A stretch of DNA of 58,987 nt, taken from positions 1 to 58,987 of the forward strand of contig NZ_AP025469.1 in assembly GCF_024347355.1 (NCBI RefSeq). Reading direction: 5' to 3'. Below are positions 1-58,987 of the stretch, one piece after another. Position numbers and translations under genes: made by a program. The DNA comes from Vibrio chagasii. Its GTDB lineage: Bacteria > Pseudomonadota > Gammaproteobacteria > Enterobacterales > Vibrionaceae. Numbering within the stretch: position 1 is the first letter of the stretch; each line of letters opens with the position of its first letter. Under the pieces are notes generated by a model that searched no databases, was not told where the DNA came from, and saw only the letters and a program-made list of their open reading frames with translations.

Positions 1-472
1 AAACTGTGGTTTTTCTGGTGGCGGATTTGATGTCCCTTTTTATGCTGATCCAAAGCATCAAGAAGAAGCCGAACGTAGGGAGGCTGAGTATTGGGCGTTT
101 GCCGAAAAAGAGATTGAGTTTGAAAAGTCAAAACACAAGAAAAAGTATTCTTCTCATGAATATAAAGAAAAAGATGAGTTACTTTTTACCTCGGTCATCT
201 GTCATATTGAGTCTGTATTAAGTAAACTGAGTTTGAATCAAGCTATATTGTCCCCAAATACTGTTGAACTATCTGATTTTTTTGAATATGCCAAAACTAA
301 GTTAACCAGTTCACAACAATTTGACCATGATGAGGGTATTTCAGAGTGGGAGTGGTCGGAGTATATGATAGAAGAAAATGAAAAATTTTTAGCTGAAATA
401 GACAAACAACATAGTCATATTAATGAACTAACTAAGACTGAATTATTTTTTGATAGTAGCAATAATTTTTAA
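1..472 (+). CDS. Origin-spanning coiled-coil protein, 3' part
   Basis: From base 2 the frame reads NCGFSGGGFDVPFYADPKHQ and stays open to the stop at 470-472, with no stop at the window edge. It is the C-terminal 156 residues of the gene that starts at 58587. The segment is charged, with a lysine/glutamate-rich middle, and ends ELFFDSSNNF. Any start called inside it, such as TTG 233, would be spurious because the frame is open upstream. Function unknown. Confidence 0.75.
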   Translation, partial: NCGFSGGGFDVPFYADPKHQEEAERREAEYWAFAEKEIEFEKSKHKKKYSSHEYKEKDELLFTSVICHIESVLSKLSLNQAILSPNTVELSDFFEYAKTKLTSSQQFDHDEGISEWEWSEYMIEENEKFLAEIDKQHSHINELTKTELFFDSSNNF

Positions 473-895
473 CTTGAATATGAATTCCTACTGGCGACTG
501 TAACGCGTTTTGTCTAAAAGTAAGTTGGAAAGTAGTGGCTCTTTCATGTTCTCAGTCTTTGATAGTTTTGCTCATTGTAATAGAAATACCGCACCATATC
601 GCTCGTAGAGTCAAGGTTTGATCGTGGAACCGCGTACCTGATTGGACAAAAGAGTACACTAATCGAAATGGGTATAGAGTACACTCCACTAGAGCTATTG
701 TCTGACGACGATGCGACCATTTTTATACAAAATGGCGATAGATTAGGGCTGATATACAGTTATCAAAGCATTTAAGAGTGATTCCAAACGCTTTAGTATT
801 TTTGTTTTCACGTTGAGCCTTGTGGACTTTATAATGGTTTTGGTTAGGTGGTCGCGTTACTCACATTAACACGGCAAAATTCAATATGAGGATAT
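473..895. other. 423-bp non-coding stretch with decayed open frames
   Basis: No intact gene is seen. On the minus strand a short frame reads MVRYFYYNEQNYQRLRT before a stop (about 560-605), which vaguely recalls the C-terminus of an IS3-type transposase. On the plus strand a startless frame of about 60 codons ends at 774. Both look like gene debris. GTTAGGT at 843-849 fits the integron R' core consensus (GTTRRRY), but no matching R'' is visible. Confidence 0.4.
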
Positions 896-2044
896 ATGGA
901 AAAACTGCTAGATAGTTTGCTTTCATCAAAGAGTGAAGGTTTATGGTGGGATTTTAAGCAGAAATTTCATGATGAGTTATTCGACTTACTCCATGACATT
1001 ACGTGCTTGGCGAATGTCATTCATGATGGAGACCGATATTTAATCTTCGGTGTTAGCGACGATTTCAAGGTAATCGGTTTAGATGAAAATGAATGTCGTT
1101 TTTCTCAAGCAGATTTAATTGGCTATCTAAGGCAACAGCCATATGCTGAAAATAACACTCCAACAATTGAGTTAAAGTTTATTCAGTACGCTAACAAAAG
1201 TGTTGCTGTTTTAACTATAAAAAATGAAAGGCTTAAACCTTTCTATTTTACGAAAGAGCTGAAATTTCGTAATAAAATATTAAGAGCTGGATCTGTTTAC
1301 TCAAGAGTAAGGGATACCAATACACCGAAAGATTCTTGCGCTAATCCCAAAGATATCAAAGCTATGTGGCTAGAGCGTTTTGGGCTGGATTTGCCTGCCA
1401 TAACTCGTTTTCAGTTACTTTTAGAAGACACTGAAAATTGGGTATATAATGGCATCAATGGTGCGTTTTATGCCTTAGACCCTGACTTTACGATATCTAT
1501 CTCAGAAGAGGAGTATCGAGGTGGAAACTTTTGGTGGCAAAATATTCTAGTTGAAAAACCGATCAAATATGATTATCTGCTTAGGTATAAAAATGCAGTC
1601 ATGCATGAGTTACCCGTGATCCACTTTCAAAATGAAGGTTTATGTGTTCCATTTCCTGACGTTGAGTATGTTACGCACCCTGAGAAGAATGACGGACTCA
1701 ACGCTGAGTTCTATTGTGACCTCTTTTTCTACACAAAAGGCACATTATCCTATGCCTTATTTGAACACTTACGCAAGCTTCACACTGAAGACCCAGATTT
1801 GAGTACACCGATTTTTACGCAGACCAAGCCGCCAATCATCAAGCTTCCATTCTTTATCCTTGATAAAGGTGAACAAATTCATGAGCTTTGTAATAACTAT
1901 CTATCAGCATACAAAAAATTTGTAGAGAACCAGCAAGATATAGTTGATAGTAGCCTTTACAAAGGGGAGGATATGGATAGGTATAAACTCGAAAGGGTGT
2001 TCTCTGAGTGGGCGTTTTGTAATTTAACTGGCAAATGCATATAA
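896..2044 (+). CDS. AlbA_2/Schlafen-type putative DNA-binding protein
   Basis: A 382-aa protein. The ATG follows a GAGGATAT ribosome binding site. Residues about 1-130 match the pattern of the AlbA_2 (Schlafen AAA_4) domain: an acidic/aromatic start (GLWWDFKQKFH), then LLHDITCLANVIHDGDRYLIFGV and a conserved R-x-G-S-x-Y-x-R near residue 145 (RAGSVYSRVR). The remaining ~230 residues are unassigned. AlbA_2 proteins are often nucleic-acid-binding regulators or defence-associated, but no activity can be claimed here. The stop codon lies inside an attC-like inverted repeat, so the gene may be a captured integron cassette. Confidence 0.75.
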   Translation: MEKLLDSLLSSKSEGLWWDFKQKFHDELFDLLHDITCLANVIHDGDRYLIFGVSDDFKVIGLDENECRFSQADLIGYLRQQPYAENNTPTIELKFIQYANKSVAVLTIKNERLKPFYFTKELKFRNKILRAGSVYSRVRDTNTPKDSCANPKDIKAMWLERFGLDLPAITRFQLLLEDTENWVYNGINGAFYALDPDFTISISEEEYRGGNFWWQNILVEKPIKYDYLLRYKNAVMHELPVIHFQNEGLCVPFPDVEYVTHPEKNDGLNAEFYCDLFFYTKGTLSYALFEHLRKLHTEDPDLSTPIFTQTKPPIIKLPFFILDKGEQIHELCNNYLSAYKKFVENQQDIVDSSLYKGEDMDRYKLERVFSEWAFCNLTGKCI

Positions 2045-2179
2045 CACATATGGGCCTTTCTTCGGTCAGCAGCCAACGCTCTCGAGCAACAGAATCGTCT
2101 ACTTTGTTTTGCCCAAATACAGATTAGACAGTTTAGAGAACTAAATCTAACCGCCTTTTGTTCAATAATGAGTTATATG
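2038..2179 (+). repeat. attC-like imperfect inverted repeat at the end of the AlbA_2 gene
   Basis: Twelve-base arms CATATAACACAT (2038-2049) and ATGAGTTATATG (2168-2179) are complementary except for one mispaired base. They enclose a 118-base centre with an inner hairpin (TTAGA/TTTAG with CTAAA/TCTAA, about 2126-2150). AAC...GTT ends, ~142-bp size and overlap with the stop codon of the preceding ORF are typical of integron attC sites. The R' core GTTATAT departs from GTTRRRY, so the call is tentative. Confidence 0.4.
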
Positions 2180-2250
2180 TTGTTGAAAGGTGGTTCTAAA
2201 TTCTTAAAGCGCACGTCAAATATACCGGCGCATTAAAGTTCCACCTTTTT

Positions 2251-2505
2251 TCATTCTAGCCAAGACAGCGCCAGCTCAAACCCCTTGGGCGTTATGTTGA
2301 TATACCAATCCAAGTCCACCTTCTTACGCATGATTAGCCCGCGTTCCTCTAGTGTTTTGCATGAGACTCGAAAATTGTTCGGGTGGATATCTTTTTGAAG
2401 TAAATGATTCACGGCCTGGTTGATAACCGTTGATTTACCTTCTTTCACACCTTTTGTGAACGCTTTGACCAAACAACTCAACACAGCTTTTTGAATTTGG
2501 CTCAT
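2251..2505 (-). CDS. Small winged-helix-like DNA-binding protein
   Basis: Starting at ATG 2505 this encodes 84 aa (MSQIQKAVLSCLVKAF...). I chose this start because GGAAG lies six bases upstream; the frame opens further to 2538. The pattern of helices (LLQKDIHPNNFRVSCKTLEERGLI) followed by a strand pair (MRKKVDLDWYINITPKG) resembles a winged helix. Two strong palindromes sharing CATTG-N3-CAATG lie at and upstream of the longer start, which suggests autoregulation. Function otherwise unknown. Confidence 0.6.
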   Translation of the reverse strand: MSQIQKAVLSCLVKAFTKGVKEGKSTVINQAVNHLLQKDIHPNNFRVSCKTLEERGLIMRKKVDLDWYINITPKGFELALSWLE

Positions 2506-2531
2506 TCTAACTTCCGCCATCATCACTCTCT

Positions 2532-2590
2532 TAATCATTGTAGCAATGATTAGATAATACCATCCTTATCCATTGTTGCAATGAATAAGG
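2532..2590. promoter_or_regulatory. Paired CATTG-N3-CAATG operators
   Basis: Two palindromes share the core CATTG-N3-CAATG: one at 2536-2548, extended to about 2532-2552, and one at 2571-2583. The second is extended to a 27-bp inverted repeat (2564-2590) with CCTTAT/ATAAGG outer arms. Their centres are 35 bp apart. They lie in front of the minus-strand winged-helix gene and about 140 bp from the divergent resolvase gene, so they are probably operators of the small regulator. Confidence 0.6.
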
Positions 2591-2668
2591 ATGTGGTTAT
2601 GATAATTATCTGTGCCATTTAAGTATACCAAAATGACACTAGTAATTTATGGTAATAAAACACCATAT

Positions 2669-2717
2669 GTCATAATATAAATGTCACACCCTATAAAGTC
2701 ATAACTTAAACGTCATA
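2669..2717 (+). repeat. Four GTCAYA repeats upstream of the resolvase
   Basis: GTCATA/GTCACA occurs at 2669, 2683, 2698 and 2712, with start spacings of 14, 15 and 14 bp, immediately upstream of the serine recombinase gene. A reverse-orientation partner (ATGACAC) lies near 2633. This is the usual place for a res site or autoregulatory operator of a resolvase. Assignment is by position only. Confidence 0.5.
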
Positions 2718-2728
2718 GAAGGGGCATT

Positions 2729-3364
2729 ATGTACATATTTGGATACCTAAGAGCATCAACAAGTGAGCAGGATGCAGAAAGAGCAAAAAGCATTCTTTCT
2801 GATTTTGTCGAACAAAAAGGTATGCGTGTTGCTGCTTGGTATGTTGAGCAAGAATCTGGTGCTTCACTGCAAAGACCTAAATTACTTCAATTACTCAATG
2901 ATGCTAAAAAAGGGGATGTCATCATCATTGAGCAGATTGATAGACTCTCACGTTTAAATGAAGCAAGTTGGTCTAAATTGAAGGAAATGCTGTACAAAAA
3001 GGAATTGAAAGTCATCAGCCTAGACTTACCGACCAGTCACATTGCACTGGCCCCGGAAATTTCAGATGAGTTCACGAACTCAATGATCAAAGCCATCAAT
3101 AACATGATGATGGACATGTTGGCTGCAATTTCTCGAAAAGATTATGAAGACAGACGCCGACGCCAAAAGCAAGGTATCGATAAGGCTAAGAAAGAAGGGA
3201 AGTATCAAGGAAGAAAGCCAGATTTAGAGCTGCATGAAAAAATCTACAAGCTTAGAGTGGGTAACCAGATGAGCATCAACGAGACAGCCAAAATGATAGG
3301 CGTCTCAGCGAGAACCGTTGTACGTGTCGTTAAGAAGATGAATGCTCAGCGCGAAGGTGAGTAG
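2729..3364 (+). CDS. Serine recombinase (resolvase/invertase family)
   Basis: A 211-aa protein with an AGGGGC ribosome binding site. The N-terminal resolvase domain shows YLRAST with the nucleophile Ser10, then EQESGAS, and the IEQIDRLSR motif near residue 70 with conserved arginines. A long helix follows. A C-terminal Hin-type helix-turn-helix is at about 175-205 (MSINETAKMIGVSARTVVRVVKK). Family knowledge: such enzymes resolve plasmid multimers or invert DNA. With iterated repeats directly upstream, a plasmid multimer-resolution system is the likely role. Confidence 0.9.
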   Translation: MYIFGYLRASTSEQDAERAKSILSDFVEQKGMRVAAWYVEQESGASLQRPKLLQLLNDAKKGDVIIIEQIDRLSRLNEASWSKLKEMLYKKELKVISLDLPTSHIALAPEISDEFTNSMIKAINNMMMDMLAAISRKDYEDRRRRQKQGIDKAKKEGKYQGRKPDLELHEKIYKLRVGNQMSINETAKMIGVSARTVVRVVKKMNAQREGE

Positions 3365-3438
3365 GTGAGTAGGTGAGTATATCCTACTTAGGTTTAGGCT
3401 CTGTGATGGCAGACCAAGTGAATTGGAATAGTGAAGCT

Positions 3439-3696
3439 TCACCTACCTTGTCGTTGAGAGGCTGTGTCTTTGATTTTTACAGCGAAGTTACTACGACTAA
3501 TGCCCAATAACTTCGCGGCTTTTGTTTGATTGCCACGAGTATGCACAATTACTGCTTTAAAAACTTCATCTTTGACCATCGCCATGACCCAAGAAACATC
3601 AGTATTTTGGGCTTTATCGAGCAACATCGGTTCAAGGTAGATTTGTAAGTGTTTCTGGATAGCCTTGTGGCTAATGATTTTATTATCTTTGTTCAT
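3439..3696 (-). CDS. Fis-type helix-turn-helix protein
   Basis: An 85-aa protein. Residues about 35-75 (VKDEVFKAVIVHTRGNQTKA, then AKLLGISRSNFAVKIK) match the C-terminal DNA-binding helix-turn-helix of Fis and NtrC-type regulators, in which a GNQTKAA.LLGI.R...K core is characteristic. The N-terminal part is not recognisably Fis. It may serve as an accessory architectural factor for the adjacent recombinase, since Fis-like proteins assist serine invertases; that link is inference. No strong ribosome binding site is visible. Confidence 0.75.
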   Translation of the reverse strand: MNKDNKIISHKAIQKHLQIYLEPMLLDKAQNTDVSWVMAMVKDEVFKAVIVHTRGNQTKAAKLLGISRSNFAVKIKDTASQRQGR

Positions 3697-3800
3697 TAAG
3701 TGGGAGTGGGGCTATTGAAAGATTAAATTATCCCTCCTGACTATTGATAAATCAATTATCAAGTGGCGACCGAACAGGTGTCGTTAAATTGATTATGTGA

Positions 3801-4076
3801 GTGATTGCATATATGATTTGGCAAGAGTTGCCAAATTGGAGTATGTATATGGATATATCTAATCGACCTGGGCTCATGTTTATAAAACAAGCATTAGCCC
3901 TAGAAATATTACTTTCTAATGAAGCACTTGAGGGAGTTCACCTTGTCTGCGATTTCAAAATTCATGAGTTAGACAGTGAAATGTTGAATAAGCTAGAAGT
4001 GAGTAATTTAGAATCTATAAGCTTTTGTGATGATAAGGTTATCTACCCCATAGCGTCACAATCGAGAGGTGACTAA
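3801..4076 (+). CDS. Hypothetical protein
   Basis: A 91-aa frame starting with GTG 3801; an alternative ATG is at 3813. The N-terminus is aromatic (MIWQELPNWSMYMDISN) and the C-terminus acidic. No family is recognised. It stands alone between the Fis-like gene and a palindrome, without a convincing ribosome binding site, so coding status is moderate. Confidence 0.45.
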   Translation: MIAYMIWQELPNWSMYMDISNRPGLMFIKQALALEILLSNEALEGVHLVCDFKIHELDSEMLNKLEVSNLESISFCDDKVIYPIASQSRGD

Positions 4077-4171
4077 GTTGTGACGATAAGGATTTTAACT
4101 GATTTCTTCGAATAGAAAGTTCGCACAATTCCATCAGGTATGTTTAGTAATTCGTCCGCGGTGGTGTCTAT

Positions 4172-4193
4172 CAAATTTTGCATGCAAAATTTG
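4172..4193. promoter_or_regulatory. 22-bp perfect palindrome with TTTTGCATGCAAAA core
   Basis: A perfect inverted repeat with 11-base arms (CAAATTTTGCA and its complement). The same 14-bp core recurs at 46854-46867, and looser versions lie at 6562-6583 and 42315-42361. This suggests sites for a common dimeric regulator. Confidence 0.55.
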
Positions 4194-4212
4194 GAGGGGA
4201 GGGTTAGTAAAA

Positions 4213-4284
4213 TTAGTTTGAGGCAAGACCATGATATAACCACGCAAAGGTAATTATTAACCTAGCGATTTGCACAGTAGTCAT
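4213..4284 (-). pseudogene. Truncated DoxX-like gene start
   Basis: ATG 4284 follows a strong AAAGGAG ribosome binding site and encodes 23 residues beginning MTTVQIARLIITFAWLYHGL, then a stop. The pattern resembles the first transmembrane helix of small DoxX-like membrane proteins (…R...…HGL.PK), cut off just where PK would follow. It is probably a remnant, though it could be a tiny membrane peptide. It is preceded by a leader that recurs upstream of the gene at 5537. Confidence 0.35.
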
Positions 4285-4296
4285 ATGTTCTCCTTT

Positions 4297-4322
4297 AACT
4301 TACCCACTTTTTTCCCCCTTAA
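4297..4322 (-). repeat. Repeated 5' leader sequence, copy 1
   Basis: On the minus strand the block TTAAGGGGG-AAAAAA-GTGGGTAAGT lies just upstream of the truncated DoxX-like start. A near copy with AAAAT-A in the middle lies at 5528-5553. Copies of the same leader before unrelated short genes suggest shared expression signals or a cassette boundary. Confidence 0.4.
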
Positions 4323-4543
4323 CTTTCTCTACCATGTTTAAATCCAACGTTGTAAGCAACACGGATTGCTTCATGCGGGTTTCTGTAGACTTGTTCAACT
4401 TTTGCGTCAAAACCACACTGACCATTTTCATAGCCTTGGTCATAAGCTCCATAAAGAACATTAAAGTCGGAGATTCCCATTTCTGTTTCATCTGGGATAG
4501 CTTGCAATATTTCTATCCAAATTTTTTTAGTAGGCTTATTCAT
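4319..4543 (-). CDS. Hypothetical small protein
   Basis: A 74-aa frame (MNKPTKKIWIEILQAIPDET...). It is rich in aromatic and acidic residues, with GISDFNVLYGAYDQGYENGQ and a C-terminal AYNVGFKHG. No family recognised. It lies 19 bp after the stop of the FRG gene on the same strand and may be its third operon member. The ribosome binding site is weak. Confidence 0.55.
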   Translation of the reverse strand: MNKPTKKIWIEILQAIPDETEMGISDFNVLYGAYDQGYENGQCGFDAKVEQVYRNPHEAIRVAYNVGFKHGRES

Positions 4544-4562
4544 AAACGAATCTTTTCCCCGC

Positions 4563-5282
4563 TTATATCATATTACGCGTTTTGCGATTCACGTAGTTAG
4601 CCAAGCCATCTAAATCAGGAAACAAAGAAGCTTCGTTAACACCATAGTTATCTAACATATCCCTTATTTCTTTCTTTAAATCCGACGGTATGATGTAACG
4701 TTTTATCATTGTCGTGTCATGGTGAAATGCTGATTTAGAAACAGGAAAAGGGATTGTCGGTGGGCAATGAACGGTAAAGAGACCTTTTTGACTGTTCAGC
4801 CTTTTGTTGATCGCTTTGGGCTGGTAACAGATCACACCCTCATGACCTGATAATTGTTCTCTTGTCATAGTGCTCTGAGCTCGGTCACACATAGATATGG
4901 ACTCTAATATGTATATAGCAGCATCACGTTCAAGCTCGCTTGAAACTGCAAAAAAACACGCAACTAATGGATTTAGTGTCCAATCTAGCAGTCGAGTTGC
5001 TAACCCATGATGCTGTGCAATGGAAAGTGTTTCGATAAAACTTTCTGGTAACTCACAAAGCGCTACCGCCGAATTAGCCCACTCAGTGCATCGCCCGAGA
5101 TCTCTATTACGGTCTTTAGGTAGTAGGTATTCATCTCTACCGCTTGATGGTATAAGTTCCCAATTTGAATCGGCTTGACCTCTAAACCAGTAGCCAAAGC
5201 CATCACGACTAGAGTGGCAACTAAATAATTTGTGTAAAACTTCGACAGATTCAACTCTGTAGGTTGTCATTAATTTGTTCAA
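4563..5282 (-). CDS. FRG-domain protein
   Basis: A 239-aa protein. The FRG domain is clear: WFRGQADSNWELIPSSGR near residues 32-50 and AQHHGLATRLLDWTLNPLVA near 100-120, with the eponymous Phe-Arg-Gly at about 33-35. TTG 5282 is chosen as start because AGGA lies seven bases upstream; the first ATG (5270) would be too far. FRG proteins are of uncertain biochemistry and frequent in mobile elements and defence neighbourhoods. It follows an 81-aa gene by 9 bp, so the two are probably co-translated, possibly as an effector and its antidote. Confidence 0.8.
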   Translation of the reverse strand: MNKLMTTYRVESVEVLHKLFSCHSSRDGFGYWFRGQADSNWELIPSSGRDEYLLPKDRNRDLGRCTEWANSAVALCELPESFIETLSIAQHHGLATRLLDWTLNPLVACFFAVSSELERDAAIYILESISMCDRAQSTMTREQLSGHEGVICYQPKAINKRLNSQKGLFTVHCPPTIPFPVSKSAFHHDTTMIKRYIIPSDLKKEIRDMLDNYGVNEASLFPDLDGLANYVNRKTRNMI

Positions 5283-5291
5283 GCTTATTTC

Positions 5292-5537
5292 CTATTTAGT
5301 CTCTAGTTGTGCGTAAGCATTTGCATCTATGATTAAAGCCTCAAAGACATTATCTGTAATCTCAAGCTCTCCATTCGCAACCTTTGCTACTTGATAAGGT
5401 GAGTAACCAATTTTATTCCAACTTCTAAAACGTTCTGCTGCTTGCTTGCCAGTGATGACTGCTTGAGTGTCAACTTTACCCTGTAGAATAATTTTCCTAA
5501 CTGTTTTAGCCTTATCTACATCCACATACTTACCCAC
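5292..5537 (-). CDS. Hypothetical 81-aa partner of the FRG protein
   Basis: MGKYVDVDKAKTVRKIILQG begins an 81-aa helical, slightly acidic protein with no recognised domain. Its size, position and nine-base gap to the FRG gene fit an antitoxin or immunity partner, but that is inference. The upstream leader (5528-5553) nearly repeats that at 4297-4322. Confidence 0.6.
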   Translation of the reverse strand: MGKYVDVDKAKTVRKIILQGKVDTQAVITGKQAAERFRSWNKIGYSPYQVAKVANGELEITDNVFEALIIDANAYAQLETK

Positions 5538-5552
5538 TTATTTTCCCCTTAA

Positions 5553-5690
5553 TTACGATTTATCGAGAAGTTGAAAAAATTCTTGCCTAAGTTCGTTCAA
5601 AGGACTGATTGCTGAAAATTCAAAGAAGAAAAACATCAAGAGAGCGCCGAGGCATATCATTGCTAAATCACGGAGCTTTAAGTTACTCAT
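5553..5690 (-). CDS. Small single-pass membrane protein, 45 aa
   Basis: Starts MSNLKLRDLAMICLGALLMF with one hydrophobic helix (about residues 9-25) and an amphipathic tail. ATG 5690 lies three bases past the stop of the next upstream gene, with AAGGG inside that gene's end as ribosome binding site. It is one of three consecutive tiny membrane proteins, tightly packed on the minus strand. Function unknown. Confidence 0.55.
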   Translation of the reverse strand: MSNLKLRDLAMICLGALLMFFFFEFSAISPLNELRQEFFQLLDKS

Positions 5691-5693
5691 TAG

Positions 5694-5825
5694 CTAACCC
5701 TTATGTGACATCAAAAGACCAAATCCAACCACGATTGCAAGCGCAATAACAATTCCAAAGGGCGACAGTGCAAAGATATAATACCACTCTGGTATCACTC
5801 CCAATTGTATAGTGCTCGTATCCAT
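5694..5825 (-). CDS. Small single-pass membrane protein, 43 aa
   Basis: MDTSTIQLGVIPEWYYIFAL opens a 43-aa protein with a helix at about residues 20-40 (PFGIVIALAIVVGFGLLM). A GGGGAAAATAGAT ribosome binding site region precedes the ATG. Its stop is two codons before the next start, so translational coupling is likely. Function unknown. Confidence 0.55.
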   Translation of the reverse strand: MDTSTIQLGVIPEWYYIFALSPFGIVIALAIVVGFGLLMSHKG

Positions 5826-5846
5826 CTATTTTCCCCGCGATTTTTC

Positions 5847-6011
5847 TTAGTTTCGTTTGTAACATTCAAATACAGGCATCAACCTTTGATTCTCACAAAG
5901 GTCTCTTATTCTGGCATTTTCACTATCTACAAAATCCGAGACTAAAATATACGTAACACCTACTGCCGCGTAGAATGAAAGTGCAAAAGTTAATAAAGCT
6001 AAATTTTTCAT
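5847..6011 (-). CDS. Small membrane or secreted protein, 54 aa
   Basis: MKNLALLTFALSFYAAVGVT gives an N-terminal membrane anchor or signal sequence, followed by a charged tail with two cysteines. AAGGAAG sits five bases before the ATG, a strong ribosome binding site. It overlaps in another frame with the end of the gene starting at 6105. Function unknown. Confidence 0.55.
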   Translation of the reverse strand: MKNLALLTFALSFYAAVGVTYILVSDFVDSENARIRDLCENQRLMPVFECYKRN

Positions 6012-6105
6012 ATCTTCCTTTTCTTGTATCGACTATTTCAAGCAGAATTGAGGCAACAGTAAGGGCGTTAAACTTAGCGATCTCTTTGTTTACTTGTTTG
6101 CCCAT
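5923..6105 (-). CDS. Possible small protein overlapping its neighbour
   Basis: From ATG 6105 (MGKQVNKEIAKFNALTVASI) the frame gives 60 aa. An AGGAG/AGGG region lies upstream inside the end of the 146-aa gene. Its last ~90 bases overlap the better supported 54-aa gene, so only one of the two, or a short overlapping pair, may be real. Confidence 0.3.
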   Translation of the reverse strand: MGKQVNKEIAKFNALTVASILLEIVDTRKGRYEKFSFINFCTFILRGSRCYVYFSLGFCR

Positions 6106-6112
6106 AGCGACC

Positions 6113-6553
6113 CTATTCTCCTGTTCTATAAAGTGGGGCGTAATGGAGTCCATCTTCCCAACCTAGATATTGCTTACACGTATCCCATGATGAGTTACTT
6201 ACATGAGGCTTTTTATAAGGATTGACGTTCTTACCTTGACTAAACGCCTTGATAGCTTCACACCAAGCCGCACTGTAAACCGGATCAATTTCTGGGCAAT
6301 CACTAACATCAGCATCAGGCATCAGAGAATAGCGGCGATACATCATAACGGCGTGAATTTCGCATATAGCCTTAACTCTTACAGCGTGAGTCAAGTTATC
6401 TGGATGATCACCCATTGGCTCTGTCACAACAAAGGCCTGACCGTCCTCAACATCCCACAAATCAAACTCTTGCATACAAAATTTCCCTTCTAGTTTATTT
6501 GCCACTTTCTTGCTAATCGATAAAGACGATAAGCACCGAGTGTATTGAATCAT
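6113..6553 (-). CDS. Hypothetical protein
   Basis: A 146-aa frame. An internal start at MQEFDLWDVEDGQAF would give about 120 aa. It has several tryptophans, cysteines and histidines, and a motif NPYKKPHVSNSSWDTCKQYL near the C-terminus. No family recognised. An imperfect TTTTGCA/TGCAAAA palindrome lies just upstream and may control it. Confidence 0.55.
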   Translation of the reverse strand: MIQYTRCLSSLSISKKVANKLEGKFCMQEFDLWDVEDGQAFVVTEPMGDHPDNLTHAVRVKAICEIHAVMMYRRYSLMPDADVSDCPEIDPVYSAAWCEAIKAFSQGKNVNPYKKPHVSNSSWDTCKQYLGWEDGLHYAPLYRTGE

Positions 6554-6561
6554 GTGAGTTA

Positions 6562-6583
6562 CATTTTGCAGCAGTGCAAAATG
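6562..6583. promoter_or_regulatory. TTTTGCA-type palindrome
   Basis: Arms CATTTTGCA (6562-6570) and TGCAAAATG (6575-6583) are separated by GCAG. It lies between the 93-aa gene and the 146-aa gene. It shares the TTTTGCA...TGCAAAA half-sites seen at 4172, 42315 and 46854. Confidence 0.5.
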
Positions 6584-6595
6584 GCTCTTTTCCCT

Positions 6596-6877
6596 CTACG
6601 CTTCGCTGTCTTGCTTTAGCATGACGTTAAACGATGTGTTTGCGGCAATTGATTCACCAATAGGTGCGTCTTTCAATTGTGAAATATCAGACTTAACAAA
6701 CACGACTTTAAGGTCAGATAGTAACTGTGATTCGTTAACGATCATTGTTTCGTTACTGCCCTCCAGTTGAACCTCATAAACCACACCATAGTCACGCTCG
6801 ATACGCTCTAAAACTTCCGCGTTCTTAGTTGGTTCACCATCAATGCAAACCTGTACTTTTTGACCATTTTTAATCAT
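6596..6877 (-). CDS. Hypothetical protein downstream of mazF
   Basis: A 93-aa, acidic, strand-rich protein (MIKNGQKVQVCIDGEPTKNA...). The N-terminal half (GQKVQV...GVVYEVQLEG...MIVNESQL) looks like a small beta-barrel, but no family is assigned. It follows mazF by 14 bp on the same strand and is likely cotranscribed, possibly as a third member of the toxin-antitoxin operon. A GAGGGAAT ribosome binding site precedes it. Confidence 0.6.
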   Translation of the reverse strand: MIKNGQKVQVCIDGEPTKNAEVLERIERDYGVVYEVQLEGSNETMIVNESQLLSDLKVVFVKSDISQLKDAPIGESIAANTSFNVMLKQDSEA

Positions 6878-6891
6878 GATTATTCCCTCGT

Positions 6892-7245
6892 TTATTCTTC
6901 AAACAGAGACTCAGCCCCAATCAACGGGATAAGTCTTAGTAAAACATCTTCCATCACACCGTTTTCAGCGGTGGTTATCTTCTTCGCGTTACGGTCTTTC
7001 CAAGAGAGTGTTTGAATCAAACTTGATGCCACGACACTAGGTTTATCCAAATTCATTACCGGAACCTCGGTAGCTTGACCTCGAATACTGGTACTAATCG
7101 GACAACAGATAAGTAACCCCGTTTGCTGATTATATTCTTTACTTGAAAGGACAAGAGCAGGACGGTATTTACCGATCTCCTTGCCTTTCACGGGTTCAAA
7201 ATCTAACCAGATAATGTCATTACGTTTAGGGATGTACTGAGCCAT
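6892..7245 (-). CDS. mazF: MazF/PemK-family endoribonuclease toxin
   Basis: A 117-aa protein. The family signature is present: IWLDFEPVKGKEIGKYRPAL near residues 12-31, then VLSS, and CPISTSIRG at about 48-56 with the conserved Thr/Ser-x-Arg substrate loop. MazF/PemK/ChpB toxins cleave mRNA in the cytoplasm and are neutralised by MazE-type partners. The ATG overlaps the stop of the antitoxin gene by one base (TAATG). It probably acts in plasmid addiction. Confidence 0.9.
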   Translation of the reverse strand: MAQYIPKRNDIIWLDFEPVKGKEIGKYRPALVLSSKEYNQQTGLLICCPISTSIRGQATEVPVMNLDKPSVVASSLIQTLSWKDRNAKKITTAENGVMEDVLLRLIPLIGAESLFEE

Positions 7246-7499
7246 TACTCGCCTAACTCCTTACCAGAAACAACCGCTAATTCGTCAGCATGTGCCGTAT
7301 GAGCATCTAAGCCGTTCAGAAGTTCTTTTTCGCTGAACGGAAAGCGTTTCTTCGGGCGTTTGATTGGTTCGATAGTGATTTTTTTACCATCGGCTTTAAC
7401 CTCAATATCAGCCCCTTCAACCAAACCAAGCTGACGAATGAACGTAGCAGGAATTATGTTGCCAAGACTATTGCCAATTTTTCGTACTTGAGTGCGCAT
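7245..7499 (-). CDS. mazE: MazE/ChpS-family antitoxin
   Basis: An 84-aa protein with an N-terminal AbrB/SpoVT-type swapped-hairpin DNA-binding domain (RKIGNSLGNIIPATFIRQLG, residues ~6-25, then ADIEV...KITIEPIK). The acidic C-terminal tail would bind MazF. Upstream ATTGTTATAAC palindromes are the expected autoregulatory operators. Confidence 0.88.
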   Translation of the reverse strand: MRTQVRKIGNSLGNIIPATFIRQLGLVEGADIEVKADGKKITIEPIKRPKKRFPFSEKELLNGLDAHTAHADELAVVSGKELGE

Positions 7500-7521
7500 A
7501 TCTCAACCTCTATGTGTGTAC

Positions 7522-7579
7522 ATTGTTATAACAATAGTGATTGTATATATTTTAATCTTGGTGTCAACATTGTTATAAC
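7522..7579. promoter_or_regulatory. mazEF operator palindromes
   Basis: A perfect 14-bp palindrome ATTGTTATAACAAT is at 7522-7535, and ATTGTTATAAC, partly palindromic with the following bases, is at 7569-7579. They are 47 bp apart, upstream of mazE. The second touches the stop of the recombinase gene. They are probable MazE/MazEF binding sites. Confidence 0.65.
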
Positions 7580-8250
7580 TACAATGCTAGTTCAGCCGCT
7601 TTAGATAATTGGTTCGTTGAAATGTCGATGTACTCCAAACTCATTGACGGTTCAGCATGGCCTAATGCTCTTTGTATTGCGTTTAACTCAATCCCTTGAG
7701 CATTCATGTTCGAACCGTAACTTCTACGCCCTGTGTGGCTACTACAGCCTTTTAATCCGCTCCGCTGATAGATATTCCTGATCATCAACTCCAGTACATC
7801 ACAAGCCTGATAATCAACCTGTTCACCTGCCTGATTTATTCTAGTTTTACGCTTCATTGAGTAGCTACGTGCACGATTGTTCAACACAAGTTTACTTAGC
7901 GGGTTTAGTCCCTGGTAGCTGTTGTTAAAAGTGGTTGCCCAATTGTGCGACTTTCGGTAATCAACCCACTCTTGGATCATTTGTTTGGCTAATTTACTTA
8001 ACCAGATAGAACGGGGCTTTCTTCGTTTACACAGTGAAGCTCTAAGGTAGATCTCTTCTTTAATTTTGCCAGTAGGCATCAGTACATCATCAACTGTGAG
8101 TTGGGCGAGTTCAGAGACTCGCAAAGTCGAAAAAGACAAGGCCAAAACCACACGCTTTAGCTCAGGGTTTTGCATTAGTTGGCATCGAACAAGTAACTTG
8201 CGAATTTGTGACGGGGTAAGGCTTTTTGCTTTGGCTCTAGCTTTAGTCAT
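7579..8250 (-). CDS. Tyrosine recombinase (phage integrase family)
   Basis: ATG 8250 is chosen because an AGAGGAAAA ribosome binding site precedes it; the frame opens 12 codons earlier. The 223-aa protein is mostly catalytic domain. It shows the first arginine in FSTLRVSELAQL (about residue 44), the H-x-x-R box in SHTGRRSYGS, a late histidine in ALGHAEPSMS and the nucleophile in LEYIDIS. It lacks the N-terminal arm-binding domain of phage integrases. It may resolve multimers or shuffle cassettes. Its 3' end touches the mazEF operator. Confidence 0.88.
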   Translation of the reverse strand: MTKARAKAKSLTPSQIRKLLVRCQLMQNPELKRVVLALSFSTLRVSELAQLTVDDVLMPTGKIKEEIYLRASLCKRRKPRSIWLSKLAKQMIQEWVDYRKSHNWATTFNNSYQGLNPLSKLVLNNRARSYSMKRKTRINQAGEQVDYQACDVLELMIRNIYQRSGLKGCSSHTGRRSYGSNMNAQGIELNAIQRALGHAEPSMSLEYIDISTNQLSKAAELAL

Positions 8251-8882
8251 TGTGTATTTTCCTCTTAGAGTCAGAAATACACACACAAGCAGATTAGAGC
8301 GTGTTGTTCATGGTATCACACGGAATTACTGGCTTTGGGGGAAAACAGTTCATTGAGATTTATCCTTTGCCGCTCGGCGCAATCCCGTAGCTGGCGAAGC
8401 CAGTCGAAGGGTGAGCAAGCGGAATATGGGCGTTACTCAAACAGTGGCACGGTCACCGAATAGTGATTTTTGATCAGATCGATCAAGTTAAACATGCGTA
8501 CTTGGCTGACGGGCAACGCTTCGGCGTTGCTGTGTCGGATTTGAGCGATGGACAACTATTCAATCGTTCCTCATGAAAGTTGACCACACCCAAACCAGGG
8601 TGGGGCTCTGTTGTTCATTTATTCTTTTGTTTATTGATCCTTATCTTCTGCTTACTGACTTTTCTGTACGGTTCCATAAAGCTTGTGCTTTAGGAATCAA
8701 TACCTAATTTTCTTTAGGGGTAGGGCGAAACGGGTCATTTTGAGCCTGGATCGGAAGATTTAGAGGAAAAATGAAAAGGGGTATGACCAATTCTTAAGAG
8801 TAATGTGTGACAATCATCACGCTTTCGGTGGGGGGAGCGGCAAGGGGCCTACCGAGTCAACGGCATGGGTATATGTCACCAA
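8251..8882. other. 632-bp intergenic region with repeat copy A
   Basis: I see no convincing gene. The region holds repeat copy A (8506-8589), GC-rich stretches with GCTGGCGAAGCCAG hairpins near 8390, and a G-rich direct repeat near its end. It lies between two divergently placed minus-strand genes and could include a decayed replication region, given the HTH replication-type gene that follows. Confidence 0.4.
8506..8589 (+). repeat. 84-bp structured repeat, copy A
   Basis: An 84-bp element from CTGACGGG to GTTGACCACAC. It recurs at 54888-54971 (same strand) and 57705-57788 (opposite strand). It begins with a hairpin GCAACGC-TTCG-GCGTTGC. Copy B has GGAACGC/GCGTTCC, a compensatory base-pair change. 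A second hairpin has arms GGACAAC/GTTGACC. Confidence 0.75.
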
Positions 8883-8899
8883 TCAGGTGGGGGGAGCGG
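8827..8899. repeat. Direct repeat of a G-rich 14-mer
   Basis: GGTGGGGGGAGCGG occurs at 8827-8840 and 8886-8899. The second copy encodes the C-terminal SAPPT of the adjacent minus-strand gene. The first lies just past its stop, with another G4 run (8844-8847) nearby. It may reflect a small duplication or a G-rich structural element. Confidence 0.5.
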
Positions 8900-9401
8900 A
8901 GTCCGTTGGTTTTTTGAGTGTGGTGATAGTGTTCAATGAATCGCTATCGTCATTGAGAATCGTATCGATATGGTCAATTCGCTTCTTTGCCTCTCGCTCA
9001 TTCGTTGCTTGGTTTGTGCTTTTTTGTCTTAAATTACGGTTAAGCAGTGCTTTGGCTTTTGAAAAAAACAGCCCGAAGCTCTCCAGAACAAATTCGTATT
9101 TGTTAGAGGTTTGTCTTGGTGCGCTTTCCCCTGGCACTAGGACGTATTGAGGTGTCGATACGAGGACTCCCATCTCAACGGCTTGCTTAATAAGGGTAGT
9201 AATGTGATTGGTGCAATACCCGGTTCGCTTTGAAATTTGAGCGCGGCTTGGGAACGCACATTGATTGGATAGGTTGAAAAATGTAGAGATCCCGACCAGT
9301 AATGTCTTTATCTGGCGCGGTAATTCACGATCACAAGCGATGGCGTTGGTCAGCTCGTGGTGGTGTTGAAGCAAAGTGAGAGTGTGCTTTTTAGTTGTCA
9401 T
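8883..9401 (-). CDS. Helix-turn-helix (HTH_36-like) replication-type protein
   Basis: From ATG 9401 (MTTKKHTLTLLQHHHELTNA) the protein has 172 aa; a GAGG site precedes it, and the frame opens to 9440. Residues about 30-95 (IKTLLVGISTFFNLSNQCAF, then PSRAQISKRTGYCTNHITTLIKQAVEMGVL) match helix-turn-helix domains found in phage and plasmid replication proteins. The C-terminal half is polar and looks disordered. The main replicon is at 53-55 kb, so this may be a relic of a second replicon or a regulator. Confidence 0.65.
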   Translation of the reverse strand: MTTKKHTLTLLQHHHELTNAIACDRELPRQIKTLLVGISTFFNLSNQCAFPSRAQISKRTGYCTNHITTLIKQAVEMGVLVSTPQYVLVPGESAPRQTSNKYEFVLESFGLFFSKAKALLNRNLRQKSTNQATNEREAKKRIDHIDTILNDDSDSLNTITTLKKPTDSAPPT

Positions 9402-9585
9402 TTCAATAGACCTCATTCGCTTGGGGCTGAATTGAGGCACATAAATTTGACAACAACTCTCGAAAGTATGTCGGAGTTTGGGTCATTGTTTGTCCAGAGA
9501 GATTGTTTATTTGGTTGAGATGCCAAATATTGCATTGCAAATCTATAACATTGTTGCATATGGATCAATCTTTATGTTCGGGCAC

Positions 9586-9622
9586 AAAAAAGCCGTCTAC
9601 TCTCTGGGTTAGACGGCTCTTT
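9586..9622 (-). terminator. Rho-independent terminator after the S24 repressor
   Basis: Stem GCCGTCTA (9592-9599) / TAGACGGC (9610-9617), with a run of six T on the minus strand and a shorter T run on the plus strand. It lies about 165 bp beyond the stop of the minus-strand repressor. Confidence 0.75.
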
Positions 9623-9783
9623 GCAAATGCTTTGTTGTCGGTTTCTCACGTCGACACATTTTACAACTAAGATACAGTGCAGTGACTTGATAAACAAGTA
9701 CCAAATACTCACTTAATTGCTATGCAAATTATATTACTTGGTGGCCTTATGTTGTAGTTTATTTTGGTCGTTTCTTACCTGTA

Positions 9784-10392
9784 TTAGTCAACTTTTGTCG
9801 AGTAGAGTATGATTTGCCCAATGATTTTGTTTTTCTTAAATTCGCTCATTGTGTAATTTTCATCACAGTACGTGTCGCTATATGCCGAAGCCTTAACGTT
9901 CCCTTTTGAATATGAAAGGATTTTGACTCTTATTACCCCTTCTTCGAGAAAGAGGTACATTTTACCGTCTACAATTGTTCGCTTTGTTTTGTCCACTACA
10001 ATGATGGAATGGTCTTCTAGTACAGGTTTCATAGAATCACCAATTGCACTGGTGTATATCAGCTCATCACAATTGACATCCATTGGAAGATCATTTTTCT
10101 GCACGATGATGTCCTTGGGCAAGTGAGGGTGCGCTTGAGAGGTTTCTTCGCAGATGTTAATAGTGATATATCTAGCATGGTGAGTGCCTGCGTTGTCTTC
10201 CTTGCGCCATGTTCCGCCGTCCCCAAATGCAGCATCCAGTTTTAATAGATTGCCACTTTTCGGGGTTGATTTGCCGAGCTCCCATTGTGAGATTGTTGAT
10301 TTGGTCACTCCTACCAAGTTAGCTAACATATCTTGGCTAAATCCCTTCTTTAACCTGTATCTCTTTATGCTCTCGCTGATTTTGTTTGTCAT
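9784..10392 (-). CDS. XRE-S24 (CI/LexA-like) repressor
   Basis: A 202-aa protein. The N-terminal XRE helix-turn-helix (residues ~5-45: YRLKKGFSQDMLANLVGVTK, then STISQWELGK) is followed by an S24 peptidase domain with Ser120 in AIGDSMKPVLEDHS and probable Lys157 in GVIRVKILS. Ala68-Gly69 is a plausible self-cleavage site. Such repressors autocleave upon RecA activation, as CI and SetR do. It is divergent from the tra operon and flanked by palindromes, so it probably keeps transfer genes silent until DNA damage. Confidence 0.88.
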   Translation of the reverse strand: MTNKISESIKRYRLKKGFSQDMLANLVGVTKSTISQWELGKSTPKSGNLLKLDAAFGDGGTWRKEDNAGTHHARYITINICEETSQAHPHLPKDIIVQKNDLPMDVNCDELIYTSAIGDSMKPVLEDHSIIVVDKTKRTIVDGKMYLFLEEGVIRVKILSYSKGNVKASAYSDTYCDENYTMSEFKKNKIIGQIILYSTKVD

Positions 10393-10412
10393 CTTTCTGC
10401 TTTTTTGGCTTA

Positions 10413-10545
10413 GTAATTGTAAGTATTACCCACACTCAAATCTTTTTTTGTATTTTTTTTATTCACAAAACTTTACAAAAAACGACACTGCCTTTATATT
10501 CACCATGTTGATTATGCGGGATGTGTCGTTTTGCATATCGATATG
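10413..10545. promoter_or_regulatory. Operator region between the repressor and the tra-side gene
   Basis: Three palindromic signals: GTAAT-N7-ATTAC (10413-10429), AAAACGACAC (10479-10488) paired with GTGTCGTTTT (10523-10532), and the perfect 12-mer CATATCGATATG (10534-10545). They occupy the divergent intergenic region beside the S24 repressor gene. These are likely repressor operators overlapping both promoters; exact promoters are not resolved. Confidence 0.6.
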
Positions 10546-10574
10546 TGAATTAACAATAATCTAACTAAGGGTGG

Positions 10575-10757
10575 GTGTTCGTTTTGAATTCCAATAGTTC
10601 TAAAACCACCTCTGTAAATGTTTTGATGGACGAGACTTGTAATAGTCTTCTTACTCAATCTTCAAAGAAGAATGAGCGTCCTAAAAGGAAAGAAGCGGCT
10701 GCTCGTCTAAAAGATCATTTGCTCCGGTTTGGTGGTAGTTGGTCTGAGAGAAAGTAG
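10575..10757 (+). CDS. Small basic protein divergent from the repressor
   Basis: A 60-aa frame from GTG 10575, with AAGG four bases upstream; TTG 10584 is an alternative. The C-terminal half is strongly basic (KKNERPKRKEAAARLKDHLL). Its position opposite the repressor is that of a Cro-like protein or early activator of the tra operon, but no fold is recognised. Confidence 0.5.
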   Translation: MFVLNSNSSKTTSVNVLMDETCNSLLTQSSKKNERPKRKEAAARLKDHLLRFGGSWSERK

Positions 10758-11123
10758 AACGTTTTTTTTTCCTTGCAAAGATCCTATTTTGGGATTTGAT
10801 GCGATATCAAAAAATTTGGCTTGTTTTGAATGGTTTGGCTGTCATTCGTTTCTGAGCTCAAGTAGCACTACGGTCAAAGGACGCGGCTTCGCGGCCTGGG
10901 ATAGACCTTAATTTAACCCAAATAAATTAGAGCATGTGTACGCTAACCTGAAAAATGGAACGGACAAGCGTAGGCCGATACTGTCAGGGTCGGGAATGTG
11001 TCCATTTTTAGCCCTTTCGCAGGGACTAATAAGCCTAGATTGCGAGGGAGCACACTGAATCAGTGTGCTTTCCTTTGTCTTTTTTTAAAGAAGCCAAAGG
11101 AAACCCAACAAAAGGAGTGCTTT
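10758..11123 (+). other. Structured leader of the tra operon
   Basis: No gene is supported in this 366-bp stretch. It holds a bulged stem (AAAAATG 10951-10957 and GACA 10963-10966, pairing with TGTC 10999-11002 and CATTTTT 11003-11009). A terminator-like hairpin follows, AGCACACTG (11049-11057) / CAGTGTGCT (11061-11069), then TTCCTTTGTCTTTTTTT. Together they look like a regulated untranslated leader ahead of the first tra-region gene. Confidence 0.5.
11049..11086 (+). terminator. Terminator or attenuator upstream of the tra operon
   Basis: Nine-bp perfect stem AGCACACTG/CAGTGTGCT with an AAT loop, followed by a T-rich tract ending in seven T. It precedes the ribosome binding site at 11111 by only 25 bp. 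It either ends upstream transcription or acts as an attenuator for transfer genes. Confidence 0.65.
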
Positions 11124-11510
11124 ATGCTGGCGATAATATTTGCGGCCACGCGAAATCCCGACCTTCATTCGTTTGCTGGACCCATCAATCAAGAAATATC
11201 AATTAAGCGGATCAAATCTTGTGGCCAAGTTGATGGCCAAACTCTTTTTGCGGCTCTAGTGGAATCTCCTGATCCCATCACCTCCATCTCAGCACAAGAG
11301 TTTCAAGTCTTAACGATCCACAATCCAACTCTTAGAGCACAGGGTCTGAAGATACCCGTATGCGACATCAGTCAATCCCCGAAATCAAAACGTGCAATGA
11401 AGCGCTACCTCCGCGCTGAACAAATGAGAACGTTATCCGAATCTTCCTGGACATATTTCTTCAAACGTAAGCACGTACATAACGCATACCACGCGCCGTA
11501 CCCGTCGTAA
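11124..11510 (+). CDS. Hypothetical protein at the head of the tra operon
   Basis: A 128-aa protein. ATG 11124 follows AAAGGAG; the frame opens earlier but that part is the leader. Sequence MLAIIFAATRNPDLHSFAGP... with a basic C-terminus (SPKSKRAMKRYLRAEQMRTL). No family recognised. It precedes the pilin gene by about 130 bp with no terminator of its own, so it could be a transfer regulator. Confidence 0.65.
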   Translation: MLAIIFAATRNPDLHSFAGPINQEISIKRIKSCGQVDGQTLFAALVESPDPITSISAQEFQVLTIHNPTLRAQGLKIPVCDISQSPKSKRAMKRYLRAEQMRTLSESSWTYFFKRKHVHNAYHAPYPS

Positions 11511-11642
11511 CGCGCTCTTTTCATCACTTATCCATCTTTTGCACTTAACCCACGCAGTGAGTTGAGCGCATTCGAATGAGCCACATTTGGCTCTCAATGC
11601 CTAAACCGGGCAATTTTACTAAGAAAATAAGGAACTTTGCAC

Positions 11643-11957
11643 ATGCAAGTCAAAACTACTTCGTCAAACAAACGTCAAGCCCTTCCATTGCTCACGATTG
11701 CAGCAGTTGCAGCGGTTGTCCTTTCTGAACCCGCACTCGCTACAAGCACAGCCACGGATCTATTCGCCTCGGGCAAAGATATGGTGAAAAAGAACGCCGG
11801 TGACGGCTCGGGGGTGGAAACGGCAATGTTAGGTTTTTCTGCTCTCAGTGCTGCGGTGGTTGGTATTACATCGCGTAACTGGTTCGGCGCGGTTGGCGGC
11901 TTCGTCGGCGGCATGATTTTTTGGGAGCTGGCGAAACCAATCGTTGGTTTAGCTTAA
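11643..11957 (+). CDS. traA: F-type conjugative pilin
   Basis: A 104-aa prepilin. ATG 11643 lies nine bases after AAGGA. It has a long signal sequence (LPLLTIAAVAAVVLSEPALA, cleavage probably after ALA) and a mature pilin of about 70 residues with two hydrophobic helices (VETAMLGFSALSAAVVGI; GAVGGFVGGMIFWELAKPIV). It is the first gene of the canonical F-type set and is followed by traL. It would form the extracellular pilus. Confidence 0.85.
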   Translation: MQVKTTSSNKRQALPLLTIAAVAAVVLSEPALATSTATDLFASGKDMVKKNAGDGSGVETAMLGFSALSAAVVGITSRNWFGAVGGFVGGMIFWELAKPIVGLA

Positions 11958-11975
11958 CGTTCAGGCGGCGATGCT

Positions 11976-12278
11976 ATGGAGAATAAAGCCCAATATTATG
12001 CGATCCCTAAGTACCTCAACTCCCCTAAGCGTTCGTTTGGCCTGCCTCGTGAAGAAGTGTTACCCGCAATGGGCATTTTTGCGCTCGGCTTTTTTGCCAA
12101 GCATTACGGCATTGGTTTTGTTCTTGCGGCCTGCTGGTTCATGGGGCTTCGGTATTTAAAGACGCAATATGGTGAACACATCGTCGCCTACGCTACTTAC
12201 TGGTGGGGCAGTGCGGCGATAAATCAACGGATTTTCAAACATACCCCCCCTGCCATTAAGCGCTACTGGTTGTCATAA
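11976..12278 (+). CDS. traL: TraL pilus assembly protein
   Basis: A 100-aa protein close in length to F TraL (91 aa). It has the typical N-terminus (AIPKYLNSPKRSFGLPREEV) and hydrophobic helices around residues 30-60 (VLPAMGIFALGFFAKHYGIG). TraL (VirB3-like) is an inner-membrane component of the T4SS. The gene follows traA by 18 bp and precedes traE by 8 bp. Confidence 0.88.
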   Translation: MENKAQYYAIPKYLNSPKRSFGLPREEVLPAMGIFALGFFAKHYGIGFVLAACWFMGLRYLKTQYGEHIVAYATYWWGSAAINQRIFKHTPPAIKRYWLS

Positions 12279-12286
12279 GGAGCCGT

Positions 12287-12856
12287 ATGGAAATTTCAAA
12301 TAAGAAAGACATGTTAGCAATGAGTAAGTTGCTTAATGTGTTTTTGGCCGTGGGTTTTCTCACGGCCAGCGTCACATGTATAGGTTTAGGTGGCGCACTC
12401 GCTTACCAGTCTTCTAAAGCCAGTCGGACGCTGGTTCCCCCCACGATGTCTAAAGCTTTTTCCGTGTCCAGTGGCGATGTTGATGAGGCGTATTTAACTT
12501 TGATGGGCAGCTACTTTCTCCACCTGAAGTACGACATCACTCCGGCCAATGTGACTCGTCAGTATGGATTGTTACTCAACTATGTACCGCCGGACTATTG
12601 GCCGTCTGTTCAACCGACGTTGATCTCCGACGCGCAGCAAATCATGGACAGCAACATATCCAGTCGTTTCGTGGCCGATAAGGACGGCACCTTAGTGGCG
12701 TTGGATTCCATGCAATTTAAACAATCGGGCATGCTCCATAAGAGTGTGGGTGATCGAGCTTTAGAGCCTGAGCCTGTGACTTACGTGGTTCAAATGGCGT
12801 ATCCCAACGGGATTTTGGAACTGGTCGGTATCAAAAAAGAAGGAGTCAAAGAGTGA
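12287..12856 (+). CDS. traE: TraE inner-membrane T4SS protein
   Basis: A 189-aa protein, the same size as F TraE (188). One N-terminal membrane helix (residues ~16-40) precedes a periplasmic VirB8-like domain (AYLTLMGSYFLHLKYDITPA, NVTRQYGLLLNYVPPDYWPS). An AAGGAG ribosome binding site is present. Its stop overlaps the traK start (ATGA-type overlap, 12853-12856). Confidence 0.9.
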   Translation: MEISNKKDMLAMSKLLNVFLAVGFLTASVTCIGLGGALAYQSSKASRTLVPPTMSKAFSVSSGDVDEAYLTLMGSYFLHLKYDITPANVTRQYGLLLNYVPPDYWPSVQPTLISDAQQIMDSNISSRFVADKDGTLVALDSMQFKQSGMLHKSVGDRALEPEPVTYVVQMAYPNGILELVGIKKEGVKE

Positions 12857-13596
12857 AGTATTCTTTAAAAATGGTGGCGTTACTCATGGCATTTTTGAGC
12901 CCAGTAGCGGCAGCAGAGAATGTTGCCAAGCGTCAACTGGACTTCACGGATGGTGATACCATACCGGTCACGCTGTCCTCTCTTAATATCAACCGATTGC
13001 TCGTCAAGGGCGATAAAATTGTAAACATCACCTGCCCCAGCGGCTTTTGTACGTCCTCTGCCAATCAGAAAGACAAAACGGGTTCAGTCTCGCTGAAAGT
13101 CAATATTCAGCTTCCGTTCAACGTTCACGTGACCACTTTAAAAGGGCGCGTTTTCTCGTTGTTTGTTAACCCGAAGGCGACCCCGTCTGTGGTGACAGAG
13201 TTCGTTCCATCCGATGCTGCCCGTGAACAAGCGTCGGTCTTTGACCGAGGATTTGACTACCCGACCTCTTTGGCCGAATTTACCAAAAAAATGATGCACT
13301 ACCAACGTGACTCCACGCCGATATCGGGATTTTCGGTGCACCCTGTTGATCCCAAGACGTTGCCACCCGTTAAGGGGGATTTACCCCTCATCCCACAAGT
13401 GGTGTTTGTGGGGGATGATTACTCAGGGATCATTTATGAGGTGCGAAACCATTCTGGTGACAATGTCACGCTGACAACTGCACAATTTTACAGCTACTCG
13501 GCGCGAAGCGCTGCGTTAGACCGTTTAACACTTGGGCCCAATGAAAGTACTCATTTGTACTTAGTTACGGGCGGAGGGGTCAGTGATGTTCGATAA
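12853..13596 (+). CDS. traK: TraK T4SS core protein
   Basis: A 247-aa protein (F TraK 242) with a signal peptide (MVALLMAFLSPVAAAENVA). The beta-rich secreted body contains NINRLLVKGDKIVNITCP and VVFVGDDYSGIIYEVRNHS. TraK is VirB9-like and forms the outer-membrane core complex with TraB and TraV. The start GTG 12853 overlaps the end of traE and its end overlaps traB. Confidence 0.9.
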   Translation: MKYSLKMVALLMAFLSPVAAAENVAKRQLDFTDGDTIPVTLSSLNINRLLVKGDKIVNITCPSGFCTSSANQKDKTGSVSLKVNIQLPFNVHVTTLKGRVFSLFVNPKATPSVVTEFVPSDAAREQASVFDRGFDYPTSLAEFTKKMMHYQRDSTPISGFSVHPVDPKTLPPVKGDLPLIPQVVFVGDDYSGIIYEVRNHSGDNVTLTTAQFYSYSARSAALDRLTLGPNESTHLYLVTGGGVSDVR

Positions 13597-15064
13597 ATTA
13601 AAAGAGCGTTATTTTACTGACCGCGAGGGCGATTTTGACCAAGGTGGTGTGATCAATGATGACACAGCACAGCGCAACAAACGCATCACGACGGTCGCTG
13701 TATCGGTGCTTTGTCTCATCGTGATGGGCGTGTGGATGTATGCCCGTCCCAAACCCGTTGATGATGTTGAACAGGTAGAGCCTGTCGAGTTCGGAGCGAT
13801 TGTCGATCAAGGCTTCACCGAAAAAGACAACCAATCGGCTCTGTCTCAGCAACAACTGCTGATCGCTACGTTACAGAAGCAGATGCGGGAGTTTCAGGAA
13901 GATATGACGGCGCTCGAAGCGGAGACACAGCGCCGCATAGAGGTTGCCAAAACGGACACCGCCACTTTGGTTGAGGATCAGGTCAGAATTGAAATGCAGG
14001 ACAAGGTGGACGGTCTGCAACGTACAATCGAAGAGATGAAAGCCCATACCGCTTCACCAATGGATACGGACTACCCATTTGATTCGGAGCAAGAGCGTCT
14101 TGCCATGGTCGGAGGCGATGAGGTGTTTGGTCAAGCTAAGTTACCTCCACGTCCAAGTATCTCGTCGGATAACAACCCTGACATTGATACCATGTCCTAC
14201 CAACCTCGTCAGCAACGTTCCTTTGTCAACAGTCAGTTTGACAGTACCGATTTCACCTGGGCAGAAGATGAAGAGCAAGCGCGCCGTACGACGGACAACT
14301 TTGTGCCAACGGGGACGTTCGTGACCGCCCTTGTGACCGGCGGTGCCGACGCCAATGCAGGGGTCATGGGGCAAGGCGATACCACGCCTATCGTATTTCA
14401 AACCATGAACCAAGGTGTGCTGCCAAACGGTAAGCCATCCAAACTTAAAGACTGCACCGTCACGGGAGCCGTGTATGGTGAAATTTCTTCATCTCGTGGG
14501 ATCGTACGTACCAATCGTCTCAGTTGCATTTTAGAGAATGATGAGATTCTAGACGTCCCGGTGAAAGGCACGGCCTTTAACTTTGGACGCAATGGCATTC
14601 GAGGTACCACCATCTTAAAAAATGGCAAGGTGGTTCAAATGGCTGGGATATCTGGAATTTTAACGGGACTTGGAGAAGCGGGTAAGGGCGCATCCCAAAC
14701 GACCTCTACGTCTGCTCTGGGAACAACAAGCAGCGTTTCTGGCGAAGATTTTGGCTTGAACTTATTGGGTAATGCTACGGCGTCCGTGGGGGCGAAGCTC
14801 GCGGATTATTACATTGGCCTTGCTGAAATGTACCACCCGATTGTGGAAATCAACCCAGGCTCGATGGTGAACATTGTGTTCTTAGAGGGGTTTCCTCTCG
14901 ATCCATTGGAGGCCGCTGAGTACGAGCAATCTCAAAAAGAGGACAACGCTTCCCAATCCAACCAAGTCATGGAGGTCATCAGCAGCGTGACCCAAAATCC
15001 ATTAGCCAATCAAATTCAATCGAAAGGCATTCAAGTGCCACGCTCTCCGTTCGGTCAACCGTAA
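13586..15064 (+). CDS. traB: TraB T4SS core protein
   Basis: A 492-aa VirB10/TrbI-type protein. One membrane helix (residues ~32-50) is followed by a coiled coil (about 85-155, rich in Q and E), then the C-terminal beta-barrel domain with KLKDCTVTGAVYGEISSSRG and TILKNGKVVQMAGISGILTG. It spans from the inner membrane to the outer core. ATG 13586 is preferred over GTG 13583. It overlaps traK by 11 bp. Confidence 0.92.
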   Translation: MFDKLKERYFTDREGDFDQGGVINDDTAQRNKRITTVAVSVLCLIVMGVWMYARPKPVDDVEQVEPVEFGAIVDQGFTEKDNQSALSQQQLLIATLQKQMREFQEDMTALEAETQRRIEVAKTDTATLVEDQVRIEMQDKVDGLQRTIEEMKAHTASPMDTDYPFDSEQERLAMVGGDEVFGQAKLPPRPSISSDNNPDIDTMSYQPRQQRSFVNSQFDSTDFTWAEDEEQARRTTDNFVPTGTFVTALVTGGADANAGVMGQGDTTPIVFQTMNQGVLPNGKPSKLKDCTVTGAVYGEISSSRGIVRTNRLSCILENDEILDVPVKGTAFNFGRNGIRGTTILKNGKVVQMAGISGILTGLGEAGKGASQTTSTSALGTTSSVSGEDFGLNLLGNATASVGAKLADYYIGLAEMYHPIVEINPGSMVNIVFLEGFPLDPLEAAEYEQSQKEDNASQSNQVMEVISSVTQNPLANQIQSKGIQVPRSPFGQP

Positions 15065-15073
15065 GGAAATATC

Positions 15074-15439
15074 ATGCATAAAGTTTTTGTCCTTCTTCCT
15101 CTACTGCTGGGCGGCTGCGCGGCGGGGTTAGGGGAAGATTTCAGTTGCTCTAAAGTCGGCGGTGTTCCTGGCTGTACCACCATGGATGAAATTCGACGCC
15201 ACCCTAACGGTATCCCAACGCCTGGCAAAGTCAAAACGGCTCCTGAGAACGTCTTTATGACGTTGCCACGTCGAGACCGTCATGGTGTTCCGTCACGTAC
15301 CGATGATGAAGTAAGAAAGGTCACCATTTTTCCATTTAAAGATTCGCAAGGTCATTACGTCGATACCACCGATATTTACATTGTCCTCGATGACAGTCGC
15401 TGGTCTGGGCGACCGGCAACCGCGATTTGGAAGGATTAA
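15074..15439 (+). CDS. traV: TraV outer-membrane lipoprotein
   Basis: A 121-aa lipoprotein with lipobox LLGGC (Cys15). It is followed by the TraV signature of paired cysteines in FSCSKVGGVPGCTTMDEIRR. Shorter than F TraV (171). It forms the outer ring of the T4SS core with TraK and TraB. An AAGGAAAT ribosome binding site is present. Confidence 0.88.
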   Translation: MHKVFVLLPLLLGGCAAGLGEDFSCSKVGGVPGCTTMDEIRRHPNGIPTPGKVKTAPENVFMTLPRRDRHGVPSRTDDEVRKVTIFPFKDSQGHYVDTTDIYIVLDDSRWSGRPATAIWKD

Positions 15440-15441
15440 AC

Positions 15442-18021
15442 ATGCTCAATTTGAAAAAGCGCCCTAATTCGTTGGGGCTTAGACACTTAGTAGACGATGC
15501 CAATCGTCACCAAAATCATTTTCATCATGAGCTGCCTTATCGAGAGTTTGATACAGAAACGCAGCTCTTCCATAACCGTAAATCAAAAGGGTTTGCACTG
15601 AAGCTCTCGGTGCTAGGCGGGGCCAACGATGAACTGGTAGTCTCACTCAACAAAATGGTCATGGATTTTCCGCAAGGGGATAAATGGGATTACCAACTGT
15701 CGATGTTTGGCCACAACCGTGTGGCGCATTACTTGGAAGCCAACGGAGATATCATGGCCAAGCGCGGCGGTATTTGTCAGCGTTTAGCCGAAGAGGAAGT
15801 GCGTTATGCGGGCTTCTCTGCAACCCATGGCTTCTTTCATCGTCAGCGTCACAAGTTTGATTTACGAGATTACGACGCGTATTTCTTTGTGTCTACGATA
15901 GAAAAGAAGACTGAAAAGTTGGACGATGTGCGAGCGGCCATGGAAACGGCATTGCTCCAACTGGGGGTCGAAACAGAACGCATTGATCCACAAGGCTTGA
16001 TCACCTTTACGGGCGATCTCTTGAATTTTGATGCCAAACAAGACAGACCGCTCGCGCGTGATTACAACCCTTTCGATCCCATTAACCGCCAAGTGCTCTC
16101 CCCTGACACTGAAATGATCATCAAGCGGGACCACATCGCTACGCGTCACACGAATACTTTGGGCCAAGAAACTCGTGGTCGTATTGTGAGTATGGGCCTT
16201 TCTCGCGCCCCGACTGACTTTCGGTTGTACGCCTTGCCTGAAGCGTTTGCATCGATTCGTAATATTTCACGGATGGTGACGTGCCCTCATGTGTTGTCCC
16301 TGAGTTTTCGTCACAACGTGACGGGGAACTTTGAACATGAGAACAACAAAAAAATCAGTGATTTGACGAAAACACTGGCCTCCCCCATGGCCATGTTCTC
16401 GCCAACGGCAGGCGAAGAGCTTGAAGAGCGTACGGCTCTGCAAAAGGGGTTAGCGGATAAAGCGACGACGGTGTGTTCGATGGTATTGAACCTGACTTTA
16501 TTCACAACGAAAGCACAACAACGCCACGATGTGCAGTCAGCTAAAGAAGCGTTTTCCGCTACAGGACTCGACATTAAAGAGCAGGTGATGATGCAGAGCC
16601 AAAGCTTGCTCTGTACGCTGCCATTTATGATGAGCGAGGGCATTTGGGAAGACTGTGGCCGAGCTGGCCGCGTTCGAACGTTGAAAAGTGCCAATGTGGT
16701 CAATTTCTTCCCGATGGTATTGGATTTTAAACGCTTAGTCAGTGGTATGTTACTGCCGACCATGCGTGGCCAAGTTTCTTTTTTCGATCCGTTTCATTGT
16801 GGCAGTGATAACAAAAACATCGCGCTTACCGGCGGCTCTGGGGCGGGAAAAAGTTTCTTTACTCAAGGCTTGGTGCGTAGCGTGTACGCCAAAGGTGGCA
16901 AGTGTTGGATTTTGGATAAAGGAGACAGTTACAAAAAGCTCACGCTGATGTTGGGGGGCTCTTACTTAAACCACAGCAACATATTCCTCAATCCTTTTAC
17001 GCACCTCGAACAAGTGCAAAAGAGCGCCCATCATGAGCGTGGGGAGGGGGAGAGTGTCGATCCGATGAAAGAAGCCCTCAGTAACATCACCGCGCTGTTT
17101 GCAACCATCGCCTCGCCACACTCAGAACTGGAAGGGTATCAAATGGCGGTGCTTGGGGATGCTATTTTACGGGCCTGGGAAGCACATAACACCACTACGC
17201 GCGTCGATGATGTCCAGACGGAGTTGTTCGCTTTGGCCAAAGAGCATAATGATGACCGCCGCATTCGCGATATCGCTGTCCAGTTGAATAAATACTGCGC
17301 TGAAGGGATTTACGGCGACACCTTCAACAAACCGTCGATGCTCGATCCGAATGTTGACATCACCACGCTTGAGTTGGAAGGGTTTCCTGATGATGTCCTA
17401 CGACCGGTTGTCTTTGCGCTTATCGTCTCGATAAACCAGCAGATGTACCTATCAGGATCTCGTTCAACGCCTAAGATGTGCATTATTGAAGAGGCTTGGA
17501 GCTTGATGTCAGGTACGAACGCGCAAACGCGTAGTTTCATCAACACCGGCTATCGCACGGCTCGAAAGTTCGGAGGATCGTTTTGTACCGTGACGCAGGG
17601 CATTGCCGATTTCTTTGTTAACGAAGAAGCGCGGGCCTCCTACGATAACTCGGACATTCACATTACGCTGCGCCAGGGTGAAGGGTTTGAAAAGTTTTTG
17701 CAAGACAACCCAAAAGCGTTCAATGAAATGGAGCAAGGGGTCATCAAAAGCTTTCCACGGGCAGGCGACGCGGGTTATAGCTGCGTTCGCATCAAAGCGG
17801 GTGGCCACACGACCTATCATCGCGTCTTTTCCGATCCCTTCACTCGCGCTTGCTATAGCACCGAAGCCAGCGAATTTGAATACTGTGAAAACCTGGTTAA
17901 GCAAGGTATGCCGAGCATCGAAGCGATTGAGGCGACCGCGCAGCATTTTTACGGTCAAGAAATTGAAGACTACCAACACGCTCTGCAACAACAAACTCAA
18001 GGGAACATTCATGAAGCTTGA
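15442..18021 (+). CDS. traC: TraC VirB4-family ATPase
   Basis: An 859-aa cytoplasmic ATPase. ATG 15442 sits seven bases after AAGGA; the upstream TTG 15427 is less likely. Walker A is LTGGSGAGKSFF near residue 467 and Walker B is KMCIIEEAW near 678. The N-terminal TraC domain covers about residues 20-400. It energises pilus assembly. F TraC is 875 aa. The end overlaps trbI by 11 bp. Confidence 0.94.
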   Translation: MLNLKKRPNSLGLRHLVDDANRHQNHFHHELPYREFDTETQLFHNRKSKGFALKLSVLGGANDELVVSLNKMVMDFPQGDKWDYQLSMFGHNRVAHYLEANGDIMAKRGGICQRLAEEEVRYAGFSATHGFFHRQRHKFDLRDYDAYFFVSTIEKKTEKLDDVRAAMETALLQLGVETERIDPQGLITFTGDLLNFDAKQDRPLARDYNPFDPINRQVLSPDTEMIIKRDHIATRHTNTLGQETRGRIVSMGLSRAPTDFRLYALPEAFASIRNISRMVTCPHVLSLSFRHNVTGNFEHENNKKISDLTKTLASPMAMFSPTAGEELEERTALQKGLADKATTVCSMVLNLTLFTTKAQQRHDVQSAKEAFSATGLDIKEQVMMQSQSLLCTLPFMMSEGIWEDCGRAGRVRTLKSANVVNFFPMVLDFKRLVSGMLLPTMRGQVSFFDPFHCGSDNKNIALTGGSGAGKSFFTQGLVRSVYAKGGKCWILDKGDSYKKLTLMLGGSYLNHSNIFLNPFTHLEQVQKSAHHERGEGESVDPMKEALSNITALFATIASPHSELEGYQMAVLGDAILRAWEAHNTTTRVDDVQTELFALAKEHNDDRRIRDIAVQLNKYCAEGIYGDTFNKPSMLDPNVDITTLELEGFPDDVLRPVVFALIVSINQQMYLSGSRSTPKMCIIEEAWSLMSGTNAQTRSFINTGYRTARKFGGSFCTVTQGIADFFVNEEARASYDNSDIHITLRQGEGFEKFLQDNPKAFNEMEQGVIKSFPRAGDAGYSCVRIKAGGHTTYHRVFSDPFTRACYSTEASEFEYCENLVKQGMPSIEAIEATAQHFYGQEIEDYQHALQQQTQGNIHEA

Positions 18022-18346
18022 ATACCTCACTTTACTGTTGGCCACATGCTTGAGTGTGGCCGCTTCGGTGGCGACCTCAATGGTGATTGAATCGCCGCCG
18101 ACTGTCGTCAGTATGGACGTTAAAAGTACCGTTGAGCAATATCATCGCGAGTTACTTAAATCCTCATTTTCCGTCGACGAGCAGTCGAAAAAAATGGCGG
18201 ATTTCGCCGCCATTATGAATGAAGAGGTGGTGAAATACTCGATGCAACACGGCCAGGTCGTGCTGGTGAGTGCGGCGGTGATGGAAGGTACACCAGACAT
18301 TACCACCCACATTCAACGTGCGATTGTTGAACGTTACACTCAATAG
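18011..18346 (+). CDS. trbI: TrbI (F-type) conjugation protein
   Basis: A 111-aa protein from ATG 18011, preceded by AAGGGAAC. A much longer frame opening at 17603 is only a shadow of traC. One N-terminal helix is followed by a conserved tail (YSMQHGQVVLVSAAVMEGTP, DITTHIQRAIVE) like F TrbI. F TrbI influences pilus extension and retraction. It sits between traC and traW exactly as in F. Confidence 0.82.
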   Translation: MKLEYLTLLLATCLSVAASVATSMVIESPPTVVSMDVKSTVEQYHRELLKSSFSVDEQSKKMADFAAIMNEEVVKYSMQHGQVVLVSAAVMEGTPDITTHIQRAIVERYTQ

Positions 18347-18354
18347 GAGTCCCA

Positions 18355-19020
18355 ATGCGCTATACGCTCATCGGGGTGGCGCTGCTGCTGTCTATGACGG
18401 CAGGCGCAAAAGACTTGGGGCGAATGGGGCCAACGTTCCCTATTGGCGAAATCGACATGTTGACTTGGATTGAAACGCGCCTAAAGCAGTTTGAACAAAA
18501 CGGTAAGCTTGAGCAAATGCAGGCCGAGTTTGAAGCGCAAGTTAAACGAAGTGTCGAAACGCCACCGCCCTTAGCGCTGAGCACCACCACCCAACCCAAA
18601 ACTTTTCTTGTCGACCCCAGCATTACCATACCCAAAGATTTAACGGATGCTCAAGGCCGCGTGTTTGCTAAAGCGGGCACGCGAGTTAATCCTTTTGATA
18701 CCCGAACCTGGCCGACGCAAGCTCGCTTACCGCAATTTGAATACACTAAAGCGTTGGTGTTCTTTGATGCCAGAGATGCGAAGCAATTGGCGTTCGTTAC
18801 CGGTTTGAAACACGACAAACCGCTTCGCTACATTTTAACCGGCGGAAGCCCAAACCAAGTGGCTGAGCACTTGAATGCGCCAATCTACTTCGATCAACAA
18901 GGGATGATGAGTGAAAAATTACACATTCAATCGGTGCCGAGTTTGGTGGAGCAATCTGGCCATGCTTGGCGGGTTGAAGAGTTTGATGTACAAAATGTTG
19001 CCTTAGGAGGTGCGCCATGA
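18355..19020 (+). CDS. traW: TraW pilus assembly protein
   Basis: A 221-aa secreted protein (F TraW 210). It has a signal peptide and then DLGRMGPTFPIGEIDMLTWI, typical of TraW. The later VNPFDTRTWPTQ...LVFFDARDAKQLAF and a C-terminal QSVPSLVEQSG also fit the family. It interacts with TrbC and TraU in the periplasm. The stop overlaps the traU start (ATGA). Confidence 0.9.
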   Translation: MRYTLIGVALLLSMTAGAKDLGRMGPTFPIGEIDMLTWIETRLKQFEQNGKLEQMQAEFEAQVKRSVETPPPLALSTTTQPKTFLVDPSITIPKDLTDAQGRVFAKAGTRVNPFDTRTWPTQARLPQFEYTKALVFFDARDAKQLAFVTGLKHDKPLRYILTGGSPNQVAEHLNAPIYFDQQGMMSEKLHIQSVPSLVEQSGHAWRVEEFDVQNVALGGAP

Positions 19021-20030
19021 CGTTTTCCCGGCTATTGCAATGCATCGGCTTAGTGGGTGCGCTGCTGGTTAGCTCATCGACTCACGCTGGCGGCCCTGCT
19101 TGTGTGAGTCGCTTTATCAATCCTATAACAGATGTGTGTTGGAGCTGTCTTTTTCCGATGACCTTGGGCTCTGTTCCGCTCATTCCCTCGGTCTACCCCG
19201 ATACAAACAACCCTTCGATGCCGATCTCCTTTTGTCCTAAGCCGCCACCTATATTCATGCAAATTGGTTTGAATATTGGCTATTGGGAGCCGTACGCGTT
19301 AACGGACGTGACGCGAGTACCCTATTGTATGGTCAACATGGGGATGAAGCTTGCAGGCGCTAATATGCAGCGCATAGGCGGTCGCAGCACTTCGCGTGAT
19401 TCCGATTCCAGTGATGGTGGCTTTTACCACGCGCACTGGTACAAATACCCACTCATCTATTGGCTGCAATTGATGCAATCCGCAGCATGCATGGCCACGG
19501 ATAATTTTGACGTGGCCTACATGACAGAAATTGATCCTTTGTGGAACGATGATGAGTTGGCCTTCATCCTCAACCCCGAAGCGATTTTGTTTGGTAACCC
19601 CATCGCACAACTCGCGTGCATTCCAGAATCGATTGCCACATCGGCCAATGTGAGCTTACCGTTTGACTTTTTGTTTTGGTGCTTAGGCTCACAAGGCAGT
19701 GCGTACCCTCTGACGGGCAACACCAATTATCGAGACACACCGATACAAGCGGGCACGCTCATCATGGAGCGTTTGAATTACAAGCTTCACCGTCAAGGCA
19801 TGGTGATGGAAACGCGCGGTGAGGATGGTGCTATTTGTTATCAGCACCCCACGCCAATTTTACCTAAATCCCGTTATCGCTATCAGATGAGTGCGCCTAT
19901 TACCGACGCGGGGTGGTGCCATCCCTACACAACAACCACCGCAATCTGGGAGATGGGCCACGATAATCCTACGACAGGGGATAATTTTGGTTACGTCCAG
20001 TGGCGAAAACGAAATTGTGTTTTTCTTTAA
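19017..20030 (+). CDS. traU: TraU mating-pair protein
   Basis: A 337-aa secreted cysteine-rich protein (F TraU 330). It has a signal peptide (LLVSSSTHAGG), then CVSRFINPITDVCWSCLFPM, the TraU hallmark. Multiple cysteines occur throughout (CMVNMG, ACMATDN, AQLACIPES). It is needed for DNA transfer and mating-pair formation. Confidence 0.92.
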   Translation: MTFSRLLQCIGLVGALLVSSSTHAGGPACVSRFINPITDVCWSCLFPMTLGSVPLIPSVYPDTNNPSMPISFCPKPPPIFMQIGLNIGYWEPYALTDVTRVPYCMVNMGMKLAGANMQRIGGRSTSRDSDSSDGGFYHAHWYKYPLIYWLQLMQSAACMATDNFDVAYMTEIDPLWNDDELAFILNPEAILFGNPIAQLACIPESIATSANVSLPFDFLFWCLGSQGSAYPLTGNTNYRDTPIQAGTLIMERLNYKLHRQGMVMETRGEDGAICYQHPTPILPKSRYRYQMSAPITDAGWCHPYTTTTAIWEMGHDNPTTGDNFGYVQWRKRNCVFL

Positions 20031-20081
20031 CCTGAGCTCGCTTTTGGCTGGGTAGGCTTGCCTGCCCTGACAAAAGGAGTA

Positions 20082-20105
20082 CCACGCTTGCGTGGAGCTT
20101 TTATT
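20082..20105 (+). promoter_or_regulatory. Intercistronic hairpin before trbC
   Basis: CCACGC-TT-GCGTGG (20082-20095) followed by AGCTTTTATT. It lies in the 89-bp traU-trbC gap, 24 bp before the trbC start. It resembles a weak terminator or mRNA stabiliser inside the operon. Confidence 0.5.
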
Positions 20106-20119
20106 CATTTGAGGTCTTT

Positions 20120-20815
20120 ATGTGTCCCTTGAAATTCCTTATCGCGATGTCCGCTTTGAGCGCATCGGCGCTCTGTCACGGTTATACCCAAGAAGAACTC
20201 CAAGCATTTATGGAGCTCGAAAACACGATGCTACAAGCGCCAATGCCAGAAGAGACGGCGCGCATCATTGAATCTCAACACCAAGCCAGTGATGACTTTG
20301 CCTTAGAGGCGAAAGAGATGGCTCTTTTTTGGCAAGAAAAAATGAAGCCCCAACATCTTGAACGAGCCATCGATATACCGAAACCGACACAAAACCCGAA
20401 AGCGGCACCAACTGGGGTCATGGTGTTTGTTTCACTCACGATGCCAGATGCGACGTTGCGTGCGCTTTTGAAACAAAGTGAACAGTGGCAAGTGCCGCTT
20501 GTGATACGTGGTGTCTTGCCTGCGGGCTTTCCTGCCACCGCAAGACGTATTCAATCGTTGTTAAAAACCCGCCAGCCCGATAAACCGATCCAAAGCGGGT
20601 TTGCCATTAATCCTGAATGGTTTCGAACTTTTGGCATCACAGATGTTCCCTCGTTTGTGGCTGTGAAATCTGGGCGCTGCTTACCTAAACAAGCTTGTGA
20701 AGAAAGTGATTATGACCTGATTAAAGGCAACCTCTCTATCCCCGATGCGCTCAATCAGCTGACTCAAGGCGACAACCCAGATGTGGTTGAAGAGGTGTTA
20801 AGGAGGCATCAATGA
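20120..20815 (+). CDS. trbC: TrbC (F-type) pilin assembly protein
   Basis: A 231-aa secreted protein (F TrbC 212). It has a signal peptide and a thioredoxin-like C-terminal domain with GVMVFVSLTMPDATLRALLK, VPLVIRGVLPAGFPATARRI and FGITDVPSFVAVKSG. This is the F-type TrbC signature, unrelated to P-type TrbC pilin. The stop overlaps the traN start (ATGA). Confidence 0.9.
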   Translation: MCPLKFLIAMSALSASALCHGYTQEELQAFMELENTMLQAPMPEETARIIESQHQASDDFALEAKEMALFWQEKMKPQHLERAIDIPKPTQNPKAAPTGVMVFVSLTMPDATLRALLKQSEQWQVPLVIRGVLPAGFPATARRIQSLLKTRQPDKPIQSGFAINPEWFRTFGITDVPSFVAVKSGRCLPKQACEESDYDLIKGNLSIPDALNQLTQGDNPDVVEEVLRRHQ

Positions 20816-22440
20816 AACGACTTCTCACTCTATTGTGTCTCATCTCAACCTGTCAGGTATTGGCTGGCCAGGGTGACACGTACTACGATAACGTCGGCTG
20901 GGCACAGGGAGCCCAGCAAAGCATACCAGGCCGCGCTAAAGACAACCTCAATGTTGACGACTACTGCGCCGACGATGCATGCAAAGAACAAGTGCGTAAC
21001 CCTAATGAAGCCCAGCTCAATGATGGCAACATGGACACGGAAAAACAAACTCAATTCCTTTCCAATGAGCATGCGAACGCAGTGCAAGGGAGCTTTGATA
21101 AAGGCAGACCAAATGTTAGTAGTGATCCGGCGTATGAATTTGCGCTTATCGCTCAAGACAACGCCTATGAAATCACCCACGGCATTTCCAATCAGTACGT
21201 GGATTGTAACAATGGAACGAACTGCACCATCGACTACATCCCTAAACTCTGCCGTCAACCGACCAACAACAATGTGCCGTGTACAAAAGTGCCTCAATTC
21301 TCGGTGCAAACTACAAGCGCAACAGTATCTAAAGTTTGCCGCTGGGACTTTTATTATTATGTATGGATCGATTCGTCTCCGCCAGGGATGAGATGGAAAG
21401 GAATCGTTTCAAATGAAGACAGTCCCAATATATTTTATACAAGAGGTAAATTTCGCATGTCTGGCTTTGGTATAGCGTCTGACCAATATGAAATTTGCAG
21501 GCGTGAAACGCAGTGCCCTAGCGGCTACACAGTATCTGGCGGTAACTGCATAAAAAATATAGTGTCTTGGAAAACCCACTGCACTCTTTTAAGCGAGTGT
21601 GCTGTGACCTCTGAGCGTTGTATTGAAGGCAGAGCCACCCGTTACATCAACGGTATACCGACCACACTCAATTGCTGGAAATATCAAGTCAATCATCGAT
21701 GCACTCGACCGAACACATGTAATACGTTGCCTGCCGATTGCACCACCACCGCCACCCATTGCAGCGCTCAACAAAAAGGCGTCTGCATTGAAGAAGAGCT
21801 GGATAAGTCCTGCCCTCAACAGCGTTGCAGTTCGACAGACTTGATATGTGGTGAAGAAAGCTTTTGTCTTGATGGCGATTGCTACGGCGAGATGCCAACT
21901 CCGTCCGATGACTTTAATGAATCCGCCGCCGCGCTCGCCGCCTTAGCCAAAGCTGCTGAAGGTCTGGGCGACCCCCCTTTAATCTTTTCTGGCCAAGGTC
22001 AAAAATGCTCGAAAAAAATGGGCGGATTTGCGGATTGTTGCAAAAACGGCGGTTGGGGCACCGACGCAGGATTGGCGCAGTGCAGCGATGATGAAAAGGC
22101 GTTAGGCCAAGCCAAAGAGAAAAAGCTGACTATTTATTTGGGCAGTTATTGCGCGAAAAAGGTTCTGGGAAAGTGCATCCGTAAGAAGAAAGCCTACTGC
22201 GTTTTCGATAACCTCTTGGCGCGCATCATCCAAGAACAAGGCGTTCAAAACCAGCTAGGTCTGAGCCTCGGCACCGCCAGAAACCCAGTCTGTGGGGCCA
22301 TCACCCCTGAGCAAATGCAGCAAATTAACTTTGAAGATATCGACTTTTCAGACTTCTTCGGTGAAATGCACAGCAACACTAACCTACCGTCAGGACAAGA
22401 AATTCAGAATCGATTGTCCAGTGCTTTAGGAGGTCAATAA
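20812..22440 (+). CDS. traN: TraN mating-pair stabilisation adhesin
   Basis: A 542-aa outer-membrane protein, very cysteine-rich, with a signal peptide. The C-terminal half carries the conserved GQKCSKKMGGFADCCKNGGW and KKLTIYLGSYCAKKVLGKCI motifs. TraN contacts recipient outer-membrane proteins and determines recipient preference. The middle portion, which is variable in F-like plasmids, is shorter here than in F (602 aa). Confidence 0.92.
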   Translation: MKRLLTLLCLISTCQVLAGQGDTYYDNVGWAQGAQQSIPGRAKDNLNVDDYCADDACKEQVRNPNEAQLNDGNMDTEKQTQFLSNEHANAVQGSFDKGRPNVSSDPAYEFALIAQDNAYEITHGISNQYVDCNNGTNCTIDYIPKLCRQPTNNNVPCTKVPQFSVQTTSATVSKVCRWDFYYYVWIDSSPPGMRWKGIVSNEDSPNIFYTRGKFRMSGFGIASDQYEICRRETQCPSGYTVSGGNCIKNIVSWKTHCTLLSECAVTSERCIEGRATRYINGIPTTLNCWKYQVNHRCTRPNTCNTLPADCTTTATHCSAQQKGVCIEEELDKSCPQQRCSSTDLICGEESFCLDGDCYGEMPTPSDDFNESAAALAALAKAAEGLGDPPLIFSGQGQKCSKKMGGFADCCKNGGWGTDAGLAQCSDDEKALGQAKEKKLTIYLGSYCAKKVLGKCIRKKKAYCVFDNLLARIIQEQGVQNQLGLSLGTARNPVCGAITPEQMQQINFEDIDFSDFFGEMHSNTNLPSGQEIQNRLSSALGGQ

Positions 22441-22441
22441 C

Positions 22442-23221
22442 GTGATACGTACTGTCACTTTGGCTCTGCTGTCCGCCGCCTTAATGGCGGCGGTGGCCAG
22501 CCCAAAACACGCCATGGCAACCCCCACTCCCAAAGGTTGGAAGTGGTACAACGAGCCGACATCCAAACCCAAAGAAAAGGCAGCACCCAAGCCCCTGCCA
22601 CCGAATACAACAACTCGTGTTATGAGCGCGACGGAACAAATGGAATGGTTTCACGAGGTCTACAATGAAGCCCTGACTGATGCGACGATTCATTCTAAGG
22701 ATGAAGAAAAACTCAAAACGGTCATGCAGCTTCACCAGTTCATCGGTGAGCGCACCAGTGAAACGGGTATGACCTTTAAAAAGGTACTGCTGAAACACCC
22801 TGAATTGTCTTATTTGAAGGATAGACCGACCGAGTCTGCGGCACGCAAAACCTACTACAAAATCGAACGGGATAAAAAAATCGATGCTGTGGTGCAAATG
22901 CGCGATGAAGGCTGGGGCTTTTTCTTTGTCTATGACGGCAAAGATGCGCTAACGCAAGAGCTTGCGCCATCGTTGCAAAGCTTTGCCGATACTTACGAGT
23001 TTGAAATCTTGGGACTATCACGAGATCAAACGTTTGTGACTGGTATTCGGGATAATCGTCATAACGATAGCAAGGTCGACGTGCCCTATGCCCCCGCCCT
23101 TATCTTGGTAAACCCAAATACTGGGGAGATGAAGCCTCTTGCTTATGGTTTTATTTCGCAAACGGCCCTGCTAGGTCGCTTTTACAACGTGGCCAACGAC
23201 TACCAATCCCCTGATTTTTAA
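22442..23221 (+). CDS. traF: TraF conjugation protein
   Basis: A 259-aa secreted protein starting at GTG 22442, one base after the traN stop and using AGGAGG inside the traN end. It has a signal peptide and then a thioredoxin-fold domain without a CXXC pair (WGFFFVYDGKDALTQELAPS, LQSFADTYEFEILGLSRDQT), as in F TraF. It is required for pilus assembly. Confidence 0.88.
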   Translation: MIRTVTLALLSAALMAAVASPKHAMATPTPKGWKWYNEPTSKPKEKAAPKPLPPNTTTRVMSATEQMEWFHEVYNEALTDATIHSKDEEKLKTVMQLHQFIGERTSETGMTFKKVLLKHPELSYLKDRPTESAARKTYYKIERDKKIDAVVQMRDEGWGFFFVYDGKDALTQELAPSLQSFADTYEFEILGLSRDQTFVTGIRDNRHNDSKVDVPYAPALILVNPNTGEMKPLAYGFISQTALLGRFYNVANDYQSPDF

Positions 23222-23236
23222 CCTCCTCCACTTTCT

Positions 23237-23275
23237 TGGCCAGTTACAACGACACCGGATTGGGTGTACTGGCCA
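23237..23275 (+). promoter_or_regulatory. Nested intercistronic hairpin between traF and trbB
   Basis: TGGCCAGT (23237-23244) pairs with ACTGGCCA (23268-23275) and encloses ACACC/GGTGT. A second small hairpin (CTTTGC/GCAAAG) lies about 25 bp later. This is the only sizeable structured gap inside the distal tra operon. It may stabilise mRNA or tune downstream expression. Confidence 0.5.
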
Positions 23276-23333
23276 CTACTGCATACTTCTCTTTGCCTTG
23301 ACATAGCAAAGACCCAAACCGAAGAGGCTTATC

Positions 23334-23750
23334 ATGCTCCTACGTACTATTACTGTTTTCTTTTTGTTGATGTCTTCCTTTACACCACTCCAGGCGGCGA
23401 CGAATGATGATTATGCCATGGTGTTCTTTTTCCGAAGTGACTGTCCTTACTGTCACCGTTTTGCTCCCAAAATAAAAAACGTCACAGAGCGACAGCAACT
23501 GCAAACCTACGCATTTTCACTTGATGGCCAATCCATCCCCCACTACCCAGTACCGATACCAGCGACGCCAGAGATAAGCCAAATGTTTTTTGAAAACCCC
23601 CGCAGTATCACCGTCCCTGCCACCTTTTTGATTAACGTGAATTCTCAGAAATTTGTGCGCGTGTCGGTCGGAGATGTCACCGCTAACCAACTGGAAAGCA
23701 GTGTTCGCCGCATTCTAAGTGACCCTGAAGTATTGGAGGCCATACAGTGA
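23334..23750 (+). CDS. trbB: TrbB-like thiol-disulfide oxidoreductase
   Basis: A 138-aa secreted thioredoxin-fold protein. It has a signal peptide, then YAMVFFFRSDCPYCHRFAPK with active site CPYC (Cys37/Cys40) and a cis-Pro region VPATFLINVNS. In F, TrbB aids disulfide formation in TraH, TraU and TraN. It sits between traF and traH as in F. The stop overlaps the traH start. Confidence 0.85.
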   Translation: MLLRTITVFFLLMSSFTPLQAATNDDYAMVFFFRSDCPYCHRFAPKIKNVTERQQLQTYAFSLDGQSIPHYPVPIPATPEISQMFFENPRSITVPATFLINVNSQKFVRVSVGDVTANQLESSVRRILSDPEVLEAIQ

Positions 23751-25147
23751 ATACACTCTCCGTTTCATTAAAAGGCCGAGTGATCGGCGTCGTACTTTGC
23801 GGCTTATTGTGCCATACCGCTCAGGCTGGCGGTCTGAGCGGCTCACTCAATAATTTCTTCAATGGGTTGGGCTACAACAATAACGTTACCAACCCGAGTT
23901 CTTATAAGGGGCAAGCGGCCAACTATTACAATGGTGGCTCGTTGTCGGCGCGCACCCCGATTGTGAGCGCGCAACTCATGAGCATTGTTTTACCTGATGT
24001 GTCTGCGGGTTGTGGTGGCATAGATGCTTTTGCGGGATCGTTTTCTCATATTAGCGATGACCGACTTATCCAATTTGGCAAAGGTGTTATCCAAAATGCT
24101 CCCACTTTTGCGGTAGATTTAGCTCTACAAATTTGGGGGGCACAGATAAAACAAATTCGCGATAATTTGCAAGCCATTGCAGATAAATATCTTAACCAAT
24201 CCATGACATCTTGTGAGGTTGCTCAAGCCGGTGTCTCAGCGCTCATGGGAACATTTGGGGGGCAGAAGGCTAAGCAACACGTTTGCCAAACCATCGGTAC
24301 ACAAAATAATGCGTTTGATGATTGGGTGAGCGCGCAAGTGGAATGCGGCCCTGGCGGGCAAACCAATGCGCAAGTCACAGCGGCGCGCCAGGACGATTCG
24401 AAGGGATTGGATGAGATTGCCAAAGTTAGCCATAACATCGTGTGGTCTGCGACCCTTAAAAATAGCTGGTTGGCCAGTGACACCGCGTTGGCCGAGTTCT
24501 TAATGAGCATGTCGGGCACCTACATTTATGATGCAGCGGGAGTGCCTGCCTATTACGCCTCGCTTTTGACGGACAATAATAACCTGGTCGACGCCATGCT
24601 AAAGGGCGGCAAGATTGAGTATTACAAGTGTGATAATACGGGGAAGAAAGCATGTTTAGCGCCTAGAAAAAAGGAACTGACGCTTGCGAATGACAAAGCG
24701 TTAGAGATTCGTATACGCAAGACACTGGAAACGCTGTACATGAGCGTCGCCAATGACACGGGATTGACCGATGCACAGAAAAGCTTTTTGGAATACACGG
24801 AAACGCCGGTGCTGGCGGTGTTCATCAGCTCAGTCAGAAACAACAGCTACCCCAATTTTTCGGCGTATGCCCGCGTCATTGCCATTGAACTACTGGCTCG
24901 TTACCTCAGAAACATGCTGACCGTTGTCACCACATCGCTCACTCACACCAAAGTGGACAGTAAAGACATTGCAATCATCATGACCGACATTGATCGAGCC
25001 CGTACCTTCACCAACGGCTTAGCAGACAAAGCAAAACGCGTCATTCTGACGCAAGAGCAATTGAATCAGGCATATAAAGACAATGATTCGGACGCCATGA
25101 GCAAGGTCAATAAGCAACTTTTACAAAACCTATCTTTCGGGGGCTAA
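23747..25147 (+). CDS. traH: TraH pilus assembly protein
   Basis: A 466-aa secreted protein (F TraH 458) with a signal peptide. It has GCGGIDAFAGSFSHISDDRL, typical of TraH, then the conserved CEVAQAGVSAL region and a C-terminal coiled coil. It acts in pilus extension in the periplasm with TraF, TraU and TrbI. The start GTG 23747 overlaps the trbB stop. Confidence 0.92.
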   Translation: MNTLSVSLKGRVIGVVLCGLLCHTAQAGGLSGSLNNFFNGLGYNNNVTNPSSYKGQAANYYNGGSLSARTPIVSAQLMSIVLPDVSAGCGGIDAFAGSFSHISDDRLIQFGKGVIQNAPTFAVDLALQIWGAQIKQIRDNLQAIADKYLNQSMTSCEVAQAGVSALMGTFGGQKAKQHVCQTIGTQNNAFDDWVSAQVECGPGGQTNAQVTAARQDDSKGLDEIAKVSHNIVWSATLKNSWLASDTALAEFLMSMSGTYIYDAAGVPAYYASLLTDNNNLVDAMLKGGKIEYYKCDNTGKKACLAPRKKELTLANDKALEIRIRKTLETLYMSVANDTGLTDAQKSFLEYTETPVLAVFISSVRNNSYPNFSAYARVIAIELLARYLRNMLTVVTTSLTHTKVDSKDIAIIMTDIDRARTFTNGLADKAKRVILTQEQLNQAYKDNDSDAMSKVNKQLLQNLSFGG

Positions 25148-25148
25148 C

Positions 25149-27953
25149 GTGACACTCGAATATTACACGTATACACAAGGCGCCGCGATAACCAAGGCGC
25201 TGAATGCGATTGCCACTTTTTTTTCCAGTCAATCCTTTGCATCGTTGATGTCAATAAGCACCATGATTGGCGCGGCCATGACCTACGCTTATTTTGTTGC
25301 ATCGCGTAACCCTAAACACATCTACGTTTGGGCCATCGTATTTACCCTCGTTCCTTCAATGCTGATAAAACAAACGGTGACCATGCAGGTCATCGATAAA
25401 ACCGAACCTTCTTCAGCGTATTCAGTGGGCAATGTGCCTTACCTGGTCGCGTTGCCGACTTGGTTTTTCTCGTCAATGATGGTAGGCAGCGCCGATGCGA
25501 TTGAATCCATCTTTACCACCACCGACGATGAGCGCTATGGCCGTACAGGGATGATGTTTGGCTCCGAGCTGTATCAACTGTCTCGTCAAAGCGACTTAAA
25601 AGACATTGAGCTTCGCCGCTTATGGAATGACTTTTTTCAAAACTGTGTGGTCGGTGACATACAAATCAACAAAAAGTACACCTGGAATGCGTTGATGAAC
25701 GCCAAAGATGTGTTTGCGTTCTTTGATGGTCAAACCATGAGCCCACTTCGCGGGGTGATTCTGAATGATGTCAATCAAACCTTCAAAACGTGTCAAGAGG
25801 TCTACCCAGAACTCAAAGATGGGTTTAACGTCTCAGCGGCGGATGAGTTGGATTTGATTGCTACGTACTTACACGGAGAAAAGGCTTTGATGTACAAGTC
25901 GCACATTCAAAATTCTTTATCGAACAGCTATCAAAAGTTCATCAAAGTCAGCGATAACGCCGTGAACGTGCTCAAACACAACATGGCCATTAATGCCACG
26001 CGTTACAGCATCAATACCATGGACCCATCAGCCAGTGCCATGAACTACGCTTACACCTCGAATAAAATGCAACAAACTTCGATGTGGGCGACCTTGGGGA
26101 TGCAGGCGAGAGAGTTCATCCCGATGATGCACACGATGTTATTCACTTTGTTCAGTTGCCTGGGCTTTATGGTCGCGGCCGTGGCTGTGATACCGGCATT
26201 CACTAAGATGGTGCTGACCAACTACATCAAAACGTTTGCTTACCTCGCCACTTGGCCTTCGTTATTCGCCCTTCTTAATGCCATTATGACTTGGACACTG
26301 GAAGCGCATTCAAGTGCCACGGCTAATCCCATGCAAGGGTTAAGCTTGTCTAATGCCAACGCCCTGGATGAACTTCACATGCGCTATGGTTACATGGCGG
26401 GTTTTTTGATGATGAGCATTCCTGTTTTAGCGGGAAAAATCTTGCAAGGGGGCGTCGCCGCCGCGCAAGCCATGAACTATCAATTAGCAGGCATGATAAA
26501 CAGTACCAACGCGCGCGTATCGGCGGCCTCTTCGACCGGTAACTTAGACTTTGGCAACTTGCAGATGCAAAACCACAGTTTCAACAATACGTCTGCGAAT
26601 AAGTTTGATGACAACACGTTATTGAGAACAGGCATGACCACCGTTCAGCAACACGATGGCTCTCTCGTTAAGTCTTTCCAAAACAACGGCGGGCGCAGGA
26701 CGTATGATGCGCAAGAAACCGAGTCCAAACCGTTGTGGCAAGCGCAAGCCTCTAACATGTTACAAAACAGCGTCAACGACCAATATACGGACGCGAAAAC
26801 CGCCCAAACGCAAAACATGAACAGTTTTAATGACAGCTTTTCAAAGGGCTTTGCGCAAAGTGACCGCTGGAATGACAATTGGAGTAAAAATCGCAGTTAT
26901 GGGGATGGGCAATCCGTGTCGACGGAAGGTCAAATCAGTCAATCGCATTCGAAAATGGAATCGGCTATTCAGAGCGTGTCGGAGACCACTGGTTGGAGTC
27001 ACGACCAAGCAAAAGCGTACGTAACAGCAGTCAATGCTGGTGTTGAAGTGGGGACGCCACCAGGGGCGAACTTGCTGTTTGGTATGAGCGCGAAAGCGGG
27101 GATCAACTGGAGTCAAGATGACCGCGAATCGTTCAGTAAGATGAGCGCTGAGCAGAAACAAGCGCTGTCTCAAGCCACAGAACAATACAACGAGGGGGCC
27201 ACTGAAATGCAGCGTGCAGGCCGTACGCTCGATGCCAAGGAAAACCGCAGTGAAGTGGAGCAATACGCGCACGACTTTGCAATGAACTTCCAACGTACTC
27301 AGCAAACAGCCGCGGCGGTCAATGAGTCCAATGCCGAGGTTGACACTCTCAGTCACATGCAATCGAGACTGAAAAACGACACCGTGAACTTCAGTGCCAG
27401 CGCCATTACGGGCTTCCAGCAGTATTTGGAGGGCACAGTAAAGAATCCAAATGACGTTGCTCGCTTGATGAATGCCTATAAGCCAGAGGACGTGCAAGAT
27501 GTTCGAGAGTGGTTTGACAAATACTCGCACAGTGACGATTTTCAAAAGCACTACGGGGTCGACACCTCAAATGCCTCTTTGGATGCGCTCAAAGAGAAAT
27601 ATCAGCCGAAAGATTTAAGTACGTCGCCGTCCCTCACGCCTGAGCAGAGCGTGTTAATCAATACTGGCTCAGACCAGGCGCTTACCCAAACCAATGAAGT
27701 CGCCGCAGAGATGTTTCAGCTCAATGAGAGTGGGCAACTGTATGTTGATAGCACTTATCAGAATGTGAAGATGAACAGTCTACTTGCGGCGGGGCATTAT
27801 CAAAATGAAGTCAAGCCTATTTCTCCACCAACCACGGCTGAAAGTAGCCCTGTACAAACGGACGTTGAGCAAGAGGTTAGCCCGGCTCAACCGGCGCGAG
27901 TGGGCGGAACCACAAACTCGAATTACCCCTTGTATCAACCACCCCAAAAGTAA
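25149..27953 (+). CDS. traG: TraG mating-pair stabilisation/exclusion target
   Basis: A 934-aa inner-membrane protein, nearly equal to F TraG (938). It has N-terminal membrane helices (residues ~30-80 and 330-400), with the family motif VGNVPYLVALPTWFFSSMMV. The periplasmic C-terminal half is polar and Gln/Ser-rich. It starts at GTG 25149, one base after the traH stop. In F, TraG works in pilus assembly and is recognised by the exclusion protein TraS. Confidence 0.92.
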   Translation: MTLEYYTYTQGAAITKALNAIATFFSSQSFASLMSISTMIGAAMTYAYFVASRNPKHIYVWAIVFTLVPSMLIKQTVTMQVIDKTEPSSAYSVGNVPYLVALPTWFFSSMMVGSADAIESIFTTTDDERYGRTGMMFGSELYQLSRQSDLKDIELRRLWNDFFQNCVVGDIQINKKYTWNALMNAKDVFAFFDGQTMSPLRGVILNDVNQTFKTCQEVYPELKDGFNVSAADELDLIATYLHGEKALMYKSHIQNSLSNSYQKFIKVSDNAVNVLKHNMAINATRYSINTMDPSASAMNYAYTSNKMQQTSMWATLGMQAREFIPMMHTMLFTLFSCLGFMVAAVAVIPAFTKMVLTNYIKTFAYLATWPSLFALLNAIMTWTLEAHSSATANPMQGLSLSNANALDELHMRYGYMAGFLMMSIPVLAGKILQGGVAAAQAMNYQLAGMINSTNARVSAASSTGNLDFGNLQMQNHSFNNTSANKFDDNTLLRTGMTTVQQHDGSLVKSFQNNGGRRTYDAQETESKPLWQAQASNMLQNSVNDQYTDAKTAQTQNMNSFNDSFSKGFAQSDRWNDNWSKNRSYGDGQSVSTEGQISQSHSKMESAIQSVSETTGWSHDQAKAYVTAVNAGVEVGTPPGANLLFGMSAKAGINWSQDDRESFSKMSAEQKQALSQATEQYNEGATEMQRAGRTLDAKENRSEVEQYAHDFAMNFQRTQQTAAAVNESNAEVDTLSHMQSRLKNDTVNFSASAITGFQQYLEGTVKNPNDVARLMNAYKPEDVQDVREWFDKYSHSDDFQKHYGVDTSNASLDALKEKYQPKDLSTSPSLTPEQSVLINTGSDQALTQTNEVAAEMFQLNESGQLYVDSTYQNVKMNSLLAAGHYQNEVKPISPPTTAESSPVQTDVEQEVSPAQPARVGGTTNSNYPLYQPPQK

Positions 27954-27984
27954 TGGTTAAAAATACAGCACTGTGCATTTAAAC

Positions 27985-28000
27985 ACATAGTAAACTATGT
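27985..28000. promoter_or_regulatory. Palindromic promoter region after traG
   Basis: ACATAGT-AA-ACTATGT is a perfect 16-bp palindrome. It is followed by TTAATATAAAC, a plausible -10. It lies 38 bp before the next gene and suggests separate, regulated expression of that gene. Confidence 0.5.
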
Positions 28001-28037
28001 TAATATAAACACTCTTCGGTAAAGGTAGGAATGAAGC

Positions 28038-28592
28038 ATGAAATGGATGATGACGGGATTACTGAGCGTGTTAGTGTGCTTGCCTGCGATGGCGCAGCCG
28101 TGGCATAAGAGTCCTAAATTGGAAGCGCTGGTCACCAAGTTGAACGCCACGTATGAGTCAGATGATTTACATTATCTAGACATCAAAATGATGAAGCAAG
28201 TCGACAACCTCTCTTACTTCATTCGCTACCTTGATAAGCCAGGCACACCAGAGCACGCCCAGCTTAAAGCGTTTTTGTGGGGGATGCAGTCGGCGCACAT
28301 CGGCAGCATCAACCAACAAATCCAAACCAACGTGGTGCCGTGGTTTTGCCCGCCAGGGGGCAGCTTGAGCACGGTCAGTCACAACGCGAAAAACCCGACC
28401 GAGTTTATTGAAAACATCATCTGGGGAGCTCTTGAGCGTGATGTGGAAACGAATCCAGATAGCTTTAGTGCTTATAACGGAGCTGCATCATTCGCACCTG
28501 TGACGGGGTTTATTTTATACGGCCTACAAACGAAATACCCTTGTTACGACAAAGTGCCACCATCGCATCAATTGGTGGGCTTTAACTACTAA
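28038..28592 (+). CDS. Rap1a/Tai-like secreted protein
   Basis: A 184-aa protein with a signal peptide ending AMAQ. The C-terminal half fits the Rap1a/Tai immunity-protein pattern: a helix FLWGMQSAH, then WFCPPGGSLSTVS, an acidic helix region, and GFILYGLQTKYPC, with the paired cysteines about 65 residues apart. It occupies the traG-traD gap where F encodes exclusion proteins TraS and TraT, so an exclusion or immunity role is attractive but unproven. It has its own palindrome-containing promoter region and a terminator. Confidence 0.6.
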   Translation: MKWMMTGLLSVLVCLPAMAQPWHKSPKLEALVTKLNATYESDDLHYLDIKMMKQVDNLSYFIRYLDKPGTPEHAQLKAFLWGMQSAHIGSINQQIQTNVVPWFCPPGGSLSTVSHNAKNPTEFIENIIWGALERDVETNPDSFSAYNGAASFAPVTGFILYGLQTKYPCYDKVPPSHQLVGFNY

Positions 28593-28612
28593 CGTTGCGC
28601 CATCAATTCATG

Positions 28613-28641
28613 AAAAAGCACGCCACTTGGCGTGTTTTTTT
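28613..28641 (+). terminator. Rho-independent terminator
   Basis: CACGCCA (28619-28625) / TGGCGTG (28628-28634), followed by seven T and preceded by five A, so it may work in both directions. It ends the transcript of the Rap1a-like gene. Confidence 0.85.
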
Positions 28642-28761
28642 ATGGGTATGAATCGCAGCTCTAACAGTGTCGCTGTTGATTGATTCATGGCTCGCGACAC
28701 CTGCTATATGCTGGCATGTAGAGGTGGGGCGCGCCCGACAAACGCAGTGCGTCAGTCTTTT

Positions 28762-28777
28762 TAAGCGGGCCCGCTTA
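28762..28777. promoter_or_regulatory. 16-bp perfect palindrome before a small gene
   Basis: TAAGCGGG/CCCGCTTA at 28762-28777 is immediately followed by GATTAAGGAG, the ribosome binding site of the 56-aa gene at 28793. It is a candidate operator or translation-blocking hairpin. Confidence 0.5.
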
Positions 28778-28792
28778 GATTAAGGAGAAAAT

Positions 28793-28963
28793 ATGAAATA
28801 CACACCCAATGAGCCCATGGTGTTGGAAATGCTCGAAGGTAACGACTGGCGCTACCTTCGAACCACTTACGCTAAGGCCATCCGATTACTTAAGCGAACG
28901 TCTCATCGTGGTTATTTGCTGTATCGAGAGAAGGAGCCTGAGAGCGGGTTACCCCCTCATTAA
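28793..28963 (+). CDS. Small basic hypothetical protein, 56 aa
   Basis: ATG 28793 follows TAAGGAGAAAAT, a strong ribosome binding site. The product (MKYTPNEPMVLEMLEGNDWR...) is helical and basic, with YAKAIRLLKRTSHRGYLLYR. Its last 74 bases overlap the 3' end of the minus-strand gene at 28890. No family recognised. Confidence 0.5.
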   Translation: MKYTPNEPMVLEMLEGNDWRYLRTTYAKAIRLLKRTSHRGYLLYREKEPESGLPPH

Positions 28964-29552
28964 CCGGTGGGCTTGAAATGCGATGCAACAACAAGTGATT
29001 CACTTGCTGCTCATCCACTGAGTCGATGTCGACTCGATATACCCCATTAGCTTGCACGGCTTGAATGAGCGTATCTAAACGCTGCGTTTTCACCGCGACC
29101 GTTAAGGGCTTAATTTGGTTATTGTCGGCATCAAATCCGTTTTCAACGCTTTTCTCTTTCATGTAAAGCGTGTCTATTTCCATCGCTTCTTCTGCGTTTT
29201 CCAGCATTGAGGGGAATTGGTGCTGCTCATACAGTGCGTTCAACATAATATAAAGTTCATCGGCGGGTGTGAACCTCGCTCGGTACGTCAAGTTCATAGC
29301 ATTGACTTCCCATAGCTTTTGCTCAAGGTTGCCTGTCGCGCGGCGGCCAATACTCATCATCGTTCTTATTTCATTTTTGCACGTAGCAAACTGAACTTTT
29401 TTCAGTGTGGGCTTGATGAACTTGACCAACTGTTCATTTCTGCGTTGGGTTGTCCAGAACCCACCTTTCTGACTCATCGTGCAATAGAGTGCAAGCAACG
29501 CGTTTGTCACTAACTCATCAAGCGCTTGATAGTGTTTGAAATTTTTACTCAT
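28890..29552 (-). CDS. Hypothetical protein encoded opposite the tra operon
   Basis: A 220-aa protein (MSKNFKHYQALDELVTNALL...), mostly helical and probably cytoplasmic, with no signal peptide or membrane segment. No family recognised. It is the only minus-strand gene within the transfer block, set between two plus-strand genes, which suggests later insertion or separate regulation. Confidence 0.7.
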   Translation of the reverse strand: MSKNFKHYQALDELVTNALLALYCTMSQKGGFWTTQRRNEQLVKFIKPTLKKVQFATCKNEIRTMMSIGRRATGNLEQKLWEVNAMNLTYRARFTPADELYIMLNALYEQHQFPSMLENAEEAMEIDTLYMKEKSVENGFDADNNQIKPLTVAVKTQRLDTLIQAVQANGVYRVDIDSVDEQQVNHLLLHRISSPPVNEGVTRSQAPSLDTANNHDETFA

Positions 29553-29673
29553 GAAACCGTTCTAATAACCCAGCGAAATACTGAGTCTAGCAGAACACGC
29601 TAGAAAATCATGGTTTCTCCCCTGTCCAATTTCTTTACCCCTTTATTTATCCAATCATGAATAAGGAGCGCCC

Positions 29674-31755
29674 ATGCGTACCCGTAAGAAAAGTAACCAC
29701 TTTACCCGAGGTGGCCAAGTTACCTTTCATTCCATTCGAATGTTTTTCCAAGTCAATAACACCCTCATTAAGTTCATTGGCTGGGGTATGGTGTTGTCGA
29801 CATTGATGCTGACGTGGTGGAACGCCCCTAAGCATGCTTTTTGGGCTGAGTTCTATTATTGGCGTAATTACATTTACGCGAAACTAGGCAAACCCTTAGA
29901 CAGTGTTGTGACTACCATTTGGGACGGAAAACGTTACCAAGACAGCTTAGCGTCTCAGCTTGAAAACACGGTATTACTCGATATACATGCTGAAGTGTGG
30001 CGAAACGCCCAACTGTTCTACTTACTGTCGATGTTGATTGGTTTCTTTATTTTTTACTTGATGCAGCGGTTTTTCAAAGAGCAAGGCGAAAAGCAAAGTG
30101 AAGACTTTCATGTACGCGGCTTTCGGTTGGTAGCCCCTGACGTGCTTTCTAAAACACAAATTAAACGTGCCAAAGTCAACCGTAAACGAGGGTATGGCGA
30201 CGGCTCCATCTCAAAGTTTAAAATTGATGGCCATGCACTGCTTAAACAATCCTTTGAGGTTCAACACTTGCTCATCGATGGCACTACGGGCGCGGGTAAA
30301 TCGGTGATGATCCGAAAATTGGTGCGCTGGATACGCGAACGCGGGGATAAAGCCATCATCTACGACAAAGGGTGTGTGTTTACCAGTAAATTTTACCGCC
30401 CTGATACGGATGTGATCTTAAACCCGTTTGATGCGCGTTGCGCCAACTGGAACGTTTGGTGCGACGCCAAAGACGCGCCCGATTTTGAAAACATGGCGGC
30501 GGCCCTCATTCCTCAACATGGCGATGGTGATCCGTTTTGGGTGGACTCAGCGCGTACCATTTTCTCTTCCACTGCGTTTCGTATGAGCCAGGACAACAAG
30601 CCCGCGACCACTGCTCGGTTGCTGAGCTTAATTCTAACCAGTGAGCTGGAAACGCTTGGTAACTTCTTGGAAGGGACGGAAGCCGCCGCTCTAGCTTCAA
30701 AGGACATCAAGAAAACGGCCATTTCCATTAAGTCAGTGTTGGCCACCTACATGAAAAGTATGCGATTTCTGGATGGGCTGGATGATAAGGATCGTGAAGC
30801 CGTTCTGCAGAAGCCTTTTTCCATTACCGATTGGGTTCAAGACGATGAGCAAAGTGGCTTTTTATTCCTATCGAGCAACGCCCAACAGCACGCTTCACTG
30901 AGACCACTTATCTCGATGTGGTTGGCGATTGCCTCAAACGCCATACTGGGACTTGAACCCAATGAAGACCGACGTATTTGGGTATTAATGGACGAGATGC
31001 CGAGTCTTCATAAACTCCCTGAGCTGGGTTCCATTATTGCCGAAGTTCGAAAATTCGGGGGGTGTTATTTGATTGGTATCCAGTCGTACGCGCAGTTGGT
31101 AAAGACCTACGGCAAGAACGCCGCCGATGAGATGTTTGATTTGTTGAACACGCGCTTTTTCTTTCGCGCCCCCTCAGCACAAATGGCACAGATCTCTTCC
31201 AAGGACTTGGGTGAGCAAGAAGTCGATATTTCCAAGGAAAACGTCTCTTACGGTGCAAACACGTTGCGCGATGGCGTCTCTCTGGGCCATCAAACGGTCA
31301 CAAGACCTGTGGTATCCCCGAGTGAGATACAAGCCCTGGACGATTTGCAATGTTACTTACGCACACCAGGCGTTGATCTCATCACCAAACTGGACTTGGA
31401 GTTCGATGTTATGAAAGACATTTGTCCGTCATTCAACAAAAGAAGCGTGACATTGTCACAGCAAATGCAAGAAGCCTACGCACAAGCGACCTATTATGAG
31501 AGCGTCGCGCCTAGTATTCACCTCTCAAAAGAAGAGCAGCAACCGTTGCTGGATATACAACAAGCTAAGTTTGATTCCAAAGAAGAAATGTTGAATGAAG
31601 CTAGCCAAATGAGAGAAGCGATGCAAAGTGACACCGTGCAAGAGATGGTCGAGTCAAAGGATCGAGACAATCATGAGTACCAAGAGCAAACTCAACGTGT
31701 CATTGAAGAGCAAGCCATCTCCCCTGAAATGGAAGTAGGCGAAATGGTTGACTAG
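29674..31755 (+). CDS. traD: TraD type IV coupling protein
   Basis: A 693-aa VirD4/TraD ATPase. Two N-terminal membrane helices are at ~25-50 and ~110-135. Walker A is DGTTGAGKSVMIRKL near residue 205 and Walker B is RIWVLMDEMPSL near 433, with the TraD motif GGCYLIGIQSYAQLVKTYG. It links the relaxosome to the T4SS. An AAGGAG ribosome binding site is present. Slightly shorter than F TraD; the Gln/Glu-rich C-terminus replaces F's terminal repeats. Confidence 0.94.
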   Translation: MRTRKKSNHFTRGGQVTFHSIRMFFQVNNTLIKFIGWGMVLSTLMLTWWNAPKHAFWAEFYYWRNYIYAKLGKPLDSVVTTIWDGKRYQDSLASQLENTVLLDIHAEVWRNAQLFYLLSMLIGFFIFYLMQRFFKEQGEKQSEDFHVRGFRLVAPDVLSKTQIKRAKVNRKRGYGDGSISKFKIDGHALLKQSFEVQHLLIDGTTGAGKSVMIRKLVRWIRERGDKAIIYDKGCVFTSKFYRPDTDVILNPFDARCANWNVWCDAKDAPDFENMAAALIPQHGDGDPFWVDSARTIFSSTAFRMSQDNKPATTARLLSLILTSELETLGNFLEGTEAAALASKDIKKTAISIKSVLATYMKSMRFLDGLDDKDREAVLQKPFSITDWVQDDEQSGFLFLSSNAQQHASLRPLISMWLAIASNAILGLEPNEDRRIWVLMDEMPSLHKLPELGSIIAEVRKFGGCYLIGIQSYAQLVKTYGKNAADEMFDLLNTRFFFRAPSAQMAQISSKDLGEQEVDISKENVSYGANTLRDGVSLGHQTVTRPVVSPSEIQALDDLQCYLRTPGVDLITKLDLEFDVMKDICPSFNKRSVTLSQQMQEAYAQATYYESVAPSIHLSKEEQQPLLDIQQAKFDSKEEMLNEASQMREAMQSDTVQEMVESKDRDNHEYQEQTQRVIEEQAISPEMEVGEMVD

Positions 31756-31867
31756 CGTTGTCCTTCTCCATGCCACACAACCTGCAAGCCAATAAGCACC
31801 GATATACCTAGGGCTGCTTTCAATACACTGTGCCCTAATACTCCCCCCAAAATAAAAAGGAAATTCA

Positions 31868-32128
31868 ATGAATCAAATATTTTGTCAATGCGACCAATGC
31901 AAGCGAGATATTCTTGTTGGTGAGGAAAGAATGACAGTCACCCAGAATATCGAAAAAATTGAAGATGAATCTTGTGTTATACCACTGAAAGTGGACGTTG
32001 TTCATGCCTTGTGTACGACATGTACACCTCTGCTGCCCAAAGACGATAGAAACAAATCCATTAAGCTTACATTACGCAGAGCAATTGATGAGTTTTTTGA
32101 CATCTTCGTTGTAAGAACGGGGGGGTAG
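31868..32128 (+). CDS. Zinc-ribbon-like protein, probably N-terminal half of a frameshifted gene
   Basis: An 86-aa frame with an AAGGAAATTCA ribosome binding site. It begins MNQIFCQCDQCKRDILVGEE and has a second cysteine pair in HALCTTCTPLL, so a zinc-binding four-cysteine unit is likely. It ends right after a run of seven G (ACG-GGG-GGG-TAG). A -1 shift on this slippery run would continue into a 66-codon membrane segment ending at 32325. Confidence 0.65.
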   Translation: MNQIFCQCDQCKRDILVGEERMTVTQNIEKIEDESCVIPLKVDVVHALCTTCTPLLPKDDRNKSIKLTLRRAIDEFFDIFVVRTGG

Positions 32129-32325
32129 GGTGCCTCCTTCTTTCTCTCATCATCATTGCCGATGTCGGCATCTTAAAAATAATTGATTTTATATTCACCA
32201 GTGCTGCCGATGGTTCTTTCGCGTTTGTAATTTTCAGCTTTTATTTGGGAAGCTTCTTATTCGGTGCTCTGTGGAAATGGTTAGATAGCGTTATTATTAG
32301 CTATAAGAGGCGAAAACAAGGCTGA
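32129..32325 (+). pseudogene. Membrane-segment frame reachable only by -1 frameshift
   Basis: In the -1 frame the DNA encodes two hydrophobic helices (LLLSLIIIADVGILKIIDFI; SFAFVIFSFYLGSFLFGALW) and a basic end (YKRRKQG). There is no usable start codon of its own. The frame is open from just inside the end of the upstream gene. Either the G7 run mediates programmed frameshifting, giving a ~152-aa protein, or the gene is broken there or misread in sequencing. Confidence 0.5.
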
Positions 32326-32357
32326 ATATCAGCTCAAGAAATCCACATGCGTAACCA

Positions 32358-32397
32358 AGTAAAATGACACCGCAGGCCAGCGTGGTTTCATTTTACT
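32358..32397 (+). terminator. Long inverted repeat before traI
   Basis: Arms AGTAAAATGA (32358-32367) and TCATTTTACT (32388-32397), with further CACC/GTGG pairing inside. No strong T run follows, so it may be a weak terminator, an mRNA-stability hairpin or an operator. The remaining ~200 bp to traI holds no gene I can see. Confidence 0.45.
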
Positions 32398-32598
32398 GCA
32401 CTTATAGCTGTATTTTTCAAGTTCCATTGAGAACAATATATTTAGTTATAGTGCTTCAGAAATCGTTTCAATCAGTCTTTCAAAAAACCACATCATCCAA
32501 TCACTCACATACAACCTTATTTCAACAAAAACTACCAACGACCAAATACCGCTCAACCTCGTTGCCAGCGGTATTTGGCATTCCTTGAGGAAAATCCA

Positions 32599-35500
32599 AT
32601 GCTTTCAATCAGCCCCCTCAAATCTGCCTCTGGCGCAGCAAAATACTACCTTGGCGAAGAAAATCCTAAAGACCTTCCTGACGTCACCCTTGAGAAAGGA
32701 GACGGTGATAATTATTACCTAAAAGAGGCAGACCAGCCTGAAACCACTTTTTGGTATGGGAAATTGGCAGATGAGGTCAATTTAGCGGGAAAGCCGGTAG
32801 AAAAAGAGACCTTAGAGTCTGTCCTTTCTGGCCATCTTGGCCAAGAAACGATTAAGGGCAAACGAAGCAATCATAAGTCGGGGTTCGACCTGACTTTTTC
32901 AGCACCAAAGTCCGTCAGCCTCTTGGCTTTAGCGGGCGGTGAGACTCAATTGATTGACGCTCACAACGAAGCAGTCAAGTTTGCGCTCACAGAAATAGAG
33001 AAAGACGTTGCTCAAGTGAAAGTGACCCATGAGAAAGGCGTCCAGGAGTACGAAAACACGGACGCCATGATGTTTGCAGTGATCCGCCATAAAACCAGCC
33101 GTGAAAATGACATGCAGCTCCACTCTCACGCCCTCGCCGCCAATATGACGCGTGATCAAGAGGGAGACTTACGCGCGTTATCATCGTGCCTCAAGCAAAA
33201 AGGAGGGGTGATTAATGGATCGGGTGAACGCATCTATAACTTTCAAAAATATTACACCTCACTGTACCAAAGCCACCTTGCCAAAAGCGCAGAAAACCTC
33301 GGTTTCAGTATGCGTGGGGTCGGAAATGGCCAGTTTGAAGTTGTTGGCGTACCTGAATCCCTTATTGATGCCTTTTCCACGAGAAAAAAGCAGATCGACC
33401 AAAAAGCATTGGATTTCGGTAATACTCAAACAGCAAGGGATACGGCTGCACTCGATACACGCAAAGCCAAAACCTATCACAGTCATGAAACACTCAATCA
33501 CCAATGGCAAACCAAGATCCAAGAGCACGGGCATGAGCCTACTCAGTTAGTTTCTCTGGCAAAGCGTGCTTCAACTGAACGTGTCGGCCCATCAACACAA
33601 GAAGCCAAGGCAGCAATCCATCGCGCCGTTGAACATTTGGGACAATATAAAACCACCTTGCACATTGAAAAAATCATCGAGATCGCAGCCGCTGATTTCA
33701 CTGTCGGTAACACGCAATTGAATGCTCTAGATTTAAAGCAAGCCTCCGATGAGCTTATCAAAAGCGGCCAGTTAATTGCGCTCCAAGACAAAGGTCAATA
33801 CACATCAAAAGCCCTACTCGATAATGAGCGCGCACTTATGGATGCCACTCTAGGCCGTGCTCACAACATGAGAACCCACGTGAATCCGAGTGTACTCAAT
33901 CAACTCAAGGCTTCTCACAAGCAACAACAAATTCTCACCGATGTGTACCAGTCAACCAAACAATTTCACATCGTGAACGTTCACGGCGACTCAAAACCGA
34001 TGGCCCAGCACTTACTGAATCTCGGCAACCATAGCCATAAACGGGTTCACTTGGTTTCACCCAACGCCAGGGAGAAACAAAACAGCATGGAAAGCGTTCA
34101 ACGAAAAAGCCACACTTTAAGCGCCTGGGTCAGCCAACTGTTCAGCTCGGAGTATCGTCATACCACGCACAGCTTGTTGAACGGTGACTTACCCCTGACC
34201 AACAAAGACGTATTGCTTATCGATGAAGCCAATAAACTGAGTGCCAATGAATTGCTGGGACTCACCGAAAAAGCCAAGCAATCGAACAGTAAAGTGGTGA
34301 TGCTCAATCGCGTTACGAACCGACAAGGCTTTAAAGCGCACAATGCCATCGAGCTCTACCGTAAGGGCCATGTTGAGAGTCACACCTGGATAAATGGGAA
34401 AAGCCAAGACAGCCAAGTGAACCTTCATGACAATGATACGCAACGCTTGGCTCGCGTGTATGCTGACCTGACAGACAAGGATCAGACTCAAGTATTAGCC
34501 ACCTCTGGCGTTGAACAACGGCGTCTGACCGAAGCTATAAGGACGCAGCTAAAAAACACCCACGCCCTTTCTCGCATCGAGACCACCCTCTTCACTCAAG
34601 TTCCTCACTTTCTCTCTAAAGCGCAACAACCACTCGTTCAACATTACAAGCCAGGCATGATACTCACCCAATGGGATAACAAGCAGCCCCAACGCTTTGT
34701 CATCGCCAGCATCGATAAAGAGAGCAATACCATGACCGCACTTCGCCAAAAAGATGGGCAGAGCATTCACTTTGATCCATCCACCTCTGAGTTTAAAAAT
34801 AGAAACATGCAACTGACTAAGCCTGAGAGTTTGAATATTGCAGTGGGTGAACGCATCAAAGCCGCTAGCCATCATAAAGCCGCCGGCCTAACCGCACACC
34901 AAAGCTATCGTGTCAAAGCGCTCGATAAAGATACCATCACATTAGACCATCAGGGCCAAACAAAAACCCTCCCCCTCACCGCCCTCAAGGATGCCCCCCT
35001 GAACTACGACTACGTCCATACGGCCAGTCATATCCAATCAAAATCGCATACTTTGCTTTCAGCCAAAGCGTTCACTTTGTCAAAACCACTGCTCACAGAG
35101 CTGACAGAAAAAAGCGGGCGCATCGATATCTTTACCGACAATATGGAGAAAGCGCATCATGCACTCGGCAAAACCCAGGTCACTCCGTCAGCTATTGAGC
35201 GAGTGATGACACCGAACCCGGTCAACGACCGCTATTTAAATGGTCGTACTGCAAACGAACTCAAGCAGGACGTCAATGCGGCCCTGTCCGCCCTCTCCCG
35301 AGAGCAAAGCACTCCCATAATAGAAAAGGCCGTGAGCTTTGCGCTTAACCATCTCTCAGAGCGAGAAGCCGCCTTTAGTCAAAAAGCGCTGGTGATCGAG
35401 GCCGTGCGTTACGCATTTGAAGAAGCCGGCACATCGGTCAGTAAATCCCATATTGAGGCGGAGCTGGCCAAACGCAGCGATACCTTATCCGCGCATTATA

Positions 35501-38373
35501 GCGATGGCACGCGATGGACAACGCAGACCGCGCTAGACATCGAAAAACACATCCTAAGGAACATTGATCAAGGTAAGCACCAGCATACGCCTTTTGCATC
35601 AGCAAAACAGGTTGAGCAGTATCTTGCCGAAAAGCCCAGACTCACAGAGGGACAAAAAAGCAGCGTCACGCTCATTTCAACCACAAAAGACAGTTTTGTG
35701 GCTATTCAAGGCTTAGCGGGCACGGGTAAATCCACCATGCTCGAATCCAATATTGAACTTATTCAATCAGTAAAAGCTGTTAACCAGGAGAAAGCACAAA
35801 CGGTCATTGGCCTAGCACCAACCCACGCGGCCGTATCAGAACTAGAAAGTAAGGGCGTCAAAGCGCAGACCTTAGAAAGTTTATTAACCGAACTACGCCA
35901 GGGAAACCGTCAACCGAGTGATTACCAGGGTAACCTCTTCTTCTTAGATGAAAGCTCGATGGTCAGCAATAAGCAGGCCAAAGAGTTCACCGATCTCATT
36001 CTGGCCAGTCAATCCAAAGCCGTTCTTTTAGGGGACAAAGAACAGTTGCTGTCACTCAGTGCCGGTAAGCCATTTGAACTAGCGATGAGTCAAGGCCGAA
36101 TCGATAGCGCAGAGATGACCGACATTGTTCGTCAGCAAAACGACACACTTCTCAACGCGGCGCAAAACACCATTGACAAGCAACCAGACAGTGCGCTTGA
36201 TAAGCTCCAGAAACAGGCCCCCGACACTCAAGGAAAAACCCAGCACGTTATTTCAACACTCGATGAGCATGCCAAAGATAAACGCCAAGCGCAGTTGGAA
36301 GCGACTGCCAAACTGTCTTACGTTGTGGCCAAAGATTACTTAGAGCGGACACCAGAGACGCGCGACAATACTCTTATCATCGCCTACACCAACATTGAAC
36401 GTGATGAGATTGCCCAGCACATTCGCGGTGGCCTCATCAAAAACGGGGAGCTAGGTAAAGAGAACATCGTGGCGACACGCCTTCGCTCCGTGGGCGCAAC
36501 AGGCGAAGAGCTCTCCACCATGATGCCTTATCAAAAAGGCTTAGTATTAAGTACTAAGCCAGGGGAATACGCGACAATTACCGGTGTTGACTCAGAGCAT
36601 GGCATCGTGACACTGCAAAATGAGAAAACGGGTAAGACGGCCACTTTCTTGCCTCGAAACCGTGACCACACGTTTACGACTCTGTTTTCCGTGGCTGAAA
36701 AGCCACTCTCAACCGGTGATAAGATCGTAACGCGCTTCACCGATAAAACACGTGATATCAAAGCGAACGTCGAATACCGCATCACCCAAGCAACCTCCGA
36801 AGCCATCCTGGCACAATCACAGGCGGGCCAAACCCTGACTATCAACCCTTCGACCCTGCAAGATGGGCATTGGGATTACGCCTATAGCCGTACAGCGGAT
36901 ATGGCCCAGGGGTCAACCTATCCACACGTCATCACTGCGATTAAGAGTAAAGGGAGTTTGACCAATCTTAGACGTGCCGGTATCGATGTTACCCGTGCAA
37001 GCCAGCACATACGTCTCTATACCGATAACACTGAGCACCTGGTCAAAACCTGGCTATCCAAAGAAAGCCATAAATCGAGCGCGTTGGAAACCATAGAGCA
37101 AACGCCACCCACAAATACCGTGTATTTTAACCGCAATGCGCTGCCCCATGAGGACACGCGCTTTCAAAACTCCAATGGTGATTTTGATTATCAAAAATTC
37201 AAGAACCATATTAATGAGACCCTCCCTAAATATACAGAGAGCCTAGCGAAAGCATTATTAGGGACACCAAACATGAGTAAGTCGGATAGAGATTATCTGA
37301 CCTTCGGAATAGGTCAATCGGCCATAAAAGTAAGTTTAACGGGCTCCCACCGTGGTTATTTCAAAGATTACACAACGGGAGAAAAAGGCTCACTCGTTAA
37401 CCTCATAATGAGTCACAAAGACATTGGATATAAGGAAGCGATGAACATGGCAAACAGTATGATCAATGAGCCTAATAAACACCAATTATCAGAAAACCCT
37501 AATCACGATAAATTGATAAAGACCACGCCAAGACACATCGCACAATTTGAAGAAAGAGCCAAGGATTATATAAAACAGAGTCAACCAATCAACAACTCTT
37601 TAGCGCAGTCTTATCTGAATAAGTTGGGAATAAATAACATTGAGAATGAGCATGTTAAATATCACCCCTCGGTATACTCTTCTGAAGACAAAGCCCTTCA
37701 CCCTGCTATGCTGACAAATATCCACGACAAAAATGGAGAAACGAAAGCCGTTGAAATCACATATCTAGACTTGAACGGAAATAAAGATAATACCCTCGAT
37801 ATTAACCCAAGAGTATTGGGAACAAAATCGAAGCAATTTACGAAATTCCACGAAGGTGAACAGTTAAACGCAACAATAATTAGCACATCTATTGAGCAAT
37901 CCTATTTAATTAGAGAAGAGACTCAAAGCAAAATCGACATTATTAATGTCAACCATAAGAATGACATTCAAAATCTATCCACCGATGAATTACGGCAAAA
38001 TGTAATTATTGTCTTGAGTCAAGGCAATCAAGAGTTGAACCCGAACAACATTGAAAAAATTATGGAGAACTTTAATGGAAGAGACATTACTTTTATTGCA
38101 GAAGAAGATCTGCATCGCGATATTGAATCGTGTATAAAGCAACTGGATAGAGCTTCTAGCATCTCGGAAGAAGAAATTCCTGATGATATAAAACATGAAC
38201 AGTCGGAACGACTAGATAGCTTTGAATTAAATGAAAGAAAAGAGCAAGACAGTCAATCATTAGATTATTTCGACGACAGAAACATAAGTCAACAAAAGGA
38301 ATCTATCGCACTAGAAAAAGATAGAGACACCGATTATGAAGACAGAGAAATAGATAGAGAACTGGAACGATAA
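32599..38373 (+). CDS. traI: TraI relaxase-helicase with C-terminal primase-like extension
   Basis: A 1924-aa MOB-F relaxase (F TraI 1756). ATG 32599 follows TTGAGGAAAA; the TTG eight codons earlier is unlikely. Catalytic tyrosines are Tyr16-Tyr17. FDLTFSAPKSVSLLALAGG and QLHSHALAANMTR (about residue 172) form the HUH three-histidine site. A degenerate helicase copy (VLLIDEANKL, ~535) precedes the active RecD-like helicase with Walker A GLAGTGKST (~1037) and Walker B LFFLDESSM (~1114). From residue ~1514 the DNA becomes AT-rich and encodes a segment resembling primase/Toprim regions (GYFKDYTTGEKGSLVNLIMS). Confidence 0.95.
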   Translation: MLSISPLKSASGAAKYYLGEENPKDLPDVTLEKGDGDNYYLKEADQPETTFWYGKLADEVNLAGKPVEKETLESVLSGHLGQETIKGKRSNHKSGFDLTFSAPKSVSLLALAGGETQLIDAHNEAVKFALTEIEKDVAQVKVTHEKGVQEYENTDAMMFAVIRHKTSRENDMQLHSHALAANMTRDQEGDLRALSSCLKQKGGVINGSGERIYNFQKYYTSLYQSHLAKSAENLGFSMRGVGNGQFEVVGVPESLIDAFSTRKKQIDQKALDFGNTQTARDTAALDTRKAKTYHSHETLNHQWQTKIQEHGHEPTQLVSLAKRASTERVGPSTQEAKAAIHRAVEHLGQYKTTLHIEKIIEIAAADFTVGNTQLNALDLKQASDELIKSGQLIALQDKGQYTSKALLDNERALMDATLGRAHNMRTHVNPSVLNQLKASHKQQQILTDVYQSTKQFHIVNVHGDSKPMAQHLLNLGNHSHKRVHLVSPNAREKQNSMESVQRKSHTLSAWVSQLFSSEYRHTTHSLLNGDLPLTNKDVLLIDEANKLSANELLGLTEKAKQSNSKVVMLNRVTNRQGFKAHNAIELYRKGHVESHTWINGKSQDSQVNLHDNDTQRLARVYADLTDKDQTQVLATSGVEQRRLTEAIRTQLKNTHALSRIETTLFTQVPHFLSKAQQPLVQHYKPGMILTQWDNKQPQRFVIASIDKESNTMTALRQKDGQSIHFDPSTSEFKNRNMQLTKPESLNIAVGERIKAASHHKAAGLTAHQSYRVKALDKDTITLDHQGQTKTLPLTALKDAPLNYDYVHTASHIQSKSHTLLSAKAFTLSKPLLTELTEKSGRIDIFTDNMEKAHHALGKTQVTPSAIERVMTPNPVNDRYLNGRTANELKQDVNAALSALSREQSTPIIEKAVSFALNHLSEREAAFSQKALVIEAVRYAFEEAGTSVSKSHIEAELAKRSDTLSAHYSDGTRWTTQTALDIEKHILRNIDQGKHQHTPFASAKQVEQYLAEKPRLTEGQKSSVTLISTTKDSFVAIQGLAGTGKSTMLESNIELIQSVKAVNQEKAQTVIGLAPTHAAVSELESKGVKAQTLESLLTELRQGNRQPSDYQGNLFFLDESSMVSNKQAKEFTDLILASQSKAVLLGDKEQLLSLSAGKPFELAMSQGRIDSAEMTDIVRQQNDTLLNAAQNTIDKQPDSALDKLQKQAPDTQGKTQHVISTLDEHAKDKRQAQLEATAKLSYVVAKDYLERTPETRDNTLIIAYTNIERDEIAQHIRGGLIKNGELGKENIVATRLRSVGATGEELSTMMPYQKGLVLSTKPGEYATITGVDSEHGIVTLQNEKTGKTATFLPRNRDHTFTTLFSVAEKPLSTGDKIVTRFTDKTRDIKANVEYRITQATSEAILAQSQAGQTLTINPSTLQDGHWDYAYSRTADMAQGSTYPHVITAIKSKGSLTNLRRAGIDVTRASQHIRLYTDNTEHLVKTWLSKESHKSSALETIEQTPPTNTVYFNRNALPHEDTRFQNSNGDFDYQKFKNHINETLPKYTESLAKALLGTPNMSKSDRDYLTFGIGQSAIKVSLTGSHRGYFKDYTTGEKGSLVNLIMSHKDIGYKEAMNMANSMINEPNKHQLSENPNHDKLIKTTPRHIAQFEERAKDYIKQSQPINNSLAQSYLNKLGINNIENEHVKYHPSVYSSEDKALHPAMLTNIHDKNGETKAVEITYLDLNGNKDNTLDINPRVLGTKSKQFTKFHEGEQLNATIISTSIEQSYLIREETQSKIDIINVNHKNDIQNLSTDELRQNVIIVLSQGNQELNPNNIEKIMENFNGRDITFIAEEDLHRDIESCIKQLDRASSISEEEIPDDIKHEQSERLDSFELNERKEQDSQSLDYFDDRNISQQKESIALEKDRDTDYEDREIDRELER

Positions 38374-38382
38374 TCAGAACTG

Positions 38383-38412
38383 AAAGGGTAGCCCATGGCT
38401 ACCCTTTTTTTT
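38383..38412. terminator. Bidirectional terminator between traI and the relaxosome gene
   Basis: GGGTAGCC (38386-38393) / GGCTACCC (38397-38404) with a CAT loop and eight T on the plus strand. The stem overlaps the last codons of the convergent minus-strand gene. Confidence 0.85.
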
Positions 38413-38758
38413 CGCCTGAAAGGTATTCATCCACAACTTTATCGACTAAGGCAGTATTAGATTTTCTTTGTTCGATAGAATCGCTTTTATTTTTATAATA
38501 ACGTTCACCGTCGAAGCTATGAGCAAGGTTCAAATTTAAAACGCCCTGAACCTGCCTCACCCTACGATACGTTTCCTCCAACAGCTCACGATTGGATGGC
38601 CTGTCATCATCGCTCTCGTTAAGCTTGATGCGCAGTGCCAAGGTCAACAGTTGGCGAGTAGCTTCAGCGTCGCTAAGCCCTTCCTGATCCCGAAACTTGA
38701 TGAAGTCCTGCTCCAACTGATCCCTAATTGTGCTTTGTAACGAGTATCCTCTCTTCAA
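38399..38758 (-). CDS. Putative ribbon-helix-helix relaxosome protein
   Basis: A 119-aa protein. The N-terminus (MKRGYSLQSTIRDQLEQDFI, KFRDQEGLSDAEATRQLLTLAL) has the strand-helix-helix pattern of Arc/MetJ-type regulators, and a helical C-terminus follows. It lies between traI and oriT, where F-like and R388-like systems place oriT-binding accessory factors (TraY, TrwA). The upstream DNA is full of TCAATGA/TCATTGA sites, its likely binding targets. The functional call rests on position and fold pattern. Confidence 0.65.
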   Translation of the reverse strand: MKRGYSLQSTIRDQLEQDFIKFRDQEGLSDAEATRQLLTLALRIKLNESDDDRPSNRELLEETYRRVRQVQGVLNLNLAHSFDGERYYKNKSDSIEQRKSNTALVDKVVDEYLSGEKKG

Positions 38759-38775
38759 AATTGGCCCCTTTCATC

Positions 38776-38976
38776 CTCAATGAGCTTCAATGATAGTTCA
38801 TTGAACCTTCAATGAAAAGTTTTATCCCAAACCTCACGAATCCAATAAGACAGTGGCTTAAATGAACATTCAATGAAATCTCAATAAAATCTCAATGTAA
38901 TACCCTCCAGCCCTTTCTGGATTTGGGATCAATGACCATTCATTGAATATACATATTTTTTCATTGAAAATTTAAC
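38776..38976. repeat. TCAATGA/TCATTGA repeat array at oriT
   Basis: About eight to ten full or partial copies of TCAATGA or its complement lie between about 38776 and 38976 (for example TTCAATGA, TTCATTGA and CATTGAA), directly upstream of the minus-strand relaxosome gene. It is probably the binding array of that protein for oriT and autoregulation. The DNA is AT-rich, with one CCAG/CTGG hairpin near 38908. Confidence 0.65.
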
Positions 38977-39083
38977 GGCTAATTAGTTAAGATTTAGAAA
39001 ATTTTCCAGAGCACTCCACGCACCTCAAAAAACTCCATAAGATACTGTTTCTATTCATTTTATTTATTTTCAGACAACCATTT

Positions 39084-39120
39084 AAATCGAATTTCGATTT
39101 AGCGTAGGGTGTGGTGACTT
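39084..39120 (+). other. oriT: oriT nic region
   Basis: The perfect inverted repeat AAATCGA-ATT-TCGATTT (39084-39100) is followed at once by AGCGTAGGGTGTGGTGACTT. The F plasmid nic region has the same layout: an inverted repeat, then GCGTGGGGTGT/GGTGC. By analogy the cut lies between T39112 and G39113 on the plus strand, so transfer would lead with the 39-49 kb genes and end with the tra operon. Neighbouring traI is MOB-F, which agrees. Confidence 0.82.
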
Positions 39121-39286
39121 TCAAAAGCCTCCGACTTCTCGGACGCTTTCTATCAAGCAAAAGAATCTAATCAGTGGGATCTGGAGAAATGCGAAAGACA
39201 AAAGCCGACTAGGTGGCGATTGAGTCGGTTGAGATAGTGAGTAGGGATAGGACGGTAAGGGAAGGTGGACAGGGCATGACAGCAAA

Positions 39287-39313
39287 GAAGATGCACCATA
39301 ATGGTGCATCTTC
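39287..39313. terminator. Terminator at the oriT/leading-region border
   Basis: GAAGATGCACCA-TAA-TGGTGCATCTTC, a perfect 12-bp stem. A T-rich tract follows on the plus strand and a short one on the minus strand. It lies three bases beyond the transglycosylase gene. Confidence 0.7.
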
Positions 39314-39315
39314 TT

Positions 39316-39759
39316 TTATTTAACATTCCGCTGATAATAAACCGATTGGACTTTTTTAATGTATATTTTTCTAGCGCTCTCGGTGTGTTTAGAAAACCCA
39401 GCATTATACGCACCGACACTGTTCCAGTTATAGCCATGACTAGCAAAGTTTGAGCTTAATACCCACGCGCCCAAATGAACATTAAAGCAGGGGTCATAAA
39501 TGTTTGTTTCGTTGATATTAAAATCGGATAACTTATCAAACCAATGAGAATTAATTTGCATCAAGCCAAAATCACGACTGACGACTTGACCAGATTGATT
39601 TTTATTTTCATTGTACGCGTCCGGCTTTAGGCTACTCTCTACCGTAGCTATTGATTTTAAAAGTCTGGGATCGACGTTATAATATCGCCCTGCTTCATCA
39701 AAGCAAAAAGCTTTACTTAAGCACGGAAATAATAAAAGTAGGTAAAATAAGTTTCTCAT
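39316..39759 (-). CDS. Lytic transglycosylase (VirB1/P19-like)
   Basis: A 147-aa secreted protein with a signal peptide (FYLLLLFPCLSKAFCF). The catalytic glutamate is Glu41 in KSIATVESSLKPDAYN, followed by RDFGLMQINSHWF and SVGAYNAGF, the SLT-domain signature. Such enzymes open the peptidoglycan for the transfer apparatus. In F the equivalent (orf169) also lies near oriT. It is the first gene of the leading region. Confidence 0.9.
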   Translation of the reverse strand: MRNLFYLLLLFPCLSKAFCFDEAGRYYNVDPRLLKSIATVESSLKPDAYNENKNQSGQVVSRDFGLMQINSHWFDKLSDFNINETNIYDPCFNVHLGAWVLSSNFASHGYNWNSVGAYNAGFSKHTESARKIYIKKVQSVYYQRNVK

Positions 39760-39851
39760 TTCATAAAGTTCCTTTTATGTAAAGACCATCTTAAATGTTA
39801 CGAAATTCTTTTCAACAAAAAGCCATGAAATAAAATTCATGGCTTTAACAA

Positions 39852-40355
39852 TTACGCTGCGATCCTATTCTTCTGGCCTCGCCTCACAATCTGGGAACCG
39901 TGAGACTCTCTAATATCATCAAGAGACTTGCTTGATCCTATTCTTTTTGAGGTTCCTGTTTTGAAATACCAAGCAGTTTTGTTTTTTGAGTAGAAAAATT
40001 TACTATCTTTCAACTTTTCTTTGTGACGTTTTGTTTCTCCTGTAACCCAAATCCATGTACCACAAATTTCGATTATTAGACCATCTAAGTTTTTAATTTG
40101 GTCTATTGCCTTTTTAAGAATTTCACTCAAGTTTTCACTTTGACTATCAACTTCACCAGTAAAAGTAACCTCGTCAAACTTTTTAAGTGATTCCCAAGCT
40201 TGATTTAATAATTGGCTGAAATGAACGTCTCCCCCCTCTTTATCTGGGTGATATTGATTGATTAGCTTACGAAATGCTTTTTTAATTTCATTTCTAGAAT
40301 AGGTTTCGTTTTCTTTGTTCAGTTTCAGGATTGATAGCGCATCATTGATATTCAT
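39852..40355 (-). CDS. J-domain (DnaJ-like) protein
   Basis: A 167-aa protein. An N-terminal J domain of about 55 residues contains the HPD motif (QYHPDKEGGDVHF, residues 36-38), which would stimulate a Hsp70. The C-terminal half (IIEICGTWIWVTGETKRHKE, FFYSKNKTAWYFKTG) is a small domain also seen in phage and plasmid J proteins. It has a variant of the conserved leading-region leader (40361-40387). It may recruit host DnaK early after entry. Confidence 0.82.
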   Translation of the reverse strand: MNINDALSILKLNKENETYSRNEIKKAFRKLINQYHPDKEGGDVHFSQLLNQAWESLKKFDEVTFTGEVDSQSENLSEILKKAIDQIKNLDGLIIEICGTWIWVTGETKRHKEKLKDSKFFYSKNKTAWYFKTGTSKRIGSSKSLDDIRESHGSQIVRRGQKNRIAA

Positions 40356-40360
40356 TTTTC

Positions 40361-40387
40361 TTTCCTTGGTAGCGGCGGTATTGCCTA
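40361..40387 (-). promoter_or_regulatory. Conserved leading-region leader, variant copy
   Basis: On the minus strand GGCAATACCGCCGCTACC is followed by AAGGAAAG, the ribosome binding site of the J-domain gene. It shares the 17-base core with the leaders at 40861, 44639, 46323 and 47416. Confidence 0.65.
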
Positions 40388-40392
40388 ATTTA

Positions 40393-40854
40393 TTAGTGGA
40401 TGTCTTTTTTGTTTTCTATATTAGTTTTTATCTGGCTTGGTGTCTTAACCGGAAGGCTTGAAATGTTGTAATTGATTGCAGTTGCTATAAAACCATCTTT
40501 TGTTGATTGAAAAAAAATCGAAGGGGTCAGTGACTTGTATTTAAAAGTAAGACATACACCATGAAAGTTGGCATCTTGAATAAGTTCAATATTACCAAAC
40601 TTAACAGGAGATTCGTTTATGAACTCACTTTTAATAGCTAGAATTTCTTGATAAGTCCAACGGCGTTTTTTACTAACAATGGCTTTCATATTCGAAAGAA
40701 AACCGGATGACTTTATAGATTGCATTTCATTATCTATTGCCCCCGAAAGTGCATCACTTTGATAATCAGAAAGTAAACCAGACAGCGTTTTGTACCCTTG
40801 ATTTACTGGGATAATCGAAGGCAACTCTCTCTTGTAGAATTTTGGTTGAATCAT
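40393..40854 (-). CDS. Hypothetical leading-region protein
   Basis: A 153-aa protein (MIQPKFYKRELPSIIPVNQG...). It is basic in the middle (VSKKRRWTYQEILAIKSEF). No family recognised. It carries the conserved 5' leader (40861-40886) and precedes the J-domain gene in the same transcript. Confidence 0.65.
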   Translation of the reverse strand: MIQPKFYKRELPSIIPVNQGYKTLSGLLSDYQSDALSGAIDNEMQSIKSSGFLSNMKAIVSKKRRWTYQEILAIKSEFINESPVKFGNIELIQDANFHGVCLTFKYKSLTPSIFFQSTKDGFIATAINYNISSLPVKTPSQIKTNIENKKDIH

Positions 40855-40860
40855 TGTTTT

Positions 40861-40886
40861 TCTCCAAAGTAGCGGCGGTATCGCCT
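40861..40886 (-). promoter_or_regulatory. Conserved leading-region leader
   Basis: Minus strand: GGCGATACCGCCGCTACTTT followed by GGAGA. The A-to-G change in GGCAATACC is the only difference in the 17-base core from other copies. It ends six bases before ATG 40854. Confidence 0.65.
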
Positions 40887-40936
40887 ATGTATTTTTAGTA
40901 TTGCGGCTCGTTGCTAGTAGATAGTTAATTAAAGAA

Positions 40937-41305
40937 CTAAGTAAAATCCCAACGATTACAAAGCCACCATCCATCTAATTCGTGATCACTTCCCCAGTAG
41001 TCCATGCGCTCTAGCCGATCAAAAAGTGCTTGAGTTTCATGGTTAAGTAATGCATTTCCTGTAAATTTAGATGGGCTCGCAGAGATACGACCTTTGACTT
41101 TGTAAAGGTAGTCTGTCAATCCATCGTGCAAAGACTCGCCCATTGTGCAGAAAGCATCATGGCGCAATTCACAAGCTTGATCGAGTGAAAGACCTAGTCG
41201 GATCAGAAGAGGGATGGCGGGCATACTTTTGTGGTCATCAGCGAGCCAATTAGCTTGCTCTAACCACTCGGACATATCAAAGTTCTCTAGCTTGCACATT
41301 GGCAT
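40937..41305 (-). CDS. Hypothetical leading-region protein
   Basis: A 122-aa acidic, tryptophan-rich protein (MPMCKLENFDMSEWLEQANW...; C-terminus DYWGSDHELDGWWLCNRWDF). No family recognised. The composition is that of a possible DNA mimic, but this is only suggestive. It lies downstream of promoter P4 and of a 52-aa membrane protein. Confidence 0.65.
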   Translation of the reverse strand: MPMCKLENFDMSEWLEQANWLADDHKSMPAIPLLIRLGLSLDQACELRHDAFCTMGESLHDGLTDYLYKVKGRISASPSKFTGNALLNHETQALFDRLERMDYWGSDHELDGWWLCNRWDFT

Positions 41306-41382
41306 AATCCATCCCTCAAATTACGGGTAAACTAACAAGTAGGCGTTTCTATTTGGCTCGATACTGTGTTACATTCTTAAGT

Positions 41383-41401
41383 AAGGGGAACAAGTCCCCT
41401 T
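41383..41401 (-). terminator. Short hairpin between leading-region genes
   Basis: AAGGGGA (41383-41389) / TCCCCTT (41395-41401), just past the stop of the 52-aa gene. No clear T run, so it is a weak terminator or a processing hairpin. Confidence 0.4.
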
Positions 41402-41404
41402 GTC

Positions 41405-41563
41405 TTAAAAGTGCCTAACAAGCGTAACAATTGCGGTTGTTAGGAGGATAACGGTTAGTGGTATTTGGATTGCGAGTCTAATATTGTCTAACCGTTTATT
41501 CCTTATTTCGAGAATGAGCTTTTCATTCTCCTTTTCGAGTTTTTGCCTTTTTGTAAGTTTCAT
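41405..41563 (-). CDS. Small membrane protein, 52 aa
   Basis: MKLTKRQKLEKENEKLILEI starts a charged helix, followed by one membrane helix (IQIPLTVILLTTAIVTLVRH). It is the first gene after promoter P4, about 30 bp from the -10, with AAGGAAG/AAGGGG before the ATG. A similar 36-aa protein is first after promoter P5 (47752-47862). Confidence 0.6.
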   Translation of the reverse strand: MKLTKRQKLEKENEKLILEIRNKRLDNIRLAIQIPLTVILLTTAIVTLVRHF

Positions 41564-41593
41564 CCCCTTATCTCTTCCTTAAAAACTATATGT

Positions 41594-41622
41594 ATTTTAA
41601 AGGTTTAGCTTTAAAAAGTCAA
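41594..41622 (-). promoter_or_regulatory. Leading-region promoter P4
   Basis: -35 TTGACT (41617-41622), 17-bp spacer, -10 TAAAAT (41594-41599), reading leftwards. ATTTCC lies just upstream of the -35, as in the other four. It begins 24 bp downstream of structured element L1 and drives the 52-aa membrane protein. Confidence 0.75.
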
Positions 41623-41645
41623 TATGGAAATTGAATAAATAGAAG

Positions 41646-41840
41646 GTTTCGGCCCGAAGGGATAAGCGAAGCGAGACAGCAGAATCAAAGCGCAATAGAA
41701 CAGTAAAGCTACTGCACACCAGACGAACTCTAAGCGCGTAAAGGAGTGTTGCCTGACATATCGCATATGCCAGGCTTAGAATGCGTGAGAATGGCACACA
41801 GCGCCCCCAGGAGCCCAACCGCACCCTGCTAAGCCGAGCG
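41646..41840 (-). repeat. Duplicated structured element L, copy 1
   Basis: A ~195-bp GC-rich element without a convincing gene, resembling 47998-48191. Conserved blocks (CCCGAAGGGATAAGCGAAGC; ACAGTAAAGCTACTGCACAC; CCAGGAGCCCAACCGCACC) alternate with diverged ones. CAGTA-AAGC-TACTG is a hairpin in both. In copy 1 CTAAGC pairs with GCTTAG; in copy 2 one pair changes from A-T to C-G, although a second position becomes mismatched. It sits directly upstream of promoter P4. Confidence 0.7.
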
Positions 41841-41856
41841 AACCTGTAAGCGTGTA

Positions 41857-42243
41857 CTAGATCATACGTTCGCAATACTTAGCTAAAGTATTGGCTTCAT
41901 GTTGAGTTTTACAATCATGCAAGCACTCGCTCCCGCCATCGATGCAGTGTCCGAAAACAGACCAACATTTAACTGGCGTATCTTCTTTAAGATTACTTTC
42001 CAAAAAGGGCTCCAAAGTGATGTCTCCGCCCTGATTTTGGTGTTCAATGCAAAACATTACCTCGATACCATCGTAATCCGTCCAAACAGGCTCAAGCTCT
42101 TTTGGCATGCAATTCCAACCGTTGGCCAAGATATCGCGGATCAGCACATTATCATTTTTAGGGGAGCCTTCGGGTTCTAGCGTCGAAACGCTAGTCGCTG
42201 TTAAGTCATTAGAGACAGTTTGCTTGTCATGCGATGGAAACAT
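41857..42243 (-). CDS. Hypothetical acidic leading-region protein
   Basis: A 128-aa protein with a strong AAAGGAG ribosome binding site. It is clearly acidic (about 22 Asp/Glu to 9 Lys/Arg) and has six cysteines in the C-terminal two thirds. No family recognised. It is inserted between elements L1 and R1 and is preceded by a 103-nt nested hairpin. The acidic character would suit a DNA-mimic antirestriction protein, but no homology is claimed. Confidence 0.65.
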   Translation of the reverse strand: MFPSHDKQTVSNDLTATSVSTLEPEGSPKNDNVLIRDILANGWNCMPKELEPVWTDYDGIEVMFCIEHQNQGGDITLEPFLESNLKEDTPVKCWSVFGHCIDGGSECLHDCKTQHEANTLAKYCERMI

Positions 42244-42286
42244 AGTGGGTTCTCCTTTGTTGTCTGAATATCACTTTCTTTTTCGC

Positions 42287-42389
42287 CTGACTTCTTTTTC
42301 TCAGATTAGTGGTTCTCTTTTGCAATGGCGCGTAGCGGCTTCGCTTTACATTGCAAAAGAGGTTCCGTTCTGAGATATCTAGAAGTCAG
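42287..42389. promoter_or_regulatory. 103-nt nested hairpin upstream of the acidic gene
   Basis: Three successive complementary pairs nest in register: CTGACTTCT (42287-42295)/AGAAGTCAG (42381-42389), CTCAG (42300-42304)/CTGAG (42370-42374) and CTCTTTTGCAATG (42315-42327)/CATTGCAAAAGAG (42349-42361). A GC-rich loop closes it. As single-stranded DNA this would fold into a long interrupted stem like the promoter-mimicking hairpins of F (Frpo). Confidence 0.65.
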
Positions 42390-42934
42390 AGCAGAAATGG
42401 GAAGTGGTATGAGCAAAGGAGACAAGCCACGGTTTCAGCGCATAAAGCATTACTGTCTCTTATGGCGTAGCAGTGAAAGCTCTTGCGTTAAGGATTGTTG
42501 GCCTGGAACTTAGAGCCACAGCAAGCTTGCTTGCTATCAGTGGCTCAAGTTAGCGGTCAGAGGAGCGTAGCGACGGAAAGCCTGGCCGCGAAGCGGCAAC
42601 GCCCAGCTCAATAAAGTCTTTTAAAAAAAGAGGTGAATAAGTAACACAACCTGACACTTAATCTGCTGAAGAATGATCCGGCCCACTCCCCCGACTCAAG
42701 TTGATTAACTTTCCCAAATGTAATCCCACGAAAACGATGAAAAGCCTTAAATCGCTTTTGAACATTTTTTACTGAAGAAATAGCATGAGGTGTTACTTCT
42801 AAGTATCCAGGCCCACAAAATGCAGCTTACTTTGTTGGAGCCTTTGTATATAAAGAATGAAGTTTTGAATTGATATGATGTATTAAGTGTAGAAAAGTGT
42901 GAGCGACGTTAACACGCCGCCCACTTTGTGAAAA
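42390..42934. other. 545-bp intergenic stretch containing element R1
   Basis: It holds R1 (42485-42604). On the minus strand it also has a startless open frame of about 68 codons (about 42830 down to 42615), reading ...VKNVQKRFKAFHRFRGITFG..., which may be a gene remnant. Nothing else is recognised. Confidence 0.4.
42485..42604 (-). repeat. Duplicated structured element R, copy 1
   Basis: 120 bp, identical to 48277-48396 at 117 positions. It folds with GCGTT/AACGC closing the ends, a long inner stem (AACTT, GAGCCAC, AGCAAGC pairing with GCTTGCT, GTGGCTC, AAGTT) and GCCGC-GAA-GCGGC. The three differences fall in loops or bulges. In copy 1 it is separated from L1 by 644 bp carrying a gene. Confidence 0.75.
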
Positions 42935-43195
42935 TTATAGGCTAGGTTCTGGTTGGTAGTCTTTAATGCAAATGTGTTTTAAAGGATTGCCAATGTAAAC
43001 ACATGAAAAATCTTGTAACTGGCTTACGATATGCTCAGCATCGATATTTATGTATAGGGCCAGTTCGTCAGCATACATATGTAATGATACAAGTGTTTCT
43101 TTGTTAGCGATCATACTCATGCAGTCATTCAAAAACGCTCGCTCAATCTTTAGAGATTGAGATAAAAATTGTGCCAGGTCTATTGTCGGTTTCAT
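42935..43195 (-). CDS. Hypothetical leading-region protein
   Basis: 86 aa from ATG 43195 (MKPTIDLAQFLSQSLKIERA...), chosen because AGGAAG lies seven bases upstream. Mostly helical; no family recognised. It follows the 43241 gene on the same strand. Confidence 0.6.
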   Translation of the reverse strand: MKPTIDLAQFLSQSLKIERAFLNDCMSMIANKETLVSLHMYADELALYINIDAEHIVSQLQDFSCVYIGNPLKHICIKDYQPEPSL

Positions 43196-43240
43196 GGATT
43201 TTCTTCCTGAATAGTCTTGTGTATGAATGAACAAGGTAGT

Positions 43241-43516
43241 TCACGGTGCAAGTTCAAAGCTGATCTCAAAAAGTCGAGTATCATAGCGGCAGCACTTAAC
43301 CTCTATTTGTTTGTACCTTCGATATCGATTCACCAACTCTTCATGCAAGTTTATTGCTGAAGATTCATCTGTCATTCTCACGAAAGCGTAACCATCATTC
43401 GCATAGACATATACAATGCAGTCTAGGTACTTAAAATAGTTCGGCTCATTTATAGCAAGCCACTTATGACCGCACCCATAAACAACTTTCTGAAACTGTT
43501 GGTTATTGATACTCAT
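43241..43516 (-). CDS. Hypothetical leading-region protein
   Basis: 91 aa from ATG 43516 (MSINNQQFQKVVYGCGHKWL...), with AAGGAG seven bases before it; the in-frame ATG two codons earlier is too close. Tyrosine-rich alpha/beta pattern (CIVYVYANDGYAFVRM; YKQIEVKCCRYDTRLFEIS). No family recognised. Confidence 0.6.
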   Translation of the reverse strand: MSINNQQFQKVVYGCGHKWLAINEPNYFKYLDCIVYVYANDGYAFVRMTDESSAINLHEELVNRYRRYKQIEVKCCRYDTRLFEISFELAP

Positions 43517-43566
43517 GAACATTCTCCTTGTTCGATAGAGTAGCGGGCCAGTGGCCCGCTAAGGTG

Positions 43567-44631
43567 TTAAGCGGCTATGTCTTTTAGTACTGGTAAAACT
43601 TCACGTACAAAAGCATTTTGGGCGTTCAATGTATGCTTACGAACCCAGGCATAGTTTCTGTGTCGAGAGCACTTAAACGCATTACTTCTTAAAATGCTCC
43701 GCACCTCTTCACTAGGCTTAGTGGTGAAGTGAATTGCAATCTTATTGTCCTCGGTCAATTCGTATTCAATGCCGTTGTCCAGGGAGTCATTGAGTTGATT
43801 TGATTCACGGCCTTCTTCAAGCTTCTTCTGCTCTTTTATGCGTTGCTCCGTTCGCTTGATCTCTTGAGAGCGGTTGGTCAGTGAATAACTGGGAAACGCA
43901 ACAATCTTAGAGGTAATGCGACAAGGTTTAAGCAAAGTGATCGCTGTGTCTTCACAGAGGTCAAATGACGTCTGAAGATCTTTAATTAGTTTGTCGATGT
44001 CATTTTGAGTCGCACCGGCTTTTAACTGGCCCTTGGGATACACTTTGCGCACCATCTTGTTAATGGCTATCCACATTTCTTTTTCTTTGACCAACTGTTC
44101 AAGCTTGGCTTCCAATTGCTGAAGAGCGCTCGCGGAATCACTTTTGATCACAGTGCCATCACCTTCAGGAAGGAGCATTTTTACCGCCCGTTTATAGAGC
44201 TGCTTTTCTCTCTCTGCGATCGCGTCATATTTGTTCATAGCGGAAGCAAGGCGCTTTCTGTTGCGCTCGACGGGAAAATTTGCAGGGCCAGTAATGGCTG
44301 ATGACATACAAGCGGATTCAGCATGTATGTAGGTGATAAAGAGTTGAGCGATTTCTTTTTGAAAGTGTTTATGGATCTCTTCTAAATGTTCTCCACAAAC
44401 CTTCACAATGCCGTTCGCCTTAGCGGTGGTAATGGCCTGGTTCAATTGGACTTTGAAACCTTCACAACGCTCTGCGTAATCGACAACAACAAGAACGCCC
44501 TTGCGTTCAGGGCTGAATGAAGTCGCATGAAATGCGCGTTCAGCAATCGACAAGTCGATAGCGGAAACGTACTGGTTGTGCTCAGGGTGTTTCTGTAGAT
44601 GTTCAGCAAGTAGTTTTTGGCTGTAGTTCAT
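43567..44631 (-). CDS. Hypothetical leading-region coiled-coil protein
   Basis: A 354-aa protein under promoter P1 with the conserved leader. It has a central region with SSAITGPANFPVERNRKRLA, then predicted coiled coils (about 140-195 and 255-280). The C-terminal motif EVRSILRSNAFKCSRHRNYA(W) followed by NAQNAF resembles a motif seen in mobile-element proteins (a lysine/arginine-rich GFRWSP...AWQR pattern). Function unknown. Its own strong promoter marks it as an early gene. Confidence 0.7.
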   Translation of the reverse strand: MNYSQKLLAEHLQKHPEHNQYVSAIDLSIAERAFHATSFSPERKGVLVVVDYAERCEGFKVQLNQAITTAKANGIVKVCGEHLEEIHKHFQKEIAQLFITYIHAESACMSSAITGPANFPVERNRKRLASAMNKYDAIAEREKQLYKRAVKMLLPEGDGTVIKSDSASALQQLEAKLEQLVKEKEMWIAINKMVRKVYPKGQLKAGATQNDIDKLIKDLQTSFDLCEDTAITLLKPCRITSKIVAFPSYSLTNRSQEIKRTEQRIKEQKKLEEGRESNQLNDSLDNGIEYELTEDNKIAIHFTTKPSEEVRSILRSNAFKCSRHRNYAWVRKHTLNAQNAFVREVLPVLKDIAA

Positions 44632-44638
44632 GTTGAAA

Positions 44639-44672
44639 TCTCCAAAGTAGCGGCGGTATTGCCTTGATTTCG
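44639..44672 (-). promoter_or_regulatory. Conserved leading-region leader, downstream of P1
   Basis: Minus strand: GAAATCAAGGCAATACC then GCCGCTACTTTGGAGA, ending seven bases before ATG 44631. It is shared almost exactly with 46323-46356 and 47416-47449, including the GGAGA ribosome binding site. Confidence 0.75.
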
Positions 44673-44678
44673 TGGTTA

Positions 44679-44707
44679 ATTTTACTCCCGCCCCAATATA
44701 AAGTCAA
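44679..44707 (-). promoter_or_regulatory. Leading-region promoter P1
   Basis: -35 TTGACT (44702-44707), 17-bp spacer, -10 TAAAAT (44679-44684), preceded by AAATTTCCTTA. Same core as P2-P5. It drives the 354-aa gene. Confidence 0.8.
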
Positions 44708-44765
44708 TAAGGAAATTTAAATCAAATCAAAGAAAAAGGGCCATCAAACCTGGCCCCTTTGGGTA

Positions 44766-46316
44766 CTATGCTGCTACACATTCACCATGAAGTTTTTTCA
44801 ACTGGCTTCTTAGTGAGTTGATGCGGTTCAATGCTCGCCAATCACTCTCAATGTTGTCATTCGAGGCTGGAACTAAACACTGTTTAATGTTCTTCAAAAA
44901 CTCGATGGATGCTTGGCCATCCTCTTCGGCAAATTCCCCGACTACTTTGTAGATTTTCTCGGCGGCATCTTCTATCTGCTCTTCCGTCACTGTGTCGCTC
45001 CATTTCTTACCCACAACGGTTGCGATACTCGCTGCGTCTTCAGTAGTGAAGTCTTGACCCATTTGACCAAACACAACTTCTACCTCTTCCGGTTCTGGTT
45101 CTGGTTCTGGTTGTTGAATAACTTTCGGTTGCTCGAACTTACCAAAATATTGCTTTTCTAATTGCGCTTGATCTGTATTGAGAGGACAGCCAACGGCCAA
45201 TTGGAGCTTGTTCGCTGTCAGCATTACGCCTGTGCTATCGGGTTTCATCTTTCCGCTGACTTGATCGAATGCTCGATCTTTAAAGTCATAGCTCCAACGA
45301 TACACATCCAATTCATCCAACTTGGACAGGTCTATTTTGTCGAAGGAAATGAAGTTATTAAGGATGTTTTTTCCGGCTAGTGCGAGCGCCTTAAGAAAAA
45401 CGGCACTCGTGTTTAAATGCGTTTCACGATGGTCCCTTGCATCATTCAATCCAAAGGTCAACGCACTCCAACCAGTATGACGGCTGAATGTCATCCAAAA
45501 CTCTTTAGCGATTTCTTTCTGTTCCGTCGTTAGCTCTTCTTTAGCTTGCTTGTTAGTTAGGCCCAGGAAGCTTTGAGTTGCATCTCGAATGGTCTTCAGT
45601 GAGAAGTAATTAAGGTTTGAACCAGTGATCGCATTGCGCTCAAAATCAACCATATCCTTAAAGCACGTAAGTTCTGTTGCCAGCTCAACGGCGAATTTGC
45701 TCATTGGATCTCGGTGGTCATAAGCAATCGAAATAGCCGCAGGTGGCTTGGCCAAGTTGTTGTTGATGTCACTAAACCCAATTTGGCGGTCAGTTAGTGA
45801 CAAATCAGTGTAAGCCATAAAAGGCACCTGGATTGTGCTCAAATCAAGGTCTTTCAATTCTGGATCAGTCGCAATTTTTTTAATCGCGTACGCAGAGCCA
45901 GAAGAGCGGTGTTGGCCATCAAACAATTTAATGGTGCTATCCATTGAAACGACTAACACGCCTTGAGACAGCATATTAACATCATCGGTACGTTTGACAT
46001 TGAGCACCTCATAAACATCAAAAAACGTCGCGGGCTTACTATTGACTGGGGTGTCGATCAAACCCACTACACTTGGGAAGATATAAAAGCGATTTTTCTT
46101 CACATTATCAATTAGATAATCGCCAAATTTTTCAGCTCTCTTATTGTTAACGGCACGCTGTGAGCGATCTAGAGTCGACCCCTTATCGTCCAGGTTTAGC
46201 ATTTTGACCAGCACCTTAAGCGGTACATTGATCTGGAAGAACTGAGTGTGCTGAAGGCCACGAGTAGCAGGGAAGCGGTAGCAAAACGGTTCGTTAAGTA
46301 GCATTTTATCTAACAT
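44766..46316 (-). CDS. DGQHR-domain (DndB-like) protein
   Basis: 516 aa from ATG 46316, chosen because it follows the conserved leader's GGAGA. The DGQHR signature is in IKLFDGQHRSSG (133-137), followed by the helical region typical of DndB/DGQHR proteins (DINNNLAKPPAAISIAYDHR). A PEPEPEPE linker near residue 400 precedes an acidic C-terminal domain. DndB regulates DNA phosphorothioation, and DGQHR proteins are common on mobile elements. Without dndCDE here, it may modulate a host DNA-modification or defence system after entry; that is inference. Confidence 0.82.
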   Translation of the reverse strand: MLDKMLLNEPFCYRFPATRGLQHTQFFQINVPLKVLVKMLNLDDKGSTLDRSQRAVNNKRAEKFGDYLIDNVKKNRFYIFPSVVGLIDTPVNSKPATFFDVYEVLNVKRTDDVNMLSQGVLVVSMDSTIKLFDGQHRSSGSAYAIKKIATDPELKDLDLSTIQVPFMAYTDLSLTDRQIGFSDINNNLAKPPAAISIAYDHRDPMSKFAVELATELTCFKDMVDFERNAITGSNLNYFSLKTIRDATQSFLGLTNKQAKEELTTEQKEIAKEFWMTFSRHTGWSALTFGLNDARDHRETHLNTSAVFLKALALAGKNILNNFISFDKIDLSKLDELDVYRWSYDFKDRAFDQVSGKMKPDSTGVMLTANKLQLAVGCPLNTDQAQLEKQYFGKFEQPKVIQQPEPEPEPEEVEVVFGQMGQDFTTEDAASIATVVGKKWSDTVTEEQIEDAAEKIYKVVGEFAEEDGQASIEFLKNIKQCLVPASNDNIESDWRALNRINSLRSQLKKLHGECVAA

Positions 46317-46322
46317 GGTAAA

Positions 46323-46356
46323 TCTCCAAAGTAGCGGCGGTATTGCCTTGATTTCG
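46323..46356 (-). promoter_or_regulatory. Conserved leading-region leader, downstream of P2
   Basis: Minus strand: GAAATCAAGGCAATACC then GCCGCTACTTTGGAGA, six bases before ATG 46316. It fixes the start of the DGQHR gene. Confidence 0.75.
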
Positions 46357-46362
46357 TTCTTA

Positions 46363-46391
46363 ATTTTAATCCCCACCAACTATAAAGTCAA
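46363..46391 (-). promoter_or_regulatory. Leading-region promoter P2
   Basis: -35 TTGACT (46386-46391), 17-bp spacer, -10 TAAAAT (46363-46368), preceded by AAATTTCCCCA. It drives the DGQHR gene. Confidence 0.8.
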
Positions 46392-46405
46392 TGGGGAAAT
46401 TTACA

Positions 46406-46588
46406 TTAATCTAAAATGGTGACGTCTAAGACCTTAAACCACTCATCCTCAATTCTTGTAATCGCCTTAGCTCTGAGTGGTTCACTAATGGCTCTAACGT
46501 AAAGCTGTAATGTTTCACTGTCTTCAGTTTCAACCAACACCTCAGCGCAATATACTTTTGATATATTTGTTTGATTCATAATGGACAC
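46406..46588 (-). CDS. Hypothetical small protein
   Basis: 60 aa from GTG 46588 (AAAAGGG upstream) or 57 aa from ATG 46579. Sequence ...VYCAEVLVETEDSETLQLYV...; acidic, strand-rich. No family recognised. It follows the 79-aa gene by 12 bp. Confidence 0.5.
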   Translation of the reverse strand: MSIMNQTNISKVYCAEVLVETEDSETLQLYVRAISEPLRAKAITRIEDEWFKVLDVTILD

Positions 46589-46600
46589 TTCGAAACCCTT

Positions 46601-46840
46601 TTAAGCTGGAATGTATTTATGGCTATTTGTCACCCATCCTACGACCTCAGCGCGACTGTTAAGCCCTAGCTTATTCGTTTCAGTAATCACATGGCCCCTA
46701 GCTAAGCCTTGTCTCCAGTACTCCCTGTTTAATTCTGTTTCTGGTAACAAAACCGTCAATTCTATCCAGACTTTCGAATGTCTTTTTCTTGCTTTAACAT
46801 GAGCGGCAATAACTATCGGCTGTTGCATTGAATCGTTCAT
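46601..46840 (-). CDS. Hypothetical small protein
   Basis: 79 aa (MNDSMQQPIVIAAHVKARKR...), a probable small beta-rich protein. No family recognised. The TTTTGCATGCAAAA palindrome lies 14 bp upstream and may be its operator. Confidence 0.55.
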   Translation of the reverse strand: MNDSMQQPIVIAAHVKARKRHSKVWIELTVLLPETELNREYWRQGLARGHVITETNKLGLNSRAEVVGWVTNSHKYIPA

Positions 46841-46853
46841 ATTCTTTTCTCAC

Positions 46854-46867
46854 TTTTGCATGCAAAA
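46854..46867. promoter_or_regulatory. TTTTGCATGCAAAA palindrome
   Basis: A perfect 14-bp palindrome identical to the core at 4172-4193, just upstream of the 79-aa gene and downstream of the 170-aa gene. Confidence 0.55.
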
Positions 46868-46895
46868 TTATGGGCCGCTCTCACGGCCCTCGACC

Positions 46896-47408
46896 TTAGT
46901 AGCACTTTTTCCACTCGATAAAGTCAGAATCGCCCCACTGCGCAGCTTGATATACAGGAGTATTTTCAATCAGAATTTCACACACAAGGCGGCGTAACTC
47001 TTGAAAGTGCGCCCAACTCTTACGGCTGTCACAAGACACCACACCATCCTCGGCACAATGATAAATAAGAAAATCAATTGCTTTCAGGGTTGCAGCAATT
47101 TGCTTGTAATCCCCTTTTGGGCGGTGGTTCGTTGGGGCAACTGTAGGGTCACGACGCTTGTACGATTGAAAGGGTTCAATCTCTTCATGGGGATAACGAA
47201 GACGATAAGCGCGATGGTTGGCCACATGAAATAAACGGATCAAGTTCAGCACACCGTCAGATGGGGAGCCAAAGTATGGCTGTGTGTCCAAAGAAGCCAG
47301 GAAGCCTTTAAGCTTATACGCTCCATGTAACTTGCCAGAAAAAGCAATAGAAGAAAGAGAAGATTTAAGGTGAGCCAGGAAGTCATCACCCACATAAGAA
47401 CATGACAT
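46896..47408 (-). CDS. Hypothetical leading-region protein
   Basis: 170 aa under promoter P3 with the conserved leader. MSCSYVGDDFLAHLKSSLSS...; contains NHRAYRLRYPHEEIEPFQSY and a C-terminal EWKKCY. No family recognised; predominantly helical. Confidence 0.7.
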   Translation of the reverse strand: MSCSYVGDDFLAHLKSSLSSIAFSGKLHGAYKLKGFLASLDTQPYFGSPSDGVLNLIRLFHVANHRAYRLRYPHEEIEPFQSYKRRDPTVAPTNHRPKGDYKQIAATLKAIDFLIYHCAEDGVVSCDSRKSWAHFQELRRLVCEILIENTPVYQAAQWGDSDFIEWKKCY

Positions 47409-47415
47409 ATTGAAT

Positions 47416-47449
47416 TCTCCAAAGTAGCGGCGGTATTGCCTTGATTTCT
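47416..47449 (-). promoter_or_regulatory. Conserved leading-region leader, downstream of P3
   Basis: Minus strand: GAAATCAAGGCAATACC then GCCGCTACTTTGGAGA, seven bases before ATG 47408. Confidence 0.75.
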
Positions 47450-47455
47450 TTGATT

Positions 47456-47484
47456 ATTTTAAGCTTTCACACATAAAAAGTCAA
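47456..47484 (-). promoter_or_regulatory. Leading-region promoter P3
   Basis: -35 TTGACT (47479-47484), 17-bp spacer, -10 TAAAAT (47456-47461), preceded by TAATTTCCTTA. Confidence 0.8.
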
Positions 47485-47496
47485 TAAGGAAATTAA

Positions 47497-47751
47497 CTAA
47501 CAATCAAAATAGAGTTTATCGATATCCTGGTATGGTTGATAACAGTCTAAGCTTTCACCCAAAGCAATAAACCGAGTAACACCTTCTTCCTGATGGCACT
47601 CACCGCCGTTCTTAGAGACGAACTGCTTCAGCTCTTCGACAGCCTCCTGGTAACTGTAAGAACTCTTTCTGAGTGCTTCAGCAAAACCAATCAAGCCTTT
47701 GACCTTACTCACTTCCAGGTGAAGGCTTTCAAAATTCACATTCAGTTTCAT
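47497..47751 (-). CDS. Hypothetical small protein
   Basis: 84 aa (MKLNVNFESLHLEVSKVKGL...), acidic, helical; no family recognised. Its ATG abuts the stop of the 36-aa membrane protein (TAAATG), so translation is probably coupled. Confidence 0.6.
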   Translation of the reverse strand: MKLNVNFESLHLEVSKVKGLIGFAEALRKSSYSYQEAVEELKQFVSKNGGECHQEEGVTRFIALGESLDCYQPYQDIDKLYFDC

Positions 47752-47862
47752 TTACTTACCCATTGACCAGGCAAAAAAACCGATAGTAGCAAAAAGAGAC
47801 ACAACCGAAACGATGACGGTTATCTCAACAATATTTCTTTCAAAGCTTTCAAGTAATTTCAT
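47752..47862 (-). CDS. Small membrane protein, 36 aa
   Basis: MKLLESFERNIVEITVIVSV starts a single-helix protein (helix residues ~12-33). AAAAGGAG lies eight bases before the ATG. It is the first gene after promoter P5, mirroring the 52-aa membrane protein after P4. Function unknown. Confidence 0.6.
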   Translation of the reverse strand: MKLLESFERNIVEITVIVSVVSLFATIGFFAWSMGK

Positions 47863-47948
47863 TTTTGCGCTCCTTTTGGCTGACAGTATAAATAAAGTTT
47901 ACACAATGTATTTCAATCATGCTTTCTCTCTTTTTTGAAATTATGGGC

Positions 47949-47977
47949 ATTTTACTGGCCGATACATAAAAAGTCAA
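47949..47977 (-). promoter_or_regulatory. Leading-region promoter P5
   Basis: -35 TTGACT (47972-47977), 17-bp spacer, -10 TAAAAT (47949-47954), preceded by TATTTCCCTA. Element L2 begins 21 bp upstream. Confidence 0.75.
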
Positions 47978-47997
47978 TAGGGAAATACACTAGCAGA

Positions 47998-48191
47998 TTT
48001 CGACCCGAAGGGATAAGCGAAGCGAGACAGCAGAGCCAACACGCAAAAGAACAGTAAAGCTACTGCACACCAGAGGGACGCTCAGCATGTGAAAATGCGT
48101 TGCCTATGCCATCGCATGCGCCAGGCCGAGACTGCGTGAGGATGAAGTACAGCGCGCCCAGGAGCCCAACCGCACCTTGCTAAGCCGAGCG
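47998..48191 (-). repeat. Duplicated structured element L, copy 2
   Basis: About 195 bp, the counterpart of 41646-41840, directly upstream of promoter P5. In this copy L and R are only ~85 bp apart with no gene between, so L2-R2 (47998-48396) is probably the intact ~400-bp unit. No reading frame is conserved between the copies, which argues for a structural role. Confidence 0.7.
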
Positions 48192-48276
48192 AAGCGACCT
48201 AGGACTGTCATCACTAGATGAACACTCATTGAAACGATAAACCAATGACGACTCACAAGGGTTCACACTAAGAATT

Positions 48277-48396
48277 GCGTTAAGGATTGTTGGCCTGGAA
48301 CTTAGAGCCACAGCAAGCTCGCTTGCTATTAGTGGCTCAAGTTAGCGGTCAGAGGAGCTTAGCGACGGAAAGCCTGGCCGCGAAGCGGCAACGCCC
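48277..48396 (-). repeat. Duplicated structured element R, copy 2
   Basis: 120 bp with three substitutions relative to 42485-42604. The same extended stem and GCCGC-GAA-GCGGC hairpin are present. It lies 22 bp past the stop of the 124-aa gene and upstream of L2 on the minus strand. Confidence 0.75.
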
Positions 48397-48417
48397 GAAG
48401 AAAGAGAAAGGGACACT

Positions 48418-48792
48418 TTATCGACCAAAGATACTCAAACCTTTGTCAGTAATACGCCAATAAATTTTTGCAGAGTTGCGGCCAAAACTATTACCAAATA
48501 CAACCTCACCATCTTTATTGAGCACTCTTCTTTCTACAAATCCAGCGTCTAACAAAGCATAGAGCGCTTTGTGTGAATTACTCAGACTTGGAACATCGAG
48601 AAGATTACTTTTCAGAGAGTTGGCTTCAAAGAACACCTTACCTTCATCATCACGATCTCTTTCTACCTTTCCTTTGTCCAGGTCTTGTTCACAAAGATTC
48701 ATTAACGTTAGGAACTGAAAGCATAGAGAAACCCTAGTTAGCTGAGACATTTCCTGAAGGTTTTTGGTATACGTTTCAAATTTTACACTCAT
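48418..48792 (-). CDS. Winged-helix-like hypothetical protein
   Basis: 124 aa. The middle (SNSHKALYALLDAGFVERRV) and the end (AKIYWRITDKGLSIFGR) fit a winged-helix domain with a wing ending in a conserved T-x-KG. It overlaps the preceding gene by four bases (ATGA), so both are co-translated. It may be a plasmid regulator. Confidence 0.6.
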   Translation of the reverse strand: MSVKFETYTKNLQEMSQLTRVSLCFQFLTLMNLCEQDLDKGKVERDRDDEGKVFFEANSLKSNLLDVPSLSNSHKALYALLDAGFVERRVLNKDGEVVFGNSFGRNSAKIYWRITDKGLSIFGR

Positions 48793-49253
48793 GATTCACT
48801 CTCTTGTTTCATCTGTTGTATATCACGCACGGCTTCGACACATACCTTAAGCCATGCAAAGCCTAACTCTCCTTCTAGATTGATCGGCAGTTCTTTTGAC
48901 AACTCATCATAATCTGGTTCATCACCACCACGTTCACGAACGAACATGGCAACCATTGCGAACCATTCAGACTGTTTAGTTGGTGCCCAACCTAGCTCCA
49001 TCAAACAAAGGTAAGCAGACTTAGCCAACCACTGCGGTAAATGTTTATATTTTTCTGGCTGATATACGCGGTTTCTCAACCAGTCAGCAGTCATAGACTC
49101 TTTATCAGTAAGTTGAAACTTCTTGGCCATATCAAAGAGCATTGCTGCACTTTTTTCTCGATCTTCTCTCGATTTTTCTACGGCATTAAGAAAAGCCACA
49201 ACCAATGTTCTGTACTCGCCTTTTAGGCGCTCATTGTAATTATCAATTTTCAT
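48789..49253 (-). CDS. Hypothetical protein
   Basis: 154 aa from ATG 49253 (MKIDNYNERLKGEYRTLVVA...), with GGAAAA upstream; the frame opens to 49271. Helical and acidic at the C-terminus. No family recognised. Operon with the winged-helix-like gene. Confidence 0.6.
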   Translation of the reverse strand: MKIDNYNERLKGEYRTLVVAFLNAVEKSREDREKSAAMLFDMAKKFQLTDKESMTADWLRNRVYQPEKYKHLPQWLAKSAYLCLMELGWAPTKQSEWFAMVAMFVRERGGDEPDYDELSKELPINLEGELGFAWLKVCVEAVRDIQQMKQESES

Positions 49254-49288
49254 TTGTTTTCCATTCGTCAAAAACGTATCACTTAGTT

Positions 49289-49516
49289 TTACGTTAGCGA
49301 CTTTGATTCTTTATCGGCTTTCAGAGCAATATTGAGCCAAGAACTAATAGCTCTCTCCCACTCCTTGGTGACAGCGTGTCCGTTTAGAATTAAGTATCGG
49401 GCCTCGATGGCTTTGCTTAGGTCATCATATGGTCGCCACTCTTTGTCAACCAGGAAGTCAAAAGGTGCACGACATGCCCACTGCGGCGCTTTCTTAGCTT
49501 TAACCCAACATTTCAA
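49289..49516 (-). CDS. Hypothetical protein, start unclear
   Basis: 75 aa if it starts at TTG 49516 (LKCWVKAKKAPQWACRAPFD...). The frame stays open upstream to about 49620 and reads sensibly (...ASECQTKIAIDRKYITVSLG...) but has no ATG, GTG or TTG there. The gene may use a rare start or have lost its 5' end. No family recognised. Confidence 0.45.
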   Translation of the reverse strand: MKCWVKAKKAPQWACRAPFDFLVDKEWRPYDDLSKAIEARYLILNGHAVTKEWERAISSWLNIALKADKESKSLT

Positions 49517-49650
49517 AGATTCACCAGGAGGGCCGAGACTAACGGTTATATATTTTCTATCAATTGCTATTTTAGTCTGACACTCTGATGCCTGAGTGCT
49601 CGAACCATCAAACAGATAAGAAAATCACTTATTCAAATTAGCTCCAACAC

Positions 49651-49730
49651 ATTAGAAACATAAAATAAAAAAAACGTTATAACTCTATGTTTCTAATGGA
49701 TATTCAGTACTTCACATTTATAAATGTGAA
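49651..49730. repeat. Inverted repeats downstream of parB (candidate centromere)
   Basis: ATTAGAAACAT (49651-49661) is paired with ATGTTTCTAAT (49687-49697). The perfect 20-bp palindrome TTCACATTTATAAATGTGAA (49711-49730) overlaps the parB stop. A 17/20 match to the palindrome lies at 52212-52231, on the other side of parA. Sites flanking a par operon are good candidates for parS. Confidence 0.6.
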
Positions 49731-50818
49731 ACGCTTTTACTACCATTCACAAGTTTCTCTATCGCCTCTAATACATCCTTTTCGAGATCTCTAGGTAAAC
49801 CCTGTAGGGTAATATGACTTCCTTTTTTCGTTCGTTTTACAAAAGCTTTCGTTTCTCCAGACTCAAAGACTGGTGTAACACTTTTGGTTTTCTTAGCACT
49901 GAGTTTTTTTGCCAGCTCATGCCACTTATCAACCACCATCTTAGACTGTTTATCTAACGATACTGTTTCGATACCAAGCATTGCCTCTTTTAGATCTTCT
50001 ATTGTTTCATTGAGCAAATTTTTACTCAGCACAGCTTTTGTCGCTGAATTAAATTTTAATACATATGCCTGCGGGAGTGTTTTAACAGGTAACAACTCAA
50101 GCAAAGGTGCTGGACAGGAATAAAAAGCAATACTGAGGCTTATATCTTGTTGGGTATACCCACGTTCCCTTTCCAATTCGGCTTGAGTCCAATTGTGTGT
50201 TTCCATCAGTTTGGTGTAGAGCTTACCTTTTTCGTAATAGGAGAATCCTTTCTTTCTATCTGAAGTTTCAACCACCCACCTAATCGTTTCTAGATTTGGT
50301 TTGCAGTCAAAGATATCTACCGTTAAACCTACCTTACGATGCAATGCAGAAGCGAAGCGTCGAGAGCCTTCCATAATTGAGTGCTTCCCGTTTTTATCGA
50401 CATAAGCGATGATAGGCATTAGTTGAAGCCCCATACCTATTTCATCAATAATGTCAGATAATGCTTCTTCTGTACGTTCGGAGATATCTCTAACGTTATC
50501 GCTATCAATAATGCAAAGCTCTTTTAACTGCTCATATGACATGTACGATGTAGCGACTGTATAAATTTCGCCAGAAGGGGTTGTCAGTTTTCTCTCTGGT
50601 TTAGACAAGACAATACCGGAATGCTCTTGGAGAAAATCACTAAATGAGATGCCGGCTTTATCCAAACTATCAGATAACTTCGAGTAATTAAGCTCTACAT
50701 CAATCTTTGCCTCAGATACACTATCGATATCCCCTGAAGGCATGGATGGCACTGTGGTTGGCTTCGCAGCATTTTTACTGGCTAGGGCTGCTTGAATAGC
50801 CGCTCGTCGTTTGCTCAT
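49718..50818 (-). CDS. parB: ParB-family partition protein
   Basis: 366 aa from ATG 50818 (MSKRRAAIQAALASKNAAKP), one base after the parA stop with AAGGAAAA before it. A ParB/Spo0J nuclease-like domain contains PIIAYVDKNGKHSIMEGSRR. The helix-turn-helix follows (NWTQAELERERGYTQQDISL). A C-terminal dimerisation region is expected. It would bind parS and stimulate ParA. Confidence 0.9.
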   Translation of the reverse strand: MSKRRAAIQAALASKNAAKPTTVPSMPSGDIDSVSEAKIDVELNYSKLSDSLDKAGISFSDFLQEHSGIVLSKPERKLTTPSGEIYTVATSYMSYEQLKELCIIDSDNVRDISERTEEALSDIIDEIGMGLQLMPIIAYVDKNGKHSIMEGSRRFASALHRKVGLTVDIFDCKPNLETIRWVVETSDRKKGFSYYEKGKLYTKLMETHNWTQAELERERGYTQQDISLSIAFYSCPAPLLELLPVKTLPQAYVLKFNSATKAVLSKNLLNETIEDLKEAMLGIETVSLDKQSKMVVDKWHELAKKLSAKKTKSVTPVFESGETKAFVKRTKKGSHITLQGLPRDLEKDVLEAIEKLVNGSKSVSHL

Positions 50819-50819
50819 T

Positions 50820-52013
50820 TTAATTATTTTCCTTATCCCATATTTTTCTAACTTGAAGCATGATATCCATAAGTATCTGATCAGCATTCAGCTTCGCATT
50901 CTTAAACGTGCTTTTATGACCTGAATACATTGATTTAGATAAATCGTAAACCGTATTTCTATCTAACGAACATAATCTAACTGCTTCTGATTTCTTAAAG
51001 GTTGTAGAAAATAAGTATCCGTTGAAATGCTCGTTTAGTTCCTCTCTTACTTCGAGTGAAGAAGCACTATTTTCCTCATAATTGGTCAACAAGAACTTGA
51101 TAAAATCATAGCCCTGATGACCTTGTGCAATAAGATTTCTATAAATTTTAGGTAGGTAACTAAGATACTGACACGTTGCATCTGTATCGTTTTGGTTTGC
51201 ACCGAGAGGGACTATTACACTAGTAGCAGCATTGTAAGCATTTATTGAGGCGTAGCCCAATGAAGGGGGGGTATCGATCAAAACGATATCCACGTCATCA
51301 CTGATTGCATCGATGACCGCTTTCAAACGCGAGTATGGTGAAGATATTGAGTTAGAAAATACACCTTCATGAAAAATAGCTTCGATATCCCTATCACCCT
51401 GAGCCGCAGGTATAATTTTAAGATTAGGGATTGTCGTGTCAGAAACTGACGCTCGAATTAGTTCACGATAACCTTCTGTTTGAGGATCAATTTGAATTAG
51501 CTCACCGATTGTAGGTCGCTCTTCTCCGTCTAAGGAAGGTTGGTAGGAGCTCAATGTACTTTGACCGTCCATATCAATGACAGCAATGCGATAGCCTTCG
51601 TGGTATTCCATCGCTATACCAGTAGCCATTGTGATACAACTTAGAGTTTTTCCCACGCCGCCCTTTTGGTTCTGCACGACTAAGACTTGTGTTTTCTGAT
51701 TTTTCTTACGATTAAAAGGCTTTAATTTTTTCTTGAGGATGGTGCTTTCTGGTAAGGCATCACGAATTTTATAGATTTGATTAATATCGAGCATCCAATT
51801 AATTCCACTCGATACGTGCGCCTTTGGATCAAAGCCAAGTTCAGCAGCATGTTTTTCAATAGTACGATAATCACATTTCAAATATTCAACCGCATCTGGT
51901 CTGTCAAACGTTCTAGGAAGTTTTGGTCGAATATCTTCACGTTGAGCGAGTAGATCTGACGCTCCTTGCGCTATGGTTTCCAATTCTTTCAGTGTCTCAA
52001 TCTGTCGGCTCAT
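50820..52013 (-). CDS. parA: ParA-family partition ATPase (type Ia)
   Basis: 397 aa. An N-terminal helix-turn-helix region (about 25-100) is typical of large type Ia ParA/SopA proteins. It is followed by the deviant Walker A motif QNQKGGVGKTLSC (~112-120), AVIDMDGQSTLSSY and IVLIDTPPSLGYASINAYNA. It segregates plasmid copies on the nucleoid and represses its own operon. A GGAG site lies eight bases before the ATG. Confidence 0.93.
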   Translation of the reverse strand: MSRQIETLKELETIAQGASDLLAQREDIRPKLPRTFDRPDAVEYLKCDYRTIEKHAAELGFDPKAHVSSGINWMLDINQIYKIRDALPESTILKKKLKPFNRKKNQKTQVLVVQNQKGGVGKTLSCITMATGIAMEYHEGYRIAVIDMDGQSTLSSYQPSLDGEERPTIGELIQIDPQTEGYRELIRASVSDTTIPNLKIIPAAQGDRDIEAIFHEGVFSNSISSPYSRLKAVIDAISDDVDIVLIDTPPSLGYASINAYNAATSVIVPLGANQNDTDATCQYLSYLPKIYRNLIAQGHQGYDFIKFLLTNYEENSASSLEVREELNEHFNGYLFSTTFKKSEAVRLCSLDRNTVYDLSKSMYSGHKSTFKNAKLNADQILMDIMLQVRKIWDKENN

Positions 52014-52211
52014 ATTACCTACTCCATCTTAGTCAGCATCATCAATTGATTGTTACAATGACACATAAAAAAACCAATGTAAACAAAAAACAAAGAATCC
52101 GATAAAAATATTACATGCTCACATTTAGAACACATGACAATCACAATTAAACCTGACAAAGAAATTCAGCAAAATCAAGGTAAGTCATTGATAATAAATA
52201 AAAAAGCATGT

Positions 52212-52231
52212 TTCACATTTATAAATGTATA
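52212..52231. repeat. Second copy of the par-flanking palindrome
   Basis: TTCACATTTATAAATGTATA matches the perfect palindrome at 49711-49730 in 17 or more of 20 positions. It lies about 200 bp upstream of the parA start. Confidence 0.55.
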
Positions 52232-52360
52232 TTTGAATGAAATGAAGATTTGGAGGAAACTCTTTGAGGGGTTAACCGTTTATGGGCGGTTTACAACAAC
52301 TTTATGGAAAGCTAAAAGAGACATTATGGGTAATTGACAAAGTATGCGTACATTGACAGA

Positions 52361-52390
52361 AAAAAAGCACCGAATATTCGGTGCTTTTTT
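52361..52390. terminator. Perfect-palindrome bidirectional terminator
   Basis: A 30-bp perfect inverted repeat: AAAAAAGCACCGAAT and its complement. It gives a GC-containing stem with six T on either strand. It separates the rep operon end from the par operon. Confidence 0.9.
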
Positions 52391-52407
52391 AGAGTGTTAT
52401 AGGTTAC

Positions 52408-53322
52408 TTACAAAACATCCCTGAGATTTTTACGTTCTTCAATTTCTTCTTGTTCTGGAATAGTCCCAGGTAGCGTAATTTTTTTGGGAGCCTGTTTTAT
52501 GCTTGGCGCTGAACGCACTGTTTTGGATACCTTCGATTTCAAACTGAATACCTGTGGATTAATAGTAAGATTTTGTCTCACTTCAACCGCGAACTCTAGA
52601 TTTTCATTCTCAGCTAAGTAATTACTCTTAAGGTATTTAATCGACAATGATTCCTTTTTACTCTTTAACGTAAACAAGCATTTTGTTAGACGCATTATTG
52701 AGGTTAAACCTGCGCCTGATGCCATCGTAATTTCTTGGTTACCACGGATTTCATCTTTGTTCACATGATGGACAAGCAACAAACTGGCACCAGATTCACT
52801 GGCAAGTTTCTGAAAAACATTTTTGATTAAGCGATCATGTTTTACCTCTTCACAACGGCCAATTGATTCCGTTACAGTGTCGACAATCACTAAGTCGAAT
52901 TCTGAGAAGGTTTGTTTGAGTTTTTCTAAATACTGTTCATGTTCTGCCAGTTCTTGGATTGAGCTATCGGGTGGAATTACTATTGGCTCAAGATCAGTGA
53001 GAAAGTGAAGATTATTTTTTAGCTCTGATTTTATAGTGGCAGTGCAATTGGCAAGCTTTTCTTTCATGCGCGATTGAATAATACCAGCACCATCCTCTGA
53101 ACTTAAAACCAACGTCTTTGCAGGTTTTTCAGCAGCGCTCATTCCGAGTAGAGACATTGAAGAAGAATGTTCCATTGCTATGCAAAGAGCTAGGTGAGAT
53201 TTACCGACATTAGGGGCAGCAATCAACATGCCCACATGACCTTTAAGCAAACCTTTCAAACTGAAACTTAGGTTCTGACTTTCAGATGAAGACATTAAGG
53301 TATCAAGAGATAGGGTGTTCAT
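52408..53322 (-). CDS. RepA-like hexameric helicase/RecA-fold ATPase
   Basis: 304 aa. Walker A GMLIAAPNVGKSHLALCIAM is near residue 40 and Walker B FDLVIVDTVTES near 143, with LLLVHHVNK and an arginine-finger region after. This AAA_25 architecture matches RSF1010-RepA-type replicative helicases. It overlaps the initiator gene by four bases (ATGA), so it is co-translated with it. It probably unwinds oriV or loads at the fork. Confidence 0.8.
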   Translation of the reverse strand: MNTLSLDTLMSSSESQNLSFSLKGLLKGHVGMLIAAPNVGKSHLALCIAMEHSSSMSLLGMSAAEKPAKTLVLSSEDGAGIIQSRMKEKLANCTATIKSELKNNLHFLTDLEPIVIPPDSSIQELAEHEQYLEKLKQTFSEFDLVIVDTVTESIGRCEEVKHDRLIKNVFQKLASESGASLLLVHHVNKDEIRGNQEITMASGAGLTSIMRLTKCLFTLKSKKESLSIKYLKSNYLAENENLEFAVEVRQNLTINPQVFSLKSKVSKTVRSAPSIKQAPKKITLPGTIPEQEEIEERKNLRDVL

Positions 53323-54344
53323 GATTCACCGTCCCCTATATAAAATATTTGTATTCCATTGCCCACATCGCGAAATTGAAGACGGAAGTCTTTTTCAATT
53401 TGTATAGCACTGGCCAGCAAATCTTTTCTGAGATCACTACGGAAGCTATGGCTGACTTTAGAAGCAATTGATTGAATGTAGCTATCGAGTGCCCACTCAA
53501 ATTTCTTGTTGTGTAAGAATTCAGCCTTGTGCGTAGTGATGTATTTTAAAAATGATCGAACAGAAGGTTTACTGTAGTTAGTCATTTTGTGTTGTTCCAA
53601 CCGATAGTAGTAACCATGGTCGCGTATTGCTTGCAGCAGACGCATATCAGGTACTAAAAACACATGGTTAGTGAGGTTCTTGCTGCTCTTACGACCTGTT
53701 TTGAATTTACTTCGATCACAATAAAATCGGTAGTCTTGAACAAACTCTAATGGTTTTTTGCCTACTACATTCTGCTCTTCATCAAGCTCATTGATCACTA
53801 AGTGGGCCGTTGCCAATTGTGTAATACGGCGCTCTATTTGATCGTAATTAGCGCGAGTGGTCGCCATACCCATCCGAGTTGCTAATTCATACATGCTCAT
53901 TGATAGGACGGTCGCGTCACGATCGATAAATGAATCAAAGCCATCTTCTTGAGTATCTGAAATATCGCCATCAGTGATGGTTTGGTAAACCTGTGACCAG
54001 GTTAAACGAGCACCCGCATCATAAGAATTATCGTCAAGTTGAATCGTTTGTGCATACGCCAACATGGTTTCTAAAATATCACGATGGGGTTGCAGTAAAT
54101 AATCAACGTGCAAGTCAACTCTAAAGCTCTTTCCATAACTATTGATGTTCACACTCTCTAACGGATAATTAGGATCGGTGCCTCCGTTTTGTGCAATCTC
54201 GATGAGTTTGGATTGCATTGTGGATGTTAAGCGTGAAGCTGGATGAAAAATGGTAGCTCTCGAAAATAGAATGGATGAGATGAACCTATTTTTACGGTCC
54301 TCTTCATTTATAACCGTCAAACTAGAGCCAGTTGTTGAAGTCAT
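53319..54344 (-). CDS. rep: Plasmid replication initiator (winged-helix type)
   Basis: 341 aa from ATG 54344, chosen with AGGTAA eight bases upstream. Two winged-helix-like regions can be traced: one around 145-185 (ELATRMGMATTRANYDQIER) and one around 265-310 (SVRSFLKYITTHKAEFLHNK). The gene lies immediately beside the iteron array and upstream of the helicase gene, as initiators do. The exact Rep family is not assigned. Confidence 0.75.
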   Translation of the reverse strand: MTSTTGSSLTVINEEDRKNRFISSILFSRATIFHPASRLTSTMQSKLIEIAQNGGTDPNYPLESVNINSYGKSFRVDLHVDYLLQPHRDILETMLAYAQTIQLDDNSYDAGARLTWSQVYQTITDGDISDTQEDGFDSFIDRDATVLSMSMYELATRMGMATTRANYDQIERRITQLATAHLVINELDEEQNVVGKKPLEFVQDYRFYCDRSKFKTGRKSSKNLTNHVFLVPDMRLLQAIRDHGYYYRLEQHKMTNYSKPSVRSFLKYITTHKAEFLHNKKFEWALDSYIQSIASKVSHSFRSDLRKDLLASAIQIEKDFRLQFRDVGNGIQIFYIGDGES

Positions 54345-54404
54345 GATCATTACCTAATAATGCGATATTGTTATTTTAACAGATAGTCTCTATTAACTCA
54401 CTTT

Positions 54405-54766
54405 GATCGGTAGATATCTATATCAGTTCGGTAAATATCTATACCTTGTCACATAAAACCGTTGCAAATTTCGGTAATTAATCACTTTAATCGGTAAATG
54501 TTTAGTTATGTGATGAGGATCCTTTAAGAGCCCCGAGATAGCCAAAAAACGTGGTTTGAGGTTATATATGCCGTTCTTATTTATACTAAATCTACTTAGT
54601 ACGCCGGATATGATCATTCTTCTCTTTAGATCGGTAAATATTTATATGTCATCTGTTGTGATCGGTAAATGTTTATATCTATGATCGTTAAATTATGATA
54701 TCAGATCGGCAAATGTTCACATACCATCGGTAAATATGCATACCATATCGGCAGATGTTGATATCT
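54405..54766. other. oriV: oriV iteron array
   Basis: About nine copies of TCGGTAAATGTTTATAT-like iterons start at 54407, 54428, 54471 (degenerate), 54491, 54631, 54662, 54706, 54727 and 54748. Pairs are spaced 21 bp apart (54407/54428; 54706/54727/54748), so they face the same side of the helix. The surrounding DNA is AT-rich. This is the predicted origin, bound by the adjacent initiator. Confidence 0.85.
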
Positions 54767-54887
54767 TAGATATGCATCTAAGAAATTAGAACCATAAGGA
54801 TCTAATTTCAAAGTAGCTGTTAGAGGTATGGAAATAAGTAGGCATAAGGTTCTGAAGTAGTATGGGTGTACTTTTAACTTTCAAATA

Positions 54888-54971
54888 CTGACGGGGAACG
54901 CTTTGGCGTTCCTGTGTCGGATTTGGGCGATGGACAACTATTCGCTCGTACCTCACGAAAGTTGACCACAC
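54888..54971 (+). repeat. 84-bp structured repeat, copy B
   Basis: Same orientation as copy A; hairpin GGAACGC-TTTG-GCGTTCC. It lies 20 bp past the end of the broken umuC and, with copy C, brackets the umuDC-nuclease segment as an inverted pair. Confidence 0.75.
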
Positions 54972-54990
54972 ACAAATCTAGAATACAGAA

Positions 54991-56239
54991 TCAACACAAT
55001 ATTTGTGGAAGGTCTTTTAGTTTTGTTGTGTATTGAGGTGACAGAAATTCTCTACTCATTTGCCAATGTTGCGTAGTTCCTTGAGCTGCAAGAAAAACAG
55101 CATCACGTCCAAATTTAACATTCAGTGCGTCAAGTGCCTCCATCAGAGCTGGATTTTCTGGTGAAGAGAATAAATCTATCTGCCTTTGCCTATCTGAAAC
55201 CAGTCCAATTGCACCAACGCCAATTTTATAATACTGAACACCGACTCGATATAATCGTTCAGCTATCGATGTGACGGCCGATGTTAATTTAGCTGTGTCA
55301 CTAGTCGGATAATCGAACTGAAGCGTCTCTTTAAAACTTTGAGGAATAGCATCAAAAGGAGACGTATTAGCAAATGCCATTAATATTGAGCACGCACTTT
55401 TTTGAGCCCGAGCTTTCTTGGCCACTGTAGCAACGTGGAACGCTAACGCCTGTTTTAATTCTTCAAGTGTTGTGATCCGTTGGCCCACACTCCGAGTGCT
55501 AAAGATTTGTTGTTTGTCGGCACGGCACTCATCCCAAATTTTGCATGCTTCTCCGTTTAATTCTCTTACTGTTCGCTCTACTTCAACATTAAACGAACGA
55601 CGGGCTTGGTCTGGGGGCAAGTTAGCTAAATCAAGTGCTGTATGTATTCCCATCCATTGCAAACGTTTAACTTCTCCCGATCCCCCAAACTTCAGACACA
55701 GGCTGCATGGCCAAGTAATGCTGTCTCTTCTGCTCAGAATCGATAATACATACTCCTTGTAATCTTTTATCCACTTTGGCACTTCGGTTGGCCATCTTCG
55801 ATAACGTCAAAGTATGGCCAGCACCAAAACATACAGGTAATCGACACTCTTTCCAGACCGTTTGCCTAACTCGTTGTCCAAACGCCTTTAAATCAGTTTC
55901 TACACGATTACAGTGGCGCATATCGAGAAAGCATTCATCAATACTGTAGATGTGACTGTTTGGAGCAAAAGCGGTGATTGTGGCCATCATTTTTGCTGAC
56001 AAGTCAGCATACAAAGCATAGTTCGACGAAAACACGTGAACAGACTGTTGTTCAATCAAACCTTTTTGTTTGAAGTAAGGCTCAAACTTCTTGATACCGG
56101 CTTCTTTTGCCAAACGATTCGCTGCGACGACCGCACCATCATTATTGGATAAGACGATGCAAGGTTGTTGTCGTAAGTCAGGACGAAAGACCTGTTCACA
56201 GGCCACATACATCGCATTGCAGTCAATTAGGGCAAACAC
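54991..56239 (-). pseudogene. umuC: umuC, frameshifted translesion polymerase V subunit
   Basis: The Y-family polymerase gene is split. The first 190 codons (GTG 56239 to the stop at 55667) carry FALIDCNAMYVACEQVFRPD and the catalytic HIYSIDECFLDMR. The frame breaks at VWGIGR. The downstream frame, open to 54991, continues with VKRLQWMGIHTALDLANLPP and a normal C-terminal part. Together they give about 415 aa, the usual UmuC size. One base gained or lost near 55668-55690 explains it, unless it is a sequencing error. It starts in the umuD stop (TAGTG). Confidence 0.85.
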
Positions 56240-56649
56240 TACATGAACTCTGGAAGAGGCTTATGGAGCCTTATAGAGCGTATGACTACCCCTTCAATTG
56301 AAAATGCGTCTTCTGGACGGATAGGGATAGGTGCACAGTTTGAATTCGCAGAGAGCAATAACCGCTGACGAACATCAATGATTTTGCACATGAATGCACC
56401 ATTGAGCGAAACAATGACGGTATCGAGGTGTTGAGCTTGTGGTTTTCTATCAATAACTAATAGATCCCCACTGTAGATCCCAACATTCTCCATGGAATCA
56501 CCGTTTGCATAAGCCAGGTAAGTTGCATTGGGGTTATTCACTAAAATTGAGTCGAGTGATACACCAAGCTCAACGTATTCCGCAGCAGGTGACTCCCAGG
56601 ATGTGAGTGAACAAGACATACTCGTAGGAGATAAGGGGAGGATATTCAT
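56239..56649 (-). CDS. umuD: UmuD-like protein with altered cleavage site
   Basis: 136 aa from ATG 56649. S24 catalytic residues are present: Ser in AYANGDSMENVGIYSGDLLV and Lys in GAFMCKIIDV. The region preceding the catalytic core reads SLTSWESPAAEYVE, whereas E. coli UmuD has CGFPSPAADYVE, so the usual Cys/Ala-Gly cleavage pair is not seen. A LexA box lies upstream. UmuD' normally activates polymerase V; here the partner UmuC is frameshifted. Confidence 0.85.
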   Translation of the reverse strand: MNILPLSPTSMSCSLTSWESPAAEYVELGVSLDSILVNNPNATYLAYANGDSMENVGIYSGDLLVIDRKPQAQHLDTVIVSLNGAFMCKIIDVRQRLLLSANSNCAPIPIRPEDAFSIEGVVIRSIRLHKPLPEFM

Positions 56650-56674
56650 AATCAAAACTCAAAACAAATAATAA

Positions 56675-56690
56675 CTGTATAAATATACAG
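56675..56690. promoter_or_regulatory. LexA box upstream of umuD
   Basis: CTGTATAAATATACAG matches the CTGT-N8-ACAG consensus and is palindromic. It lies 25 bp before the umuD start. It implies SOS induction of umuDC. Confidence 0.88.
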
Positions 56691-56739
56691 TTATTAGTGT
56701 TGTTTGGTCAATGTTTTCAATGGGTGTAGGCTTACAGCT

Positions 56740-57477
56740 TTACCACATTTCCCAGTGCTGTTGTTCCATATCTTCTTCTATAGAATCGGGTATAACATTG
56801 AAAAAATTTAAGTTTGTTGCTGTCTCCACCTCATCCACTGTGGTGATAAACAAAGGAAGTTCTGAAGTTGAAATTTTTCGATGAGGTAGAATAAATGCGA
56901 TGGCTTCGTTCATTTGTGGATCGAGGATGACCTTAAAAAATCGATTTGGTATGTAGACACCGTTACCAATGTAGCTTTCTTCGCCATCCCATATTGGCCC
57001 CGTCACTACGTATAACGACTGATAAACATTTGACCAATCTCGGACATATTGCTCAAGTCCTTTCCATCCACCACGATTGAAGCCAGGAAGTTGAGGAGCG
57101 ATGTTAGACATTAAAAAACTCTGTTGTACCGAATGCTTTGAAAAGTCGATGGTTCCAGCAGGAGCAAGATGGCCACGGTCATAGCCAGAGTGGTTATAGT
57201 CAAAACTACTCGCTCTAAAAGGGGGATCAATTTCAAAATCTAATTTGAAGTAATCTGTGCGTGGCGAGTATGCGTTTACGCTCTCCTTTGTGACGTAGTA
57301 TGCCACCCAGTCAGCGACTTTGAGTTGTTCATTGTAACCAACCGCATAGCCCTCCCGACAGAGCACTACATCACTTTCTCCTGGCTGGCCCATACTAAGG
57401 TGTGGGACACACTCTTGAGCGAAAAGTACTGTTGGAGTACTCATGATAAATAATAGAGTTCTGATCGAGCGCTTCAT
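56740..57477 (-). CDS. Secreted DNA/RNA non-specific endonuclease
   Basis: 245 aa with a signal peptide (LLFIMSTPTVLFAQ). The NucA/EndoG-type motif is SGYDRGHLAPAG with catalytic His103 in DRGH. The metal-binding Asn is in QSFLMSNIAPQLPGFNRGGW. It would degrade nucleic acid in the periplasm or outside. Two cysteines near the N-terminus may form a disulfide. It is carried in the same repeat-bracketed block as umuDC. Confidence 0.9.
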   Translation of the reverse strand: MKRSIRTLLFIMSTPTVLFAQECVPHLSMGQPGESDVVLCREGYAVGYNEQLKVADWVAYYVTKESVNAYSPRTDYFKLDFEIDPPFRASSFDYNHSGYDRGHLAPAGTIDFSKHSVQQSFLMSNIAPQLPGFNRGGWKGLEQYVRDWSNVYQSLYVVTGPIWDGEESYIGNGVYIPNRFFKVILDPQMNEAIAFILPHRKISTSELPLFITTVDEVETATNLNFFNVIPDSIEEDMEQQHWEMW

Positions 57478-57500
57478 ATATACCTCCCAAATTTAAGGTA

Positions 57501-57525
57501 AAAAAATGCCACCTCTAGAGGTGGC
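57501..57525 (-). terminator. Terminator 1 (GCCACCT stem)
   Basis: GCCACCTCT/AGAGGTGGC (57508-57525), with seven T on the minus strand after one A. It stands just upstream of the nuclease gene and would stop minus-strand transcription entering from the right. Confidence 0.7.
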
Positions 57526-57704
57526 CAAGTAGTCCTACTGATTTAGGTAGTGCAAGTGAGTGCATATGTGATGTTAGTGCAAATTTTGTAAAGCGCAACT
57601 ATCTAAAGTAGTAATGTTGAAGCCACTCGAAAGGGAATCAATTATGCAGGGTATTTGCCCTGTTTCAGAGCTGGATGAAATATGAGGTCATTAATCTGAT
57701 TTGA

Positions 57705-57788
57705 GTGTGGTGAACTTTCGTGAGGGACGAACGAATAGTTATCCATCGCCCAAATCCGACACAGGAGCGCCTTGGCGTTCCCCGTCAG
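57705..57788 (-). repeat. 84-bp structured repeat, copy C
   Basis: Inverted relative to copies A and B. It ends (plus-strand right side) with GGAGCGCC/GGCGTTCC, the counterpart of the first hairpin with a G-T pair. It lies between two similar terminators. Confidence 0.75.
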
Positions 57789-57811
57789 AACATTGCTTTA
57801 GGTTTACCTGG

Positions 57812-57839
57812 AAAAAAAAGCCACCTCATGAAAGGTGGC
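57812..57839 (-). terminator. Terminator 2 (GCCACCT stem)
   Basis: GCCACCT (57820-57826) / AGGTGGC (57833-57839), with eight T on the minus strand. It shares its stem with terminator 1, 300 bp away, suggesting duplication around repeat C. Confidence 0.75.
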
Positions 57840-58586
57840 GAAGATTGCGGCCAGTGTGTCAGCCCAGGAGTGATTATAAGCTTAGTTGCATATTATCTAG
57901 ATTCCAGATTTTAACTTGCTCATAATTTGAAGTGAGTCGGAAATGGTGTAGGGCAGTACGGCAATTTTCACAAAGAGGAAGGTGAATTGGACTATTCGGC
58001 CAAAAAATTTTGTGCGCTGTCAGCAAAGCGATCTCCTACTTAGATACTAAACACCCGCTTGAGCGAGTTACAATACTTAAGTTAATTCACACTTTGTTAA
58101 GTTAGTAAAAAACGCCACTAGAGATTGTCCAGCGCATTCACAGGTGGCTCTTCGTATCTCAGATGTGCCCTATTCTTAGTTGGGGCGATGATGCTCATTA
58201 AGCTAAGGCATCATTTGACTGAGTTTTCCTAATGCTAGTAAGTTGTCTACAAGGTTTGTCAATATAAGGGTTTGTAGTGAAATATAATGTCAAAAAAGTT
58301 CATATAGAGGGAACAACCTTTATAGCCCATATTCACTATTGCTAAAGCTTTGGTATTGAGCTTTGGAGCAATTGCGTTTAGTTAAAGGTTCGCTCAGAGC
58401 TATAGTGACATTTCACCCGTGGCACTTTCTAGCTCGAAAGTGCTCTATCCTTTGTTATTAAACCTAATGTTTTGAAATCGTTTAGTATTAAGTTGACCTA
58501 ATTCCTCTAGTATCACACCATACCACAAGTTGGATAACCATCAGATCGGTTCATAGACTGATCAATTGATATAGGACTTTATTAAC
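57840..58586. other. 747-bp stretch without a recognised gene
   Basis: No convincing reading frame on either strand. It is AT-rich, with one clear hairpin GCACTTTC-TAGCTC-GAAAGTGC (58422-58443) followed by a weak T tract. It probably contains the promoter of the origin-spanning gene at 58587. It may be degenerate mobile-element DNA. Confidence 0.4.
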
Positions 58587-58987
58587 GTGCCTGATAGCGT
58601 ACTTCTCCAAGAAATTCTCAAATATGGAAATCTCTTGATATCCCCGGTATTTATAGCTGGAGCTACATATTGGTTAAAGTGCAAAATCGATACTGCAAAC
58701 TCTAGAACCAAAATGGAGCAAGACCGTAAAACAGCCGAAGAGCTGGGGAAAATTAAGCAGAAACTAGATGATGCAAATTTCCCAAATATTCTTAGTAAGT
58801 TAGCGTCGACAACCGAGTTAGTCGAAACAATTCAGAATGAAATTTCTAATAAATCTTGGGTTAATCAGCAGATTTTTCCAATAAGACAGGAAATCATGCA
58901 GATTGTGACTAGAGCGGTTACTGATTTGAGGGAGTTGGTTTATTTACGTAATCAAGCATATTTAAATTTCCACCATATATATTATGA
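58587..58987 (+). CDS. Origin-spanning membrane-anchored coiled-coil protein, 5' part
   Basis: An open frame starts at GTG 58587, about 10 bases after an AGGA ribosome binding site, and runs off the right edge with two bases of a codon left over. Adding base 1 of the window gives GAA and continues in frame to a stop at 472, for a total of 290 aa. Residues about 15-30 form one hydrophobic segment (LLISPVFIAGATYWL). A charged, helix-rich stretch follows, so it is probably a membrane-anchored coiled-coil protein. I do not recognise the family. The in-phase junction is the main evidence that the window is a closed circle. Confidence 0.75.
   Translation, partial: MPDSVLLQEILKYGNLLISPVFIAGATYWLKCKIDTANSRTKMEQDRKTAEELGKIKQKLDDANFPNILSKLASTTELVETIQNEISNKSWVNQQIFPIRQEIMQIVTRAVTDLRELVYLRNQAYLNFHHIYY

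Follow-up and report, generated by a model that had tools for sequence, protein, structure and literature searches.

The question raised by this locus is whether repeated DNA in the window, the whole 58,987-nucleotide stretch of Vibrio chagasii contig NZ_AP025469.1 analysed here, acts as single-stranded promoters or priming sites in conjugation. Promoters of the single-stranded kind have been described in F and in ColIb-like plasmids, and further ones have reportedly emerged from large screens for similarity to these. The first-pass annotation described two repeat pairs of like order and orientation, and these were borne out. L1 (41640-41842) and L2 (47991-48193), both on the plus strand, form a direct repeat (82% over 203 nt), as do R1 (42483-42604) and R2 (48275-48396) on the same strand (98% over 122 nt; 97.5% by blastn). 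Each L copy lies, as had been stated, just upstream of a minus-strand dsDNA promoter (41594-41622 and 47949-47977, both TTGACT-17-TAAAAT, 10/12, in repeat D5). The pairs had been read as two Frpo/ssi-like elements, right in number as well as in place. For the module containing R1 this reading is well supported: its strand, its position, its association with leading genes and a sequence link to F Frpo all agree with it. L has no support as a folded element. Since R2-L2 lacks the hairpin element called H, the window holds one complete module rather than two, and the promoter candidate is a hairpin that had gone unlisted, H1 (42245-42430, plus strand). We predict, with fairly good confidence, that H1 and R1 constitute a divergent Frpo-type single-stranded-DNA promoter module.

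The plus strand was taken as the transferred strand (T-strand) because a nic-like oriT core, an exact GCGTAGGGTGTGGTG, is present on it at 39102-39116. In the related locus L001 the core was again exact, with the same position and strand. It was present with one to three changes in L002, L003, L005, L007, L010 and L011, and was looked for and not found in L008. The F counterpart is GGGTGTGGTG at 16154-16163 on the minus strand, at the start of the SLT gene and on the traM side, and we take it to be F nic. The window also encodes a MOBF-type TraI/TrwC relaxase (32575-38373, plus strand; PF08751 and PF18340), and the nic-like site adjoins the first leading gene, a minus-strand lytic transglycosylase (SLT; 39316-39759; PF01464) that has the same place in F. 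With the plus strand as T-strand, L and R therefore fall within the leading region, which runs rightwards from 39.1 kb; H1 and R1 lie 3.1-3.5 kb into it, and the T-strand is the template of the minus-strand leading genes. An umuC-like C-terminal piece at 54991-55782 may mark the end of an island as described in PMC11541004.

Both repeats had been said to fold into stems on one strand; a fold was borne out only for R. L2, the L copy that was folded, was no more stable than shuffles (z +1.72 on the plus strand, z +0.16 on the minus strand), and the consensus of six L copies reached only -7.8 (plus) and -12.3 (minus) kcal/mol, so L was rejected as a folded element. Clear L homologues were confined to the two nearest plasmids and to V. 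tubiashii p48, where part of L matched some 0.8 kb upstream of paired genes for a recombinase and SSB; weaker HMM matches were seen in L013 (E 0.009) and L008 (E 0.06). The DNA fold of R2 with its flanks scored z -2.04 on the plus strand and z -1.87 on the minus strand. The preference of R for one strand was weak: 20 of 27 copies favoured the T-strand more than their shuffles did (mean z -0.61). A search of 38000-58987 with Rfam covariance models gave no match up to E 1.

The lowest-energy 180-nt plus-strand segments of 38001-58800 fall at H1, which separates R1 from the start codon of an ORF at 41857-42243 on the minus strand. H1 is an imperfect hairpin of 186 nt and 73 pairs on the T-strand, and its base meets the Shine-Dalgarno sequence and start codon (AAGGAG, then ATG) of this 128-aa ORF. 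The 242-nt gap at 42241-42482 folded with a z of -7.1 and a T-strand preference of z -3.5, and the HMM of the H family had its sole match in the window at 42248-42429. One arm carries TTGCAA (42351-42356) and, after 17 nt, GATATC (42374-42379), with promoter scores not above those of shuffles; over 14 copies, the best sigma-70 match in the H arm barely exceeded shuffles (mean z 0.64). The ORF product matched no Pfam or NCBIfam family, its structure model carries no confidence (pLDDT 36.9) and its relatives were one database entry (93%) and those in the related plasmids compared (95%).

To place H1 among related plasmids, 21 gaps were hand-picked from annotation; four longer than 340 nt, including the R2 gap of the window, were skipped in the z-tests. 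An H match was present in 15 of the 17 tested gaps, with z from -3.3 to -7.5, and the T-strand was preferred beyond shuffles in 16. An alignment of 14 of the 21 gaps held 154 double-change cells, compared to 58.9 (sd 6.5) in shuffles, and 0 of 500 shuffles scored as high. An ATG-started ORF stood at the base of H, on the opposite strand, in 27 of 31 matches, and R lay 48-136 nt beyond H in 24 of the 31 and was not detected in 7; these are not counts of independent cases, because several loci are near-identical plasmids (the window, L001 and L002; L005/L006 and L010). Seven loci outside the H model showed the start-codon layout in all 12 of their H matches (4 of which are also among the 31); strand preference was negative, favouring the T-strand, in only 6 of these 12, and R was not detected in 7. 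In Aliivibrio fischeri ES114, a laboratory symbiont strain, plasmid pES100 has two modules that combine H with R. By annotation, the genes behind H include large ParB-like proteins and zincin-like metallopeptidases, the latter presumably ArdC-like.

H spans the stretch just upstream of the start codons, and in most copies its complement is likewise far more stable than shuffles (z down to -6.8), both of which would suit a structured 5' mRNA leader, an attenuator or translational control acting as minus-strand RNA. We regard such a leader as improbable. The balance of G.T and G.A against A.C and T.C favours the plus strand and not the mRNA, and G.T exceeded A.C on the T-strand whichever strand supplied the structure (121 vs 48 and 82 vs 53). 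The energy difference points the same way in 16 of 17 gaps, but in half of the 12 copies outside the model, and no leftward sigma-70-like dsDNA promoter is listed behind H1 from 42244 up to 43347.

R is a structured element of another kind. In R1, a closing stem P1 pairs 42485-42489 with 42598-42602 and encloses a hairpin, P2, at 42507-42551. The family occurs in plasmids of Vibrio, Shewanella, Photobacterium and Aliivibrio; in one set of 35 rows 29 were distinct, and 3 whose E was 0.16 or worse were set aside. The T-strand fold of 27 distinct copies had a mean z of -2.20 (range -4.39 to 0.23). In a refined alignment of 17 of 28 copies, from which hairpin variants and outliers were omitted, 96.3% of cells were paired, compared to 84.7% in shuffles (0 of 500 as high), both sides had changed in 15 of 23 pairs (4.8 in shuffles), and sliding the alignment out of register reduced pairing to 24-41%. 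Variation among copies consists of compensatory changes and indels. RNAalifold found no pairs in the raw 28-row alignment, which we attribute to misaligned hairpin variants. The R model found no match in sets of 4 and 295 genomes, where only 150 candidates, or 12 among the rows listed, were scored of the hundreds per genome. Pattern matches in genomes and viral contigs came from unrelated phyla, with a word too short, and were set aside as apparent chance.

The pairs of R are nearly all Watson-Crick (G.T in 2 of 356 cells), like those of dsDNA inverted repeats, and L has no fold, so that the repeats might be dsDNA sites for protein binding or recombination (partition, operator or traces of duplication) with folds as by-products. 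This is very unlikely given the many G.T pairs with strand bias in H and, in R, the retention of asymmetric bulges and of a closing stem that joins arms about 110 nt from each other. R was also considered as the promoter itself and rejected: by inspection its hairpin arm has no -35/-10 pair, and the strong gene-adjacent fold is H. R looks like an accessory fold.

In the gap beside R2 the complement folded better than the plus strand (-45.8 vs -41.1). R2-L2 probably represents an incomplete copy, or else a site that has the function of R only. Two further R copies without H were seen, one next to the nic-like site of L003 and one in L007. R2 and the L003 copy would fit ssi priming sites, at which H and/or R would draw in a primosome, a primase or RNA polymerase to start the second strand, their position in front of genes being secondary; the recurrence of the H-apex motif in two ColE1-like plasmids with RNAI, typed non-mobilizable, likewise points to priming. 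We nevertheless consider priming alone unlikely, since H runs up to the start codon in 27 of the 31 matches and in all 12 from the loci outside the model, a position that a site for priming only would not need.

Under the promoter-module reading, H would fold as the plasmid enters as a single strand, and host RNA polymerase would be recruited to the double-stranded H stem. Polymerase would then read through the 5' arm of H into the leading gene before second-strand synthesis, and the RNA made from H may double as a primer for that strand. Once the DNA is double-stranded, the hairpin would be gone and the promoter shut off. R may aid H by insulating or nucleating it, or could act as a separate priming site.

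In marine conjugative plasmids, then, a long hairpin before the first-entering genes, often with a conserved folded partner, probably lets these genes be read while the DNA is single-stranded, as in F of E. coli. If true, early gene expression during conjugation would extend to plasmids of marine Vibrionaceae and Shewanella, through a family that is defined by its structure, backed by covariation and strand evidence, and distant from F. The H profile could help to find genes of the leading region, probably for anti-defence, among them the orphan ORF behind H1. R stands out as a conserved ssDNA fold with a directly testable role. A wider proposal, which we hold tentatively and rate somewhat below an even chance, is a two-part ssDNA module of Vibrionaceae and Shewanella plasmids, with H as promoter hairpin at the start codon and R as a distinct covarying fold some 50-140 nt past it. 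H, in MOBF, MOBP and MOBC conjugative plasmids, would be a broad family that includes F Frpo as a divergent, mosaic branch; R would be a conserved ssDNA element of a new kind, with a ligand of its own such as polymerase, primosome or SSB.

F Frpo1 and Frpo2 had no significant BLAST match to the window (best E 0.29), so that homology of H with Frpo rests on a mosaic intermediate. This is an element from Providencia, which aligned pairwise with Frpo1 (E 3e-13) and Frpo2 (E 6e-12) of F and with H of three plasmids (E 2.6e-5 to 1.8e-7); it has the H apex in common, and its flank matches F Frpo. Direct homology of R with F was rejected, as neither HMM nor covariance model found R there. F has only a similar GCGTCAGGGAT...GACGCCC frame. 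An Acinetobacter relative could be aligned to it (pairwise E 0.002-0.006), as could one Shewanella R (0.03); the R copies of the window, S. baltica and V. alginolyticus could not.

The ssi sequences of ColIb-P9 are dispersed repeats. They are located in the leading region and are homologous to Frpo, according to PMC9849209. The same paper reports that early expression of the F leading genes depends on Frpo1 and Frpo2. The window resembles that system in its leading region with the folded T-strand as template, in a long imperfect hairpin upstream of leading genes (the F fold was computed) and in having two copies, the R2 copy being without H; H differs in being shorter, at about 180 nt. The Frpo-like candidates of anti-defence islands came from a BLAST screen with known Frpo at E 1e-6, together with candidates from four islands, and the main text of PMC11541004 contains neither "Vibrio" nor "Shewanella". 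As described there, they share with the present module leading genes templated by the T-strand, genes of anti-restriction type and promoter hairpins directly upstream of genes.

The window encodes a TraI/TrwC relaxase and is closely related to two Vibrio plasmids of type MPF_F, pFE10 and pTHAF190c_e. Between the end of the relaxase gene and a lytic transglycosylase (SLT) gene lies a plus-strand nic-like site, GCGTAGGGTGTGGTG (39102-39116). In the F plasmid, GGGTGTGGTG, which we take to be F nic, is present at the start of the SLT gene, on the side of traM; it lies on the other strand from the leading genes (the first to enter the recipient). The core of the window site was identical in L001, at the same position and strand, and carried one to three changes in L002, L003, L005, L007, L010 and L011; comparison of the loci did not reveal it in L008 (V. 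tubiashii p57). These sites make the plus strand the transferred strand (T-strand), which serves as template for the leading genes, those on the minus strand to the right of the site. Adjoining the site, at 38786-38960, are several TTCAATGAA-like repeats, possibly sites for relaxosome proteins.

The first-pass annotation described two direct-repeat pairs, L1/L2 and R1/R2, in the same order and orientation, as was borne out by 82% identity over 203 nt for L and 98% identity over 122 nt for R. A leftward promoter, TTGACT-17-TAAAAT, adjoins each L. An L-like sequence was also seen in V. tubiashii p48 (L009 19906-20044), with paired recombinase and SSB genes about 0.8 kb downstream of it. When one R apiece from three plasmids was used as BLAST query, the matches numbered 53, 70 and 83 plasmid records, chiefly of Vibrio, Shewanella and Photobacterium; the Salmonella and Acinetobacter rows among the matches listed were short and partial. 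A covariance model of R, built on 17 copies, gave 32 matches with E < 0.001 in 14 of 17 loci searched (building copies counted) and none in F.

R folds into a stem that closes the element, P1, and a hairpin, P2; most copies share a fixed P2 geometry of 5 pairs, one bulged base, 7 pairs, a bulge of four bases and 6 pairs. A small hairpin, often found ahead of the 3' arm of P1, was left out of pair scoring. Pairing was 96.3% of 356 cells compared to 84.7% in shuffles, and both sides had changed in 15 of 23 pairs compared to 4.8 in shuffles; none of 500 shuffles reached the observed pair counts, and the structure slid along the alignment was only 24-41% paired. A sub-threshold match in V. tubiashii p57 (L008 3031-3180, E 0.16) is probably a real second R of that plasmid because its spacing from a hairpin of the kind described below, at 3285-3459, is right. 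In an Acinetobacter MOBF plasmid (L180 2865-3040), the R frame GCGTTAGGGAT ... CCCGAAGGGAACGCCC encloses a different, A+T-rich long hairpin.

In 17 of 21 copies, 242-335 nt separated R from the next start codon, and most of these gaps folded as a single giant, imperfect hairpin (H). H was matched in 15 of 17 gaps tested, with T-strand z-scores of -3.3 to -7.5; the two gaps lacking a match were that of L003 beside the nic-like site (z -1.1) and one in L007 (z -3.1). The T-strand was favoured over its complement beyond shuffles in 16 of the 17, although the complement folds well too. Alignments of H span families, and its apex is conserved: CAA.GGCGC followed by AGCG. The 71-pair structure, derived from folds of the very rows scored and hence biased in its favour, gave 154 double-change cells, a count that none of 500 shuffles reached (mean 58.9, sd 6.5), and was 83.3% paired compared to 40-45% for slid versions. 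Pair types gave a less clear result: 21 of 500 shuffles equalled their number. Because the shared rows favour this structure, we also used one drawn from complement folds, with which T-strand-kind pairing was still in excess (82 vs 53), and H matches in loci outside the model. Sigma-70 boxes in an arm of H are suggestive at best.

In the window, H1 (42245-42430) and R1 (42483-42604) precede the ORF at 41857-42243, whose AAGGAG and ATG lie at the base of the H1 hairpin; a promoter scan gave no leftward promoter between 42244 and 43347 among the matches listed. R2 is accompanied by L2 and its double-stranded promoter, and neither gap folding nor an H model search of the window found H there.

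Among the comparison loci, some of which are near-identical plasmids, there were 31 H matches. A script placed an opposite-strand ORF at the base of H in 28; one, in which the match covered the apex alone and the ORF began with TTG, was dropped as meaningless, leaving 27 with ATG. R lay 48-136 nt past H in 24 of the 31. In seven loci outside the H model, all 12 matches (4 of them also counted in the 31) had an ATG and a Shine-Dalgarno-like sequence 1-13 nt from H. Their folding (z -2.7 to -7.3, with T-strand preference negative in 6 of 12) is not independent, because they were found by similarity to H; their start-codon layout is independent evidence. R was within 300 nt in 5 of the 12. Carriers of H include MOBF, MOBP (pES100) and MOBC (IncX1) plasmids. 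The apex motif was also seen in two small ColE1-like plasmids (L183 209-244 and L184 1988-2023), which have RNAI and are typed non-mobilizable.

Other features of the window were also observed. Five leftward gene starts (40352, 40852, 44629, 46313 and 47406) have minus-strand leader variants around GGCAATACCGCCGCTAC, three of them within a 103-nt repeat carrying TTGACT-17-TAAAAT; a common operator or leader RNA of the leading genes is possible. A DGQHR/DndB-like protein (44766-46379), encoded among the leading genes and scoring below the DndB equivalog cut-off and above that for the DGQHR domain, has relatives in other leading regions. Inverted repeats of 91 nt (54888-54978 and 57698-57788; 90% complementary) bracket a umuC-like C-terminal piece and a non-specific endonuclease gene.

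The computations establish strand, place, fold, covariation and linkage. The module is best read as a putative Frpo-type promoter. H would fold upon entry into the recipient and recruit polymerase, so that the leading gene could be transcribed from it, and conversion to double-stranded DNA would shut off its activity; R may have an accessory or priming role. Among those listed, titles and abstracts on Frpo, ssi and single-stranded promoters gave no description of elements of this kind from Vibrio or Shewanella; the search drew mainly on openly available papers, without their supplements, so an earlier description is possible.

According to PMC9849209, deletion of Frpo1 or Frpo2, the single-stranded promoters of F, abolishes early expression of the downstream leading genes. 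Neither had a match in the window (best E 0.29). An element from Providencia, whose neighbourhood includes SLT, TraM and antirestriction genes, aligns with F Frpo over 109-138 nt (pairwise E 6e-12 and 3e-13). Beyond this stretch, in the same strand, it matches the H apex of Shewanella (E 1.9e-7), A. fischeri (1.8e-7) and the window (2.6e-5). In F itself, a further giant hairpin of the T-strand (56343-56757; L004 6344-6758), situated upstream of the antirestriction gene, shares a 23-nt apex with H of S. baltica (Shewanella).
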